DNA of 64,000 bases from Chaetoderma sp. LZ-2023a. Its lineage: Eukaryota > Mollusca > Caudofoveata > Chaetodermatida > Chaetodermatidae. Shown piece after piece: positions 1 through 64,000 of this stretch (within the stretch, counting starts at the first letter, position 1; every line of letters begins with the position of its first letter). Made by a program: the position numbers and the translations under genes. A model generated the notes under the pieces. The model saw nothing but the letters and a program-made list of their open reading frames with translations, made no database searches and was not told the origin of the DNA. The DNA lies in assembly GCA_034401795.1 (NCBI GenBank), contig CM067367.1, forward strand, positions 84,466,314-84,530,313, read 5' to 3'.

Positions 1-2
1 TG

Positions 3-293
3 GGTCAACTGCCGACTTCCGTTTCTGGTTCCCACTCTTCCGCTTCCTATCTGACTTCCAGTGTGGCTGCGCTTCCGGGTCTTCATGATCTTGGTCAGTT
101 TCCGCTTGGTGCTTCCGGTTTAACCAGTTCACGTATTTCCGGTCTTTCCTTGACTTCCAGCTCACGTATTTCCTGTTCCAAGATATTTTCCACTTCCGTG
201 TTTTTCGTTCATCCGGGGATAGGGTCGTTTACGGTTTCAGGGACATCAATTTCCGTGTTCGTTTTCTTAGGTCCTAGTCATCATCTGGCCTAA
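3..293 (+). other. Ser-rich open frame at left edge, unidentified
   Basis: An open frame runs from the window edge to a stop at 293. It is rich in Ser, Leu, Gly and Thr and shows no domain I recognise. The stretch is visibly more GC-rich than the next kilobase. Its position upstream of the DIRS RT fragment makes a DIRS ORF1 tail possible, but nothing specific supports that. It may equally be a chance frame in low-complexity DNA. Confidence 0.2.
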
Positions 294-299
294 GAGTTA

Positions 300-1640
300 G
301 TATTATTTTCTCAATTGCTTTAAAGAATCGGAATATTCAATGGCTGAAAGTCTACATACAGCGACATTGATAGTCTTTTGAATTTATATAGACATTCAGC
401 ATTTATTCTTTAGCAGTAACAATATTCAACATAATTAAAGACTCTTCCGACTGGTTCCCGTATGGGTTTTTGGTTTAGCTTATTTTCATATGCGCATATC
501 GTAGGTTTATATAGAACACGCAGTCTTAATTGTCCCATGCTTCGTTATTTAATATTTTCTTCTTTCGGATTTAGTTTATTTTTTTATTTTTTTATTTCTC
601 TCTGTCTAAGCATTATCTCTAGATACGTAATTTTTTCTTTTCTCCGCCTTTAGATGGCCAGTTGTCTTCGGGCCATTCAGCCTTTTCTCTCTCTCCTTTG
701 TCCTCTTATTTTGGCAGATTAACATATTTATTTTAACCTAAGGGAGTTAATTCATTGCCATTTTTCTCCCATAATTTTTTATTCTAAATCTGGGCTTTTA
801 TTTCTTCTTCTTTTCATTTTATGCATTATTTGTCCTTTCTTAGTGTCTTTATTCTTTTGGACATTATTCTTAGTTCCATTCTCTTCTCTGGGTTCCATCT
901 CTTGATTCTATTCCTTTTCAGTGACTGTCAGTTTTTCTTCTCTGTCGTCATGGTTACCGCGAGACATTTCACCCTGGTTTCATGTTGCCTCTTTGTCATT
1001 TCAGGGGTTTTCTTCCCTTTCGCTATTATTTTTCAAATTTTGGCCTGCCTTTTGTTTTATCCTTTTACTTAAAAGTTTGTTCTTTCCTTACATCCCGGCG
1101 TCAGTTTTTCTTGGCAAGTAAATTTACATTTTTTCTTCTTTCCTCCTACTTGCGGTAGCTGTCGATTGTCATCTTATCTGTCAGTTTGATAGATTCTGTT
1201 CCCTTTTTTCATTTTCCCCTTTATAATTCCTTTCATGATATCTTTCTATCTTTTTGTAGTTTTCTGGGTTTTTCTCCTAGATCAGAGTTTATTGTTCTGA
1301 TCCTTGAAGTTGTCTTTATGCATGTTTATTTCGTAGCTTTATTTTTTCTATAGGCTTTTCTGTATTATTTACCCGTCTTGTCATTCTGAGTAGATGGTTT
1401 TCAGTTGTTTTTTCTGTACCTTGGTTTCTATCTTGTGGGGACTGTTGTGTGAGGTCAGGTTTTCTATTGTGTAAGTTTAATATCTTCTTAATAGCCTTAA
1501 GTCTCTTATTTTTTCTTGTCTGATTGGTAGGTTCCTCGATTTATTTTTATGTTTTCCTTCCTCTTTTTAGTTGTTCTCATAGAGGTTCTTTACTAGATCT
1601 TACTTCTCTGGCTCCTGGTTAACTGTGTGACTTCCGTTAA
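300..1640. other. T/C-rich low-complexity stretch, no gene
   Basis: Strong pyrimidine bias on the + strand, with long runs of T and TTC/TTTC. The short frames here are Phe/Leu/Ser-rich translations of this bias. No domain, splice-flanked exon or repeat unit was recognised. DIRS-type sequence at 63.48-64.0 kb has a similar T/C skew, so this may be degraded DIRS sequence (inference). Confidence 0.4.
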
Positions 1641-1699
1641 TCAGGGGCATTTTATAATTAACTTTAATGAATACCTAGAAAAAGTTGTGGGAAACTCTT

Positions 1700-2165
1700 T
1701 TAAGGGTCAATCTTACCCTGCCATGTTTATGCCAAAGGGTGTCATGGTGTGGAGTTGATGTATCCAATGGCCTTCCTTTTTAGCTTGCCTCCATGTCGTT
1801 TTATAATTAAATAATTCTTCCTGGTTTCTCCAGGCTTTATCCAATGTATTTTTAATAGGATTTATTCTGGGTGCATTAACTACATTGGTTGGCAGATCAT
1901 TCCAAATATTTACTATTCTAGATGGAAATGCTTTAAGTCTTATTTTCTTTTTTAGATCTTTGTTTGCTTAATTTATGTTTATGTCCTCTTAATAGGCTGG
2001 GTTTTTTGGTTGATAGCTTTAATTCAGGTACTACTTCAGGATCGTATATATATTAATAAGTAGTTTATATACATCAATTATATCTTCCCTATGTCTCCAG
2101 TTTGATAATGTTGGCAACTTTAACACTCTAAGTCTTCTTTCCTTTCCTTTTAGTTCTCCCCGTAA
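1700..2165 (-). pseudogene. C-terminal reverse-transcriptase remnant of a CR1/jockey-like non-LTR element
   Basis: Read on the minus strand from about 2,160 downward, the frame gives RRLRVLKLPTLSNWRHREDI, then D-V-Y-K-L-L, a one-base frameshift, Y-D-P-E-V-V-P-E-L, L-L-R-G-H-K-H-K-L, and finally IVNIWNDLPTNVVNAP. This order (R-R-L, W-R-x-R-x-D-x-I-x-V-Y-K, R-G-H-x-x-K-L, V-x-x-W-N-x-L-P-x-x-V-V-x-A) is the usual C-terminal signature after the polymerase core of CR1/Rex/jockey-type non-LTR retrotransposons. Only this tail is present: catalytic RT motifs and endonuclease are absent, and there is at least one frameshift and one stop, so it is a dead 5'-truncated copy. Confidence 0.72.
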
Positions 2166-2880
2166 GGCCGGGGTGGGGAGGGGGAGGTGTTGCTGATTTT
2201 TCTTTTCATTCGATTACTCACTTTTTGATAGTTAATTTACATTCTACATCATGCAAGGCTGTGGGTCATTCCGGCTCAAATCAGCTAAAAAATTTTCTGA
2301 TTAACTCACTACCATCACAGATTTCAACCACACTTTGTGTGTATGGTCATTTGAGGATAAAAATGCAAAATGTAAAAAATTTCCGAAATCCGACAAACGG
2401 ATCAAGAGGTATGGCCCTTTATAAATGTGAAAATGTCGTAAAAATGGGCGTGACCACCATTATTGGACAAGCTGTAACTCAAAAAGTATCAGCCCGATTT
2501 TGATGAAAATGTTGTCTTAAAGCTAATGTCATAAGAATTCCAAATCTGTTTTCACAATTGAAATCCGACAATTACGACCATTAATGATGTTTTGACCTTT
2601 GCAATGACCTTGAAAATGACATTGTGTAACTCGTGATCTGAAAAGGAAATTTACATCTGTAGATTGTCTGTTAAGTTAGCTAAAACATATTATAAAAGCT
2701 AAGTTGTTTTTTCTTTCATTTCTTTATCATAAGTAATTGAAATATAAGCTGTCATGCAGATATGAAATGAAAATGCTACATTACTGAGTAAAACCTATAT
2801 GTAGACTTACTGACAGATCAAGAAATAAGGTTTTTGCCTGTTCCTGATGTCAAACTTTCACTTTATTGTACACTTGAGTT
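2166..2880. other. Non-coding stretch, no recognised gene
   Basis: Contains a short G-rich run near 2,168-2,190 and AT-rich sequence with phrases such as 'gtaactcaaaaagtatcagcc', typical of dispersed non-coding repeats of marine invertebrates. No second copy in this window was noticed and no coding signal was found. Confidence 0.3.
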
Positions 2881-2883
2881 TTT

Positions 2884-3144
2884 CTAGAAGGCAGCCACTA
2901 TCTTGTCTTCATCATGGTTAGTGATTTTATATTTTCTGGATGATGATGAGGTAAGTGTGGGAGCGTCTACAATGCACAAGATGTCTGTCTCCGAAATCCA
3001 ACATTTGTCAGCCCTATCTGGCCAATGAAACTGCTTCACCGGTCCATTGGGATGTATGAAATTAACCAGGTAGTCTCCAAATTCATCGAACACTTCATCA
3101 AACATCCCAACCCACCCAGACACCATCATACACATAAGACACAA
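2884..3144 (-). pseudogene. Fragment of an uncharacterised repeat-encoded domain (HPNGP…WPDR…CW)
   Basis: An 86-codon minus-strand frame contains, in order, F-I-H-P-N-G-P, F-H-W-P-D-R-A-D-K-C-W, D-I-L-C-I-V-D-A-P-T, and a short tail with K-Y-K-I. The H-P-x-G-P…W-P…D-x-C-W…I-L-C…A-P-T arrangement resembles a small domain common in repetitive invertebrate ORFs of unknown function, often next to DNA-transposon genes; that comparison is from memory. The first residues before FDEVFDEFG look like read-through of non-coding sequence. No start, promoter or partner gene is visible, so I treat it as a TE-derived remnant. Confidence 0.35.
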
Positions 3145-3629
3145 AATTATGCTGCGATTTTCTAGTATTTAAGCCTGGGTTTAGCATGAAACATTTCATG
3201 TTATGTATATTTCATTTTATTCTTTCTTCTGTTGATAGGGTGGGAGTTCTTGCTCTATCGCTATTATATTTTTATTGATCTCGTTCTGACATCTATTTCT
3301 GGGTCTCTCTTATTATGTTGAAAATTTTCAGAATTTCATTTCCATTTTCTTTCTTGTTAAAGGAAGAGTTCATATCTATAGTCATGTAGCTGTCTGTAGA
3401 CAAATTTTTTATAAGGAAATGTAGATCCAGGATTTAATGCCGCTGCATAGTTTTCTGCTGCAGCAGGAATTCTTCATCTATCAATTCGGACAATTTATCC
3501 TTTGTCATCTATTTCTTCGAGTATAGTTTCTACATTCATCTCTTTCAAGAATTATTCCAGAGATATGCAGTCTGTCATGCAGGCTAGGTTGGATTATAAA
3601 ATTTTTCAAAAGTAATACCTAGTCCTTTC
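3145..3629. other. Spacer before DIRS coding remnant
   Basis: AT-rich sequence without a recognisable domain. It probably includes the 5' part of the DIRS RT gene in unrecognisably decayed form, because RT-like reading begins at about 3,630 without an upstream boundary. Confidence 0.3.
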
Positions 3630-4595
3630 TCAAGTTCACCCATCTAGGCGTCTCTTTCGACCTGTTTCAGGGCTTAGTCTTTCCTTCGGAGGCAAGGTGT
3701 TCCATTGGTCAAGACCTCTCCTCAGGCGATTATTTTCACAGACGCTTCCCAGGAGGGGTGGGGAGTAGTCTGAAGCTCCCTGTCGATTTCTGGTCTTTGG
3801 GCCCTGGAGGAGTCAACTGCTTTCATCAATATCTTGGAGTTGTGGGCTGTCAAGAAGGCTCTCCTCTCGTGGTCGGATCGAGTGAGAGGTCTCAAGATCT
3901 CAATTCGATCAGCCAATTCCACGGTAGTTTCCTACTTCAACAGACAGGGTGGAATGAGGTCTTCACTTCTTTGTATGGAAATTAGGAATCGTCTGTTGTG
4001 GTGCCGCAAGAAACAAAAATGTTTTTCTAGTGGTCAGTCATGTCACAGGCAGACTGAACATTCTTGCGGACCAGTTGGTAAGACGCAGCAAGTTTGTCCA
4101 ATCCGAGTGGCAGTTAAAGAAGTCTGTTGTTTAAGCGATTTTTCAGCATCGGGGTCATCCCCACATAGATCTCTGCGACATGTCTGAAAGCTCGTGTCTC
4201 CTCTTTCATGTCTCCTTTTCTGGACAGTCAGGCTCTGGTGGTGGACACCCTGTCTCAGTCCTGGACAGGAATGTTTGCCTACGTATTCCCACTAACAATT
4301 TTGATTCCGTTGGTTCTGAAGGTCAGGGACCAGATCTGCGAAATTCTTCTGGTAGCCCCTTTTTGGCCGAAGAGAATCTTGTTCGATCATAGACATTCTC
4401 GATCTTCTGGTAGACTTTCCTCGTCTTCTTCCAGTGTCCCCAGATCTTCTCTCTCAAGTAAGGGGCATGTGTCTTCATCCAAATCCAGAAATCTTCAGTT
4501 TGTGCGATTGGAGAATATCGAGTGTCCGGTCCCTGAGATAAAGTTTTCGTCAAGATCTCAGGAAATCCTTGACTCTTCTAGGAGGGAGTTGACAC
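3630..4595 (+). pseudogene. DIRS retrotransposon RT C-terminus and RNase H, frameshifted
   Basis: Reading by homology on the + strand, about 3,630 gives F-T-H-L-G-V-S-F-D-L-F-Q-G-L-V-F-P, the end of a DIRS RT. About 3,730 gives I-I-F-T-D-A-S-Q-E-G-W-G, the first RNase H aspartate. About 3,830 gives L-E-L-W-A-V-K-K-A-L (Glu), and about 3,900 gives I-R-S-A-N-S-T-V-V-S-Y-F-N-R-Q-G-G, where the usual Asp of R-S-D-N is Ala. Then come H-V-T-G-R-L-N-I-L-A-D-Q-L and a tail including L-A-Y-type and A-P-F-W-P-K motifs up to about 4,390. Pieces lie in different frames and contain stops. The recombinase follows directly, the normal DIRS order. DIRS elements replicate through an RNA and integrate with a tyrosine recombinase; this copy cannot. 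Confidence 0.8.
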
Positions 4596-4600
4596 GTTGA

Positions 4601-4969
4601 GTTTACAAGGGTCGACTTAAAATCTTTGGAGAATTGTGTTCAAACCATGCTTTCATGCCCGATTCTTTTTCTATTTCCCAGGTGTTAGATTTTTCATCAT
4701 ATTTTTTCACTTCTTTACAACTATTAGCTAACACCGTTGGGGTTTTAAAATTTTCCATGGCTTCTTCCCTTCCTTGTCTCTTTAATGCCGATATCAAGGA
4801 TTCAAAGATTCTCAATGGTTTTATTAGAGGTTTGGGCAATATTTTTCCTCCAGTGGCTAAGCATTTGCCTTCCTGGAATTTGGCCGTGATTATTCTATTA
4901 TTGGCAGGTCTCCATTTTGAACCAATTGGATCTATCAGTCTCAAACTATTAACTCTTACGGCTGTTTTT
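4601..4969 (+). pseudogene. DIRS tyrosine recombinase, N-terminal half, interrupted at 4,969
   Basis: A continuous frame reads from VYKGRLKIFGELCSNH through a SAM-like N-terminal core-binding region (Q-V-L-D-F…F-T-S-L…) to P-S-W-N-L-A-V-I-I-L-L-L, H-F-E-P-I-G-S-I-S-L-K-L-L-T-L-T-A-V-F. That is the conserved stretch just before the first catalytic Arg of DIRS/Crypton-type recombinases. At the Phe codon (4,967-4,969) the homology stops and a terminal-repeat sequence begins. The missing half, starting L-V-G-A-A-S-A-R-R-R, is found at 31,168 on the same strand. I infer that a ~26.2-kb insertion split one gene; two unrelated DIRS copies are the alternative. Confidence 0.78.
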
Positions 4970-5045
4970 AGCTCGCCTGTTCAAAGAACAGAAGAGCTTA
5001 TGTCATCACCACGGCGTCGGCGTCGGCGTCATCGTAGTAGTCCAT
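4970..5045 (+). repeat. Helentron 5' terminus: inverted repeat, hairpin and GTC-rich run
   Basis: AGCTCGCCTGTTC is followed by a loop and GAACAGAAGAGCTTATG, so the CTGTTC/GAACAG arms form a terminal stem-loop. Next comes 'caccacggcgtcggcgtcgg'. The order (AGCTCrCCTG hairpin, gagcttatg, GTCC/GTCG run, tandem core) is the same in the short elements at 44.69, 46.24 and 61.58 kb. Confidence 0.72.
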
Positions 5046-5049
5046 GTCC

Positions 5050-5365
5050 GGAGTTTTGGTTAAGTTTTTTGTTTAACTCAGTTACAGCTAAACTGCCAGG
5101 GTTATAGTCATAAAACTTCATCAATAGCTTCATTGTTGCATCGTTATCAATAGTAAGATGTTTTATACCTTTCCTCCCTATATTTTCTGCTCAGGGACTT
5201 TGTTATTTGTGGTTAAGTTTTGTGTTTACCTTGACTTTGTTAATATACAATACTGGTAAATTTTTTTGTTTAACACACTTAACGGCTAAACTATCAGGGC
5301 TATGGTCACCAAACTTCATCTAGCTTCTTTGCTGCATTGTTGTCAATAGTAAGATGCTATATGTT
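5050..5365 (+). repeat. Two diverged ~180-bp tandem copies next to the Helentron 5' end
   Basis: Segments beginning near 5,056 and near 5,240 both contain 'gtttaac', a 'gctaaact.ycaggg' block, 'aaacttcatc' and 'tatcaatagtaagatg'-like endings. This is the same kind of tandem core that follows the 5' hairpin in the non-autonomous pearl-like elements elsewhere in the window. No coding capacity. Confidence 0.55.
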
Positions 5366-5421
5366 ATAGCATATTGGAATCAATCTTGCTCATGTTTTAC
5401 CTTGGTTTTGAGCACATTAAT

Positions 5422-5436
5422 GATGAACCAATTCTG
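5422..5436. repeat. Target-site duplication, left copy
   Basis: GATGAACCAATTCTG, repeated exactly at 9,380-9,394. The two copies bracket the non-LTR element, as expected for target-primed reverse transcription. Confidence 0.85.
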
Positions 5437-5749
5437 CCCCTGTTTAAGACTATATGCTCGGCCTCAACGTGGCGCAGGGGTGTAACCCACAGGGTGTCAA
5501 TCCAGACATTTGGAGGGGCTAACCAGAGCATTATGCACAACGCTAATAAAATGACACTTGGAGATCGAATCAACCGAAATGGTGCTTGCCCTGTAAGGAT
5601 CTGCCAGGCAGGTGCAGTGCCGGGCTCCACGCCTCGAAGGAGCCCACCCTCAGCTACTGGAGGTCCCATCAACTCGTCTTGTGGAGCCAGGGGACGAGGA
5701 TGGAGAGCTACTGGCCAACCGAAAGAGAAGACCAAACCCAAAGAGAACC

Positions 5750-6390
5750 CCAGTATCAACATCATGCACTGGAACGCAGAAGGGGTTACCAACACGAAAT
5801 CAGAGCTCGACCAGTTCCTGTACGAAAACAACATTGATATCTGCTGCATCCAAGAGACACACCTGCAAGAAGGAAAACCATTTAAGATCAGAGGTTACCA
5901 GATTTTCCGGTGTGATCGAAGAGGAAGAAAGAAAGGCGGGGTGATCACCTTGGTCCGAAACAGCATGAACGCCATCCAGATCAAAACCTTTATGGAAGAG
6001 GCAGAATATATCAAGAGCAAGGTAACAACCAGCAACTCTTGTGATTGACATTGTCAATTATTACTGCCCTAATGACAAGAATCTCTCACTTGACACAATC
6101 CAGGTCCCGGACTGCCACTTCTTCATTGCGGGAGACTTTAATAGCCAGTCCCAGAGCTGATAAACGAGAAGACATTGAAGCATGGCAAGATGAAAAGCAC
6201 CTTTTACTTGTCAATGATCCCACAGATCAGCCTACCTTCTACTCGCGCCGGTGGCACTCGACAACAACGCCGACTTGGCATTTTGTACAGAAAACATTCA
6301 CAGAAACCTCAGTAGAGTAGTCGGATCGCAGTTAGGAGGAAGCGACCACCGCCAAGTCCTCCTCTCTCTTTCTGGAAGTATTTCGACAAG
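5750..6390 (+). pseudogene. APE-type endonuclease domain of the I-like element
   Basis: Motifs in order: I-N-I-M-H-W-N-A-E-G-V (start of the EEP fold), D-I-C-C-I-Q-E-T-H (catalytic Glu), Y-Q-I-F-R-C-D-R-x-G-R-K-K-G-G-V, then in another frame F-I-A-G-D-F-N-S-Q-S-Q-S, D-P-T-D-Q-P-T-F-Y-S, and in a third frame L-A-F-C-T-E-N and G-G-S-D-H-R-Q-V (normally SDHRP). The reading moves through three frames between about 6,040 and 6,330, so frameshifts disrupt the domain. The role of this domain is to nick target DNA for reverse transcription. Confidence 0.85.
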
Positions 6391-6399
6391 TTCACCTCA

Positions 6400-8050
6400 A
6401 CATCCAAGGTGGAACTACAAAAAGGCAAATTGGAATCTGTTCGGCATTCGTTCCAATGAGCTTACCCAAAATATAGCAGTAGAAGGGAGAAACATAAACA
6501 ATGTGGTCAAGGAATTTAATTCAAGTATCCTCAAGGCTGCCAACGAAGCGATTCCTCGAGGGTTCAGGAAAAACTACCGCCCCTACTGGACAACAGAACT
6601 GCAAGCAGCACATGATAAACTAGACAAGGCCAGAGAAGATGCAGAGGGTAATCCCTGTCATGAAAACCACTTCACGCTACAACAAACTAAAGCCAGGTAT
6701 CTAAAGACCAAGCTGAAGGCCAAAAGAAGAAGCTGGAGGGAAAAGACGGCAGGGTTTAATTTAGAGAGAGACACTACAAAGCTATGGAGACTGACTAAAG
6801 CACTGAATGATGAGGGTGTCGGGGGAGAGAAGATTACTCTTGAAGAAGATGGACAAGCACTGACAGGAAAGATGGCTGCAGATGCCTTTGCGAAGGCATA
6901 TGCAAAAGAAAGCAACATTTCTATATAACGAATGCGTCAAAAAGAGGTTAGAAAAGAGCAAAAGGAAAGAACAGACACCAACACTCATGATGCAATGAAA
7001 ATTTACATTAGTTTAGCAGAAGAAAGCTATCCGCCAATTGAAGAAGAAGAAATCTCCCGGGCCAGATGGCATTACGAATGAAATGATCCAACACCTTGGT
7101 AATGCATCGCTCCGCAAGTTGCTAGACATCTTTAATCTCTCTCAGTTGGACCAATGAAGAGGTTCCTCAGTGCTGGAAGGAAGCCAGAATGACCCCTATT
7201 CTGAAAAAAAGGGAAGAACAAGACGAAAGTGTTGCGCTACCGTCCTATCAGTCTTACAAGCAGCATATGCAAGACCATGGAGCGCATCTTCAACCAGCGG
7301 TTGCAGCGGTACCTGGAGTCGGAGAACATTATAGTTTCAGAGCAGGCTGGCTTCAGAAGATACAGGAGCACAGAAGATCAAACAACACATCTTGCACAGG
7401 TCATAGAGGACACTTTTCACGCCAAGAAGGTGATGCTAGCTGACTTTATCGATCTGCAGAAGGCATTTGACAAGGTGTGGAAGGATGGCCTCCTCGTGAA
7501 GCTCCGATGCACAAGCATCGGTGGCAACATGTTCCGATGGACCAAGTCATACCTACACAATCGCAGAGCTAGGGTGCTGGTGGATGGACAATCTGGACAG
7601 AATGTATTGCTGAGACAAGGGGTGCCACAAGGCGGAGTATTATCACCAACTCTATTCATACTCTTCATTAATGACATTGTAGCAGAACTGCCCAATGAGA
7701 TCCAAGCAGCCCTCTATGCAGATGACCTCGTACTTTGGTGCACCGAGGAGTACACCATGACTGCCACCTACAGAATGCAGCTCGCCTTGGACAGAATTAC
7801 AGTTTGGGCCAATCGCTGGTGTTTTACCATCAACAAAGAAAAATCATCAGTCATGCTATTCTCACTGTCCACCAATACCAAGGTTGGCAATCTGACACTG
7901 GGCGGTACTCCACTTGAGTATGAGGACCAGCAGACATACCTGGGAGTCACCTATGACAGAAGATTAACATGGAAGGAGCACATCAAGAACACAGAGGCAA
8001 AGGCCAGAAGAAAGCTAAACATCATGAGGAAACTGGCAGGAACAAAGTGA
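6400..8050 (+). pseudogene. Reverse transcriptase domain of the I-like element
   Basis: After a linker (P-R-W-N-Y-K-K-A-N-W) the RT begins with a damaged S-P-G-P-D-G-like region near 7,050 and recovers at Y-R-P-I-S-L-T-S. It continues through A-G-F-R, L-A-D-F-I-D-L-Q-K-A-F-D-K-V-W, L-R-Q-G-V-P-Q-G-G-V-L-S-P-T-L-F and A-L-Y-A-D-D-L-V-L-W (the YADD catalytic box) to L-G-V-T-Y-D-R-R-L-T-W. The region 6,930-7,228 is frameshifted; 7,229-8,050 is open and ends at a TGA after which homology continues in the same frame. Confidence 0.9.
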
Positions 8051-9350
8051 GGTGCCAATGAAAGGATCCTCAAGACCATCTACCTAGGTGCCGTACGGCC
8101 ACACCTTGAGTATGGATCCAGCTCATGGATGACAGCAGCTAAATCTCATCAACAGAACCTCGACAGAGTACAAAACCAGGCACTGCGCATCATCACTGGT
8201 GGAATGAAATCAACACCAATAGAAGAAATTGAGCAGACAGCAGGCATCCCCCCACTTAGCAAAGTAAGGGAATGCAAAGCACTGATCCAAGCAGCAAAGT
8301 TCAAATCGTTCAACAACCACCCGATGAAGATCAGGCAAGCACAGCTGTCATCAGGAAGACTTAAAAGATCAAGTTTTGTGAAAGAGACAAAAGCACTTCA
8401 AAGGAAACACCAAGTAATGTTGCCAACACAAATAGAAGACCCAAACCACACACTTGATCCTCCACCCTGGGAAAACAAACTCGAGAGCATAGCTATTCGC
8501 ACCACAGTACCTCATCTCACATCCAAAGATGAACACAGTGATGTGAGAAAGAAGGCCCTGACCCTAGCCATGCTGGAAGAAATGTACCCTCAGGAGACAT
8601 GGATAAGGATCTACACAGATGGATCAGCCAAAGATGCAATTAGGAGCAGAGGTGCTGGACTGCACATACAGTATCCAAACGGACAACATGAGTCAGCTGC
8701 AATACCGACAGGCAAACACTGCACAAACTACAGAGCTGAAGTCGAAGCACTGGTTCATGCAGCTAATACCATCAGCAGATCAGCAGGCCCTATTGCACAG
8801 ATTGTCTTTTTATCTGATGCCCGCTCTGTCCTTGAGGCTATCACCAAAGGGCCACAACTTGAAGAAGCACTACAAACCATCAAATGCTTTCGGATAGCAT
8901 TGCAGTGGATCCCCTCAAACTGTGGAGTCCAAGGAAATGAAGAAGCAGACAAGATGGCAAAGGTGGGTGCAGAAGAGAATCAGACAGAAAACATGGTTAC
9001 CCATACAGAGATGAAGCCTATCATCAAGTCACTCTAGAACACCTCAATCAGAAGATGCCTGCCATCATCTCTCGAGGCCAGAGCAAGTGACCATTTTTTG
9101 TCTCAGAACTGGACACAACAGACTAAACCAAGACATGTACAGGCGGTTCCACCTTACGACATCGCCCGCTTGTCCTTGTGGAGAAGCAGAACAGACCACA
9201 GAGCACATATTTCAATGTTGCAGTACGTATAAGCTGCTGAGCGAAGAGATCTGGCCTTTGTCAACCTCTTTTCTTGGAAAGCTGTATGGGCCTGTGGAAG
9301 ATCTGCAGAAAACCACAGATTTCATCTTGAGAATGGCTCTCCAAGTGTGA
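8051..9350 (+). pseudogene. RNase H and Cys/His tail of the I-like element
   Basis: The frame resumes after the TGA with R-P-H-L-E-Y-G-S and the post-RT linker. RNase H follows at about 8,600-8,970: Y-T-D-G-S-A (Asp), Y-R-A-E-V-E-A-L (Glu), F-L-S-D-A-R-S-V (Asp), P-S-N-C-G-V-Q-G-N-E-E-A-D (Asp; the usual His of S-H-C-G is Asn). After a frameshift near 9,040 comes L-R-T-G-H-x-R-L…C-P-C-G-E-x-E-Q-T-T-E-H-I-F-Q-C-C, the Cys/His tail usual for this group. RNase H placed after RT separates I-type elements from CR1/jockey relatives. Confidence 0.88.
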
Positions 9351-9379
9351 TACCACCGATCGAAAAGAAAAAAGAAGAA

Positions 9380-9394
9380 GATGAACCAATTCTG
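9380..9394. repeat. Target-site duplication, right copy
   Basis: GATGAACCAATTCTG, exact copy of 5,422-5,436, placed directly after the element's A-rich tail. Confidence 0.85.
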
Positions 9395-9466
9395 TATAAA
9401 GAGTTGTAGCGATGATCTAATGGTCTGACATGTGCTCCCATTCTGTACATTCATTCCTCTATTTTT

Positions 9467-9586
9467 TATTTCATTCATTCATTCGTTCGTTCGTTCGTTC
9501 GTTCGTTCGTTCGTTCGTTCGTTCGTTCGTTCGTTCGTTCGTTCGTTCGTTCGTTCGTTCGTTCGTTCATTCATTCATTCATTAAT
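9467..9586 (+). repeat. (ATTC)n/(GTTC)n microsatellite
   Basis: About 30 tetranucleotide units: a few CATT units, a central block of roughly 23 pure GTTC units, then CATT again. The symmetric layout (variant units confined to both edges) fits spread of one T-to-G-type variant through the middle of the array. Confidence 0.95.
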
Positions 9587-9599
9587 TTGTTCATAACAA

Positions 9600-10170
9600 T
9601 CTGTTTGGTCTTATGCCATTTTGTACATTCTGGTCTTATGCCATGGTGTACATTCTTCATCTTTGATATGGTGAGAATTGTGCTACGAGGGTGCTTTTGC
9701 CATGGTGTACATTTGTCGCGCTTTAAGTCGATATGGACATAATCGTGGTAGACAATAATGGTCTACAATGGTGCTTTTGCCATGGTGTATATTCATCGTC
9801 CTTTTGTTGATATGGGCATAATTGTGGTAGACAATAATGGTCTACAATGGTGCTTTTGCCATGGTGTATATTCATCGTCCTTTTGTTGATATGGGCATAA
9901 TTGTGGTAGACAATAATGGTCTACAAAGGTGCTTTTACCACGGTGTACATTCGTCGCCCGTTAGTCGATATGGACAAAATCGTGGTACACAATAATGGTC
10001 TACAATGGTGCTTTTGCCATGGTGTATATTCATCGCCCTTTGGTTGATATGGGCATAATCGTGGTAGACAATAATGGTCTACAAGGGTGCTTTTTCCATG
10101 GTGTACATTCGTTGCCCTTTCTACAAGCATGACAAGGGTGGTTATGCCATGGTGGGCAATCGTCATGTCT
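9600..10170 (+). repeat. 79-bp minisatellite, about five good copies
   Basis: Units start with 'gtgcttttgccatggtgta' near 9,691, 9,771, 9,850, 9,929, 10,008 and 10,087 (last one truncated) and share 'gatatggrcataatcgtggt' and 'agacaataatggtctacaa'. The latter half is a small palindrome (gacaataatggtc). Degenerate pieces extend back to about 9,600. The minus-strand frame across it is a by-product of the repeat. Confidence 0.88.
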
Positions 10171-10249
10171 TTATCATATATTTAGATTACAAACCAATAT
10201 ATAATGTATATATACTTGAGTGCTAATTCTTAGTAATTTCTTGCCAAAC

Positions 10250-10760
10250 AGTAAATATGGTGCAAAACAAAATAAAAAAAGTCGTTGAGGACATCGAGGA
10301 AGCCTAATGAGTCTAAATGACACATACACAAATGCTGCCATGTGCTGTTATCATCTTGATGACAATCAAGAAAAGGGACGATAGCAACTACAAACTGGCG
10401 TTCGAAAACTAACAGCAAAACTTTCTGCAGCAAAATGTGTGCTTAATTTTGTGGCGCGTGATTTATATGATTTACAGGAACAGCTAAATAGCAAGGATAA
10501 AAAAATCAGTGAACTAAATGAAACAGCACTACAAAGAACCTGAACAATTAAAAAACGTGAAGAATCTCAAATTTTTTTGCTTCTGGGAGAGTGGAGCGGT
10601 ATAGAGCCAGCGGGCCCATCAAGTTCGACACAGCTCACCCAAGATCTGCTCGCTGATATGTCTACTGTAGAGCATGCAGGCTCATCAAGTTCGGCACAAC
10701 TCACTCAAAACCTATTAGCTGATATGTCTCCACCAGAGAAAAAAGACAAAACGGAATAGA
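10250..10760 (+). pseudogene. Decayed Lys/Glu-rich coiled-coil ORF of the Helentron
   Basis: Broken frames give K-V-V-E-D-I-E-E-A, then V-A-R-D-L-Y-D-L-Q-E-Q-L-N-S-K-D-K-K-I-S-E-L-N-E, consistent with a coiled coil, then two near-repeats of S-S-S-x-Q-L-T-Q-x-L-L-A-D-M-S. Stops occur at about 10,306 and 10,540. Several Helitron-type elements carry an accessory ORF upstream of Rep; I do not recognise this protein and infer membership from position and strand only. Confidence 0.4.
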
Positions 10761-10924
10761 ATTACAATAATAGTGTTAATAAGTGTTAGATTATTACCAG
10801 TAATATAATTAATATGGGATTACATAAAAATTAAAAATAATTTTCTTAGGTCACCAGTACAAGGCAAGTAGGTAATGTGTTGATGCCATATTTTCTTGGC
10901 ACGCACTTTAAAATACACTACTAT

Positions 10925-11456
10925 GTCTTTTTATACCCTGCCAAAAAATTTGGCATTGTATTATGTAATGGCGCTGTCCGTCCGGCCAGGCGGGCGGGCG
11001 TGAGGGCGGCAGAGTTGTTTCCGGATGATAACTCCGGTACTGTTTGTCGGATCACATTGAAACTTCATAAGGTGATTGGACTAGGTCTTGGGAAGAAACC
11101 TATCGAAATTGACGATGATCCAAAATCCAAGATGGCCACCAGCCACCAGCGGCCATCTTGAAAATTGGTTTCTGGATGATAACTCCGTTACCGTTTATCG
11201 GATCGCTTTGATACTTAATGGAGTGGTTGGACTAGTTCTGGGGAAGAAACCTATCGAAATTGATAATGTTCCAAAATCCAAGATGGCCACCAGCCACTGG
11301 TGGCCATCCTGAAAATTGGTTTCCGGATGATAACTCTGTTACTGTTTATCGGATCGCTTTGAAACTTCATAGAGTGGTTGGACTAAGTCTGGGGATGAAA
11401 CCTATCGATGATGATCCAAAATCCAAAATGGCCGCCAGCCACCGTCGGCCATCTTG
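10925..11456 (+). mobile_element. Pearl/HINE-like element with three 151-bp tandem copies
   Basis: A hairpin start (taccctgccaaaaaatttggca then 'gtattatg') and a GTCC/GGCG run precede three copies of a 151-bp unit; 'tccggatgataact' recurs near 11,020, 11,171 and 11,322. Each unit ends with 'ccaagatggccaccagccac', which pairs with 'gtggccatcttg' as a small inverted repeat. Hairpin, GC-rich run and ~150-bp core match the short non-autonomous elements at 44.7, 46.2 and 61.6 kb, but no 3' terminus was identified. Confidence 0.55.
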
Positions 11457-12740
11457 AATATCCAAGTTCTGTGGAGCGTGAATAAACCAGCTAATCCCAG
11501 CTAATCCAAGCTTTTAATAACTTGGAAAAGCTTGGATTAGCTTGCTGGTATTGGCCACATAAATTCCAAGATAATTCAAGAAATGCCTAGCTAAAGTAAA
11601 GTCCAAGAAAATTCCAGATAGCTGTTACCCACATTCAAAATAATCCAAGCTAGCTTGCCGGTATTGGCCACTTAAAATCCAAGAATTTTCCAGCTAGCTT
11701 GAACATTCAAGAAAATCCAAGCTAGCTTGCACGTTCAAGAAAATCCAAGCCTGCTTGAACGTTCAAGAAAATCCCACCTAGCTTGGATTTTATTCCAGAA
11801 AGTCCCAGCTATCTAGAACTTCAAGAAAATCCCAGCTAATCCTAGCTTTTGATATAGGTTAGCCATTAACATAAAATGTATGCATGTACACATAAATGCT
11901 TCCTCACAGAGATTATATATAAATATATATGCTTAAAAACCAAAATCACCTTCATGGGAGTTGCGCTACTCAATAAGAAATACAGTATCAGCCAGACATT
12001 AGCAATGTATGAGTTTCTGACTGATTTACCATATTATTTAGAAAGTCATCATCACAGCATTAATTACATAGAACTGAAAATGCTATACCAAAACTGGTAA
12101 TTCTGAATAAATCTCTGGAAATCAATAGAATACATACCTCAAAATACCGTTCTGTTTCCATTTAAGGTTACTGATGCTAAGCATTTTGTCTAACAGTACT
12201 GTCAGTGTTTCCAAACTATCATATTCTATATATCCATAGCTGGTAATGATCAATGCAATGAATGTACTGTTTGCTTTTTTACAAAGACTAAATTTCCCAC
12301 CAATTTACCAGGTCACGGTCACCTCTTGTCATGACTATACAGAACCTGTTCTTGCCTTAGTGCAAACTATTTCAAGATAATCCACGGTACAGTAGTGTAA
12401 GTGAGTCTACAAATTCAAGGATATTCAAGTAGCTTGGATTCTTTTATATCTGACAAAACAAAGTCCTAGAAAATCCAAGCTAGCTTGAATTCTGTCGCAT
12501 CCGAAAGGTGCAAGCAAATCCATGAAGCTTGCACTTTTTCATTATGATATTCCAAAAGTCCTAGAAAATCCCAGCTAGCTTGAATTCTGAGAGGGGGATT
12601 TTCAAGAAGTTCAACCAAATATATAAAGTCCAAGCTAATTCAAGGAAATCCAAGCTGGTATGGGTTGAATAATTTTCTAATAGCTTGGATATTCAAGAAA
12701 ATCCAAGCTAATTCAAGTTAACTTGAAATTTATTTCACAC
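11457..12740. repeat. Dispersed-in-cluster AAGCTAGCTT palindromic repeat
   Basis: Two blocks (about 11,460-11,850 and 12,415-12,735) are built from variants of 'tcaagaaaatccaagctagc' plus 'ttgaa', with core CAAGCTAGCTTG a perfect dyad. At least a dozen degenerate copies occur with irregular spacing and variants CCCAGCTAG/CTAATCC. Between the blocks, 11,860-12,410 is ordinary AT-rich DNA with no recognised feature. Confidence 0.7.
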
Positions 12741-12759
12741 GGGTGGTAACAGAGGAGCT

Positions 12760-13455
12760 CACATCTACAATGGCAATATCTTCACTTGTGATCAGTGTCG
12801 GAGAATATTCAAAACTAAAAGAGGCATTCAGAATCACCTATGTCATATCTGCACCAGCTGCAAAACAGTCTTTATCACAACACAGAGATTAAGCAACGAC
12901 AAATGTAAAGGGATATTTTCATGTTGACAGCAAAATCGAATTTACATCCAAACAAAGATTACAATGCCATAAATGTCACGGGTGCCCAAATCGTTCTGTG
13001 ATTTTTAGTACGTTTCAAAAGATACAAGCACACAGGAGTGGACATAAAAAGCAGGAAATGAAGTCTGCTAACATCCATAAATCACAGAAAGGTGAAACTA
13101 AAGCATCTAGTATTACCAAGGGAGACCAGCTGAGTAATTCAATTAACCACCAAAGAAATGAGCACATTCCTAATGCTAAACCACCTTATCCTACAACAAG
13201 TGACAAGCAAGAGAAATTTAGCAATAGCCAAAAAGCTGAACAAATTTCCACTGATAAATCAATGAATGATGCAGCAGGTATTACCATTAAACTGGCTCAG
13301 CAAATTCGCTATCATTTTCATCCAACAGATCTAGCTTGGCAAATGATGAAAACTTCTATGCTTCAGTTGGCAGCAGATGGTCTCGCAATACCGGCAAACA
13401 TTAGGACCAGGGAATCACATATTGGTTACCCAAATAAGATAAAGATGACAGGAGC
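12760..13455 (+). pseudogene. C2H2-like zinc-finger part of the Helentron ORF
   Basis: Reads F-T-C-D-Q-C-R-R-I-F-K-T-K-R-G-I-Q-N-H-L-C-H (CxxC-x12-HxxxH-like), then C-T-S-C-K and, after a frameshift near 12,915, C-H-K-C-H…H-R-S-G-H, followed by a Lys/Ser/Gln-rich linker and K-L-A-Q-Q-I-R-Y-H-F. Multiple Cys/His pairs upstream of an OTU domain are a common layout in Helitron proteins. Likely nucleic-acid binding in a living copy; here it is frameshifted. The open part is 12,998-13,462. Confidence 0.65.
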
Positions 13456-13840
13456 TGATTAAAATTGCTTCTTCAGATCCATATCATATGTCATTACTAG
13501 AAGTGAACGCTATCACACTCACATAAGAGAGCTACTTTTGAACCACATGTGTAGATTAGGTAACAGAATGACACCAGTGCATCCAGATGATATGTCTGTG
13601 AATCGGTATATTGTGAATAACAAACTGGATAAAAATGGATCATGGGCATCACATCAATTTTTGCAGCAGCACATCTACTTAAGACAGATATTTATGTCTA
13701 CTCTCCCTGTGAGTCATCATATAACTGGTTGAAACATTTGGCCACTTTCTTCAGGAAGATGTTGAAATAGAAACATCAGCAATATATTTGCAACCCACAA
13801 ATGACAATGATTATGATGTTGTAACATCTACATCAAATAT
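13456..13840 (+). pseudogene. OTU-type cysteine protease domain, catalytically dead
   Basis: The OTU start motif D-G-N-C-F-F reads D-stop-N-C-F-F-R-S-I-S here (TAA in place of the Gly codon). The fold continues through H-T-H-I-R-E-L-L-L-N-H-M and G-S-W-A-S-H…A-H-like I-Y-L-R-Q. After a frameshift near 13,720 it reads F-L-Q-E-D-V-E-I-E and ends Y-L-Q-P-T-N-D-N-D-Y-D-V, where OTU proteins normally have N-H-Y: the catalytic His is Asp. OTU domains occur in many animal and plant Helitron proteins. Both a stop and a lost catalytic residue exclude activity. Confidence 0.72.
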
Positions 13841-16800
13841 ATTAACTACACCTATTGATATAATGCACATGAAGTTGTTGCAAGATTCTTCAACTCATGT
13901 TGACCTTCTCAGTGAAATAGCTAGACAAATCGAACTTAACAAAAGAAAGAAAGCAAGTATGGAGACCCCAGAATACAGAGAACATAGAAAAATCAATAAA
14001 ACAGAAACAGGCATATTTTCGTATTCTAAACATCATTGTTCAGAGCAAGTAAAAGAATCCATACAAGAGAAGGGGAAAGATCCAGTCTTTAGACAGAAAG
14101 AAAATGTGCACAGACTAGAGAGAAATTATCCAGAGTATAAGGAGAAAGAATGGATCCAAAGTGAAGTGGAGCAAAAGCACAATGTAAGAGAGCAAGACAA
14201 GAAACGAAAACAGGGGAGGAGAAAGGATCTTGATTTTCTAGAGAACGAAAAGAATCAGAGAAAATACAAGACAAAAGATATAGAATTTAGAGAGAAGGAA
14301 AAGGAACAAAAGCAACTGAGGAGGAAAGATCAAGTATTTAAAGACAAGGAAAAGGAACAAAAGCAACTGAAGAGGAAAGATCAAGCATTTAAAGACAAGG
14401 AAAAGGAAAAAAAGCAATTGAGGAGGAAAGACCAAGTATTTAAAGAGAAGGAAAAGGAACAAAGGCAACTGAGGAGGAAAGACCAAGTATTTAAAGAGAA
14501 GGAAAAGGAACAAAGGCAACTGAGGAGGAAAGATAAATCATTTAAAGAGAAGGAAAAGGAACAAAAGCAACTGAAGAGGAAAGGTCAATCATTTAAAGAG
14601 AAGGAAAAGGAACAAAGGCAACTGAGGAGGAAAGATCAAGCATTTAAAGAGAAGGAAAAGGAACAAAAGCAACTGAGGAGGAAAGACCAAGCATTTAAAG
14701 AGAAGGAAAAGGAACAAAAGCAACTGAGGAGGAAAGACCAAGCATTTAAAGAGAAGGAAAAGGAACAAAAGCAACTGAGGATGAAAGATCAAGCATTTAA
14801 AGAGAAGGAAAAGGAACAAAAGCAACTGAGGAGGAAAGATCAAGCATTTAAAGAGCAGGAAAAGGAACAAAAGCAACTGAGGAGGAAAGACCAAGTATTT
14901 AAAGAGAAGGAAAAGGAACAAAAGCAACTGAGGAAGAAAGACCAAGTATTTAAAGAGAAGGAAAAGGAACAAAAGCAACTGAGGTGGAAAGATCAAGCAT
15001 TTAAAGAGAAGGAAAAGGAACAAAGGCAACTGAGGAGGAAAGATCAAGCATTTAAAGAGAAGGAAAAGGAACAAAAGCAACTGAGGAGGAAAGATCAATC
15101 ATTTAAAGAGAAGGAAAAGGAACAAAAGCAACTGAGGAGGAAAGACCAAGTATTTAAAGAGAAGGAAAAGGAACAAAGGCAACTGAGGAGGAAAGATAAA
15201 TCATTTAAAGAGAAGGAAAAGGAACAAAAGCAACTGAAGAGGAAAGGTCAATCATTTAAAGAGAAGGAAAAGGAACAAAGGCAACTGAGGAGGAAAGATC
15301 AAGCATTTAAAGAGAAGGAAAAGGAACAAAAGCAACTGAGGAGGAAAGACCAAGCATTTAAAGAGAAGGAAAAGGAACAAAAGCAACTGAGGAGGAAAGA
15401 CCAAGCATTTAAAGAGAAGGAAAATGAACAAAAGCAACTGAGGAGGAAAGATCAAGCATTTAAAGAGAAGGAAAAGGAACAAAAGCAACTGAGGAGGAAA
15501 GATCAAGCATTTAAAGAGAAGGAAAAGGAACAAAAGCAACTGAGGAGGAAAGACCAAGTATTTAAAGAGAAGGAAAAGGAACAAAAGCAACTGAGGAAGA
15601 AAGACCAAGTATTTAAAGAGAAGGAAAAGGAACAAAAGCAACTGAGGTGGAAAGATCAAGCATTTAAAGAGAAGGAAAAGGAACAAAGGCAACTGAGGAG
15701 GAAAGATCAAGCATTTAAAGAGAAGGAAAAGGAACAAAAGCAACTGAGGAGGAAAGATCAATCATTTAAAGAGAAGGAAAAGGAACAAAAGCAACTGAGG
15801 AGGAAAGACCAAGTATTTAAAGAGAAGGAAAAGGAACAAAAGCAACTGAGGTGGAAAGATCAAGCATTTAAAGAGAAGGAAAAGGAACAAAGGCAACTGA
15901 GGAGGAAAGATCAAGCATTTAAAGAGAAGGAAAAGGAACAAAAGCAACTGAGGAGGAAAGACCAAGTATTTAAAGAGAAGGAAAAGGAACAAAAGCAACT
16001 GAGGAGGAAAGATCAAGCATTTAAAGAGAAGGAAAAGGAACAAAAGCAACTGAGGAAGAAAGACCAAGTATTTAAAGAGAAGGAAAAGGAACAAAAGCAA
16101 CTGAGGTGGAAAGATCAAGCATTTAAAGAGAAGGAAAAGGAACAAAAGCAACTGAGGAGGAAAGATCAAGCATTTAAAGAGAAGGAAAAGGAACAAAAGC
16201 AACTGAGGAGGAAAGACCAAGCATTTAAAGAGAAGGAAAAGGAACAAAGGCAACTGAGGAGGAAAGATCAAGCATTTAAAGAGAAGGAAAAGGAACAAAG
16301 GCAACTGAGGAGGAAAGATCAAGCATTTAAAGAGAAGGAAAAGGAACAAAAGCATCTGAGGAGGAAAGATCAAGCATTTAAAGAGAAGGAAAAGGAACAA
16401 AAGCAACTGAGGAGGAAAGATCAAGCATTTAATGAGAAGGAAAAGGAACAAAGGCAACTGAGGAGGAAAGATCAAGCATTTAAAGAGAAGGAAAAGGAAC
16501 AAAAGCAACTGAGGAGGAAAGATCAAGCATTTAAAGAGAAGGAAAAGGAACAAAAGCAACTGAGGAGGAAAGATCAAGCATTTAAAGAGAAGGAAAAGGA
16601 ACAAAAGCAACTGAGGAGGAAAGATCAAGCATTTAAAGAGAAGGAAAAGGAACAAAAGCAACTGAGGAGGAAAGATCAAGCATTTAAAGAGAAGGAAAAG
16701 GAACAAAAGCAACTGAGGAGGAAAGACCAAGCATTTAAAGAGAAGGAAAAGGAACAAAAGCAACTGAGGAGGAAAGATCAAGCATTTAAAGAGAAGGAAA

Positions 16801-19800
16801 AGGAACAAAGGCAACTGAGGAAGAAAGATCAAGCATTTAAAGAGAAGGAAAAGGAACAAAGGCAACTGAGGAGGAAAGATCAAGCATTTAAAGAGAAGGA
16901 AAAGGAACAAAGGCAACTGAGGAAGAAAGATCAAGCATTTAAAGAGAAGGAAAAGGAACAAAAGCAACTGAGGAGGAAAGATCAAGCATTTAAAGAGAAG
17001 GAAAAGGAACAAAAGCAACTGAGGAAGAAAGATCAAGTATTTAAAGAGAAGGAAAAGGAACAAAGGCAACTGAGGAGGAAAGATCAAGCATTTAAAGAGA
17101 AGGAAAAGGAACAAAAGCAACTGAGGAGGAAAGATCAAGCATTTAAAGAGAAGGAAAAGGAACAAAGGCAACTGAGGAGGAAAGATCAAGCATTTAAAGA
17201 GAAGGAAAAGGAACAAAAGCAGCTGAGGAGGAAAGATCAAGCATTTAAAGAGAAGGAAAAGGAACAAAAGCAACTGAGGAGGAAAGATCAAGCATTTAAA
17301 GAGAAGGAAAAGGAACAAAGGCAACTGAGGAGGAAAGATCAAGCATTTAAAGAGAAGGAAAAGGAACAAAAGCAACTGAGGAGGAAAGATCAAGCATTTA
17401 AAGAGAAGGAAAAGGAACAAAAGCAACTGAGGAAGAAAGATCAAGTATTTAAAGAGAAGGAAAAGGAACAAAAGCAACTGAGGAGGAAAGATCAAGCATT
17501 TAAAGAGAAGGAAAAGGAACAAAAGCAACTGAGGAGGAAAGACCAAGTATTTAAAGAGAAGGAAAAGGAACAAAAGCAACTGAGGTGGAAAGATCAAGCA
17601 TTTAAAGAGAAGGAAAAGGAACAAAGGCAACTGAGGAGGAAAGATCAAGCATTTAAAGAGAAGGAAAAGGAACAAAAGCAACTGAGGAGGAAAGATCAAG
17701 CATTTAAAGAGAAGGAAAAGGAACAAAAGCAACTGAGGAGGAAAGATCAAGCATTTAAAGAGAAGGAAAAGGAACAAAAGCAACTGAGGAGGAAAGACCA
17801 AGTATTTAAAGAGAAGGAAAAGGAACAAAAGCAACTGAGGTGGAAAGATCAAGCATTTAAAGAGAAGGAAAAGGAACAAAGGCAACTGAGGAGGAAAGAT
17901 CAAGCATTTAAAGAGAAGGAAAAGGAACAAAAGCAACTGAGGAGGAAAGATCAAGCATTTAAAGAGAAGGAAAAGGAACAAAAGCAACTGAGGAGGAAAG
18001 ACCAAGTATTTAAAGAGAAGGAAAAGGAACAAAAGCAACTGAGGAGGAAAGATCAAGCATTTAAAGAGAAGGAAAAGGAACAAAAGCAACTGAGGAGGAA
18101 AGATCAAGCATTTAAAGAGAAGGAAAAGGAACAAAGGCAACTGAGGAGGAAAGATCAAGCATTTAAAGAGAAGGAAAAGGAACAAAAGCATCTGAGGAGG
18201 AAAGACCAAGCATTTAAAGAGAAGGAAAAGGAACAAAAGCAACTGAGGAGGAAAGACCAAGTATTTAAAGAGAAGGAAAAGGAACAAAGGCAACTGAGGA
18301 GGAAAGATAAATCATTTAAAGAGAAGGAAAAGGAACAAAAGCAACTGAGGAGGAAAGATCAAGTATTTAAAGAGAAGGAAAAGGAACAAAAGCAACTGAG
18401 GAGGAAAGATCAAGCATTTAAAGAGAAGGAAAAGGAACAAAGGCAACTGAGGAGGAAAGATCAATCATTTAAAGAGAAGGAAAAGGAACAAAAGCAACTG
18501 AGGAAGAAAGACCAAGTATTTAAAGAGAAGGAAAAGGAACAAAAGCAACTGAGGTGGAAAGATCAAGCATTTAAAGAGAAGGAAAAGGAACAAAAGCAAC
18601 TGAGGAGGAAAGACCAAGTATTTAAAGAGAAGGAAAAGGAACAAAGGCAACTGAGGAGGAAAGATAAATCATTTAAAGAGAAGGAAAAGGAACAAAAGCA
18701 ACTGAGGAAGAAAGACCAAGTATTTAAAGAGAAGGAAAAGGAACAAAAGCAACTGAGGTGGAAAGATCAAGCATTTAAAGAGAAGGAAAAGGAACAAAGG
18801 CAACTGAGGAGGAAAGATCAAGCATTTAAAGAGAAGGAAAAGGAACAAAAGCAACTGAGGAGGAAAGACCAAGTATTTAAAGAGAAGGAAAAGGAACAAA
18901 AGCAACTGAGGAGGAAAGACCAAGCATTTAAAGAGAAGGAAAAGGAACAAAGGCAACTGAGGAGGAAAGACCAAGTATTTAAAGAGAAGGAAAAGGAACA
19001 AAAGCAACTGAGAAGGAAAGACCAAGTATTTAAAGAGAAGGAAAAGGAACAAAAGCAACTGAGGTGGAAAGATCAAGCATTTAAAGAGAAGGAAAAGGAA
19101 CAAAAGCAACTGAGGAGGAAAGATCAAGCATTTAAAGAGAAGGAAAAGGAACAAAAGCAACTGAGGAGGAAAGATCAAGCATTTAAAGAGAAGGAAAAGG
19201 AACAAAAGCAACTGAGGAGGAAAGATCAAGCATTTAAAGAGAAGGAAAAGGAACAAAAGCAACTGAGGAGGAAAGACCAAGTATTTAAAGAGAAGGAAAA
19301 GGAACAAAAGCAACTGAGGAGGAAAGATCAAGCATTTAAAGAGAAGGAAAAGGAACAAAAGCAACTGAGGAAGAAAGATCAAGCATTTAAAGAGAAGGAA
19401 AAGGAACAAAGGCAACTGAGGAGGAAAGATCAAGCATTTAAAGAGAAGGAAAAGGAACAAAAGCAACTGAGGAGGAAAGATCAAGCATTTAAAGAGAAGG
19501 AAAAGGAACAAAAGCAACTGAGGAGGAAAGATCAAGCATTTAAAGAGAAGGAAAAGGAACAAAAGCAACTGAGGAGGAAAGATCAAGCATTTAAAGAGAA
19601 GGAAAAGGAACAAAAGCAACTGAGGAGGAAAGATCAAGCATTTAAAGAGAAGGAAAAGGAACAAAAGCAACTGAGGAAGAAAGATCAAGTATTTAAAGAG
19701 AAGGAAAAGGAACAAAAGCAACTGAGGAGGAAAGATCAAGCATTTAAAGAGAAGGAAAAGGAACAAAGGCAACTGAGGAGGAAAGATCAAGCATTTAAAG

Positions 19801-21356
19801 AGAAGGAAAAGGAACAAAAGCAACTGAGGAGGAAAGATCAAGCATTTAAAGAGAAGGAAAAGGAACAAAAGCAACTGAGGAGGAAAGATCAAGCATTTAA
19901 AGAGAAGGAAAAGGAACAAAAGCAACTGAGGAGGAAAGATCAAGCATTTAAAGAGAAGGAAAAGGAACAAAAGCAACTGAGGAAGAAAGATCAAGCATTT
20001 AAAGAGAAGGAAAAGGAACAAAAGCAACTGAGGAGGAAAGATCAAGCATTTAAAGAGAAGGAAAAGGAACAAAAGCAACTGAGGAGGAAAGATCAAGCAT
20101 TTAAAGAGAAGGAAAAGGAACAAAAGCAACTGAGGAGGAAAGATCAAGCATTTAAAGAGAAGGAAAAGGAACAAAAGCAACTGAGGAGGAAAGATCAAGC
20201 ATTTAAAGAGAAGGAAAAGGAACAAAAGCAACTGAAGAAGAAAGATCAAGTATTTAAAGAGAAGGAAAAGGAACAAAAGCAACTGAGGAGGAAAGATCAA
20301 GCATTTAAAGAGAAGGAAAAGGAACAAAGGCAACTGAGGAGGAAAGATCAAGCATTTAAAGAGAAGGAAAAGGAACAAAAGCAACTGAGGAGGAAAGATC
20401 AAGCATTTAAAGAGAAGGAAAAGGAACAAAAGCAACTGAGGAGGAAAGATCAAGCATTTAAAGAGAAGGAAAAGGAACAAAAGCAACTGAGGAGGAAAGA
20501 TCAAGCATTTAAAGAGAAGGAAAAGGAACAAAAGCAACTGAGGAAGAAAGATCAAGCATTTAAAGAGAAGGAAAAGGAACAAAGGCAACTGAGGAGGAAA
20601 GATCAAGCATTTAAAGAGAAGGAAAAGGAACAAAAGCAACTGAGGAGGAAAGATCAAGCATTTAAAGAGAAGGAAAAGGAACAAAAGCAACTGAGAAGGA
20701 AAGACCAAGCATTTAAAGAGAAGGAAAAGGAACAAAGGCAACTGAGGAGGAAAGATCAAGCATTTAAAGAGAAGGAAAAGGAACAAAGGCAACTGAGGAG
20801 GAAAGATCAAGCATTTAAAGAGAAGGAAAAGGAACAAAGGCAACTGAGGAGGAAAGACCAAGCATTTAAAGAGAAGGAAAAGGAACAAAGGCAACTGAGG
20901 AGGAAAGATCAAGCATTTAAAGAGAAGGAAAAGGAACAAAAGCAACTGAGGAGGAAAGATCAAGCATTTAAAGAGAAGGAAAAGGAACAAAGGCAACTGA
21001 GGAGGAAAGATCAAGCATTTAAAGAGAAGGAAAAGGAACAAAAGCAACTGAGGAGGAAAGATCAAGCATTTAAAGAGAAGGAAAAGGAACAAAAGCAACT
21101 GAGGAGGAAAGATCAAGCATTTAAAGAGAAGGAAAAGGAACAAAAGCAACTGAGGAGGAAAGATCAAGCATTTAAAGAGAAGGAAAAGGAACAAAAGCAA
21201 CTGAGGAGGAAAGATCAAGTATTTAAAGAGAAGGAAAAGGAACAAAAGCAACTGAGGAGGAAAGATCAAGCATTTAAAGAGAAGGAAAAGGAACAAAAGC
21301 AACTGAGAAGGAAAGACCAAGCATTTAAAGAGAAGGAAAAGGAACAAAAAAGATGA
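13743..21356 (+). CDS. Helentron ORF segment made of 138 17-residue Lys/Glu repeats
   Basis: Open without interruption from the OTU C-terminus (F-L-Q-E-D-V-E-I-E) to TGA at 21,354. It has about 165 residues of non-repeat lead (with P-E-Y-R-E-H-R and P-E-Y-K-E-K-E, the ancestral-looking form of the motif), then 138 complete copies of FKEKEKEQKQLRRKDQA and a partial copy, then K-R-stop. The repeat is extremely charged and would form a very long helix or coiled coil. Short runs of related 'P-E-x-R-E-K-E' repeats are familiar between OTU and Rep regions of Helitron proteins; 138 near-identical copies are not. No ATG start is needed: the frame continues from upstream, and a start at 13,788 would be TTG. 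Whether it is expressed is unknown; neighbours on both sides are pseudogenised. Confidence 0.7.
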   Translation, partial: HFLQEDVEIETSAIYLQPTNDNDYDVVTSTSNILTTPIDIMHMKLLQDSSTHVDLLSEIARQIELNKRKKASMETPEYREHRKINKTETGIFSYSKHHCSEQVKESIQEKGKDPVFRQKENVHRLERNYPEYKEKEWIQSEVEQKHNVREQDKKRKQGRRKDLDFLENEKNQRKYKTKDIEFREKEKEQKQLRRKDQVFKDKEKEQKQLKRKDQAFKDKEKEKKQLRRKDQVFKEKEKEQRQLRRKDQVFKEKEKEQRQLRRKDKSFKEKEKEQKQLKRKGQSFKEKEKEQRQLRRKDQAFKEKEKEQKQLRRKDQAFKEKEKEQKQLRRKDQAFKEKEKEQKQLRMKDQAFKEKEKEQKQLRRKDQAFKEQEKEQKQLRRKDQVFKEKEKEQKQLRKKDQVFKEKEKEQKQLRWKDQAFKEKEKEQRQLRRKDQAFKEKEKEQKQLRRKDQSFKEKEKEQKQLRRKDQVFKEKEKEQRQLRRKDKSFKEKEKEQKQLKRKGQSFKEKEKEQRQLRRKDQAFKEKEKEQKQLRRKDQAFKEKEKEQKQLRRKDQAFKEKENEQKQLRRKDQAFKEKEKEQKQLRRKDQAFKEKEKEQKQLRRKDQVFKEKEKEQKQLRKKDQVFKEKEKEQKQLRWKDQAFKEKEKEQRQLRRKDQAFKEKEKEQKQLRRKDQSFKEKEKEQKQLRRKDQVFKEKEKEQKQLRWKDQAFKEKEKEQRQLRRKDQAFKEKEKEQKQLRRKDQVFKEKEKEQKQLRRKDQAFKEKEKEQKQLRKKDQVFKEKEKEQKQLRWKDQAFKEKEKEQKQLRRKDQAFKEKEKEQKQLRRKDQAFKEKEKEQRQLRRKDQAFKEKEKEQRQLRRKDQAFKEKEKEQKHLRRKDQAFKEKEKEQKQLRRKDQAFNEKEKEQRQLRRKDQAFKEKEKEQKQLRRKDQAFKEKEKEQKQLRRKDQAFKEKEKEQKQLRRKDQAFKEKEKEQKQLRRKDQAFKEKEKEQKQLRRKDQAFKEKEKEQKQLRRKDQAFKEKEKEQRQLRKKDQAFKEKEKEQRQLRRKDQAFKEKEKEQRQLRKKDQAFKEKEKEQKQLRRKDQAFKEKEKEQKQLRKKDQVFKEKEKEQRQLRRKDQAFKEKEKEQKQLRRKDQAFKEKEKEQRQLRRKDQAFKEKEKEQKQLRRKDQAFKEKEKEQKQLRRKDQAFKEKEKEQRQLRRKDQAFKEKEKEQKQLRRKDQAFKEKEKEQKQLRKKDQVFKEKEKEQKQLRRKDQAFKEKEKEQKQLRRKDQVFKEKEKEQKQLRWKDQAFKEKEKEQRQLRRKDQAFKEKEKEQKQLRRKDQAFKEKEKEQKQLRRKDQAFKEKEKEQKQLRRKDQVFKEKEKEQKQLRWKDQAFKEKEKEQRQLRRKDQAFKEKEKEQKQLRRKDQAFKEKEKEQKQLRRKDQVFKEKEKEQKQLRRKDQAFKEKEKEQKQLRRKDQAFKEKEKEQRQLRRKDQAFKEKEKEQKHLRRKDQAFKEKEKEQKQLRRKDQVFKEKEKEQRQLRRKDKSFKEKEKEQKQLRRKDQVFKEKEKEQKQLRRKDQAFKEKEKEQRQLRRKDQSFKEKEKEQKQLRKKDQVFKEKEKEQKQLRWKDQAFKEKEKEQKQLRRKDQVFKEKEKEQRQLRRKDKSFKEKEKEQKQLRKKDQVFKEKEKEQKQLRWKDQAFKEKEKEQRQLRRKDQAFKEKEKEQKQLRRKDQVFKEKEKEQKQLRRKDQAFKEKEKEQRQLRRKDQVFKEKEKEQKQLRRKDQVFKEKEKEQKQLRWKDQAFKEKEKEQKQLRRKDQAFKEKEKEQKQLRRKDQAFKEKEKEQKQLRRKDQAFKEKEKEQKQLRRKDQVFKEKEKEQKQLRRKDQAFKEKEKEQKQLRKKDQAFKEKEKEQRQLRRKDQAFKEKEKEQKQLRRKDQAFKEKEKEQKQLRRKDQAFKEKEKEQKQLRRKDQAFKEKEKEQKQLRRKDQAFKEKEKEQKQLRKKDQVFKEKEKEQKQLRRKDQAFKEKEKEQRQLRRKDQAFKEKEKEQKQLRRKDQAFKEKEKEQKQLRRKDQAFKEKEKEQKQLRRKDQAFKEKEKEQKQLRKKDQAFKEKEKEQKQLRRKDQAFKEKEKEQKQLRRKDQAFKEKEKEQKQLRRKDQAFKEKEKEQKQLRRKDQAFKEKEKEQKQLKKKDQVFKEKEKEQKQLRRKDQAFKEKEKEQRQLRRKDQAFKEKEKEQKQLRRKDQAFKEKEKEQKQLRRKDQAFKEKEKEQKQLRRKDQAFKEKEKEQKQLRKKDQAFKEKEKEQRQLRRKDQAFKEKEKEQKQLRRKDQAFKEKEKEQKQLRRKDQAFKEKEKEQRQLRRKDQAFKEKEKEQRQLRRKDQAFKEKEKEQRQLRRKDQAFKEKEKEQRQLRRKDQAFKEKEKEQKQLRRKDQAFKEKEKEQRQLRRKDQAFKEKEKEQKQLRRKDQAFKEKEKEQKQLRRKDQAFKEKEKEQKQLRRKDQAFKEKEKEQKQLRRKDQVFKEKEKEQKQLRRKDQAFKEKEKEQKQLRRKDQAFKEKEKEQKR
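14286..21353 (+). repeat. 51-bp tandem array, 138 complete units plus a partial one
   Basis: First unit begins at the TTT codon at 14,286 and the last partial unit at 21,324; the difference, 7,038 bp, is exactly 138 x 51, so there is no net insertion or deletion. Variation is confined to a few positions: AAG/AGG (K/R) in E-Q-K-Q, AGG/AAG/TGG/ATG (R/K/W/M) in L-R-R-K, GAT/GAC in K-D-Q, and GCA/GTA/TCA (A/V/S) at the unit end. The + strand is almost pure purine. The first three units are the most diverged, the rest nearly uniform. Confidence 0.97.
14490..15763 (+). repeat. Higher-order repeat: 13-unit block (663 bp) duplicated
   Basis: A rare pair of units (K-D-K-S then L-K-R-K-G-Q-S) at about 14,530-14,600 recurs 663 bp (13 units) later at 15,193-15,263. 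The run up to R-K-K-D-Q-V, R-W-K-D-Q-A and Q-S is repeated in the same order with few differences. Two minus-strand frames of identical length end at 14,589 and 15,252, the same 663-bp offset. Confidence 0.85.
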
Positions 21357-22470
21357 TAATATAAAAGAATATGAAAGAACATATAAGCAAAAGCAGCGCA
21401 ATGATGCATCATTTTGTAATATAGAAGAACAGCGAAACAAGCCAAACAAAGAGGCATTTATAGTACAACACAACTATAAAGCAGTAGAAAGTGGGCCAGA
21501 GTACATATGTACTTCTTGTGATCAGCTGTGATATAGACATTAAGTTTCAATAGCTAATAGAACTATGATTACGGATACAAGCTTTAAAGAGAAAGTCATT
21601 ACTGGTGTTCATAGTGTAAATGGAAAGGAATGGGTATGCAGTACTTGTCAAAATTATATTTGGAAGAAACTATCTAAAGCTAATGGCATAATTTTCCTAA
21701 ATGAATTAGAAATATCAAATCTTGAGGAAAGATTAAGTTGTTGCTCCTCGTATTCCAATCATGCAATTACATGAATTACCAAGAGGTGGTCAAATAAGTT
21801 TGCATGGCAATATGGTGAATGTCCCAACAAACGTCAATACGACAATAACATCCTGATTGCTTACCACGCAAACATGATGATGCTGCATGTAAAATTAAAG
21901 AGAATAATGGCTTATCAAAGCAATTACCTTTATCAAAATATATGACCAAACAAAGTAATAGATGGTGTAAAATGGTTGTTGATGAATAGCACACTTTTTC
22001 AGCAAGAAGGAATTAAACTTGATACAGAGTGGCATTATGATCATATAAATACAGATGAAAATAATGATGGGCAGACAGATGATATGAGAAGCAATCAATC
22101 CCCTGAAGAGGCTGAAAAATCTAATGTTTATTGTTGGGATGAAACCAAGCAGGAAGATCTGCCAGCAAGAACATTTGATACAATGCTTCAGTCTCAGGAT
22201 CTGTTAGAAGAATCTAGAGATATTTTGACTTTGGCACCTGGAGAAGGAGCTACTCCTATGAGTATATGTCTAGACAAGCACTCAGAATCTTTATCTTTTC
22301 CTACAATTTACTGTGGCCAAGAACAGGCAGATGACAAAAATCGAGCTATTACAGTGCACTACAGTGAGCTCTGCAAATCAGAACTAAGGAGTTCTGATCG
22401 ACGCTTAGCAGGACACATTCCCAACTTGTTTTATACGGTAAAGAAATTGCAAATGAAACATTTTAGATAA
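21357..22470 (+). pseudogene. DUF6570-like and pre-Rep region of the Helentron protein
   Basis: Fragments in changing frames: Y-I-C-T-S-C-D-Q-L, V-N-G-K-E-W-V-C-S-T-C (paired CxxC motifs), A-N-G-I-I-F…L-E-I-S-N-L-E-E-R-L, then R-G-G-Q-I-S-L-H-G-N-M-V-N-V-P. From 21,976 one open frame runs to I-L-T-L-A-P-G-E-G-A-T-P, F-P-T-I-Y-C-G-Q and V-H-Y-S-E-L-C-K-S-E-L-R. The order CxxC…A-N-G…E-E-R-L…R-G-G-Q…A-P-G-E-G…F-P-T is characteristic of the region before the Helitron-like N domain. Stops and frameshifts between 21,530 and 21,975. Confidence 0.75.
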
Positions 22471-22477
22471 AGCAAGT

Positions 22478-23780
22478 ATGTGTTTGAGAACAACCAAAAG
22501 CATGAATGAATATACAGCTGGATTTCTTAAATCAAAGGATAACATTAGGAAAATTGTTCAAATTGACGATGGCTACAAAATATGTAAGGATTTAAGAGGT
22601 TCTCCACCTTATTGGGAAAAAGTTAAGAAGGACATCTTTTCTATGATCCATCAGCTTGGTGTTCCTACATGGTTTGCCTCATTCTCTTCGGCAGATACAA
22701 AATACTATTTCCACAGTGCTTTTGAATACATCAAATCCAGTGGGGAAAATTATTGACTACTTCTATAAGATTGAGTTCCAGATGCGAGGCTCTTCCCATG
22801 TACACATGCTTTTATAAGCTGAGGATGCACCAAAAATTGATGATGAAAATGGAGAGAGTAATCGCATAGTTACAGAGTACATTGACAAATATGTTACATG
22901 TGAGTATTCTAAAGAATTAAAAGATCTAGTCTCAAGATAACAACATTCTCACTCAAGATGAAACATTCTCACTCAAGATGATGCAAAAGTATCTCCTTGC
23001 AATTAGAACATCAGTTCAAAGTAGAAAGGTGTTCCTTAAATGAGATCTGAATGCGATAAGAACTAATAATTAGAATTCTTTGCTTTTGGAATGTTGGAGA
23101 GCCAACATGGACTTTCAATTTATAATAGATGCTTACTCTTGTGCGATGTATATTGTCAATTGTATATTGAAATCCCAAAAGGGCATGTCCAGTCTTCTTT
23201 TTCATGCATGTGAAGAAGCAAAACAAGGAAATACAGATTTGAAGCAACAGGTTAAATTCATTGGGAACAAGTTTTTGAACATGTTGAAATTTCTGCGGAA
23301 GAAGCTGTATATTTGATTATGCAGCTCTCCTTACACAAATCTTCACGTGATGTTGTTTTTGTGAACACGGCCCCACCTGACCAAAGGACATTAATGTTGA
23401 AACGTTTCACAATCCTGCATGCATTACCCGATCACTCTACCGATATAGCTGCACACAGTGTTATTGACTATTATGCAGATAGACCGCATCAGCTTCAAGA
23501 TCTTTGTCTCGCTGATTACGTTTCAAAATATACCAGGAAAAAATCTAGGACAAATAAGTATACTGAGTTTGAACGCAAGTGTGATGAAGACGATATGGAT
23601 ATTGAAGATAAGCATGATGTAGATCAAGTAATGTTTAATGCAGGGATGGAATATGTATTAGTGAAGAGAAAACAACCCAGAGTGATTCGATATGTGAAAT
23701 ATAATATGGACCGTGATAAAGAAAACCATTATAGAGGAATTCTAATGTTATTTCATCCATGGAAACAAGAACATAGTTAA
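22478..23780 (+). pseudogene. Helitron Rep (HUH endonuclease) domain, broken
   Basis: 22,478-22,756: [37 protein letters not shown], the Helitron-like N domain. About 22,775-22,810: [13 protein letters not shown], the HUH metal-binding motif, followed by a stop. About 23,100-23,180: D-A-Y-S-C-A-M-Y-I-V-N-C-I-L-K-S-Q-K-G; the usual pair Y-I-V-N-Y of the two-tyrosine site reads Y-I-V-N-C, so the second Tyr is lost. About 23,285-23,560: E-A-V-Y-L-I-M-Q…S-S-R-D-V-V-F-V-N-T and L-P-D-H-S-T-D-I, L-Q-D-L-C-L-A-D-Y-V-S-K-Y. Rep would nick and join single-stranded DNA in rolling-circle transposition. At least three frameshifts and several stops. Confidence 0.88.
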
Positions 23781-24100
23781 TTGGCAGCTGCCACTCATAT
23801 TATGAGAGCTATGCCCAAATGCCAGGCGAAGAAAAAAACAGAAGTGCTACATGTACATAATATGGAATATTACAGCTATAATTGAGAACACCTTGATGAA
23901 ATAATGCAGCAAGTCAGTCATCTCTCAGAACATGATATGGAAGATCAATGGGATAGTGTTGGCCCAAACACTCAGCACACAGAATCAGAAGATAAAAATG
24001 CAGAGGTTCTCGTGTCCTCAGAATTTTCTTCCTACATTCCTCTTGAACACAATAATATTGATTCAGTGGAGATAGATACAAACACTGGGCATTAAAGGTG
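23781..24100 (+). pseudogene. Acidic linker between Rep and helicase
   Basis: Frames read M-R-A-M-P-K-C-Q-A-K-like sequence, then 23,904-24,095 with H-D-M-E-D-Q-W-D-S and many Asp/Glu/Ser. Such acidic spacers between Rep and helicase are usual in Helitron proteins. No fold recognised. Confidence 0.45.
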
Positions 24101-24345
24101 ATAGTTGTCAGATGACGGAACATGTCAGTCAGATGAAGAATGATTGTGATTATTATAAGTTGGTCCAAGTGCTAAATAAAAACCAGAGACAGTTTTTTTA
24201 TTGTATACAGAGTTTTATTTAAAAAAAAAAGGCAAATCTGGAGCCCTTTCATGTATTCCTTACAGGGGGTGCCAGTGTTGGAAAGACAGCAGTTTTAAAT
24301 GCTGTCTATCAAATGCTTATCAGAGAGTTAAAGATGTTGTGAGGA
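24101..24345 (+). pseudogene. PIF1-like helicase, N-terminal part with Walker A
   Basis: At about 24,240-24,330 one frame gives P-F-H-V-F-L-T-G-G-A-S-V-G-K-T-A-V-L-N-A: the Walker A box of PIF1/RRM3-type helicases that follow Rep in Helitrons. A TGA and loss of homology come just after I-R-E-L-K-M-L. The rest of the helicase resumes at 28,074, so a 3.6-3.7 kb insertion splits the gene. The helicase would unwind DNA during rolling-circle transposition. Confidence 0.85.
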
Positions 24346-24878
24346 CTAGATACCCGATCGCTCTGATTAACTTGACAATCATAATACAGATTCTCCTTTA
24401 CTAGAAGAACAAAATGCTTTTTAAATTTTTATAATCGGCCCAGCCAAAGCTGAGATAAGCATATAGCAACCACCTTGACAACCAAACGTCTTTAGCTATT
24501 GAGCTAGAGTTGTGACGTCACACCGCGATAACACCAATTCCTATTAGTCTAGATTATTATTTAAGGGAGCATAGCTAGGCTCTCTACTGCTGCGCGTATT
24601 AGGCACCTATGCACCTATTCTTTGACAATTTACTGTTCACACAGGCACACTACATTGTTCGAGATGCAAAAAGGTTCAATAATATCGAAGATGATGATAT
24701 TTTTGTTGATTAAACTTAAAGGACAGACGTCATGGTCACGGTGCCTGACATCACAATTCTAACGTATAGGCCTGTTAGAGGTGACAGTAACATCAGATTT
24801 CGTGTACGTGAATTAGACTATATTTAATCAAACCCACCCACACACTTCTTGGAATACAATTCTACAAATGCATATATA

Positions 24879-26535
24879 CACCTGTGCAAAAGTTAAGCAC
24901 CAGCAAAAACAATAGAACGTAGAAACATGATGGTACAACTAGGCTGCCATACTTTTTGTCCCCGCGTTAGCTGACATAATTCCAAGTACGAAATGCACAT
25001 GCATGCATGACTTCACGCCGCTTGATGTCCGTGCGTGGCGGGAAACAGCACACGTGTTCAGTTATGTAAAGGTCCAGTTTGAGGTGTAGAACATTACATA
25101 CAGATTTAGGCGACAAGATTAGGAATTTTGTGTTCATGACCGTGGTTTATGTGTACAGAGAGAATTAGCTCTTTATTGTGAACCGCTATGGCAAGACGAA
25201 GGTTAAGTGATCGTGTGAAATGGCAAATCATAGGCATGCATACCACTGGTATGTCATGCAGATAGATTGGCAGACAGCTGAACATTAACCATACTGTAAT
25301 CAGTCGTTTGATTGCAAAACATGGGCAAACTAACGAGGTGAAGGACAGGCCTAGATCTGGAAGACCGAAGAAGACTACTGCCCGTGATGATCGAGCCCTA
25401 GTACGCCTTGTTAGGAGATCTCCATTCACCAACAGCAGAGTGCTCAGCCAGCAATGGGAAACGCGCAATAGAGTGTCAATGTCTACCGTCAAAAGGAGAC
25501 TGTATGCTGCTGGCATGAAAGCTAGGAGACCTGTCAGACGTCCTCTCCTCACTGCACACCACAAAGAGGAGCGTCTGAGGTGGTGCAACGAAAGAAGACA
25601 CTGGAACATGAGATCCTGGAGACGGGTACACTGGTCCGATGAAAGTCGGTTCCTGCTTCATGCCACAGATGGTCGAACTCGTGTATGGAGGTCCAGACGC
25701 ACGGCGTACGACCAACGTAACATCATGGAAGAAGTTCCATTTGGTGGAGGTTCCGTTATGATATGGGGGTGCATCTCATTTGGTTGTAAGCTGGATCTGT
25801 TGACTGTACCTGGAACACTAAATGGACAAAGATATCAAGATTCCATACTGGATAGAGTTGTGGTCCCTCATTTTGTAAATCATGCACCTGGAACCCACCC
25901 TATATTCATGGATGACAACGCCCGACCACATCGTGCTAAAGCTGTGCATGAATACCTCCGCCAGAATGCCATCGAAACCCTACCATGGCCAGCAAGGAGC
26001 CCTGACATGAACCCTATTGAGCATATCTGGGACATTCTGGGAAACATGGTGAGAAGGAGGGATCCTCCTGTGCAGAACCTACAGGAATTAACAGACGCAC
26101 TCCATCTTGAATGGCAACGAATACCACAATGGCGTATCAGTCGGTTGGTGACCAGCATGAGACGTCGTGTCCAGGCCGTCATCCAGGCACAAGGTGGATA
26201 TACCCGGTATTAATAATGACAGTCTCAAACTCGTGCACAGATGTTAAACTTCGTTTTCAGACACCATTAATGACAATCTAGCCACGTGTGTCAACTGTAG
26301 GGCAATAGTTGTCAGTTGTGTCAACGTACCCATATTCAGGCCTCGTTTTCAAGTTCAAACAAAAACATACAGTGTTTCCCCACCATCATAATCAGCATTC
26401 CTCTAGTTGCATTATTACCTCTTGCACTAAGATGGATGGGTACATAAATGTTTATGCTATTGCTTTCTTCATAGCACATGAATATACCCTCGCATGTGCG
26501 TAAAAATAGGGTGGTGCTTAACTTTTGCACAGGTG
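24879..26535 (+). mobile_element. Tc1-family transposon, nearly intact
   Basis: A perfect 24-bp terminal inverted repeat starting CACCTGTGCAAAAGTTAAGC lies at 24,879 and, reversed, ends at 26,535; both are flanked by TA, the Tc1/mariner target. The 1,657-bp length and single transposase gene fit the family. Sharp ends and only one disabling change in the gene show it is much younger than the Helentron around it. Confidence 0.95.
25188..26213 (+). pseudogene. Tc1 transposase (DD34E) with one in-frame stop
   Basis: From ATG at 25,188 (M-A-R-R-R-L-S-D-R-V-K-W) to TAA at 26,211 the frame has 341 codons, normal for Tc1, with a single TAG at 25,263 in the first helix-turn-helix (M-S-C-R-stop-I-G-R-Q-L). 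Paired-type HTH domains come first, then G-R-P-K-K as AT-hook-like linker. Catalytic residues are visible: H-W-S-D-E-S-R-F (Asp1), I-F-M-D-D-N-A-R-P-H (Asp2) and S-P-D-M-N-P-I-E-H-I-W-D (Glu), with 34 residues between Asp2 and Glu. The stop would prevent a full product unless translation restarts downstream at 25,308, which would lack the first DNA-binding helix. Confidence 0.93.
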
Positions 26536-26912
26536 TATATATATCTTATCTTTCTGAATTGACTGCAGAGATTTTGCATAGATGATAGGCATGCATGTAC
26601 ACAAATGTACAACTTTTTAAGTGATAGTTAAGTAGGCCTACACCGCTCAGTGCATGTACGATCGCAATCTACCATTGTGTAGGCTTATGAATAAATTTAT
26701 GATTGCAATATAGCAGTTACTCCAGTTATGTGTTTAAAATTAACTAAAATATCGGGTAAATATAAATCTAATGTAAACTAATCTATTTGCGTATAGTCTA
26801 CATTGACATATTATTGACAGTGCACGGTTTGTTTACAATTTAGGCAGCGGTCGAGGTGCGTAGCGAGGCTTTCACTGCCGTCCGCATGCTTATAGTACAA
26901 CTTAAATAACAT

Positions 26913-26986
26913 ATACTGTTGAATATTTTGAACATAATTGTGTTGGATTTCAACCCAAATTGTGTTCAAAATATTCAACATAACGT
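26913..26986. repeat. Family B foldback palindrome, copy inside the 24.4-28.07 kb insertion
   Basis: GTTGAATATTTTGAACATAA…CCAAATTGTGTTCAAAATATTCAAC folds on itself. It is the only family B copy within the first 31.7 kb; all others lie to the right. Confidence 0.75.
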
Positions 26987-28073
26987 TTCTTGTATTGTGT
27001 TCATATGGTTCTAACTAACATATTTGTGTTTTTGCTTTGGAAGCATTTAAACTTATTTATGAGCTGCACTGTAAGTAAAGATGATACACTAGCGACGTCT
27101 GAACATCTGTCAGTTCACCTACCTATTTAAAATTTGTTCATCCGGTACAGTTTTGCTTTTTCATAACATTGAAATATGAGTGTATGCTACTTCCATACAT
27201 GGAAGAAGTTGGTTTGAAAACGATATAGTTCATATGGTTGTCAAAGGCGTGCCTCCGCCCCGCCCCGCCCCCCCCCCCCATACACATCAACGTACGTGCA
27301 TCTACATTATTATTATTATTATACAAACACATTGCCAAAAGCTTATAGGTAAACAATTACATTCTAATCAGTAATCACGGGAAATTTCACATAGGACACA
27401 CTGACACACTTATTGTACATTTGTATTCTTCAGAAAAAGTTGTAACTGCACTCTGTCGCCTATTCATTTAGATATGAATAATAGTACAATTATAGCCATC
27501 GTCAACCTCTCCCACCCACCTCGATCATCACACTCACATCCATCCATCCCAGATATTACATAGTACACCCAGTCCTTTCAAGAATGGTAATGGATCCGCA
27601 ATTAGGCCTACTAGACTACAGAGTATTTGTCACACGTATTGAAATATTGCCGATTTTCAGCATTGCCCATGGTTTAACGTAGTTATAGGCTTATTATTAT
27701 GCGAATATAGCTATCCATGAAACCATTAAAAATGAGTAAATATCATAATAGATTTTAAAAAATCATGATTTTTTATTTCTTGAAGACTTAGCTTCAACCT
27801 GACATAATTTATGTTATGGTAGGTGAAGTCTATCATGTTAAACGCACGTTTTAAAATATGTTACCTTTGTACTACAGACAGAGAAATATTGACCCCGCTC
27901 ACAGCACCGTTCCCGGTGTGACGTCACAGCGAGTGGTGATGTGATTCAGATTGAGCCGTCATTTAATCTCGTTATTTGGGCTGCCTAACATATTTTTCTC
28001 ACTCCAAAGTGACGCTATTGTGTTTAAATAGTGTAGTAGACCATAAAATTAATTGAAACTCGTTATCGACCGC

Positions 28074-29310
28074 AAGTCCTCACAAGACCTTTAAACAGAG
28101 ATGTAGGTGCAAACCCAGATGTGATTAAAGTATTGCTTGGTGCACCACCAGGAAAAGCGGCCTCTGGTAAATGGTTGTACTCTTCACAATTTATTTCACA
28201 TTCCTGTTTCCCGAGGTTTAGCATACAAACCTTTGCGAACAGAAACTGAATACTTACAGATGCAAGTACCATCATGTAAAGGTAATCATTATTGATGAGA
28301 TATCAATGGTTGGCAACAAGATGCTTCGCTTTATTGATGGACGGCTAAAGCAAATTATCGGGTCATCATCACCATTTGGTGGGGTTTCAATTATTGCTGT
28401 TGGAGATTTATACCAGCTAAAACCAGTTTTTGATGGGTGGATTTTTAACAATTTAACTGATGATTAGTGGCCATTGGGAACAAATTTGTGGACAGAACAT
28501 TTTAAAGTGTTTTCGCTCATTCAAATTATGAGACAAAAAGATGACATTCAATATGCTAACCTACTGAATCGTCTCACAAGTGCACAGCACACAAGTGATG
28601 ATGTTATACTGTTAAAGACAAGATTAATTGATAAAAATGTTAATTCTCCAGTATATACATTAGCTGCTCCGCACATTTTTCTGAAGAATGTATCTGTCAG
28701 TAATAATAATACATTGGTATACAATCTCTCAGAGGAAAGTACAAGATTTGAAGTTAGAGCCTGGGATGTAGTCATAGGAGATGTTACGCCAGAGGTAAAG
28801 CTAAAAATACTATAGGTTGTACCAGATGATTCCAGTAAAACAATGGGTTTGCTGGATTACTCCAACTTGCCATTGTTTTAAAAGCAGAGTTGTCAACATG
28901 TTGATGTAGATGATGGACTTGCAAATGGAGCGTCATGTACAGTCATGACTTTGGCAGGTGAACATGTATCAGGGTCTCGCGATACATATATATCGGTGAA
29001 GTTTGACAACGAATCTGTAGGCACCAAATGTAGACGAGACAAGAAACATCTTTATACAAAGGACACAGGCAGGAACTGGACACCTGTATCGCAAGTTAAA
29101 AAGCAGTTTCCTGTTGGCCGTTACAAATCTGCTGAAGTTCTGCGTACACAGTTTCCTCTTAGACCAGCATCAGCCAAAACACTTCATAGGTTTCAGGGAG
29201 ATACAATGAATTTGGCCGTAGTCAATCTAAGTGGAAGTTGCTTTGTGCACGCACATTATGTGGCATTGAGCAGAGTTAAGTCCCTTGAATATCTGTCTGA
29301 TAGATCTTAA
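28074..29310 (+). pseudogene. PIF1-like helicase, C-terminal part
   Basis: Resumes with N-P-D-V-I-K-V-L-L-G-A-P-P-G-K-A-A (usual A-P-T-G-K-A-A). Near 28,284-28,440 follows V-I-I-D-E-I-S-M-V-G-N-K-M (Walker B) and G-G-V-S-I-I-A-V-G-D-L-Y-Q-L-K-P-V-F-D-G-W-I. The open frame 28,474-28,815 has E-H-F-K-V-F…I-M-R-Q-K-D-D. After a stop and frameshift it continues with N-G-A-S-C-T-V and K-T-L-H-R-F-Q-G-D-T-M-N, then Y-V-A-L-S-R-V-K-S-L-E-Y-L, the PIF1 C-terminal signature. At least four stops or frameshifts. Confidence 0.9.
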
Positions 29311-29394
29311 TGAACAGAACATTACGCTATGTCAAGCAGTTAAAGATGAAATGAACGATTACAAAAGCATATGAATCTGGTTCCAGACTTTCCT

Positions 29395-30048
29395 AGATGA
29401 AAAAGATATAAACAATTTTACAATACTTTTCCACAATGTACGATCCTTGAAAAAGCACATAGCAGATATTCAAATGATCACAACTTTGTAAACAATGATA
29501 TCAGTCTTTATGTTGAAACCAAACTAGGAAGCAACACATCAGATGCAGACAATGAAATTCCTGGATACCATTTAAAGAGATTTGACTGGAACACTTTCAG
29601 CAAAGATCCTTCAGCTTATGGAATGGCAGTATACAGCTACTCTGAGATTGAAGAAAAATGTATTGACATTGAAAAAACAACAAATAGATCTGGAACTGCA
29701 TTAGAATGTGTGATGTTAATATTGGAAAATATTGGAATGATAACAAAATTACAGGTAGTAGGTCTTTACAGTTCACCAAAAACTAGTCTCTGTGAATTGC
29801 AACATTTTCTGGATTCCTTACCAATTGATAAGCGGATCCCCATTGTAATTTTGGGAGATTTAAATATTGATCTCTTAAAACCTCATGGCTGTTCTTTGAA
29901 GCTGCCAAGAGAAGGATGCAGACAATCGATCAGGGATCCTACAACTAATTATGGATCTCTACCAGACCACATTTACACAGATCTTCCTGATCATTTAGTT
30001 TCATCTGGTGTATTTGAATGTTATTTCTCTGATCATAAGCCTGTTTAG
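29395..30048 (+). pseudogene. EEP (apurinic-like) endonuclease domain of the Helentron
   Basis: Follows the helicase on the same strand: L-F-H-N-V-R-S-L-K-K-H (start of the fold), L-Y-V-E-T-K-L-G (catalytic Glu region). The open frame 29,623-30,048 has V-V-G-L-Y-S-S-P, I-V-I-L-G-D-L-N-I-D-L-L (Asp/Asn pair), G-S-L-P-D-H-I-Y-T-D and, at the end, F-S-D-H-K-P-V (final Asp-His). An endonuclease fused after Rep-helicase is the hallmark of Helentrons as opposed to classical Helitrons. The first third is frameshifted; the C-terminal part is intact by motif. Confidence 0.88.
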
Positions 30049-30204
30049 ATAAAAAAAAAAAAAGTTTAAAAATGCAGACCCACTTATTTCGTCAAAGAAT
30101 ATATTTGAGATAAATGAATTTACATAGATGGAAGTCCTAGACTAGGAAATTGTTGCTGATACATATAAAAGCCAACATCCAGGGGAACCATAAAAACTAA
30201 AAGT

Positions 30205-30850
30205 TAAAGACACTGGAAGTCAGTGAACCTTGCAGTCATGATTGATGAACACTGAAGACATTGAACCTTGCAGCTATAATTGATGATGAATGGAAGACAT
30301 TGAAACGTGCAGTCATCATTGATGGACAGCGGAAGACTTGCAGCCATAACTGATGAACAATGGAAGACACAGACAATGTAACCTTGCAGCCATACTTGAT
30401 GGACAATGGAAGACATTTAACCTTGCAGCCATAATTGATGAACACTGCAGACATTGAACTTTTCAGACATACTTGATCAACACTGAACAATTTAAACCTT
30501 GCAGCTGTGATTGATGAACACTGAACAATTTAAACCTCGCAACCATAAATGCATTTAGACATTGAACCTTCCAGCAATGATTAAGAACAGCGAAAATTTG
30601 GAACCTTGACATCACAATCTATTAGTACTTGAATACAATGAGCTTTGCAGCCAGGATCGATGAACACATGAATGTATTAAAACCTTTCCGACCTGCGTGG
30701 TTGCAAGTTGAAGATATTGCACATTGTAACCATGATCGAACATTGAAGGCATTGAGCCTTACAGTCAGGATTATGGACACTAAAAACATTGAACCTTGCG
30801 AACACAAGCAATGGCCACTGGAAAAAATGCACCCTTCCAGGAATTATTGA
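30205..30850 (+). repeat. Degenerate ~40-bp minisatellite after the endonuclease
   Basis: About 14-16 units of roughly 38-42 bp built on 'gaaccttgcagccataattg' plus 'atgaacactgaagacatt'. Units differ in length and sequence, so it is older or less homogenised than the 51-bp array. Frames across it on either strand are shadows. It lies in the Helentron 3' untranslated part. Confidence 0.85.
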
Positions 30851-31122
30851 TGAATAAGAGAAGCATCTAGGTAAATTAAAAAAAAAATTATCACTATCTG
30901 TATGAATTGTGGGTTATAGGTTATGATTTACACACAGATTAGCAGCCAAAAGATGATGGTTCTTTAGCCTTTCAAATGTCAAACCAGTCATGGTTTCTGA
31001 AAGGGTCTTGCTGTCCAAGAAAATAATGTTTTGGAAAGATTTTAACTTCAATGACATGGCTCTGTGTTACCATGCCTTTCATTCCAATATTACTCTTTAT
31101 AAAATATTTTAATAAGACATAA
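30851..31122. other. Helentron 3' non-coding region
   Basis: AT-rich DNA between the minisatellite and the 3' terminal repeat, without gene or recognised repeat. Confidence 0.4.
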
Positions 31123-31166
31123 AACAGGCGAGCTGCATGGTTGCATTACAAACACATTTCTGGTTT
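31123..31166 (+). repeat. Helentron 3' terminus: subterminal inverted repeat and small palindrome
   Basis: AACAGGCGAGCT is the exact reverse complement of the 5' end AGCTCGCCTGTT. It is followed by the palindrome TGCATGGTTGCA and a short AT-rich end. The same order (CAGGyGAGC, small palindrome, end near CTTGTT) closes the pearl-like elements at 50.42, 50.55, 53.34 and 63.47 kb. The exact last base is ambiguous (31,164-31,173). Confidence 0.72.
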
Positions 31167-31167
31167 C

Positions 31168-31690
31168 CTTGTTGGCGCCGCTTCAGCTAGAAGAAGATCC
31201 AATATTCATGCTCTTTTCGCAGAAAAAGTCAGATTTATTGAATCTGGGGACTGTCTAGGTTTATATCCCAGAAGGGGTTTGTTATCGAAGACCCAGTCTT
31301 ATCGTTAACCAGCCAAGCCAATTATTCTTAAATCCTTATTGTCTTTTTCGCTGCCTGGCAAGTTCTGGTGTCCTGTCTGGGCCTTAAGTCTATAAATGTT
31401 GTACCAATTTTAAAAGATCCGATTCTTCGCACTTATGGGTCCCTACACGGAGGAGGTAGCTAGACCAGTTTCTAAGGCCTTGGTTGCCAGATGGATCTGT
31501 GAGACCATTAAATTTTTTTTTGTGATTGCCTCCCCTGTTGAGATCAATTTAGCCCATGTCAAGGCACACGTCTTTCGTGATATGGCTACCTCCTTCACTC
31601 TTTTCGTCGGCTCATCATTGGATGGCATCGTGTAAGTTGCAGGTTGGAAATCTGAATCGACTTCCAGTTTCTATTTAAAGGATCAGAGCC
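31168..31690 (+). pseudogene. DIRS tyrosine recombinase, C-terminal half
   Basis: Starts L-V-G-A-A-S-A-R-R-R-S-N-I-H-A-L, the segment that should follow the T-A-V-F reached at 4,969. After a stop and frameshift near 31,308 the open frame 31,435-31,635 gives I-C-E-T-I-K-F, H-V-K-A-H-V-F-R-D-M-A-T-S (His-x-x-Arg box) and, past a stop, S-S-F-Y-L-K-D-Q with the nucleophilic Tyr. So catalytic Arg, His-x-x-Arg and Tyr positions survive although the frame is broken. Confidence 0.8.
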
Positions 31691-32074
31691 CAGCGGCTTC
31701 CTTTTTTAAAAATATAACGATCTTAGCAAAACAAGCCTAAGATCATTTACCAAGCACATCTCACCAATTTCGCTAGTCTGTATGTCTGTCAGAAATGGTG
31801 AGAATATTCTCGTTTTGTTTATTTCATTTAGTTGACAGTTTTCCTTGTTTGATAATCACTGTGTGATTTGTTATGGATGCACTATTATGTTAATTTATTA
31901 ACATTTGGATATGAGTTTAATTTTTATCCTTGCTTATGATTCGCAAATCTCCACCCACCAAGGGTTATTAAGTAGGGCACTGACCAATTTTACGGGTTTA
32001 GCAAGAAGTGATTGAACGGTAATGGATGTTTGTGGTGTAATAACAACCCCCAATAGACCCCCCCCCCCCACTTG
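31691..32074. other. DIRS 3' flank, no gene
   Basis: AT-rich sequence after the recombinase. Around 31,990-32,050 lies a diverged third relative of the inverted arms described next ('gaagtgattgaacggtaatg'), and a C10 run at about 32,059. A DIRS terminal repeat was not recognised. Confidence 0.35.
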
Positions 32075-32502
32075 TGGGTTGGTCTGTAGTTTTATTAACC
32101 ACTGTAAACATACTTACCCTTCAATCACTACGACCCGGCCTCAGCCACCTGGTGTGGGAATGATTTGAGAATCTCTATTCTTTCTTGCATCTAAATTTGG
32201 AAAGTGATTCTATGTTACTGTTACTCTCCTCTGCGCATGTGCATGCATGCACTTTGACCTAGGTCTTAGAGGAGTGAGTATAGACTGGTGCCAGTCTGTT
32301 ATGCAGGCTGTTACATGGTGAGAGTGTACTCTACCAGAAGGCTGCTTGTGGGTACAATGAGTTGGTATAGGCATATGGGGGCATGAAAGCAAGCATAAAA
32401 ATCTTTTTCTGGTGATAAATGCAGATAGTTTGATTTAGCAAGTAAGTAGTGATTGAAAGGTGAGTATGTTTATAGTGGTTAATAAAACTACAGACCAACC
32501 CA
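32075..32502. repeat. Inverted repeat with ~57-bp arms (foldback element)
   Basis: Left arm 32,075-32,131 (gggttggtctgtagttttat…) and right arm 32,446-32,502 (…ataaaactacagaccaaccc) are reverse complements with few mismatches; the internal ~310 bp is unrelated. G/C-runs border both arms. Possibly a solo non-autonomous transposon or part of the DIRS end structure. Confidence 0.7.
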
Positions 32503-32612
32503 GAAGGGTGGGGGGGGGTGGGGGGCTGTCTGTTGAGGCATTTTTTTCCCCAAGCCATTTACTGTAGTTTATTACTTTATTCAGCAACTAACTGTCTTGA
32601 GTGGCTGCACTG

Positions 32613-33016
32613 AATGGACCTTTCCATTTTTAACTATCCCCCGCACATCACTAGCTAAGCTCCACCCACACCTCGCCGTTTTGGGACTGATCAATCTCCC
32701 AAATGCCCTAGCTATCAATTTCCTGAAAACTATACAGGGAAGCTGTTGAATATTTTGTAACTAATTTGACTGGGTGCTGTTGCTGTCTATGGCAGCAACA
32801 GCGCCCAGTCAAATTATTTTCAAAATATTCAACAGAATATTTATTAAATAGTAAAAGCAAACAATTTGTACAACAACGCATAGACCATCTTCAAATATGC
32901 GTTCATGACGTACTTATCGACGTCATTCATGCTGTCATTCATTATGATGTCATTGTACACATCACACAGTTCATTATAACGTCATATGATGGGTGGGTAC
33001 TCTGGAAAGGTCCATT
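32613..33016 (+). mobile_element. Family D MITE with family B palindromic core, copy 1
   Basis: 404 bp bounded by a perfect 14-bp inverted repeat AATGGACCTTTCCA. Contains the family B palindrome (32,742-32,835: CTGTTGAATATTTTG…CAAAATATTCAACAG with centre GCTGTTGCTG/CAGCAACAGC) and a tail with three TGACGT/ATGATGTCAT-like motifs. No coding capacity. Further copies: 51,301-51,600, about 56,010-56,410, 59,732-60,117. Confidence 0.85.
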
Positions 33017-33078
33017 GCTTGTCTGTACGGTGTCTATTATTGAAGGTTTAGACTATTTATTTTCTTTGTTGTACCATT

Positions 33079-33196
33079 GTTAACACTTAAATTTCTTCGC
33101 GAAAATTTGAATTTTCTCATAGAAAATGTCCATTTGCAGACCAAGAGATTATTTTTTTAATTTACCACTGGAATGACTGGCTTGGTTATCGAGCCA
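33079..33196. mobile_element. Family A foldback MITE, left arm only
   Basis: From gttaacacttaaattt through 'aatttaccactggaatgact' to the central dyad, where it stops; the right arm is missing. Confidence 0.6.
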
Positions 33197-33332
33197 CCAT
33201 ATTAGTGAGTTGTATGAGATAAAGTTTCACTATATACGTTTAGTTAATTTTGAATAATAACATGGGAGGATGACTGCGTAAATAGATGTCGTTTGATAGA
33301 TAATAAAAGTAAAATAGATTGGTAAAATGTTT

Positions 33333-33790
33333 TATCTTACCTGGCCTGAAAAGCGAGCTTATGGTACTCCTTATTAACTACTTGTCTGCATAATGGTAGC
33401 CTTCCAAACTTATATAGAGAATTTCCATTGTTCGCTTTTTCCGGTGCCCAACTTGGATTTGCCAAATATGTTCGGGAAATCTGTAGAAAGCTGACTCCTC
33501 ATGAACTGCTTTGTAGATTTCAGCCAAACTTGGCTGGAAGGTTCCAGTGGTTGTAGTATTCAGAACTTGTTTACAGAATTTTGATTGGTCAATCTTTCTG
33601 GTGGCTATCTCGGATTTTCCCAAAAATTTTGGGAAATCAGTTAAAAGCCTTAAATTATCTCCACATTTACTGCTTGGCGGATTTCAACGTTATTTGGCTT
33701 GTAGGACTGTATGTCAATATGCTTCCTAACACCTCATTAACCGCTTGTGTGATTTCACCCTGACTTGGGTGAAAGGACCCTAGGGGGGGG
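33333..33790 (+). mobile_element. Pearl-like element, 5' fragment
   Basis: Begins with 'cttacctggcctgaaaagcg' and 'agcttatgg', then ~2.5 diverged copies of the ~155-bp core seen at 44.8-46.2 kb (actcctcattaac…gatttcaaccaaacttggct…ttttgattggtcaat). Ends at a G17 run (about 33,783). No 3' terminus. Confidence 0.65.
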
Positions 33791-33856
33791 GGGGGGGGTG
33801 TTGTTAGGCTTCAGAACTTGATGAGGGTTGACTGGGTTAAACTTTAGATTAACTCC

Positions 33857-34065
33857 TTAACTCTTACAACCCTGATGTCAAAATGTTTAATTTTCAAATT
33901 AAATTAAAAGATGAACTGATGTTCATTTTTCAACAAATTTGGTGGAATATGGTGGTGTTGTAGACAGCAACATCATCCACCCAAAGTGTTGAATGATGTA
34001 CACCATTTTCTTTGCTATTGACATGGTAAAAGATAGAATATTACCATCAGAGTGGTGAGGGTTAA
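33857..34065 (+). mobile_element. Family E TTAA MITE, copy 1
   Basis: TTAA at both ends and diverged terminal repeats related to CCCTTACCACTCTG. Internal sequence matches copies at 37,032 and 38,457 (ttttcaacaaatttggtgg, gacagcaa, gtaaaagatagaatatt). Confidence 0.75.
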
Positions 34066-34084
34066 TGGTCAAAACTATATAAGA

Positions 34085-34192
34085 ATATATATTTTTTAAT
34101 GTGACCACCGGAATAACTAGTTCCGATATCGAGCCAGTCATTCCAGTGGTAAAATTTTAAAATATTCTTCTTTGCTTGCAAATGGACATTCC
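34085..34192. mobile_element. Family A foldback MITE, centre and right arm
   Basis: Starts near the centre (gaccaccggaataactagtt…cgagccagtcattccagtgg) and ends 'gcaaatggacattcc' immediately before the next TTAA element. Confidence 0.6.
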
Positions 34193-34422
34193 TTAACCCT
34201 TTGACCCTAAAATTTATTTAAGAAATTCTTTATTTAAATGATCATTTGCAGGCCATAAGAAGACTATTCTTGGAAATTTACCACTGGAATGACTGGCTCA
34301 ATTATCGAGCCAGTCACTCCAGTGGTAGATTTTCTAAAATAGTATTCTCATGGCCTGCAAATGATCATTTTATGTTAGGAAGTAAAAATTTTCTTAAACA
34401 AATTTGAGGTTTAAGGGGTTAA
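34193..34422. mobile_element. Family A foldback MITE, complete copy
   Basis: 230 bp with TTAA at both ends and inverted ends (CCCTTTGACC… / …GGTTTAAGGGG). The middle is a long palindrome: accactggaatgactggctc-aattat-cgagccagtcactccagtgg plus arms reading gcaggccat…agaagactatt / aatagtattct…ggcctgc. TTAA plus CCC termini resemble piggyBac-type non-autonomous elements (inference). Confidence 0.8.
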
Positions 34423-34591
34423 AGACCACTATAACAGGTGCCGGTTTTTGTAGGCTTGACCATTAAAGTCTGAAACATGTGTGTAAAAATATTGCTTTCT
34501 GTTATGTGAAGTGATTTATAAATAGTCAGCTTACCTTTTTATCACCACACACTTTCCTTAAGAGCTGAATAGATCAACTATATGATATTAG

Positions 34592-34594
<3 letters not shown>

Positions 34595-34653
<59 letters not shown>
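34595..34653. repeat. (AT)n microsatellite
   Basis: About 28 AT dinucleotides in a pure run. Confidence 0.97.
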
Positions 34654-34656
<3 letters not shown>

Positions 34657-34842
34657 ACCTTGTTGGCACTTATTGAGTCTTACATCATCTAGTCTCTATT
34701 GATGTTACTAATCATAGGTCTAGTCTCCTTAATGAAGCTTTTTCTAGTCCCAGCCATATTTAAATAACTAAATGTTAAACCATACACTTACACACCATAA
34801 TTAATATGATTCAATGATCCTCTTTAAAGGGTACTCCATATG

Positions 34843-35045
34843 TTAACCCTTTCACTGATGAATACCCCATATATCGTTTTCAAGGCAACCATACAGGAAA
34901 ACTGTTAAATATTTTCTTATTAATTTGACTGGAAAAAGTTGTGCAGCAACGCTTTCCAGTCCAGCTAATTTCAAAATATTCAACAGAATAAGTTTTATAT
35001 CATAAAGAATATACTTTTTACAGGATTTGTCGGTGACAGGGTTAA
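34843..35045. mobile_element. Family C TTAA MITE with family B core, copy 1
   Basis: TTAA-CCCTTTCACTGATGAAT at the left and TGTCGGTGACAGGG-TTAA at the right. The core is a family B palindrome (ctggaaaaagttgtgcagca…cagtccagctaatttc). A solo family B palindrome follows at 35,106-35,212. Confidence 0.7.
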
Positions 35046-35339
35046 GGCTTTCAAATCTACAGACCAGATACTATGTTATCCGTAGTACGTAAGAAATGTT
35101 CCATTGAATATTTTGAAACTACTTGGACTGGGAGCTAACTTTTCCTATAGCAGAAACACAGTTTCAGGTCAAATGACGACTGCTTCCAATCAAACTTGTT
35201 CCAAAATATTCACGCTAGATTGTATGATTTTAGGGTGAATATGGTGATGGTGTAGTTGTCTTTGACATTTATAATCCATAGATAATTCAGTGTTCTTTGT
35301 TGATTGTATGCTGGGAAACTGAGGAGAGTAGGACATGTG

Positions 35340-35392
35340 TGTGGGAAGATGTGGTGGGGGGTGGGTGGGGGAGGGGGAGTGGTGGGAGATAG
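35340..35392 (+). other. G-rich tract with quadruplex potential
   Basis: GGTGGGGGGTGGGTGGGGGAGGG-type sequence contains at least four runs of three or more G with short loops. Confidence 0.6.
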
Positions 35393-35428
35393 GCTTCATC
35401 AGTATTTGTGTCCTGATAATACACTTAG

Positions 35429-35607
35429 TTAACCATTCCACCGATGAATTCCTTGTATCTCAATTTCATGGCAACCATACTGGAAAGCTGTTGCATATTT
35501 TGAAATCGATATGACTGGATGGCTTCCAGTCATATTAATTAAAAAATATTCAACAAAATATGTTATACCTTGTAATGTTTTCAGGGATTTGTCTGTGAAA
35601 GAGTTAA
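35429..35607. mobile_element. Family C TTAA MITE with family B core, copy 2
   Basis: TTAACCATTCCACCGATGAA … GGGATTTGTCTGTGAAAGAGTTAA with a diverged B palindrome between (tgactggatggcttccagtcat). Another B palindrome lies at 35,685-35,768. Confidence 0.65.
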
Positions 35608-35814
35608 TGCCCTCCTTTTTATTTTAACCATTTAACCCTTATATACCAGAAATAATAATTTCCGAATTGCGCTTAAGGAATATTCTGTTGAATATTTTGA
35701 AGCTAATTTGACTATGACTAAGGGCAGCAACAGGTTTCAGTCGAATTAGTTTCAAAATATTTAGCAACTTTCCTGTATAGTTGTCTGCAAATTGAGACAC
35801 TGCTATTTCTATGA

Positions 35815-36040
35815 TTAACCCTTTAACCCTCAGGTTTGCTGAATAAAACTCAAATTTGTGCATCGACAATGTCCATTTGCAGACCAAGAGATTATTTTTT
35901 TTAATTTACCACTGGAATGACTGGCTCAGGTATTGACCCAGTCATTCCAGTGGTAAATTTTCCAAAATTCTATTCTCTTGGCCTGTAAATGCACATTCCA
36001 CAGGACACTAAGAGAGGCTGATTTTGGCCGATATGACCAT
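35815..36040. mobile_element. Family A foldback MITE
   Basis: TTAACCCTTTAACCCTCAGG at the left, central dyad at about 35,908-35,955 (ccactggaatgactggctca…gacccagtcattccagtgg). The right end 'gattttggccgatatgacca' matches the fuller right end at 48.78 kb. Confidence 0.7.
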
Positions 36041-36212
36041 TACAGATTTACTCTCGGATTTGGGAAATTCACTGATAAATAGGTTTGATTATTCTCTCAA
36101 TATCATGTTTTTAATCCTTGCTTCAGAATATTAATCTAATTTAAGATTATTTATCCTCTTTCATTCTGAATTTATGAAGAAATTTAGTTAAAGGGAACAG
36201 AATATTTTTAAA

Positions 36213-36317
36213 AACCCTGAATATTTTCTAAGTAATTTGAGATAAAGTTGTTGCTGCATAAGACATTAATGAGAGCAACAACTTTCGGTAACATTGTTTT
36301 TAAAATATTCAGCAAGC
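36213..36317. repeat. Family B palindrome
   Basis: Diverged arms (ctgaatattttctaagtaat / ttgtttttaaaatattcagc) around aagttgttgctg…gagcaacaactt. Confidence 0.6.
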
Positions 36318-36449
36318 AGTCGTTATCTATTAAATAGGTAAAAGTTTTATCAATATACTAATAAAAGGTTACAAGAGGGTACTTCATGAACAATAACCTC
36401 CAGGATTTATCATAAAGCCTGAAATGTATATGGAATCTAATTTTGCTTA

Positions 36450-36682
36450 ACCCGTTAACATCCAAGTGGGCCAAAAATTGCTTCTACAGTGGTCCTTAAA
36501 ATGTCCTTTTGTAAACCAAGAGAAGACTATTTTTGAATATTTACCACTGGAAAGGTCAGGCACGATAACCGAGCTACTCGTTCCAGTGGCAAATTAAAAA
36601 AATTAAGCTCATTGTTTGCAAACGAACATTTTTAAATAAGAAAGCTAATATTTTCTTGAACCAATTTGATGGTTAAAGGGCT
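36450..36682. mobile_element. Family A foldback MITE
   Basis: TTAACCCGTTAACATCC… central ccactggaaaggtcaggcac…gagctactcgttccagtggc … ggttaaagggctaa. More diverged than the 34.2-kb copy. Confidence 0.65.
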
Positions 36683-37031
36683 AAAGATGAATAGACAACA
36701 TGAATATACATGTTGAATTTTAAATTGCATGTTAAATGAGGTTAGTTTAACAGTGCACATTCACACAAAAATACTTGAAAATAAATTTTTTTAAATTGTG
36801 TTAGTTTTAGAGGCTTAAATTGTGTGCCGAGCTGTAGTGAAATGAAATCAATATTAAACACATCATGATTTCATTGTGTATAAATTAATATAATATTTTA
36901 AGTTGTGAAATTGAATTAGCGACACGAGACCCTAATTCAACTTCACAATTAAAAGCATTATATTAATTTATACAGAATGAAATCATCATATGTTAATATT
37001 TAATAGGTTTCATTTTGCTGAGCTATACAAT

Positions 37032-37243
37032 TTAACCCTTACCACTCTGGTGTTAAAATTTTAAATTTTCAAATTAAGTTAAAAGATGAGCTGATGTTAA
37101 TTTTTTAACAAATTTGGTGGGAGATGGTGCTGTCCTAGACAGCAATACATTCTACCAAAATTGTTTTAAAGATGTACACCTGAGTTTCTTTGATATTGGC
37201 ACCGTAAAAGATAGAATATTGACATCAGAGTGGTAAGGGTTAT
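37032..37243 (+). mobile_element. Family E TTAA MITE, copy 2
   Basis: Perfect 14-bp inverted ends CCCTTACCACTCTG / CAGAGTGGTAAGGG next to TTAA on the left and TTAT on the right. Confidence 0.85.
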
Positions 37244-37567
37244 ACCTCTAGGAGTATACCATTTTAGCTTTATTTATTTTCAAGCATTTCGGTGTGAATG
37301 TGCACCTTTAATGTGTGAATATCTGTTCACGGTATCAGGACCCGGAATCTGAATTGCCAGTCACTGAAGATGAAAAACTGACACACTTTATAAATTTTTC
37401 ACCACCCAGCCTTTATTTACACGTACTTGCATAGCCAAATGTGACAACACACATATTTAAATCCAGTAATTTCCCACCCACCACTACAAAAAGACAACAT
37501 GATCTAGAGCGGGCAGAAATACTGTATGAAAATGGATGGGCTGGCTCATTCTATGTGCTGAAGGTCG

Positions 37568-37592
37568 CAAACCCCCCCCCCCCCCCCCCCAC
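37568..37592 (+). repeat. Poly-C tract
   Basis: An uninterrupted run of about 20 C in AT-rich surroundings. It falls in a spurious frame. Confidence 0.9.
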
Positions 37593-37756
37593 CCCAAATA
37601 TATTTATAACAGACAGCTCATTCTGTGACGAATATTTAAATTTAGATGCTCACTTTCATTCCTAAAATATTGTTGTTGTTTCTACTGTTTTATTTAACTG
37701 TCATCCTCCTGAATTTTTGCAGACTACTTTCCATGCGGTTTAACAATGGATAGGCT

Positions 37757-37845
37757 GAATATTTTGAAAACAATTTGACTGAAAGTTGTTGGTGGCTTAG
37801 CCTCCAGCAACTTCCAATCAAATTGTTTTCTAAATATTCAGCAGG
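37757..37845. repeat. Family B palindrome
   Basis: gctgaatattttgaaaacaa…ttgttttctaaatattcagc with centre gaaagttgttgg…ccagcaacttcc. Related copies at 37,949-38,030 and 38,868-38,953 lie within the duplicated segments. Confidence 0.7.
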
Positions 37846-38456
37846 TCCAAAGTTATTGCCCATTGAAATTATTGTCTGTTGACTTCAGCAGTCAGGGTGT
37901 TAAATGGATGCTGAGTACATGTATAATGCCTACAGTTTCGGGTGGATGCTGAGTATTTCTTAAAACTAATTTGACTGTAACTCATGTTGCCTATGGCAGC
38001 AACAGCTCCAAGGCTAATTAGCTTCATGACGGCACTCATGTCATTTTGATTGTGACATCAGCAAACTAATGATGTAATTGATTATGATGTCAGATACTTG
38101 GTACGAGATTGGATCCCTCCATTTTCAAACTCCAAATTAGACCTAGTTAATACTGTGACCATATTCGCATCCCTAATTGCTAATTTAACCTAAATGGTTA
38201 AAGGGCTAAAGATGAATAGACAACATGAATAGACGTGTTTGAATTTTAAAATGCATGTCAAATGAGGTTAGTTTAACAGTGCACATTCACACAAAAATAC
38301 GTAATCTTAAAATTGTATAGTTTTAGAGGCTTAAAATGTGTGCCTAGCTGTAGTGAAACGAAATCAATATTAACATATCATGATTTCATTGTGTACAAAT
38401 AATGGAATTATCATATGTTAATATTTAATAGGTTTCATTTTGCTGAGCTATTCAAT

Positions 38457-38668
38457 TTAACCCTTACCACTCTGGTGTTAAAATTTTAAATTTTCAAATT
38501 AAGTTAAAAGATGAGCTGATGTTAATTTTTTAACAAATTTGGTGGGAGATGGTGGTGTCCTAGACAGCAATACCTTCTACCAAAATTGTTTTAAAGATGT
38601 ACACCTGAGTTTCTTTGATATTGGCACCGTAAAAGATAGAATATTGACATCAGAGTGGTAAGGGTTAA
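38457..38668 (+). mobile_element. Family E TTAA MITE, copy 3
   Basis: 212 bp, TTAA at both ends, perfect 14-bp inverted repeats. Nearly identical to copy 2, as expected if both were carried along by the segmental duplication. Confidence 0.88.
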
Positions 38669-39100
38669 ACCCCCCCAAATATATTTATAACAGACAGCTC
38701 ATTCTGTGACGAATAGCCTCCAACAACTTCTAATCAAATTGTTTTCAAAATAGTCAGCAGGTCCAGAGTTATTGCCCATTGAAATTATTGTCTGTTGGCT
38801 TCAGCAGTCAGGGTGTTAAATGGATGCTGAGTACATGTATAATGCCTACAGTTCCAGACAGTTAAATGGATACTGAGTATTTCTTAAAACTAATTTGACT
38901 GTAACTCATGTTGCCTATGGCAGCAACAGCTCCCAGTCTAATTAGCTTCATGATGGCGCTCATGTCATTTTGATTGTGACATCAGCAAACTAATGATGTA
39001 ATTGATTATGATGTCAGATACTTGGTATGAGATTGGATCCTTCCATTTTCAAACTCCAAATTAGACCTAGTTAATACTGTGAACAGATTCGCATCCCTTA

Positions 39101-39935
39101 TTGGGTGCAAGAATATCAGGAGTCTGAACACCACCAGGATGTCTAAATACATGCAACAAATGGGATGTTAACCTCCACCGGTTCTTCCAATTGGCTAATT
39201 AGTGACATATTTTGTCTATGAAATCAGATACTCGTATATCTGTCATAATCAAAATATGTCACTAATTAGCTGATGTCACAATCAAATAATGTAGTTCCGA
39301 TATGGACGTCAGTCACGCAAATGTCTGGCAGGAACCATCTGAATATCTGAGTATCTCTTTGGTGAATTTACAATTTGATAAACATTCAGTTCAATATTTT
39401 GAGACTGAATTTGACTTGGATCTGTTGCTGCCATAGGCTCAAACAAAGTGGGGGGAGCTTAATTAAAATGGGCGGATGATTAACTATAAATGGATCCCGC
39501 AATCTACATCCTTGATGAGGTCGAAGGTCAGAGATCTACTGTCCATAGCTTTTGGGAAAAGCCAATGATGTCACAACACATAAGGGAACTGCAGGCATTA
39601 TACATGTCTTCTCAGCATCCATTTAACTGTCTGTAACTGTAGGCATTATACATGTCCAACAGCTTACCTGTATTGGCTATTACAAGTTACTTTTAAATAT
39701 TTATTCTGGGAATTCAGGTTTCAAATTTTTTAATCTATTTCAACACACGTAAAAAGCGTGCAGGGCTAGGCTAGAAAAGGGTGTGGGTAACAGTAGATAT
39801 GGATCCCGTTATTCGGTGTATAGTACATTTGATCTGATGTTGCTTTATTGTACCACATAAAGACATGAGTTAAGCAATTAGATGTCAAAGTAATTGGTAT
39901 GTTACTTAACACTGCTTTGTCTATTGTTTCAACAG
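39101..39935. other. Intron/flank upstream of the first DHX38 exon
   Basis: Holds an imperfect palindrome at about 39,200-39,290 (attagtgacatattttgtct…aatatgtcactaatta) and an inverted partial copy of the 38.8-kb segment (cattatacatgtcttctcag near 39,598). The 3' splice site at 39,935 is preceded by a pyrimidine-rich tract (gctttgtctattgtttcaac). No exon found. Confidence 0.5.
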
Positions 39936-40084
39936 GTTATCGTGTCTATGTTATCTGTGCCCGCGATATTCTATCGACCAAAAGGCCGTGAAGAGGACTC
40001 TGATGCTGCCCGTGAGAAGTTTCAGATTCCAGAGAGTGATCATTTGACATTCCTGAACATCTACCTGCAATGGAAGCGCAATCA
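39936..40084 (+). CDS. DHX38: DHX38/PRP16-like spliceosomal helicase, exon 1 of 4 in window
   Basis: 149 bp between a 3' splice site (…tttcaacag) and a 5' splice site (gtgagt). Reads [45 protein letters not shown], which belongs to the winged-helix/ratchet region of PRP16-type DEAH-box ATPases. I recognise it as DHX38 from the [12 protein letters not shown] and F-x-x-P-E-S-D-H-L-T stretches. The protein remodels the spliceosome before the second step of splicing, in the nucleus. The exon ends in phase 2 (…K-R-N-CA). The preceding exons, with the helicase motor, were not found between 31.7 and 39.9 kb. Confidence 0.9.
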
Positions 40085-40379
40085 GTGAGTGATGGCATGT
40101 ATACATACAAGCGATTGTGTTTGTGTGTTGTTTCGTTAATTTGTGGTTGGGGACACTGAGAACTTTTAGATAAATCTTTAATCGTATTGAGGGAAATGGC
40201 ATTTTGTGACTTAGTACATCATAGCCGAAATATTGCTGCTTTGGTTGCTGAAATTATTTGATTTTCTGATAAAATATTATCAATACTATTGGAGACAAAT
40301 GGCACCTCCTCCATAGTACCAACATTGTTGGAAAACCAACTTTGTTAGGAAACTAATTTATCAAGGCTTGCGGGCTGAC

Positions 40380-43060
40380 ATCCGCATTCAGAGGCAACTC
40401 TGATCATGTCTAATCTCCTTCAAACAAGAAACTGTTCAACACACTCAAACAACGCAATCGTCCCAGGGGCTTACAATCGCTACGTGGAACCTACATGGTC
40501 TGACTGCAACATCAAAGATGAGAATCTTAGGTGCAGGTTGTGATCACTATAACATTGATATTACATGCATTCAAGAGACTAAAGTAGCTACACACTCAGA
40601 GCAGCAACTACAGACAGGCCACAAGTTAGTACTCATGAAGCAAAAACAGGTGACATATCGGGTTTGGACTTCGTAATCGGACCAAGGCTTCTGGACCATT
40701 GTCATTAACTTTGGATACATCAGTGATCGCATTGCATTCATCAACATGGCTATGCCAATGTGAAAACATACTACCACTAAGTGTAAGTATTGTAAAGTCA
40801 ATGCATATGGCACAAATGCTGAAAAAGCTAAAGAGAATCCATCAATATTAGATTCTATCTGTGCAGAACTGAGCTCCGCCATTACCATTCCAGCCAGATG
40901 GCAACTGCTCATGTGTGGAGATTTCAAATCTAAGCTGGGTAAACTCAGCTATGCGGACAAGAATTTAGGACTTTGATTATGTGTGGGGATCATATTGGGA
41001 GGGCACACGTAACAGCAGAGGAAATGCACTAATGACATTCCATAGTTCCAATAGCCTATTTGCCACAAATTCGGTTTTCAAACACCCATGCCGTCACCGG
41101 ACTAGATTGACAGGACACATTGATGATCACAAAGCCCTAACAGGCACTAAGGCTACAACAGCAGTCATCAACCGAATAGACGTCATACTATGTAAAACAG
41201 AAGTTAAGGCCCTATGTGAGGATGCTCGTTCCCATGGAGGTGCAGACCACAATTCTGACCACAATGCAGTCATTACATGCCTTCAGGTGACCCATCTTTA
41301 CCTAATGTACAAATGGCATACCAGGCAAGAGGGTAGAATCACCTACAACCTACTCAACGTCATCAGTAACCCTAACACCAAAGTGTCATACAAAAAGGCT
41401 CTCGCGGAGTAGATAGCTAACATAGGCATCAGCTACAATCCAATGGAAGCACTAACCAAAATAGTCAAATGTATGAAATCATGAGCTATCAGCACCATCA
41501 AGGTTTTCAAATACACCAACCGAACTAGGTATACTGATGACCCTGTAGTAGTAAAACTATCAACAAAGCACTACGGCTGTGCATCTATCAAAGTGGCCAA
41601 AGGGAAAACCGCACCAAACTACACAGGGAGTGAACTAACAGTCTCTGCCACATCAGCAACGCTTAAAAGATCTTCCTATTCAACAGATGAAATCACTGCC
41701 ACACATGACTGTCACAAAATGTTTCATGCAGTCCGAGCCCTGACAGTTGCTGGCTGCACACCACTACTCATTACACAACTCTGAAGGACACTTTATCGGG
41801 ACTGACCAAGGCAAAGCGGACGCAATCGGAGAATAGTTCAAGGAACACTTCACAGACCATGATGATGAGCCCTTGCACCCGTGTTCGGGTGACCCCACCC
41901 CCCCCCCCTACCTCCCGAGGCCATTACTAACACCAATTAAAACACCAGAAGTTAAGAGGGCACTGAAAGCACTAAAAACGGATGTACATTCAGATCTATT
42001 GGCATTAACACTGAACTATTCAAATACGTAAATATGCAAGTGGCATTATCTCAAAACCGATCATGCACCTGATCAATTCAGCTTTTATGCACCACCTTGC
42101 TGTAGCATGCAGGGGACCCCAGCGCCCCCCCCCCCCCCACCCCCAAACTCAGAGTATGAGTCAAGACAGCGAATTCTGCAGAGTTTGAGACATCAATCCG
42201 CTCCCCACAGGGAGATGGTCTATCCCCTGTGCTTTTCACCTGCTACCTTGCTGCTGCATTGCAATCTGTGCGGTAAAATTCCACAAGACCGACCCCCCCC
42301 CCAGTGTCCATACTGAGTATGCCCCTAGAGATGGAATATGCCGATGATGAGGACTTCATAAATGAGGAAAAGAAACCCCTTGACGAACTACTCCCTATAG
42401 CTGCATGCAAATCAAAGGTTGAAAATTTCTTTATAAGACTAAAGAAAATGACAATCCTTCAAGAAGCTATGTCTTCGTACATGTGTAGATCAACGATGCC
42501 CTTGATAAAAAGGCTACATTTATACAACGCAAGCTGCGTATCCTTGATGCGTTATCAGTGTAACAGCTGGGCAACTCCAACTTGGCAGCTCGAGATAAAC
42601 GTGATGCCATCACAAACGCCTCCACATAATCACTGGACTCTGATGGTCAGACAGCATAATTTCCAAACAATCGCACTACTACAAAATGTGTAATACATTG
42701 CTGCTGTCTGTAAAAGTTGCAATGCAAAGATGGTCCATATTTGGCCATATGCTAAGGAGACCAGAAGACACACCAGCACAGAGAGCTTTGGATTCCGCCC
42801 TACTGGAAGCCAGCAAATTTAAAGCCAGGAGAGGATGTCATTGCATAAATCTGTTAAACGTGCTATGAGGTGACCTCAAGAAATCAGGACTCAGTACACT
42901 TAGATCAAGAATGAACCTGAGGAAACTAAAAATTTTGGCTGAGTACAAGACACAGTGGTCAAACACAAAGGACTGATTGCAGCTGGATGATGTTTCTACT
43001 ACTACAGCTAAAGAACACATTAAAGTTCTCATCTATTCATAAAAGATACATATTCTAGCT
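40380..43060 (+). pseudogene. Decayed non-LTR retrotransposon in the large DHX38 intron
   Basis: Starts with an APE-type endonuclease: A-T-W-N-L-H-G-L-T, D-I-T-C-I-Q-E-T-K (catalytic Glu). The open frame 40,981-41,412 has N-S-R-G-N-A-L, I-N-R-I-D-V-I-L-C and G-A-D-H-N-S-D-H-N-A-V. RT remains are E-Y-A-D-D-E-D-F at about 42,340 and a C-terminal part with R-W-S-I-F-G-H-M-L-R-R-P at about 42,730. Most of the RT between is missing, while short C-runs (41,894; 42,126; 42,293) interrupt the remains. Stops and frameshifts throughout. The clade cannot be fixed. It lies in the sense orientation of the host gene, 300 bp after exon 1. Confidence 0.75.
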
Positions 43061-44431
43061 AAATTTACGACTATTTGTTACTTTATGGACACTAACCAAC
43101 TAGAAGTATAGCCACCATTTTAGATAGCTATTTGCAGGTGCCATTGTTTTAGCTTCTATTGTCTTCCCCGGGTCGCAATTGTTCGTATAAAACCATTCTC
43201 GTAATGCTAATGCTATTCATTTGCCTTCTGGCATCCACGGTGAGCACATAGTAAGTGCCTATAGTTCAATACTAGTTGTACATTTCCTATCGTGCAAGTG
43301 ACAACACATATATGCATAACAAGTTTACTGAAAACTGTTGCTGCTTATAGCAGCAAAAACTTTCTGTCAAATTGTTGTCAATATAATGAGCTAATAAAAT
43401 TGTCACTAGATAAAGATTTGATAACAATTTAGCTGAAAATCGTTAACCCAACAACTTTCAATAAAATTGTTCTCAAAATAATCAACAGGGCAGTCACTGT
43501 GCAAGACTTGCTGAAGATATTTCGAGCAACTTTGGTGGGAATCAGTTCTGACTAAGGCAGCAACAGCATTGTCAAAATCTTCTCAGAATAATCAGCATGC
43601 TTTCTGTTTGGTTAGCTAGCAAGTGCATGTCAAACTAGTTAGACCTATATGATATATGGAATCGAAACCCAATCACAGATATGCTCGAACAATCTGTTCA
43701 TTTCATAGTCAATCAGGATGTAAGCATATTATTCTATTCACGGGAGGCGTGTTAGGGGTGATTGTGCATGTGCTGGTGGATTGCAGGATCTTTGTGAATA
43801 TATTTCACACTGGAATACACATGATATAGGTCTAACTAATGGTGTGTGTACTTACTTGCCAGCTAACAAAACAAAAAGCCCGCTGATTATTCCGAGAAGA
43901 ATTTGACAACGCTGTTGCTGCCTTAGTCAGAAATGATTGTCAATAAAGTTGCTCGAAATGTCTTCAGCAAGTCTTGTAACATTGACTGCCCTGCTGCTTA
44001 TTTTGAGAACAATTTGATTGTTGAAAGTTGTTGCATCAACGATTTTCTGCCAGATTGTTATCAAATCTTTATCTAGTGACAATTGTATTATCAGCTTATT
44101 ATATTGACAACAATTTGACGGAAAGTTGTCACTGCTATAGGCAGCAACAGTTTTCAGTAAACTTGTTATAAATATATTTGTTGTCACTTGTCACAAATAT
44201 ACAACTAGTACTGTACTATGCTATGCTTACTATGCACTCATTGTGACTAGCATTAGCATTATACAAACAATTGCTACCCGGCGAAGACAATAGAGCCTAA
44301 AACAATGGCGCCTGCAAATAGCTATCTAAACTGGTGACTATACTACTAGTTAGTTAAAATGTCCATAAAGTAACAAATAGTCCTAAATTTACCTAGGATA
44401 TGTATATTTTATGAATAGATGAGAACTTTAA
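43020..44431. mobile_element. 1.41-kb foldback element with ~590-bp inverted arms
   Basis: Left arm from TTAAAGTTCTCATCTATTCA (43,020) to about 43,628, right arm from about 43,853 to TGAATAGATGAGAACTTTAA (44,431). The arms match along their length with scattered mismatches and small indels, e.g. gataaagatttgataacaat / attgttatcaaatctttatc. The ~225-bp centre is unique. TTAA occurs at both ends. The arms contain several B-like motifs (gttgctgc…gcagcaac). No ORF recognised. Confidence 0.85.
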
Positions 44432-44809
44432 TCATACATACTGTTAACTTTTGACTTGTTAGAAGATGTCATTAGTTTGTGTAATGTCGATGTAATAATA
44501 GGGCCGTAGTAAGGTCTAATGATGACCTGCCCCTGTTAAACTGAAAATCTGGTATCTCCCATAACTTCAGTTGAGGCAGGTGGTCTCCGCAAGACAATTT
44601 AGAAATCTAGATTGACTTAGAAGACATTTCTTGCATTCTTAAGGAAATGTCATGATAAGGACCTGTAAATCTGTGTAAAATTGTTCTATTTTTAGCCCAC
44701 CTGGCCAGAATGGCCAAGTGAGCTTATGCCATGGCGACCATCAGGCATCCATCCGGCATCCATCTGGCATCTGTCCAGCATTTGTCCGTCAACTTTTGCT
44801 TAAAAATGC

Positions 44810-46200
44810 TACTCCTCATTAACCGCTTAGCAGATTTCAACCTAATTTGGAAGGGCCGTATGTGGGTAGGCTTCAGAACTTGTATACAGACTTATGATTG
44901 GTCTATATTTTCGGTGGCCATCTTGAAATTTCTGAAAAATGGCAGGAAATTGTTTAAAACTTTACTCATTAACCTCTGGGCCAGTTTCAATCAGACTAAT
45001 CAATAGCTGGCAGGATAGTACGCCGGTATGGTTCAGAACTTGAAAATCACTTAAAAGCCTACTGTTCGAAAACTGCTTGGCCGATTTCAATCAAACTCAG
45101 ATGGAAGACCCCTAGCATAGTATGCTTCAGACCATGTACCGGTATACAGAATTTTGATTGGTCCATTTTTTCGGCAGCCATCTTGAAATTTCCAAAAAAT
45201 GGTTGAAATCGTTTAAAACGCTTCTCTTCATTAACTGCTTGACCAATTTCAAGCAGACTTGGCTGGGAGGATAGTACGGTTTAGAAGTTGTATACATAAT
45301 TTTGATTGCTCAATTTTTCCGGTGGCCATCTTGAATTTTCTGAAAATTTCTGGAAATTACTTTAAAAAGCCTAGGCCTCGATAACCACTCGGCAGATTTC
45401 AATCAAACTCGGATGGAAGAACCCTAGCATAGTATGCTTCAGAACATGTATACAGAATTTTGATTGGTCTATTTTTTCGGCAACTCTTGAATTTTCTGGA
45501 AAATGGCGTGAAATCATTTAAAACTGTACTCCTCATTAACTGCTTGAGCAATTTTAACCTGACTTGGCTGCAAGTATACTAGGCTGGTAAGTTTCATAAC
45601 TTGTATGCAGAATTTTAATTGGGCAATTTTTCAGGCGGCCATCTTCTTTTGATTCTGAAAATTTCTGTAAATCAGTTAAAAGGCTCCTCCTTAACTGCTT
45701 GAATGAGTTCAAACAAATTCGGCTGGAAAGACCCTAAAGTGGTATACTTCAGAGCTTGTATACAGAATTTTGATTGGTTAATTTGTTCGGTGGCCATCTT
45801 TAATTTTCCGATGGCTGAAAATCGTTTAAAACGTTTCCTCATTAACTGCTTGGGCGATTTCAACCAGACTTAGCTGAAAGAACCCTAGGCCGCTATGCCT
45901 CAGAAAATGTATACAGAATTTTGACGGCTTGATTTTGATGGGGGCCATCTTGGATTTTCTGAAAAATGGGAATTTGTATAAAATACTACTCCTCATTAAT
46001 AGGTTTGGCAATTTCAACCAAATGTGCTCGGAAGGATCCTATTGTCGTAGCCTCTAGAAATTTATTCAGAATTTTGATAGGTTTAGGCAGCCATCTCTGA
46101 TTTTCTGAAAGTTTTCCGGAACCATTTAAGAACGCTACTCCTTCAATCAATAGCCCGATTTCAACAAAACTTGGCTGGAGCTATCCTATGACGGTAGACT
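44810..46200 (+). repeat. ~155-bp tandem core of the outer element, about 10 copies
   Basis: 'ctcctcattaactgcttg'-like starts recur near 44,815, 44,965, 45,065, 45,226, 45,375, 45,528, 45,690, 45,836, 45,990 and 46,138. Each unit also has 'ttgtatacagaattttgatt' and 'ggccatcttgaa'. Copies are strongly diverged; some are shortened. Confidence 0.85.
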
Positions 46201-46324
46201 TCAGCATATTAAACGAGAATCTTGATTGGTCAATTTTTAAGCTTACCGGGCCAGAATGGCCAAGTGAGCTTATGCCATGGCGACCGTCCGTCGTCTGTCC
46301 GTCCATCCGTCCGTCAACTTTTGC

Positions 46325-47060
46325 TTTAAAATGTATCTCCTCCTATACCGCTTGGCAGATTTTTGTCAAATTTGGCTAGAAGGATCCTATGAAGGTACGC
46401 TCTAGAACATCTATTCAGATTTTTGATTCGTCAATTTTTTGGGTGAAAATCATAGATTTTGTAAAAAATTTACCAGAAAGTGTCAAAATGCATCTCCTCC
46501 TTAGCTTCTTGACAGATTTCAACTCAATTTGCCTGAAAGGATCCTATAGTGGTACGCTCTAGAAATTCTATTCAGAATTATGATTGGTGTATTTTTTGGG
46601 TGAAAATCTTAGATTTTGTAAAAAATGTACCGGAAAGTGTCGGAGCGTATCTCCTCCTTAACTTCTTGAGAGATTTCAGCCAAATTTGTCTTGAAGGATC
46701 CTATGGAGGTACATGTAGGCTCTGGAACCTCTGTTCCAATTTTTGATTGGTCAATTTTTTTGGTTAAAATATTTGATTTTGTATCAAAACGTATCTCCTC
46801 CTTAGCTTCTTGATAGATTCTAACTAAATTTGTGTGTAAGAATTCTACAGTGGTATGCTCTAGAATTTCTATTCAAAATTTTGACTGGTAAATTTTTTGG
46901 GGTGAAAATCGGAGATTTTGTAAAAAAAATTTACCTGAAAGTGTCACATGTCTCCTTAGCTTCTTGACAGATTTCAACTAAATTTGCCTGGAAGGATCCT
47001 ATAGTGGTGGGCTTTAGAACTCCTTGGTCAATTTTTGGTGTGCAAATCTTAGTTTTGTAA
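46325..47060 (+). repeat. ~155-bp tandem core of the inner element, 5 copies
   Basis: 'tctcctccttagcttcttga' starts recur near 46,337, 46,492, 46,649, 46,793 and 46,949, each followed by 'ggatcctatagtggtacgct'-like and 'gattttgtaaaaaat' blocks. Confidence 0.85.
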
Positions 47061-47104
47061 TAAAAACCTTGCCAGAAATTGTCAAAATTGACAGATTTAA
47101 CTTT

Positions 47105-47870
47105 TATGCACACCTCCGTTTCAGGAGGATATAGTAATCGCTTTGTCCGTGTATGCATCATCTGTCCAAATTTTTTTTGTCTGAACAGTATTTTCAGTAG
47201 CCAAATTTAGTATATGAATGCATTGAACCCTAATGCTGTACTATGTCAAAAGTATGTCACCATGACCTACTTTTCATGGTTCAGTAAGCAACAAAAAAAA
47301 ATATATTCGTCTGTCTCCGATTTTTTTGGTCGTACTATATTTTCAAAAGTTTTTCATATTTGGTCAGCATAGGGATGCATCATAGCCTAAAGGCATGAAA
47401 AGTGTGTAAGGCATCAAAAGTGTGACCTACTTTTTATAGTTCACTGTACATCATAGGTTACTATGGTCTCGGCTGTAGTTTCAAGGGTTTTTTTATACAG
47501 TTACAACCAAATTTGGTTTATGGATGCATTGTAGGCTAAGTTTCTGTAGCCTATGAAAAGTAGGTCACTGACCTATCTCATGGTTTACTGAGCATCCGTT
47601 TTATAACTTCAAGTGGTTTTGGTTTACACTAATCAAATGTGGTGTATGTATGCATTGTAGGCTAACGATCCATCATGTATCAAAGGTACACATGTAGGTC
47701 ATACTAACGGTAGGTCAGTATGACCTACCTTTCGCAATTCACTAATCATCATAGAAAATCCCGGTCCTGGCTTTAGTTTTAAGAGTTTTTTAACCAATCT
47801 TGGTGTATGGATGCATGTTACTTGTAGTATAAAATTAGGCCTACTTCATGGTTCACCCAACTTCAATATT
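47105..47870 (+). repeat. Second pearl-like core (hairpin CCTCC…GGAGG, ~180-bp units)
   Basis: A further hairpin start (cacctccgtttcaggaggat, 'atagtaatcgctttgtccgt') introduces about four diverged units with 'tggatgcattgtaggctaa', 'aaaagtaggtcac' and 'gacctacttttcatggtt'. Probably another inserted non-autonomous element, since the hairpin recurs in a related form at 51.9 kb. Confidence 0.6.
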
Positions 47871-48577
47871 AATTGCATGCTTTCAGCCAAAGGCAAGGTT
47901 CAGTGGAAGGCGGGGTATCCTTCGTGATGCACGGATACTACATGGACCACAGTTGCAATTTTTATTCCATGCAAATTGTTGACTTGTTTTGCTGCTTTAT
48001 CAGCGTCACTAAAACTCTTAGTTTACAATTACCACAAGAACTTTGTCATAAAGGAGCTTAATTATGTTTCAGTAAAATTGACAGTCAACTCAGAATTGTA
48101 TGTTTTTCGTCATCGGTTTGTAGTTTACTTGCCTAGAAAACCTTGGTCGAAACGAGACAAGCAATCTATCTCCCTAGAAGACGCTTCTGAGGATTTTTTG
48201 CATAAAAAGTTCAATGTCACAAGTTTTGTCTCTAAACCTGTATCAAAGATCAACTTTTTTACAGTCTTAAAAGAAAGTTATGTCATAATTTATGTGGCTA
48301 CGTCATGTACATCATAAATGGGATATCCTGATTTGACCAATCAAATTATCGGAAATATCTAATACATCATTTCAACTGATTCGTTCTTGGCGAACTCTTC
48401 CATCTACATTGAATGTTAGACAGCAAGTTTTAATTTGCCTATCATTTTAAAGTGAGTTCTCATTGGCTAAACTGTGCAACTATTAATTTGCCCAAATAAT
48501 TTTTCTATGAAGCCGCGTAAGTATACAAGATTCAGCTACATATTAATGGTAATATTCTGACGAAATGTCTTAAACCT
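47871..48577. other. Unique-looking stretch with a 113-codon frame, no function assigned
   Basis: A frame at 47,976-48,317 has no domain I recognise, no splice context and unremarkable composition. I regard it as a chance frame. Confidence 0.3.
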
Positions 48578-48806
48578 TTAACCCTCAACTTTGTTTAATA
48601 AAATTTCAATTTTCTCATAAAAAATGCCCATTTGCAAACCTACAGAAGACTATTTTTGAAAATTTATCACTGGAATGACTGGCTTGATTATCGAGTCAGT
48701 CATTTTTGTATTGCATTTTCAAAAATAGTCTTCTTTGTCTGCAAATGGACAGTTTCCAAGACCCCTGCAGAAGCCGTTTTTGACGTCTCAAGTGTTAAAG
48801 GGTTAA
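48578..48806. mobile_element. Family A foldback MITE, complete
   Basis: TTAACCCTCAACTTTG…AGTGTTAAAGGGTTAA, centre atcactggaatgactggctt-gattat-cgagtcagtcat with the right side of the dyad partly eroded. Gives the fullest right end of the family (ccgtttttgacgtctcaagt). Confidence 0.78.
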
Positions 48807-50390
48807 TTAAAGAATTTTTAAACCCAAAAGGCAGATGATCTTTCTTGACAGGTTGAAGTGTTCTTTTTGTAATTCATGGCCTATGTAGTCTAGTGCAGTC
48901 CTGTGATGCCTATCGCTACTGACGCTGTTTTAGAAGCGATGTTCTAGGTTTTAAAAATAGTTTCTGTAATCATAAATTTTTAAATGATGCTAATAATTCT
49001 TAGTTACATAAAGTTCTACAATTACACATAGGTACCATATATACAGTATTATTGTTCATGTTTGTTAACCCGTTGCTTACCACATGCAGTAGGTAATGAA
49101 GATAGTGTCTCTTAAATAGCTAATTGTAGACATGAAAAAATTGCATTTTTAATAACGTTGAATTGGTACTAATATGAGTCCAAATTATGTTCCTTATTTA
49201 ATGCTAGTAATCTTCCGACCAGATGTCTTAATGAAGCTCCTTATTTGAAATCCAAAAAGCATATGACGAGTTGAACTCTCCTGTCTTTACCAGTAATTCA
49301 TTGACTAAGTTGATCTAGTGACCACGTTTGAGAAGTGCTTTTTCAAGATTTCCATACATTTATTTCTGTCACTAATGTCATTGTAATTTTGTGTTGCATA
49401 AAATGCTACTATTACATAACGTTACCTGTTATACAATATTCTTGTTCAGGTTTGTTAACCATTTACTCGCAGCATGCACATAGTGAGAGGTAGTGGGGAC
49501 GGAATGACAAGATTTTGCAATGACATGCATCATGATATCAGTTAGAATTTATAATCCATGGTCAGTAATTACTTAAAAGTAAATGCTGTCTGTAACTTAG
49601 CGATGTCATCTGTTGTTGTATAGTAAGTACAACTTTGCATAGTGCCACCTCTATGTCACAATTCATATACTTCATCCAAACCATCATTCCAGAATTAGTC
49701 TTATTCAACTGTACTTCATGTGTCCATCATCTCTTACCAACATAAAATTGCCCATGGATGAGCATGAAATTCAGTTGACCCTAATACCATGTCATTGCCA
49801 AAGAACATGACTGTCATACGAGTCGACACAGACATTTATCTAAGAATGTTAATTTTGTTATTCCATTAACATTTTTTTGCCAAATCAGATAAAAAAATTG
49901 GAACCGATCAAAGTTATAAATTCAGTTTCTTATTAAATTTATACACCTAGTGAACACTATAATTGGAAGTATCAAGTCATGAGATTTTACTCTAAATCGT
50001 TATCAGCAAGGATTATAGAAATCGTTTTCATGCGTGTAATTCTGTTTCCACTCGAAAACTTGATGATTCACTTCATATTTTGAACATGAGAGATGAGACC
50101 TTGACTGGCATTCAGTTTGGCTAAAATACAGCTGCAGTTATGCGCTTGAATTCTTGAAAAAAATTGTCAGATTTATTCACTAGAGTTCTTGAAAAATTGT
50201 AAAATATTTGGATTCAAAATTGGAGTACAAACATGATTCTTCGGTCAAATTGTCATGGTAGATTTACTAAGATCTTGTTTCGAAGATTATTCGGTATTAA
50301 AACGTAGAATCTATCTGTCATCCTGTAGAAGTTTCATGAAATATATTTTCATGAGATATGAACTACCCAGTATTTCAAATGCTAATGTTG
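48807..50390. other. Non-coding interior of the inner pearl-like element
   Basis: Contains two loosely similar segments near 49,070 and 49,455 (tgttaacc.ttactygcag.a). No gene or sharp repeat seen. Confidence 0.4.
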
Positions 50391-50547
50391 CAGGTGAGCG
50401 ACAGGCCGTTAGGCCTCTTGTTTTGATGGCCATCTTGAATTTTCCAAAAATCACCCACGTCTAATAATAATAAAGTCTATTTAAATGCAAATGGTTTAAA
50501 TGCCAATGCTCCAGGTGAGCACCACAGGCCCTTGGGCCACTTGTTTT

Positions 50548-51300
50548 TGTGTACTGTTTGAGTTGGCACCCACTATCGGTTGACACCCTGGGCCACTTCT
50601 CACCACCATTGACTACAGCGAATATCAACTCATTCTATCCCCAGCCACTTGGCAATAAAAAGCCATGTTCCTAGTTATGGTTTGACAAGCAATATTAAAA
50701 TACTGTACCTTTCAAACATTCTCCAATAACTTTACAAATATTGTGTCAATACAAATATAAGATGAGTTATAGAGAAATGAGGGAAATTAAATAACATACA
50801 TTTTCTGAATGTCAGTGAAATAATTGTCGAGCCATGATCGACATGGCGATCCAAATGGTGTGCGGCGTGCAGATAGATGTTAAAGATTTTCAATGGACAT
50901 TTAATTCAAGGTCTTATCCAATGTCAATCAAAATTTACAGGTTTGCTCTATGCTATCATTGCATCCAGACTCCATTATAATGAAAATCATTTTCAAATTG
51001 TTTCCATATTTTATGTGGTTTGGACTTTGTTTATTTCTGCGTGATTTGTCTCCTTTTCAAGAAGACAATAACAGCCTCCAGTCAAATTCATTTAAAAAAT
51101 TCAACATAATAAATTTTATATCATACAGAATATACCTTTTCAGGGATTTGTCATTGAAGGATTAATAAAATTTTCTCAAAGAATTGTATTGATGTTCAAA
51201 CTTCTTCATACAGCTTCAGATAGACCTCTGTGAGTGTCTTAACATATCAGCATCTCCTCAGAGTACATGTATGTTTTGAAAGGATTGACTTACTAGCCAG
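50548..51300. other. Intron DNA without recognised feature
   Basis: AT-rich, with a decayed family C/B fragment at about 51,060-51,170 (cagtcaaattcatttaaaaa…cagggatttgtcattgaagg). No exon or ORF. Confidence 0.45.
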
Positions 51301-51600
51301 AATGGAACTTTCCATTTTCAGCTACCCCCCCCCCCCCCAATCTCTAGCTAAGCTCCACCCACACTTAACCGTGTTGGGATTGATCGATCCCCGAATGCCC
51401 TAACTATCAATTTCCTGAAAACTATACAGCACCCAGTCAAATTAGTATCAAAATATTCAACATAATATTTATTAAATAGTAAATACATACAATTCGTACA
51501 ACAATGCATGGTATGTCTTCAAATATGCGTGGGTGACATACTACGTTATGTAGTTGATTATGACGTCATATGATGGGTGGATACTTTGGAAAGGTGAATT
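51301..51600 (+). mobile_element. Family D MITE, copy 2
   Basis: AATGGAACTTTCCA … TGGAAAGGTGAATT with a C-run at 51,327-51,338. The left half of the B core is deleted; only the right arm (cagtcaaattagtatcaaaa) remains. Confidence 0.75.
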
Positions 51601-51807
51601 CCCTTCTAGTTATCCTCATGTATTGGACATTGATGGAGGATATATGTGAAGCAGTCACATAGCACCTGAGCTCCACATTGACACATATTAGATTCACCTG
51701 AAATTTATGATAAACATTATACAGTACAGCTCCTAAATAAGTTAACATGTTCCCACCACAAAAACAGAAAACATGTTGGTTCTAGTATGATTTTGAGCAC
51801 AATGTAA

Positions 51808-51890
51808 GAAATGTTCTGTTACATCTTTTGAAGCATAATTAGCTTGGAAGGTTTTCCAATTCAATTATGTTTCAAAATATTCAGCAGTAC
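51808..51890. repeat. Family B palindrome
   Basis: aatgttctgttacatctttt…ttatgtttcaaaatattcag around a short gaaggttttcc centre. Confidence 0.55.
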
Positions 51891-51899
51891 GTATTATTA

Positions 51900-52450
51900 G
51901 CCAGGGCTATAGTAATCACCACGTCCATCCGTCCATCTGTCCATCCACAATATCTCGTAAACAGCATACAGAACTGCTTCAGATATTTTAACGAAACTTG
52001 GTGTATGCTATGATACGCAGATGTGTCTTTTGCAAAATCACCTTTATAGGTCCAGGATTTTTGGTGAAAATGGGTATTTTTAATGCAAAAACTCATGATT
52101 TTTGTCAATTTCCTCGTAAACACCATATCATACATGTACATGTACAGAATCGCTTAAAATAATTTAATAAAACTTGGCAGGTATAATGGGTAGGTGTGCC
52201 TTTTGGAGAGTTTGCCTTTATAGGTCTAAGATTTTGGTTGAAAATGGGCTTGTTAATGCAAAAACTCACAATTCAAATACTTTTTGTCAATTTTATCGTA
52301 AACACCATATCATACAGAATCGCTTAGAATAATTTAATGAAACTGGGTATATGCCTCAGTTATGATGCGTAGATGAGTCTTTTGAATGATTCACCTTTAT
52401 AGGTCCAAGATTTTAGTTGAAAATGGGCTTTTTGATTTAGTTTTGGAAAC
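51900..52450 (+). mobile_element. Pearl-like fragment with three ~180-bp core units
   Basis: 'ccagggctatagtaatcacc' and a GTCCATCC run precede three units containing 'tcgtaaacaccatatcatac', 'cagaatcgct' and 'cctttataggtccaagattt'. No clear 3' end; exon 2 follows about 60 bp later. Confidence 0.6.
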
Positions 52451-52507
52451 ATGTTAAATTATTTCTGAGCTGTAATGTATCTGTATGCTTTCTTTATATT
52501 GTCTCAG

Positions 52508-52562
52508 TTACTCATCATCCTGGTGTACTGAGCACTTTGTCCATGTTAAAGCAATGAGAAAG
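52508..52562 (+). CDS. DHX38: DHX38/PRP16-like helicase, exon 2 in window
   Basis: A 55-bp exon between 'atattgtctcag' and 'gtaagc'. Joined to the CA left by the previous exon it reads H-Y-S-S-S-W-C-T-E-H-F-V-H-V-K-A-M-R-K, matching the W-C-x-x-H-F-x-H-x-K-A-M-R-K of PRP16-type proteins, and ends in phase 0. It is too short to appear as an ORF; phase agreement with both neighbours is the main evidence. Confidence 0.9.
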
Positions 52563-52756
52563 GTAAGCAATAATCTACCATAGTCACACACCGGTTTCCC
52601 CATGAATAAAATATGTAACCTGCTGAGGCGCTACACCACCCATTAGCCGCATCACCTCCTAGTCATATTAGTTTCAAACTATTCAACAGAATGTTTATTA
52701 AGTTATAACTTCTCCAAAGACATAAAATTCATACAGAGGCAGGCTTTTCAAATTTT

Positions 52757-53344
52757 GTCTCACCTGCGAAGCAGAAAGCGAGACATAGGTATCACTTTTC
52801 TGACGGCGGCGGCGTCAACGTTAAGGTTCTGCGTTTAGCAAAACTTATCAACTTATATTTCAGGATTGGTTACGCCTATTGCAACTAAACTTGGATACAT
52901 TGTTACCTATAATCTTGGGGAGCAGCATGATAATGTTGGGTTCACAAGGTCAAAGGTCAAGGTCACTGATAAAAAACCGATTTCAACATTAAGTTTTTGC
53001 GTTTAGCAAAACTGCTCAGCTTATATTTCAGGATTGGTTAAGCCTATTGCAATTGAACTTGGATACATGGTTACCTATAATGTTAGGAAGCTACATGATG
53101 ATATCGGGGTCATAAGGTCAAAGGTCACTGTAACTTTGATACAGAACTCTGCTTTTTCAACATTAAGTTTTCCGTTTAGCAAATCATTTACATTTATATT
53201 TCAGGATTGGTTAATCCTATTAGAACTAAGCTTGGATAGATGTCATGAAGCAGTATGATAACATTGAGGTCACAAGATCAAAGGGTAAAGTCACTGTAAC
53301 AAACAGGAGACAGGCGAGACATTTAATTCCATGGAATTCTTGTT
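52757..53344 (+). mobile_element. Pearl/HINE-like element with three ~165-bp units, complete
   Basis: 5' hairpin GTCTCACCTGCgaaGCAGaaaGCGAGAC, a GGCGGC run, then three units (starts near 52,831, 52,988, 53,160: 'ttaagttttgcgtttagc', 'atatttcaggattggtta', 'ggtcaaaggtcactg'). 3' end ACAGGCGAGAC, then the palindrome AATTCCATGGAATT and 'cttgtt'. A partial relative lies at about 55,600-55,815. Confidence 0.8.
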
Positions 53345-53389
53345 ATTATAATGTCAGAAACTTTGTGACAGATCACATCCCTTCATTAT

Positions 53390-53715
53390 ATAGGAAACCT
53401 GTTGGGCTATATAGTCAACAATGATTTCCAGGCAAATTAGTTTCAAAATATTCAACACAAAGTTCCTTCATAATGAATCTGCCATTTATGTGAAAATCTT
53501 TAATGGGCAAGTCGGCCGAAACTGGTCTCTGCAGTGGTCTTGAGAAAGGTCCAATTTGCAAGGTAAGAGAAGCCAATTTTTAAATTTTACAACTGGAATG
53601 ACTTCGAGCCTGTCATTCCAGTGGTAAATTTTTTTAAATAATCTTCTTTTGACCAGCAAATGGACATTCATTACAGAAAATATTTATTTTCTTAGCAAAT
53701 CTTGACCATTAAAGT
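53390..53715. mobile_element. Family B fragment followed by a family A foldback MITE
   Basis: 53,393-53,462 has the B right arm (ggcaaattagtttcaaaata). 53,498-53,715 is a family A copy with centre aactggaatgacttcgagcc-tgtcattccagtggta, shortened by a few bases at the dyad. Confidence 0.6.
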
Positions 53716-53743
53716 GTTGAATGGCAGATATTCCTGGTAACTT

Positions 53744-54110
53744 ACCCCCCCCCCCCCCCCCCCACCCTGTAAGGGGAAGAGCAGATTGCATTCAGGTTTT
53801 TATGTCTGTCTATTTCTATGCGTGCGTGAGTGGCTGGTGCATGTGTGTGTCTGTGTCTATGTGTGCGTGCAGTCATGCATGTGTAGCAAGGCTATTTTCC
53901 ACCTATCTCGAAACACACGGATTTATGCAATTCAATGAAAAATATAATTAACCACTTTCATTCTGTATACGTGCTGACAGTATTTTACTCTGACAAATTC
54001 AGAAAATCCTGATGACTATTTTGAAAACAATCAAAGCGAAAGTTGTTTCTCCTTGAGGCAGCAACAACTTTCAGTCAAACTATTTCTAAAATAATATGCA
54101 GGTTTCTTAT
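53744..54110. other. Poly-C tract and family B palindrome in the intron
   Basis: About 18 C in a row at 53,744-53,762. A family B palindrome at about 54,012-54,100 (ctattttgaaaacaatcaaa…gcagcaacaactttcagtca). No exon. Confidence 0.6.
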
Positions 54111-54482
54111 GCCAGTCTTGAAAGCATGTTTATGGGAATTCAGAATGAAAATGGTTAACGGATTATAAACATGCATTTTCATAAGTACATGTATGTTATT
54201 ATATAATTATAAAGGTTCAGCACATACATGTCTTGTAATACTGTGGTTTATTATATCCACACTGCAGGCTGGGTCACTTTAATTGTCCTGGCTATTAATT
54301 GGGCTATTGTCCTCTATCCACTATACTCCTAGAATCGTCACGCTTGCTTTCATATGATTCAGTTGGTCACAATTATGAGCATTCTAAATTAGGCTGGTTA
54401 AATCAATAATATATAATTTCACACAGAATTTCCTATACCTGGCCTAATAGCACCATGACACATGCATGCATACATGTGTGTA

Positions 54483-54483
54483 T

Positions 54484-54532
<49 letters not shown>

Positions 54533-54562
54533 TGCGTGCGTGCGTGCGTGCGTGTGCGCGCA
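54483..54562 (+). repeat. (GT)n then (GCGT)n compound microsatellite
   Basis: About 22 GT units followed by GCGT/GCGC units. The Val/Cys-rich frame across it is spurious. Confidence 0.97.
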
Positions 54563-54875
54563 TCCAGAGCTGTAACCAAAAAAATACTATCTGATTTGGT
54601 TCAAATCTTAGCACACATCAAAGTGGATTTACAGATGGTGGCCATGATACATATCAAATAAGTTGGATCCTGATTGGGTCAAATTCTGGATCAATAGAAA
54701 ACTGGTCTGATTTTGCTCAGATTTTAACGCAAGAAAGGGTGTGACTGTGTACTAGGTTTCCACAACTGGTTGTCATCTGAGAAGGACAAAATCCAAAAAA
54801 TTATACAAAATGGCAAAAATCGTATGGCAAGTGTCGTCAATGTCTCATTACTTTTATTTGTGGTGTTTTCGAAAG

Positions 54876-55010
54876 GTTCGTGAGGTGAGAGAGCAACTTA
54901 AGGAGATCATGGACCAACAGAAGTTCAGCCTTCTCTCCAGCGGCAATGATTGGGATATTGTACGGAAGTGTGTTTGTTCGTCTTACTTTCACCAAGCTGG
55001 GAGACTAAAG
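54876..55010 (+). CDS. DHX38: DHX38/PRP16-like helicase, exon 3 in window
   Basis: 135 bp (45 codons, phase 0 to 0) between '…tggtgttttcgaaag' and 'gtatgg'. Reads [34 protein letters not shown], part of the C-terminal helicase-associated region. It continues exactly from A-M-R-K of the previous exon. Confidence 0.95.
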
Positions 55011-55064
55011 GTATGGAATTATTGCTGCTTGGAGACGCTGTTTGAGACTGAAAATCTCAAATTA

Positions 55065-55280
55065 TTTTAACCGTTTAATTAATGACTAAATTTGGTCAAG
55101 AAAATCAAAATAATTGCTTGTTGAATATCAATTTACAGGCATCAATTATCGAGCCAGTCATCCCTGTGATAAGTATTCAAAAATATTGTTCTCTTGGCGT
55201 GTAAATGTACATTCCTCGAGACCATTGCATAGGCCACCTTTGGCCATCCTCACCATGAAAGGCTTAAATCTCACTGATTT
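55065..55280. mobile_element. Family A MITE, mainly right half
   Basis: Left part diverged (ccgtttaattaatgac); from 'caattatcgagccagtcatc' the right arm follows (ctcttggcgtgtaaatgtac…ggccacctttggccatcc). Confidence 0.55.
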
Positions 55281-55349
55281 AGATTTTTATCCTAAATACT
55301 GAATAATTGGAAGGCAGATGAAGGGGCATATTTGTCACTTGACACTCAC

Positions 55350-55412
55350 CAGAGAGAGAGGGCGAGAGCGAGAGAGAGAGAGGGGGGGTGGGGGTGGGGG
55401 GTTTGGGTGTTG
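55350..55412 (+). repeat. GA-rich tract followed by G-rich tract
   Basis: (GA)n-like stretch then GGGGGGGTGGGGGTGGGGGG, with quadruplex potential on the + strand, 340 bp after exon 3. Confidence 0.8.
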
Positions 55413-55599
55413 GTGGAGTTACGGGAGGGACACAAGCATTAAAGGAGATCACAAATGAAAATTAGATTTCAACAAAAGCACCACAATTTTTATCATATTT
55501 AATGAATTAACTAGAATTTGACAAATTTTCACAAATTCTATCACTTTTAAAATTTTTGTTAAATTCATACAATTGAGACCCCATAAAATTAATGTGACG

Positions 55600-55820
55600 C
55601 TGCTATTTGACCTCTGCTTTTCCACGTTAAGTTTTTGCATTTAACAAATTATTTACATATATATTTCAGGATTGGTTAGCCTTAAATATTGGAACTAAGC
55701 GTTGATATATGGTTACCTATGTTGTTAGCATGATGACATCGAGGTCACAAGATCAATGGTACTCTGACAGAGAGGAGACAGGCGGTACATTTAATTGATC
55801 GCTGTCCGGAATTGTTGTTG
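55600..55820 (+). mobile_element. Pearl-like element, 3' remnant
   Basis: One core unit like those at 52.8-53.3 kb ('gttaagtttttgcatttaac', 'atatttcaggattggtta'), then 'ggagacaggcggtacattta' and 'gaattgttgtt'. Confidence 0.6.
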
Positions 55821-56009
55821 TCAAAATATTTGTGGTGACAAACAAGCATGGGCTCAAATTCACCTGCATAATCCCTCAGTACTAGCCTCGCCGGGAGAGT
55901 GACCAGTATATTCTGTTAGCTCTGGTTGTTACATTTTGACCATAGATATCTCTAGGTCGCTCATCCCCCATACCTTCACTACGGGAGGAGTTGTAATGAC
56001 CGCCAGTGG

Positions 56010-56410
56010 AGGAATGCAGTTTTAGATATGCCACACCAATCTCTAGCTAAGCTCTACCCTCACTATACCTCTGTTTGGACCGATCAACCTCTAAATTCCA
56101 TGACTATATATTTCCAGAAAAGTATATATAGTAAGCTGTTGAACATTTTGAAACTAGTTTGACTGGGTGATGTTGCTGCCTATGGCAGCAACATCACCCA
56201 GTCAAACTTGTTTAAAAATATTCAACAGCATGTTTATTCAATAGTAAAGATATACAATTCATACAACAATGCTTAGTCTGTCATCTATTAAGCATTCGTG
56301 ACGAACTTAGCTACATCATTCATTACATCATTGATTATGACATCATCCTACATGTCACACAGTTGATAATGATGCCATTTGATTGATGGATAGACTGGAA
56401 TCCTCCATTC
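56010..56410 (+). mobile_element. Family D MITE, copy 3, with a very clean family B palindrome
   Basis: The B palindrome at 56,140-56,229 has an almost perfect centre (ctgggtgatgttgctgccta / tggcagcaacatcacccag). D-type flanks on both sides (ctctagctaagctctaccct; cattgattatgacatcat). The terminal 14-mers are eroded. Confidence 0.7.
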
Positions 56411-56517
56411 CCGGCTGGGCTCCAAAGTGGAGTTTATGTAGCAGTCTAATTTCAACCTCCGACAATAGCGGATACTGTCTGTATATATGTTTACATAATG
56501 TGACTATTTTGTTGCAG

Positions 56518-56643
56518 GGTTTGGGAGAGTATGTGAATCTCCGCACCGGAATGCCATGTCATCTGCATCCAACTAGTGCCCTGTTTGGAATGGGTTATAA
56601 TCCAGATTATATTGTATACCATGAACTCATCATGACATCTAAG
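56518..56643 (+). CDS. DHX38: DHX38/PRP16-like helicase, exon 4 in window
   Basis: 126 bp (42 codons, phase 0 to 0) between 'ttttgttgcag' and 'gtgggt'. Reads [39 protein letters not shown]: the OB-fold (DUF1605-type) region near the C-terminus of DEAH-box splicing helicases. The expected next exon (about 60 or more residues remain in the family) was not found before 64,000. Confidence 0.96.
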
Positions 56644-56679
56644 GTGGGTATCAGTAGCACATTTAGTGAAAGCTAGTTA

Positions 56680-56905
56680 AACGTTCATAGGTTAAGCCAG
56701 CCAAGACTGGCCTCTGTTATGCTCTTGTGGAATGTCCATTCACAGGCCAAGAGAATACAATTTTTAAAGATTTACCACTAAAATGACTGGCTCGATAACT
56801 AAGCCAGTCATTCCAGTGATAAATTTTCCAAAATTCTATTCTCTTGGCCTATAAATGGACATTCAGTAGGCAGATATTTAACTTTTCTTGACAAAATTAA
56901 TAAAC
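56680..56905. mobile_element. Family A foldback MITE
   Basis: Long arms around ccactaaaatgactggctcg-ataact-aagccagtcattccagtg. The arms 'aggccaagagaatacaattt' / 'attctattctcttggcct' are well preserved. It begins about 40 bp after exon 4. Confidence 0.75.
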
Positions 56906-56919
56906 ATGCTGTATCAAAC

Positions 56920-57517
56920 ATCTGACAATATTCCAAAATTGTACAGCCTACCAAAGATCCACAAGAAGGATTTCCTTTGAGACTGATAGTAGCCAGCATT
57001 GGCTCAGTGTTGTACAATTCTTCAAAATTTCTAGCTAAAGCCGTAGGCCCATTGGTAGAACACTCAGAGCACCTGATCAAGAACAGTGACAATCTGCTGG
57101 ACAAAATTTATGAGGTGGAAGTGCCGGCACAACAAAAACTTGTTTCATATGATGTCACAGCCTTGTTCACCAGTAAACCTTCAGAGGTAGCGATTTTCAT
57201 CAATCAAGATAGATTAGAGGCAGACAACACACTCAAAGACAGATGTGAACTCAAGGTACCACAGCTTGTAAAACTTCAAGAATTGTGTCTCAACAGCACA
57301 TATTTACTACAGCACCTCAAGCCCCAAATATGTGGTACCGATACGTGGATGACACACTCGCCATGATACACCAGATGGAGGTGGAGGGATTCGCGGCACA
57401 TCTTGTTTCCATCAACCCACACATCCAACTCACCGCTGAATAAGTTGGTGGGATTCCTTTTCTAGATAAGCGGATCCATTTAAACGATGATGGAAGCACT
57501 AAAGTAACAGTTTATAT

Positions 57518-57555
<38 letters not shown>

Positions 57556-58262
57556 ACACCACACCACACCACACCACACCACACCACACCACACACACAC
57601 TGACCAGTACCTGAATTTCAACTCCAACCATCACCTCAACCACAAAATGTCAGTCATCCGCTCACTCACCCAGCGGGCAAACACCATCATCAGCAATGAA
57701 GAAGACAAATCTAAACAACTGGAACATGTCAAATCTACCCTGATTGGATGTTAAATATCCCAAAGAAGAGAACCACTATTAGACCAGAGGAGGCCAGCAA
57801 GGAGAAACGCATCATAGCAGACATCCCATACACCAGAGGATTGTCTGAGTGCCTCCAAAGAGCATTCAAATCACACAGAGTTGACATGTACCATACCTGT
57901 GAACGCCATATGATTGCAACTGATGCATGTCAAAGATAAGACTCAAAAAGAAAATATGTGTTGAGTGGTCTGTTAGATCATATGTGACAGCTGTGACGAC
58001 ACCTATGTTGATGAGACCGGTAGAGCATTTGAGGTGAAGGTTAAAGATCACTAGACCAGAGCCTCATCTGCAATATACGAACACTGCAGTGAACACTCAC
58101 ATCAAATTAGCATGGATAACATCAAAATACTAACAATAGAAGAGTGCTGGGCCAAACGAAAGGCTCATGAGGCCATACAGATTAAACCGCTTAAACCGAC
58201 CACGAACAGAGACCAGAACTCCAACCGATTTATGACACTTTCGTGATCCCTCGATGTCTCAC
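56920..58262 (+). pseudogene. Penelope-like element, RT and GIY-YIG endonuclease, broken
   Basis: RT region: L-R-L-I-V-A-S-I-G-S-V-L-Y, F-L-A-K-A-V-G-P-L-V, V-S-Y-D-V-T-A-L-F-T (catalytic Asp). Then a gap or frameshift and W-Y-R-Y-V-D-D-T-L-A-M (Y-V-D-D box) at about 57,335. After G-I-P-F-L-D it reads [10 protein letters not shown], a microsatellite, and T-D-Q-Y-L-N-F. The endonuclease near 57,985 reads C-D-S-C-D-D-T-Y-V-D-E-T-G-R-A-F, where the family has Y-I-G-E-T-G-R: the second Gly is Asp. Stops and frameshifts throughout. RT plus GIY-YIG identifies an endonuclease-bearing Penelope-like element. Confidence 0.88.
57514..57602 (+). repeat. (AC)n/(ACACC)n microsatellite inside the Penelope-like RT gene
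   Basis: About 18 AC units, 8 units of CACAC-type pentamer, then AC again. It occupies the position of the conserved P-T-H-T codons. Confidence 0.95.
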
Positions 58263-58479
58263 CCAGTCGCAAAACGAACGAGACCCACCAGAGGTCAGTG
58301 TGGCTGATGAACCTCTGGTAATCTGAGTGAAATATTCCACGTGAGTTAATAAATTAGCTTCGTGTTATTTACAAAAATGCTGGTCTCTATCCCAGGATGA
58401 TTCATCATTAAGAAATATTAGCTACCTCTCTGAGATGTAGAAATTGTTTGAGTGTAGCTTTCGTGACCATCTCGGTCAC
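58263..58479. other. Junction between the two Penelope-like elements
   Basis: Non-coding, with 'tgctggtctctatcccagga' that may be 3' UTR of one of the elements. No terminal repeat or target duplication identified. Confidence 0.4.
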
Positions 58480-59315
58480 ATGGTCTCTGTCACTTCTTCA
58501 GCACTAACTGACGGTCCCTGGCAATGTCACTCTGGTCAGTTCTTGTGGAGTCACGTGACAGCATGGACTGGTAGACTACTTGTATACGGTATCCCTTGTC
58601 TCGGTCTATGGTTGGTTGATGTTTGTAGATTTCTATGGCCTCTAGCATTCCATTTAAATAAGTTGGTCTCGATGTTGATGACTGAGGCACTGGTGGACTG
58701 GGGATGACATGGCCAGTAGATTCTGTATGTTCTTTTACAGCTGAGTTGGAGTTGATTTTAAGATGTTCTTTAAATCTGGTGCTGAGAGGCCTTTTTGTTT
58801 TGCCTATATATGTCCCCTCACATTGGTCACATGCTAATTATGATCTTAAGGTGTTGACAGCCTTGTGGTAAGTTTTGATCTGTAGAGTCTGCCAAGGTGT
58901 TCTGATAGGCCTTGGATGTACAGAAGTCTGAATAGTGGAAGTTTTTCGACATCTGATTGTTTATTACGAGGTGGGTTAGGTGGTTTGCTCATCCATAAAA
59001 TGCAACAGTTGGCTAGGAGAGACTGTTGGATGTGATGATGTTCTTCTTTTTTGTCTGATTTTTCTGTTTATGGAGTCTGCGCGGTGAAATAGAGTTCTGA
59101 CGACTGACCGTTTGTATTCCAAGTGGTGGTTAGAGTGAAAATTTAGATATTGATTTGTGTGTGTAGGTTTTCTGTACACTGGAAATTTGGTAGATCCAGA
59201 ATCACTGACATGTACCAAGACATCTAGGGAGGCAATCTGGCCATCTTCTTCAACTTTGCTGGTGAATAGCTTCGAGTTGATTAAAAATGTATTATGAATC
59301 TGGAGCTAGGTAACA
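58480..59315 (-). pseudogene. Second Penelope-like element, opposite orientation, 5'-truncated
   Basis: On the minus strand from 59,310 downward: E-D-G-Q-I-A-S-L-D-V-L-V-H-V, G-S-T-K-F-P-V-Y-R-K-P-T-H-T-N-Q-Y-L-N-F, H-H-L-E-Y-K-R-S-V-V-R-T-L. After a frameshift comes the GIY-YIG part near 58,830: C-D-Q-C-E-G-T-Y-I-G-K-T-K-R-P-L-S-T-R-F-K-E-H. The tail has E-A-I-E-I-Y-K-H-Q-P-T-I, R-D-K-G-Y-R. The catalytic RT core is absent. It faces the first element tail to tail. Confidence 0.88.
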
Positions 59316-59325
59316 ATATATTTGG

Positions 59326-59565
59326 GCCTATGCTGTTGAATATTTTGAAACTAATTTGACTGGATGATGTTACTGCCATAGGCAGCAACTGCACGTAGTC
59401 AAAATAGTTTCAAAATATTCAACAGCTTACCTGTATAGTTTTCTGGAAGTTGAAATTCAGGGAGCGCAGGGATCGAATGATACAACACAGACAGAGCGTG
59501 GGTGGAGCTTGGCTAGAGATGGGCGTGGCATAGCTAAAACTGGATTCATCCATTTTTTAGGTGTA
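59326..59565 (-). mobile_element. Family D MITE, reversed copy
   Basis: B palindrome 59,332-59,425 followed by the reverse of the D left arm (gggtggagcttggctagaga…tggcatagctaaaactgga). The far half is missing. Confidence 0.7.
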
Positions 59566-59731
59566 TTTTTAACCCTTTGACGATAAACTGCCCTGATATT
59601 AGATCGGTTGCTCATTTCCGCAATGTCTATCTTCAATCAACAGTTTGAATACTGGTAGATGAAATAAATAGTCTGTTCCATTCTTTTTAGTGAAATAAAC
59701 ACCCTGGCTATTGAAAATGTTTACCTTCTCT

Positions 59732-60117
59732 AATGGACCTTTCCATTTTTAGCTATGCCCCGCCCATCACTAGCTAGGCTCCACCCACACCTCGCCGTGT
59801 TGGGATTGATCGATCCCCAAATGCCCTAGCTATCAGTTTCCTGAAAACTATACAGGGAAGCTGTTGAATATTTTGTAACTAATTTGACTGGGCGCTGTTG
59901 CTGCCTATGGCAGCAACAGTGCTCAGTCAAATTAGTTTCAAAAGTAAAAAAGTAAAAGCAAACAATTTGTACAACAACGCATAGACCATCTTCAAATATG
60001 CGTTCGTGACGTAATTATTGACATTATTCATGACATCATTCATTATGATGTCATTCTACACTTCATGTAGATGATTATGACGTCATGTGATGGGTGCATA
60101 TTCTGGAAAGGTGGATT
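59732..60117 (+). mobile_element. Family D MITE, copy 4
   Basis: 386 bp, AATGGACCTTTCCA … TGGAAAGGTGGATT. The B palindrome (59,861-59,943) lacks the end of its right arm. Otherwise very close to the 32.6-kb copy. Confidence 0.85.
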
Positions 60118-60330
60118 ACTTGGTTACCATTTCTGTTGGTCTAATCTAAATGGCATGCAGCATGCACCAAGAATCAAGGAATCCAGTTTGTCAATCAATC
60201 ATATTGCTTATAATCAACCACGTCACATGTAAGCTGATGTCATAATCAATTACATCATGAGTGACACAATTTAGTCCGTCAGAGACGCTTAAATCTCCAT
60301 CAAGTTGGACGAATTGTATATCTTTACTAT

Positions 60331-60570
60331 TTAACCCTTTAATAGTCAAACCGGCCCAAACCGGCCTCTGCTACATTCTTGTGGAATGTCCATTTACAGG
60401 CCAAGAGAATACAATTTTTGAAAATTTACCACTGGAATGACTGGCTCAATAACCGAGCCAGTCATTCCAGTAGTAAATTTTCAAAAATTGTATTCTCTTG
60501 GCCTGTAAATGGACATTCAATAAGAAAATAATTAAATTTTCTTTACCAAATTTGACCAGTAAAGTGTTAA
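60331..60570. mobile_element. Family A foldback MITE, complete and best preserved
   Basis: TTAACCCTTTAATAGTCAAA … TTTGACCAGTAAAGTGTTAA. Arms 'gtggaatgtccatttacagg' plus 'ccaagagaatacaatttttg' pair with the right side almost base for base around accactggaatgactggctc-aataacc-gagccagtcattccagt. Confidence 0.85.
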
Positions 60571-60574
60571 TAAA

Positions 60575-60745
60575 CATGCTGTTGAATAGGCAGCAACAGC
60601 ATAAAGTAAAATTAGTTTCAAAATATTCAACAGCTAATACCTGTATAGCTTTATGGAAATTGAGATTCAGAGAGTACAAACAAAGCATGGGTGGAGCTTA
60701 GCTGGAGACGGGCGGGGCATAGCTAAAACGGGATTCATCCATTAG
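60575..60745 (-). mobile_element. Family D/B fragment, reversed
   Basis: 'ggcagcaacagcataaagta' with right B arm, then 'gggtggagcttagctggaga' and 'gcatagctaaaacgggattc', the reverse of the D left arm. Confidence 0.65.
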
Positions 60746-60886
60746 GTAAATGTAAAACATTTTCAATGGATATTTGATTCATCAAGGACTTATATCAAAT
60801 TTTAATAAAACTTTTGAGATTTGACCTACGCTATCGTTGCATGGAGTCTCCATCATAAAGTACATGGTTTGGTCTCCGTTTATATA

Positions 60887-61062
60887 ACCCTTTAAGCCTT
60901 GAATTTGTTCAAGAATATTAAAAAAATTTCAAGAAAACGTCAATTTGCAGACCAAGTGAAAACCATTTTTGAAAGTTTAGCACTGGAATGACTGGTTCGG
61001 TTATCGAGCCAGTCATTAGTGGTAAATTTTCAAATATTTTGGCTGATATGAGTGTTAAAGGA
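60887..61062. mobile_element. Family A foldback MITE, right side truncated
   Basis: AACCCTTTAAGCCTTG…, centre gcactggaatgactggttcg-gttatc-gagccagtcattagtgg, ending 'gctgatatgagtgttaaagg'. Confidence 0.7.
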
Positions 61063-61579
61063 TCAACACAAGAACTATAAGAACGATAATTAAAGTTTTG
61101 TAACACAACAAAAATACTAAACCACTCAATTCACTGTTTGCTTAATAAGACCACCTGTCTATTAATCCCAGAAAAAAGTAACCTTTACATGTCCATGACT
61201 CGCTAGATTCCTGATAATTTCAAAGCATTGAGATGCATTCCATCATTGGATATCAATACTTGCATCTCTCTATTGCTTTGGAGAGACTTACTGTCCCTGG
61301 GAACCGGTTCCTATACATTTATATTGCATATAACATATATGAGTCCTAGCTCATGCGCGGTACGTTAGTAAGAGCGCAAACGAGTCCTAGCCTTCATTAA
61401 TCATTTTTCTGCCATTCAGAAAACATATGTTTAAATCCCAAGTTAAACTTCTCAGTTCTAGCCATCTGTATCTCAAAGTTGTCTAAGATGTCACAGAATA
61501 GCAAGGCTGTACCATCTAAGTTACATATTTTATGTACAGGTTATCTAATTTACCGATGTTTTATATATCTTTGTGGTTA
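61063..61579. other. Non-coding DNA without recognised feature
   Basis: AT-rich. 'atgagtcctagct' and 'cgagtcctagcc' occur near 61,340 and 61,380. No ORF, exon or TE signature seen. Confidence 0.4.
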
Positions 61580-63472
61580 TTAGCTCACCTGGCCTGAAAG
61601 GCCAAGTGATCTTATGTCGTGGCGACCGTCCATCGTGTGTCCATCCGTCCATCAACTTTTCCTTTAAAATGACTTCTTCTCAAGAACCGCTGGGCCGATT
61701 TCAATTATATTTGGAAGGAAGCATCCCTAGGGCATAGAGATTCAAGTTTGTTCAAATGAAGCTGATCGGCCAAAATCCAAGATGGGCGCCGGCCAAAATA
61801 GCCGATTTTTAGAAACCCTTTAAAAAATCTTCTCCGAAACCGCGGGAGGAATTGATTCAAAACTCATAACACATCATCTATTGCAACGGTAGACCCAAGT
61901 TTATTCAAGGCAACCTGATTGGCCTATTTGCCTGGCGGCCATCTTGGATGACCTAGTTTTCGTGAAAATGACTTCTTCTCCCGAACCGCTGAAGGGATAG
62001 GTCTGAAATTTGGTAAATATGCTTAGGGACTAAGGTCCATTCAAGGGAAGTTCGTACATTAAAAACCATGGCCGCCATCAACCAATCAAAATTTAGCGTT
62101 TGTTGGTCATATTGGCTTTTTTGTATTTGATGTATTTTGATAGCGGAAATTGCTTTATATATATGCTTATCAGTGTGGCCAGTTCAAATATCCCACTTTC
62201 GAGACTGGCGGATAAACGGTTTTCCTGCCATCTTGGTTTGTTTTCCCGCCATAGTCTCCCATAGTAAAGCAACGGGCCCATGGTAAAGCAATGGGGAATT
62301 CTTTAAACGACTTCTTCTCAAGAACCACTGGGTCAATTTCAATTATATTTGGGAGGAAGCATTCATAGTGCATAGAGATCTACGTTTGCTCAAATGAAGC
62401 GGATCGGTCAAATTCCAAGATGGCCGCCGGCCAAAATGGCCGATTTTTAGACACTTTAAAAAATCTTCTCCGAAACCGCAAGAGGAATTGATTCAATACT
62501 CATAACACATCATCTATGGCAATGTTAGACCCAAGTTTATTCAAGCCAACCTTATTGGCTTATTTGCTTGGCAGCCATCTTGGATGACGTTGTTTTCCCG
62601 AAAACGACTTCTCCCCCCGAACCGCTGAAGGGATAGAGCTAAAATATATTAAATATGTTTAGGGACCAAGGGCCATTCAAATTTGTTCAAAGGAATTTTG
62701 TATGTTAAAAAACATGGCCGACATCAACCAATCAAAATTTTGCATTTGTTGGTCATATTGTTTTTTTTGTATTTGATGTATTTTAATGGCGAAAATTGCT
62801 CTATATATGCTTATCAGGGTGGTGAGTTCAAATATGATCCTTTCAAGACTGTTGCATAAAATGTTTGACTGCCATCTTGGTTTGTTTTCCTGCCATAGGC
62901 TCCCATATTAAAGCAATGGGCCCATAGTAAAGCAATGGGGAATTCTTTAAATGACTTCTCAAGAACCACTGGGCCGATTTCAATTATATTTGGCAGAATG
63001 CAGCCTTAGGGCATAGAGGTCTAAGTTTGTTCAAACAAAGCTGATCGGCCAAAATCCAAGATGGCCACCGGCTAAACCAGCCAATTTTTTGAAATGTTTT
63101 TAAAACTCTGAAACGGCTTGGGGTTGATTCAAAACTCATGAAACATCATCTAATGCAGGAGGAGAACCAATTTGTTCAAGAGAACCTGATTGGTCCATTG
63201 GCTTGGTGGCCATCTTGGCTGACCTAGTTTTCGCGAAAACAACTTTGTATCCAGAATCGTTGAACGGATTGGGCCGAAATTTGGGAGATATGATAAGGGA
63301 TTAAGGGCCATTAAGTTTTGTTCAAAAGTAGTTGATACATAAAGAAACATGGCTTCTGTTTTCTTGTTATAATTCTGCTCAATTCTGTATGGTTCTACTT
63401 ATTGTTGATGGCCTTTCTGGTTGAAATGCCTATGATGCAGGTGAGCGATACAGGCCCCTTAGGCCTCTTGTG
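61580..63472 (+). mobile_element. Pearl/HINE-like element with ~640-bp higher-order repeat, complete
   Basis: 5' end TAGCTCACCTGGCCtgaaaGGCCAAGTGATC hairpin, 'ttatgtcgtggcgaccgtcc'. 3' end CAGGTGAGCGATACAGGCCCCTTAGGCCTCTTG. Inside, 'tcaagaaccactgggccgat' and 'ttcaattatatttgg' recur near 61,680, 62,315 and 62,955, i.e. every ~640 bp. Each ~640-bp block holds related sub-blocks (aatcttctccgaaaccgc…; acttcttctcccgaaccgct…), so it is a nested tandem repeat. The ends are the closest match in the window to the autonomous Helentron ends. Confidence 0.8.
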
Positions 63473-63479
63473 TTAAAAT

Positions 63480-64000
63480 TGGAAAAGTTCAGGACAATTC
63501 AGGCCCTACCCGGGACCTTTTAAAGCCTTCTAGTTCTACTAATCCGAGTACTTTTAAATCTGAAATTTTGCTGAAGTTTGAGAGTGTTACTAGGTCTCAT
63601 ATTAAATCTTCTAATTTTATCGCGCTCCTTTCTGAAGCTATTGTTGAGGCTCAAAAGGCAGGAGAAGATGTTCCTCTTACCATTTTCCAGACTCTTGCTG
63701 ATTGTTCTAGAGCTCTCTTAACCTTTCATGTAGAACTATGGGCTCCATCACTAATAAGCGTAGGCTAAATGCTCTTTCGGGCCTTGATGTTTGTGTTCGC
63801 CTTAAACAGGATCTTGTTTCAGCACATCCCTTTCGTCAAGATGTTTTTGGTGCTTCTGGTTCTTCAGTTATTCTTAATGAATCCAATCGTTTAAAAGTGG
63901 CTAAGGAGATCAAGGCGCAGATCTCCAGTATTAAGACTCATAATCCTAAGCGTCCTGTCCAATCGGTAAGTAATCCAGCTTCTTCCTCTCCAATAAAATC
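63480..64000 (+). pseudogene. DIRS-like ORF1 (Gag-like) segment, runs off the right edge
   Basis: A frame through 63,766 includes V-T-R-S-H-I-K-S-S-N-F, E-A-I-V-E-A-Q-K-A-G-E-D and L-A-D-C-S-R-A-L-L-T-F-H-V. After a one-base shift near 63,738 it continues I-T-N-K-R-R-L-N-A-L-S-G-L-D-V, P-F-R-Q-D-V-F-G-A-S-G to the edge. The T-N-K-R-R…L…F-G arrangement resembles ORF1 of DIRS elements (from memory). The strong T bias matches the DIRS remnant at the left. It begins only a few bases after the pearl-like element, so that element may be inserted in or next to it. Confidence 0.5.

Follow-up and report, generated by a model that had tools for sequence, protein, structure and literature searches.

A tandem array of 51-bp units lies inside a decayed Helentron transposable element on the forward strand of the window, by which we mean the whole stretch of 64,000 nucleotides from Chaetoderma sp. 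LZ-2023a contig CM067367.1 that was analysed (Table 1). The 5′ limit of the element was placed where homology with the sister copies C12b, C4 and C7 begins, and the boundary there is T-rich (TTTTT) in the window and in all three of these copies. The 3′ limit was placed where homology with C12b ends and rests on that one copy. The subterminal inverted repeats stand 5 nt from the 5′ end and 31 nt from the 3′ homology limit, which is near, and not inside, the spacings of 2-4 and 38-60 given for Helentrons in the relevant section of PMC4067079.

Table 1. Features of the decayed element and its array, in positions of the window.
Feature	Position	Strand	Basis or remark
Whole decayed Helentron copy, 5′ end TTTTTAGCTC...	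4965..31165 (about)	+	26.2 kb long with the array and both nested insertions counted in; sister-copy homology
5′ subterminal inverted repeat AGCTCGCCTGTT	4970..4981	+	Perfect 12-bp inverted match to 31123-31134
Nested LINE-like insertion with RNase H domain	5437..9379	+	Homology gap against sister copies; PF00075 in 8051-9034, E 1.3e-11
79-bp non-coding tandem repeat, 5′ part of element	9683..10120	+	TRF, 5.5 copies; also in C11b, C12a, C7
OTU-like protease remnant	12893..13732	+	Open pieces; stop near 13460, frame change before 13725
Linker in the frame of the array, degenerate repeat-like peptides	13725..14273	+	Open for 183 codons in the window
51-bp tandem array	14274..21350	+	138 complete units and a partial one
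First unit, ancestral 5′ edge	14274..14324	+	Variants common to first units at 9/12 array loci
3′ junction: last ancestral unit and spacer missing, then stop	21350..21356	+	Comparison with 7 other copies
CxxC/DUF6570-like region, Rep (Helitron_like_N), helicase start	21354..24332	+	Frame fragments with stops
Nested insertion with Tc1/mariner-type transposase ORF	24333..28090	.	Absent from sister copies
PIF1-like helicase, remainder	28222..29307	+	Frame fragments
C-terminal endonuclease (Exo_endo_phos)	29401..30045	+	PF03372, 25.3 bits against a gathering score of 24.5, E 1.5e-5
3′ subterminal inverted repeat AACAGGCGAGCT	31123..31134	-	Pairs with 4970-4981

An OTU-like protease is present in many Helentrons and absent from others. 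Upstream of the array, tblastn weakly matched the OTU-like remnant with the OTU domain of the related protein P0003 (at 389-503 by Pfam), at 29.7% over 91 columns with E 5e-4 and a single stop; the separate pieces of the remnant had no Pfam match, and neither did the linker or the two pieces right after the array. Downstream, the Rep domain was recognized as PF14214 at 22647-22814 (E 1.2e-8, 35.9 bits against a cut-off of 28.9), with a second match at 22457-22753 (E 7.2e-6), and the DUF6570 region by alignment to P0003 and P0007, not by a Pfam match. The helicase matched PF05970 at 28222-28464 (E 7.7e-10, 39.2 bits against 25.9) and aligned with P0012 in tblastn over 28186-29046, across four stops; Pfam found nothing in the helicase pieces 28468-28812 and 28882-29307. 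The endonuclease sits, in broken frames, downstream of the helicase pieces, to which it would be fused in an intact Helentron. An endonuclease in this C-terminal position is the domain behind the name Helentron. By the definition in PMC4067079, an AP-type endonuclease is fused C-terminal to the helicase, and the predicted domain set of the element matches the Helentron plan as outlined in sections of that paper and of PMC6431247. An Rfam search of the window gave no match.

To judge from its reading frames, the element's coding flanks are dead on both sides of the array, since a stop lies directly behind the array and tblastn with P0001, P0003, P0007 and P0012 crossed frame changes and stops between 21445 and 24324, in addition to the stop in the OTU remnant. 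An earlier sequence-only reading had placed the array in the frame of a Helentron OTU-Rep protein. The assignment to a Helentron holds through the Rep, helicase and endonuclease domains and the subterminal repeats, and that to an OTU part holds weakly, but the frame is not continuous with OTU upstream and Rep downstream: the OTU part meets a stop and a frame change before the linker, and the array runs into a 3′ deletion and then a stop.

Two nested insertions interrupt the element. One short stretch recurs at either edge of the LINE-like insertion and looks by eye like a target-site duplication of roughly 15 bp; a TTCG microsatellite (9470-9580) lies about 90 bp past the end of the insertion. 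The second insertion has inverted-repeat-like ends, again by eye, and its transposase ORF (25308-26210, 301 codons without a stop) matched PF01498 (E 1.6e-17) and PF13358 (E 3.7e-12). Further tandem repeats occur in or near the non-coding parts of the element, namely the 79-bp repeat of Table 1, one of about 38 bp at 30210-30548 and one of 151 bp at 11017-11458, each of which is also present in the fetched stretch of at least one sister copy; the Helentron seems to hold several arrays.

The array and its counterparts in the genome

TRF reported the array at 14274-21349 (period 51, 138.7 copies, 96% matches, 0% indels). Reading unit by unit gave 138 complete units at 14274-21311 and a partial one to about 21350, with neither an indel nor an in-register stop, so that the 138 uninterrupted 51-bp units first described are borne out in the assembly, with slightly shifted coordinates. 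Thirty distinct unit sequences occur, 53 of the 138 units equal the consensus, and mean identity to the consensus is 97.8%. The frame of the array is open from stop to stop over 13725-21356, and its plus strand is 80% purine. The consensus unit, KDQAFKEKEKEQKQLRR, corresponds to 17 residues, seven of them basic and four acidic, which makes the array peptide net basic and not the balanced Lys/Glu repeat that had been described. A regular higher-order repeat of 11 or 13 units was considered and rejected, as the window array shows a degree of lag-13 signal and a single block of 6 units at lag 11 but no regular order above that of the unit.

The loci that share the first-unit variants counted in Table 1 are C9 (the window), C11b, C11a, C4, C7, C935, C12c, C14b and C14. 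The last unit and the spacer behind it are kept, with small changes, in all seven other copies shown and are absent at the window locus, the loss of which accounts for the stop directly behind the array. Both ancestral edges are still attached in several copies, and the shared first-unit variants, together with the retained last unit and spacer, indicate that all the arrays go back to a single ancestral array of the element.

The window locus is not alone in carrying this array. A search of the 2.44-Gb genome with the OTU-side flank yielded at least 15 distinct OTU-side copies, grouped from 20 matches (copy counts are lower bounds), and nine of these 15 carry at least 50 units at the same place, which gives the long head-to-tail arrays at several loci that are expected of satellite DNA. 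Counted with partial and degenerate edge units, the large arrays hold 139 units at C9 (the window), 158 at C11b, 157 at C11a, 53 at C4, 54 at C12a, 193 at C12c, 264 at C14b, about 427 at C9b and 944 at C12b (47,922 bp). Small arrays were found at C7 (12 units, in a fetched stretch that holds 500 N), C935 (16 units) and C14 (two full units), and none in the fetched stretches of C15, C13 and C7b; C7 and C7b may be duplicates of one another, given their low private rates. Left out of the array count were C2203 (a second contig matching C935), C17:74.1M and C7:8.03M, the last of which shows, over 10 kb upstream, nothing of the array but a trace at the far end of the stretch. Between the 48-kb array of C12b (C12:130338730-130386651) and a 13-unit piece upstream of it lie 7 kb of other DNA, and this 13-unit 5′ fragment contains no stop and no frameshift. 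In total the arrays amount to 122 kb. A shared array length in most relatives' Helentrons, which the earlier reading had said would make the array an ordinary family feature, was found in part: long arrays are common among this genome's copies, but their lengths differ widely, from 2 to 944 units.

Growth and age of the arrays

Units differ on average by 2.65 per pair within a locus and by 3.24 between loci, and in a balanced sample of 40 units per locus the between-locus excess of 0.575 compares with a maximum of 0.038 in 500 permutations. The longest exact repeats measure 193 to 2,248 bp inside one array and at most 273 bp between loci. Several variants are largely private to one locus: a G to A change at position 39 is present in 85% of units at C12a and at most 4% elsewhere, and an A to G change at position 38 in 25% of window units and at most 1% elsewhere. 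At C11a (C11:76512433-76519657), a 9-bp in-frame deletion in 52% of units has produced a mixed 51/42-bp satellite; units with the same deletion make up 10% at C11b and about 6% at C14b. Overall, units resemble those of their own locus more than those of other loci, which argues that the arrays grew largely in place. This is the pattern of concerted evolution within arrays, with three loci that are diverse internally: the within-locus difference at C12b (3.85) exceeds its difference from seven of the eight other loci, and the diversity within C11b and C12c is also above some between-locus values. A C to T change at position 40 is common to these three loci, and a position 44 variant to C12c and C12b. 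The diversity of the three loci and their shared position 40 variant suggest that some ancestral variation or exchange remains.

The flanks of the window array carry private substitutions at 2.2-2.6% per site. When arrays were simulated at this rate without turnover, a mean of 98-105 distinct variants (lowest 78) and 11-13 stops (lowest 2) accumulated; the window array has 22 and none. In all, it has 153 substitutions from the consensus, near the 155-179 expected at the flank rate, and these are made up of few types, each repeated, so it is the low variety alone that speaks for recent turnover. From this pattern, we take the units of the window array to be much younger than the insertion and its flanks.

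Repeats in related proteins and coding capacity

Two protein searches returned 128 relatives (12 in one, the best 120 of 1,311 in the other), from which nine without the CxxC motif were set aside. Among the matches listed, 81 of the 119 that were kept have a clear tandem repeat upstream of CxxC, as the earlier reading had expected of related proteins, and 38 have none. The period is 18 residues in 63 of the 81, with a median of 6.5 and a maximum of 16.9 copies; a best period of 17, the length of the window unit, occurs in 0 of 81. Within the 12-relative set, P0003, P0007, P0008, P0009, P0011 and P0012 have a clear repeat, and P0001, P0002, P0004, P0005, P0006 and P0010 do not. On these alignments, a tandem repeat is a frequent predicted part of such proteins, with a lineage-specific sequence.

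The Helentron OTU-Rep proteins of fishes, chiton, abalone, hagfish and others that we compared (P0003, P0007, P0008, P0009, P0011, P0012, P0013, P0016, P0024, P0027 and P0059) resemble the window family in having a repeat upstream of CxxC, a unit that is Lys/Arg-rich by eye and units that are alike within each protein. They differ in holding at most 16.9 copies, mostly of 18 residues and of other sequences, against 138 copies of 17 residues. Many Helentron Rep proteins of different animals (P0003, P0012, P0013, P0016, P0027, P0059 and others) keep, in a fixed position, a homogenised repeat whose unit is mostly 18 residues long. The earlier reading had called the expansion extraordinary; among the matches listed, 138 or more units are far beyond the range of these proteins.

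Each of the eight other large arrays contains between 3 and 259 in-register stops and between 6 and 72 frameshifting indels, and each still has both kinds when edge units are trimmed. Stops number 59 at C11b, 13 at C11a, 21 at C4, 3 at C12a, 18 at C12c, 5 at C14b, 259 at C12b and 47 in the first 264 of the approximately 427 units at C9b, the part of that array to which all unit alignments and the stop, variant and locus-similarity counts refer. Stop variants have spread through several arrays, at position 19 in 37% of units at C4, position 40 in 16% at C12b, positions 34 and 40 in 20% and 19% at C11b and position 22 in 15% at C9b. Such homogenised stop variants are hard to reconcile with a frame that matters. 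Lack of stops was rejected as evidence of coding, both by the low unit variety in the window and by C11b, where the longest open frame is 134 aa in sense and 2,478 aa in antisense; a unit without stops in some frame gives rise to long open frames by itself.

Substitution tests gave no sign of purifying selection on the frame of the array or the linker. The unit variant types in the window comprise 4 synonymous, 18 nonsynonymous and 0 stop changes, small numbers that are near the neutral expectation, and the private changes of the linker comprise 12 nonsynonymous and 2 synonymous ones, again small numbers, where 22% synonymous were expected. The linker frame is open in the window only; all 13 sister copies whose linker could be aligned, some of them in part, have one or more stops in it. 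The window holds the sole large array of nine without a stop or indel, and its stop-plus-frameshift types number 0 against 3.1 expected from the other loci pooled (Fisher p 0.089), a difference that is not significant; some weak coding constraint may still act on the window array. We read the window's open frame as the probable result of chance and recent homogenisation. With stops and frameshifts in the eight others, and the window array open yet apparently unconstrained, the arrays have the properties of non-coding DNA.

Origin and significance of the arrays

We favour, with a probability of about 0.86, the reading that the array is satellite DNA that grew from the coding minisatellite of a Helentron, and the 7-kb array of the window appears to be a mid-sized example of this satellite rather than a giant protein. 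A protein-derived satellite born inside a transposon had been one of the two possibilities raised by the sequence-only reading, and it is the one supported here. The history would begin with the short tandem run, mostly of 18-residue units, that Helentron proteins of this group are observed often to carry just upstream of CxxC/DUF6570. The small C935 array, which keeps both ancestral edges, suggests that the family in this genome goes back to an ancestor with a run of 17-residue units; their number, perhaps 10-15, is a guess. Copies of the element inserted and then decayed, as is seen in their remains. Once the limit set by the reading frame was gone, blocks of units may have been duplicated locally by unequal exchange, slippage or fork repair, and the arrays would have grown from a few units to as many as 944, for the most part separately at each locus, as the homogenised locus-private variants and the long exact repeats within, not between, loci suggest. 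The strand, with its 80% purine, may be prone to fork stalling and to expansion. The low variety of the window units suggests that the window array lacks stops because its present units descend recently from a few stop-free ones.

The other possibility raised was a translated helix of several hundred nm. Translation into a basic helix of about 2,460 residues, whether as the protein of a live Helentron or from a domesticated gene of the host, is in our view very improbable. It would account for the open frame and for the unique freedom of the window array from stops among the nine large ones, and a 13-unit stretch was modelled by AlphaFold2, from a single sequence without alignment, as two long helices with a mean pLDDT of 87.5. 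The model indicates what the peptide might do if made and is not proof of its making, and against translation stand the broken OTU and Rep parts on either side of the array, the preponderance of nonsynonymous changes in the linker, the near-neutral make-up of the unit variants, the stops in the sister arrays and the equally long antisense control frame. A protein search with the array ORF, of a kind that is weak for low-complexity repeats, also gave no match at E 0.001 among 7,970 scored candidates.

The time of expansion also has to be considered. The arrays could already have been long in the copies that moved, having expanded either ahead of transposition or, by rolling-circle replication, in its course. 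Rolling-circle replication of Helitrons has been proposed to tandemise internal parts, as stated in a section of PMC12628747, and the variants shared at positions 40 and 44, together with the presence of the C11a deletion at C11b and C14b, count in its favour. The homogenised private variants, the confinement of long exact repeats to single loci (the longest block shared between loci is 273 bp) and a variety in the window array that is too low for the age of its flanks point the other way, and we regard this course of events as unlikely. An array length invented or inflated by the assembly is in our view very improbable. Near-identical units are a classic place for such errors, and the N-containing stretch at C7 is a reminder of them, but the window contains no N, and the same array occurs at several separate loci with ordered locus-specific variants and, in many, with element flanks on both sides.

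Growth of a satellite from the internal repeat of an element has precedents. Satellites derived from short internal arrays of transposable elements are known from the 3′UTR arrays of Ogre elements in Lathyrus (PMC7004042), and the central repeats of Helitrons and Helentrons have been described as a satellite source (PMC12628747, PMC9659126, PMC7492417, PMC8268682). As in the Ogre satellites and the Drosophila DINE-TR1 central repeats (cited in PMC9659126), a short internal array of a dispersed element has become a long satellite at some loci. In the portions of these papers that bear on the matter, the Ogre and DINE-TR1 seeds are non-coding (a 3′UTR, or the central repeats of non-autonomous elements), whereas the seed of the window family lies in a protein-coding part, and the arrays examined here sit inside element copies. 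The oyster Cg_HINE and Helentron central repeats (PMC7492417, PMC8268682) likewise combine the Helentron superfamily with satellite-like tandem repeats; Cg_HINE, as described there, are non-autonomous elements with central repeats, which in one of these elements average about 6 monomers (PMC8268682), whereas here the repeat belongs to a coding part and reaches 944 units. Some satellites similar to coding parts of elements are on record (PMC9659126, PMC12628747, in the passages concerned). Among the papers listed in searches of the open-licence literature, we found no account of a Helentron coding repeat as a satellite seed.

The birth of satellites is usually inferred from end products. Here, a single genome presents the growth of one seed in one element at many stages, with no array, two units, 12-16, about 50, 139-264, about 427 and 944, and the arrays amount to a replicated natural experiment on array growth after coding limits are lifted. 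They also serve as a warning that very long open frames for a "repeat protein" in genomes can be satellites. We tentatively suggest, at somewhat less than even odds, that the coding repeat acts as a built-in satellite seed: most of the Helentron proteins of this group that were examined keep a self-homogenising repeat in one set position, rolling-circle transposition would scatter it, and dead copies, in which the frame would cease to restrict its length, could independently grow satellites from it. If this holds in general, new satellites would commonly arise from dead Helentrons, in molluscs and fishes as well as in other hosts, and the satellite unit could be read as a fossil peptide.
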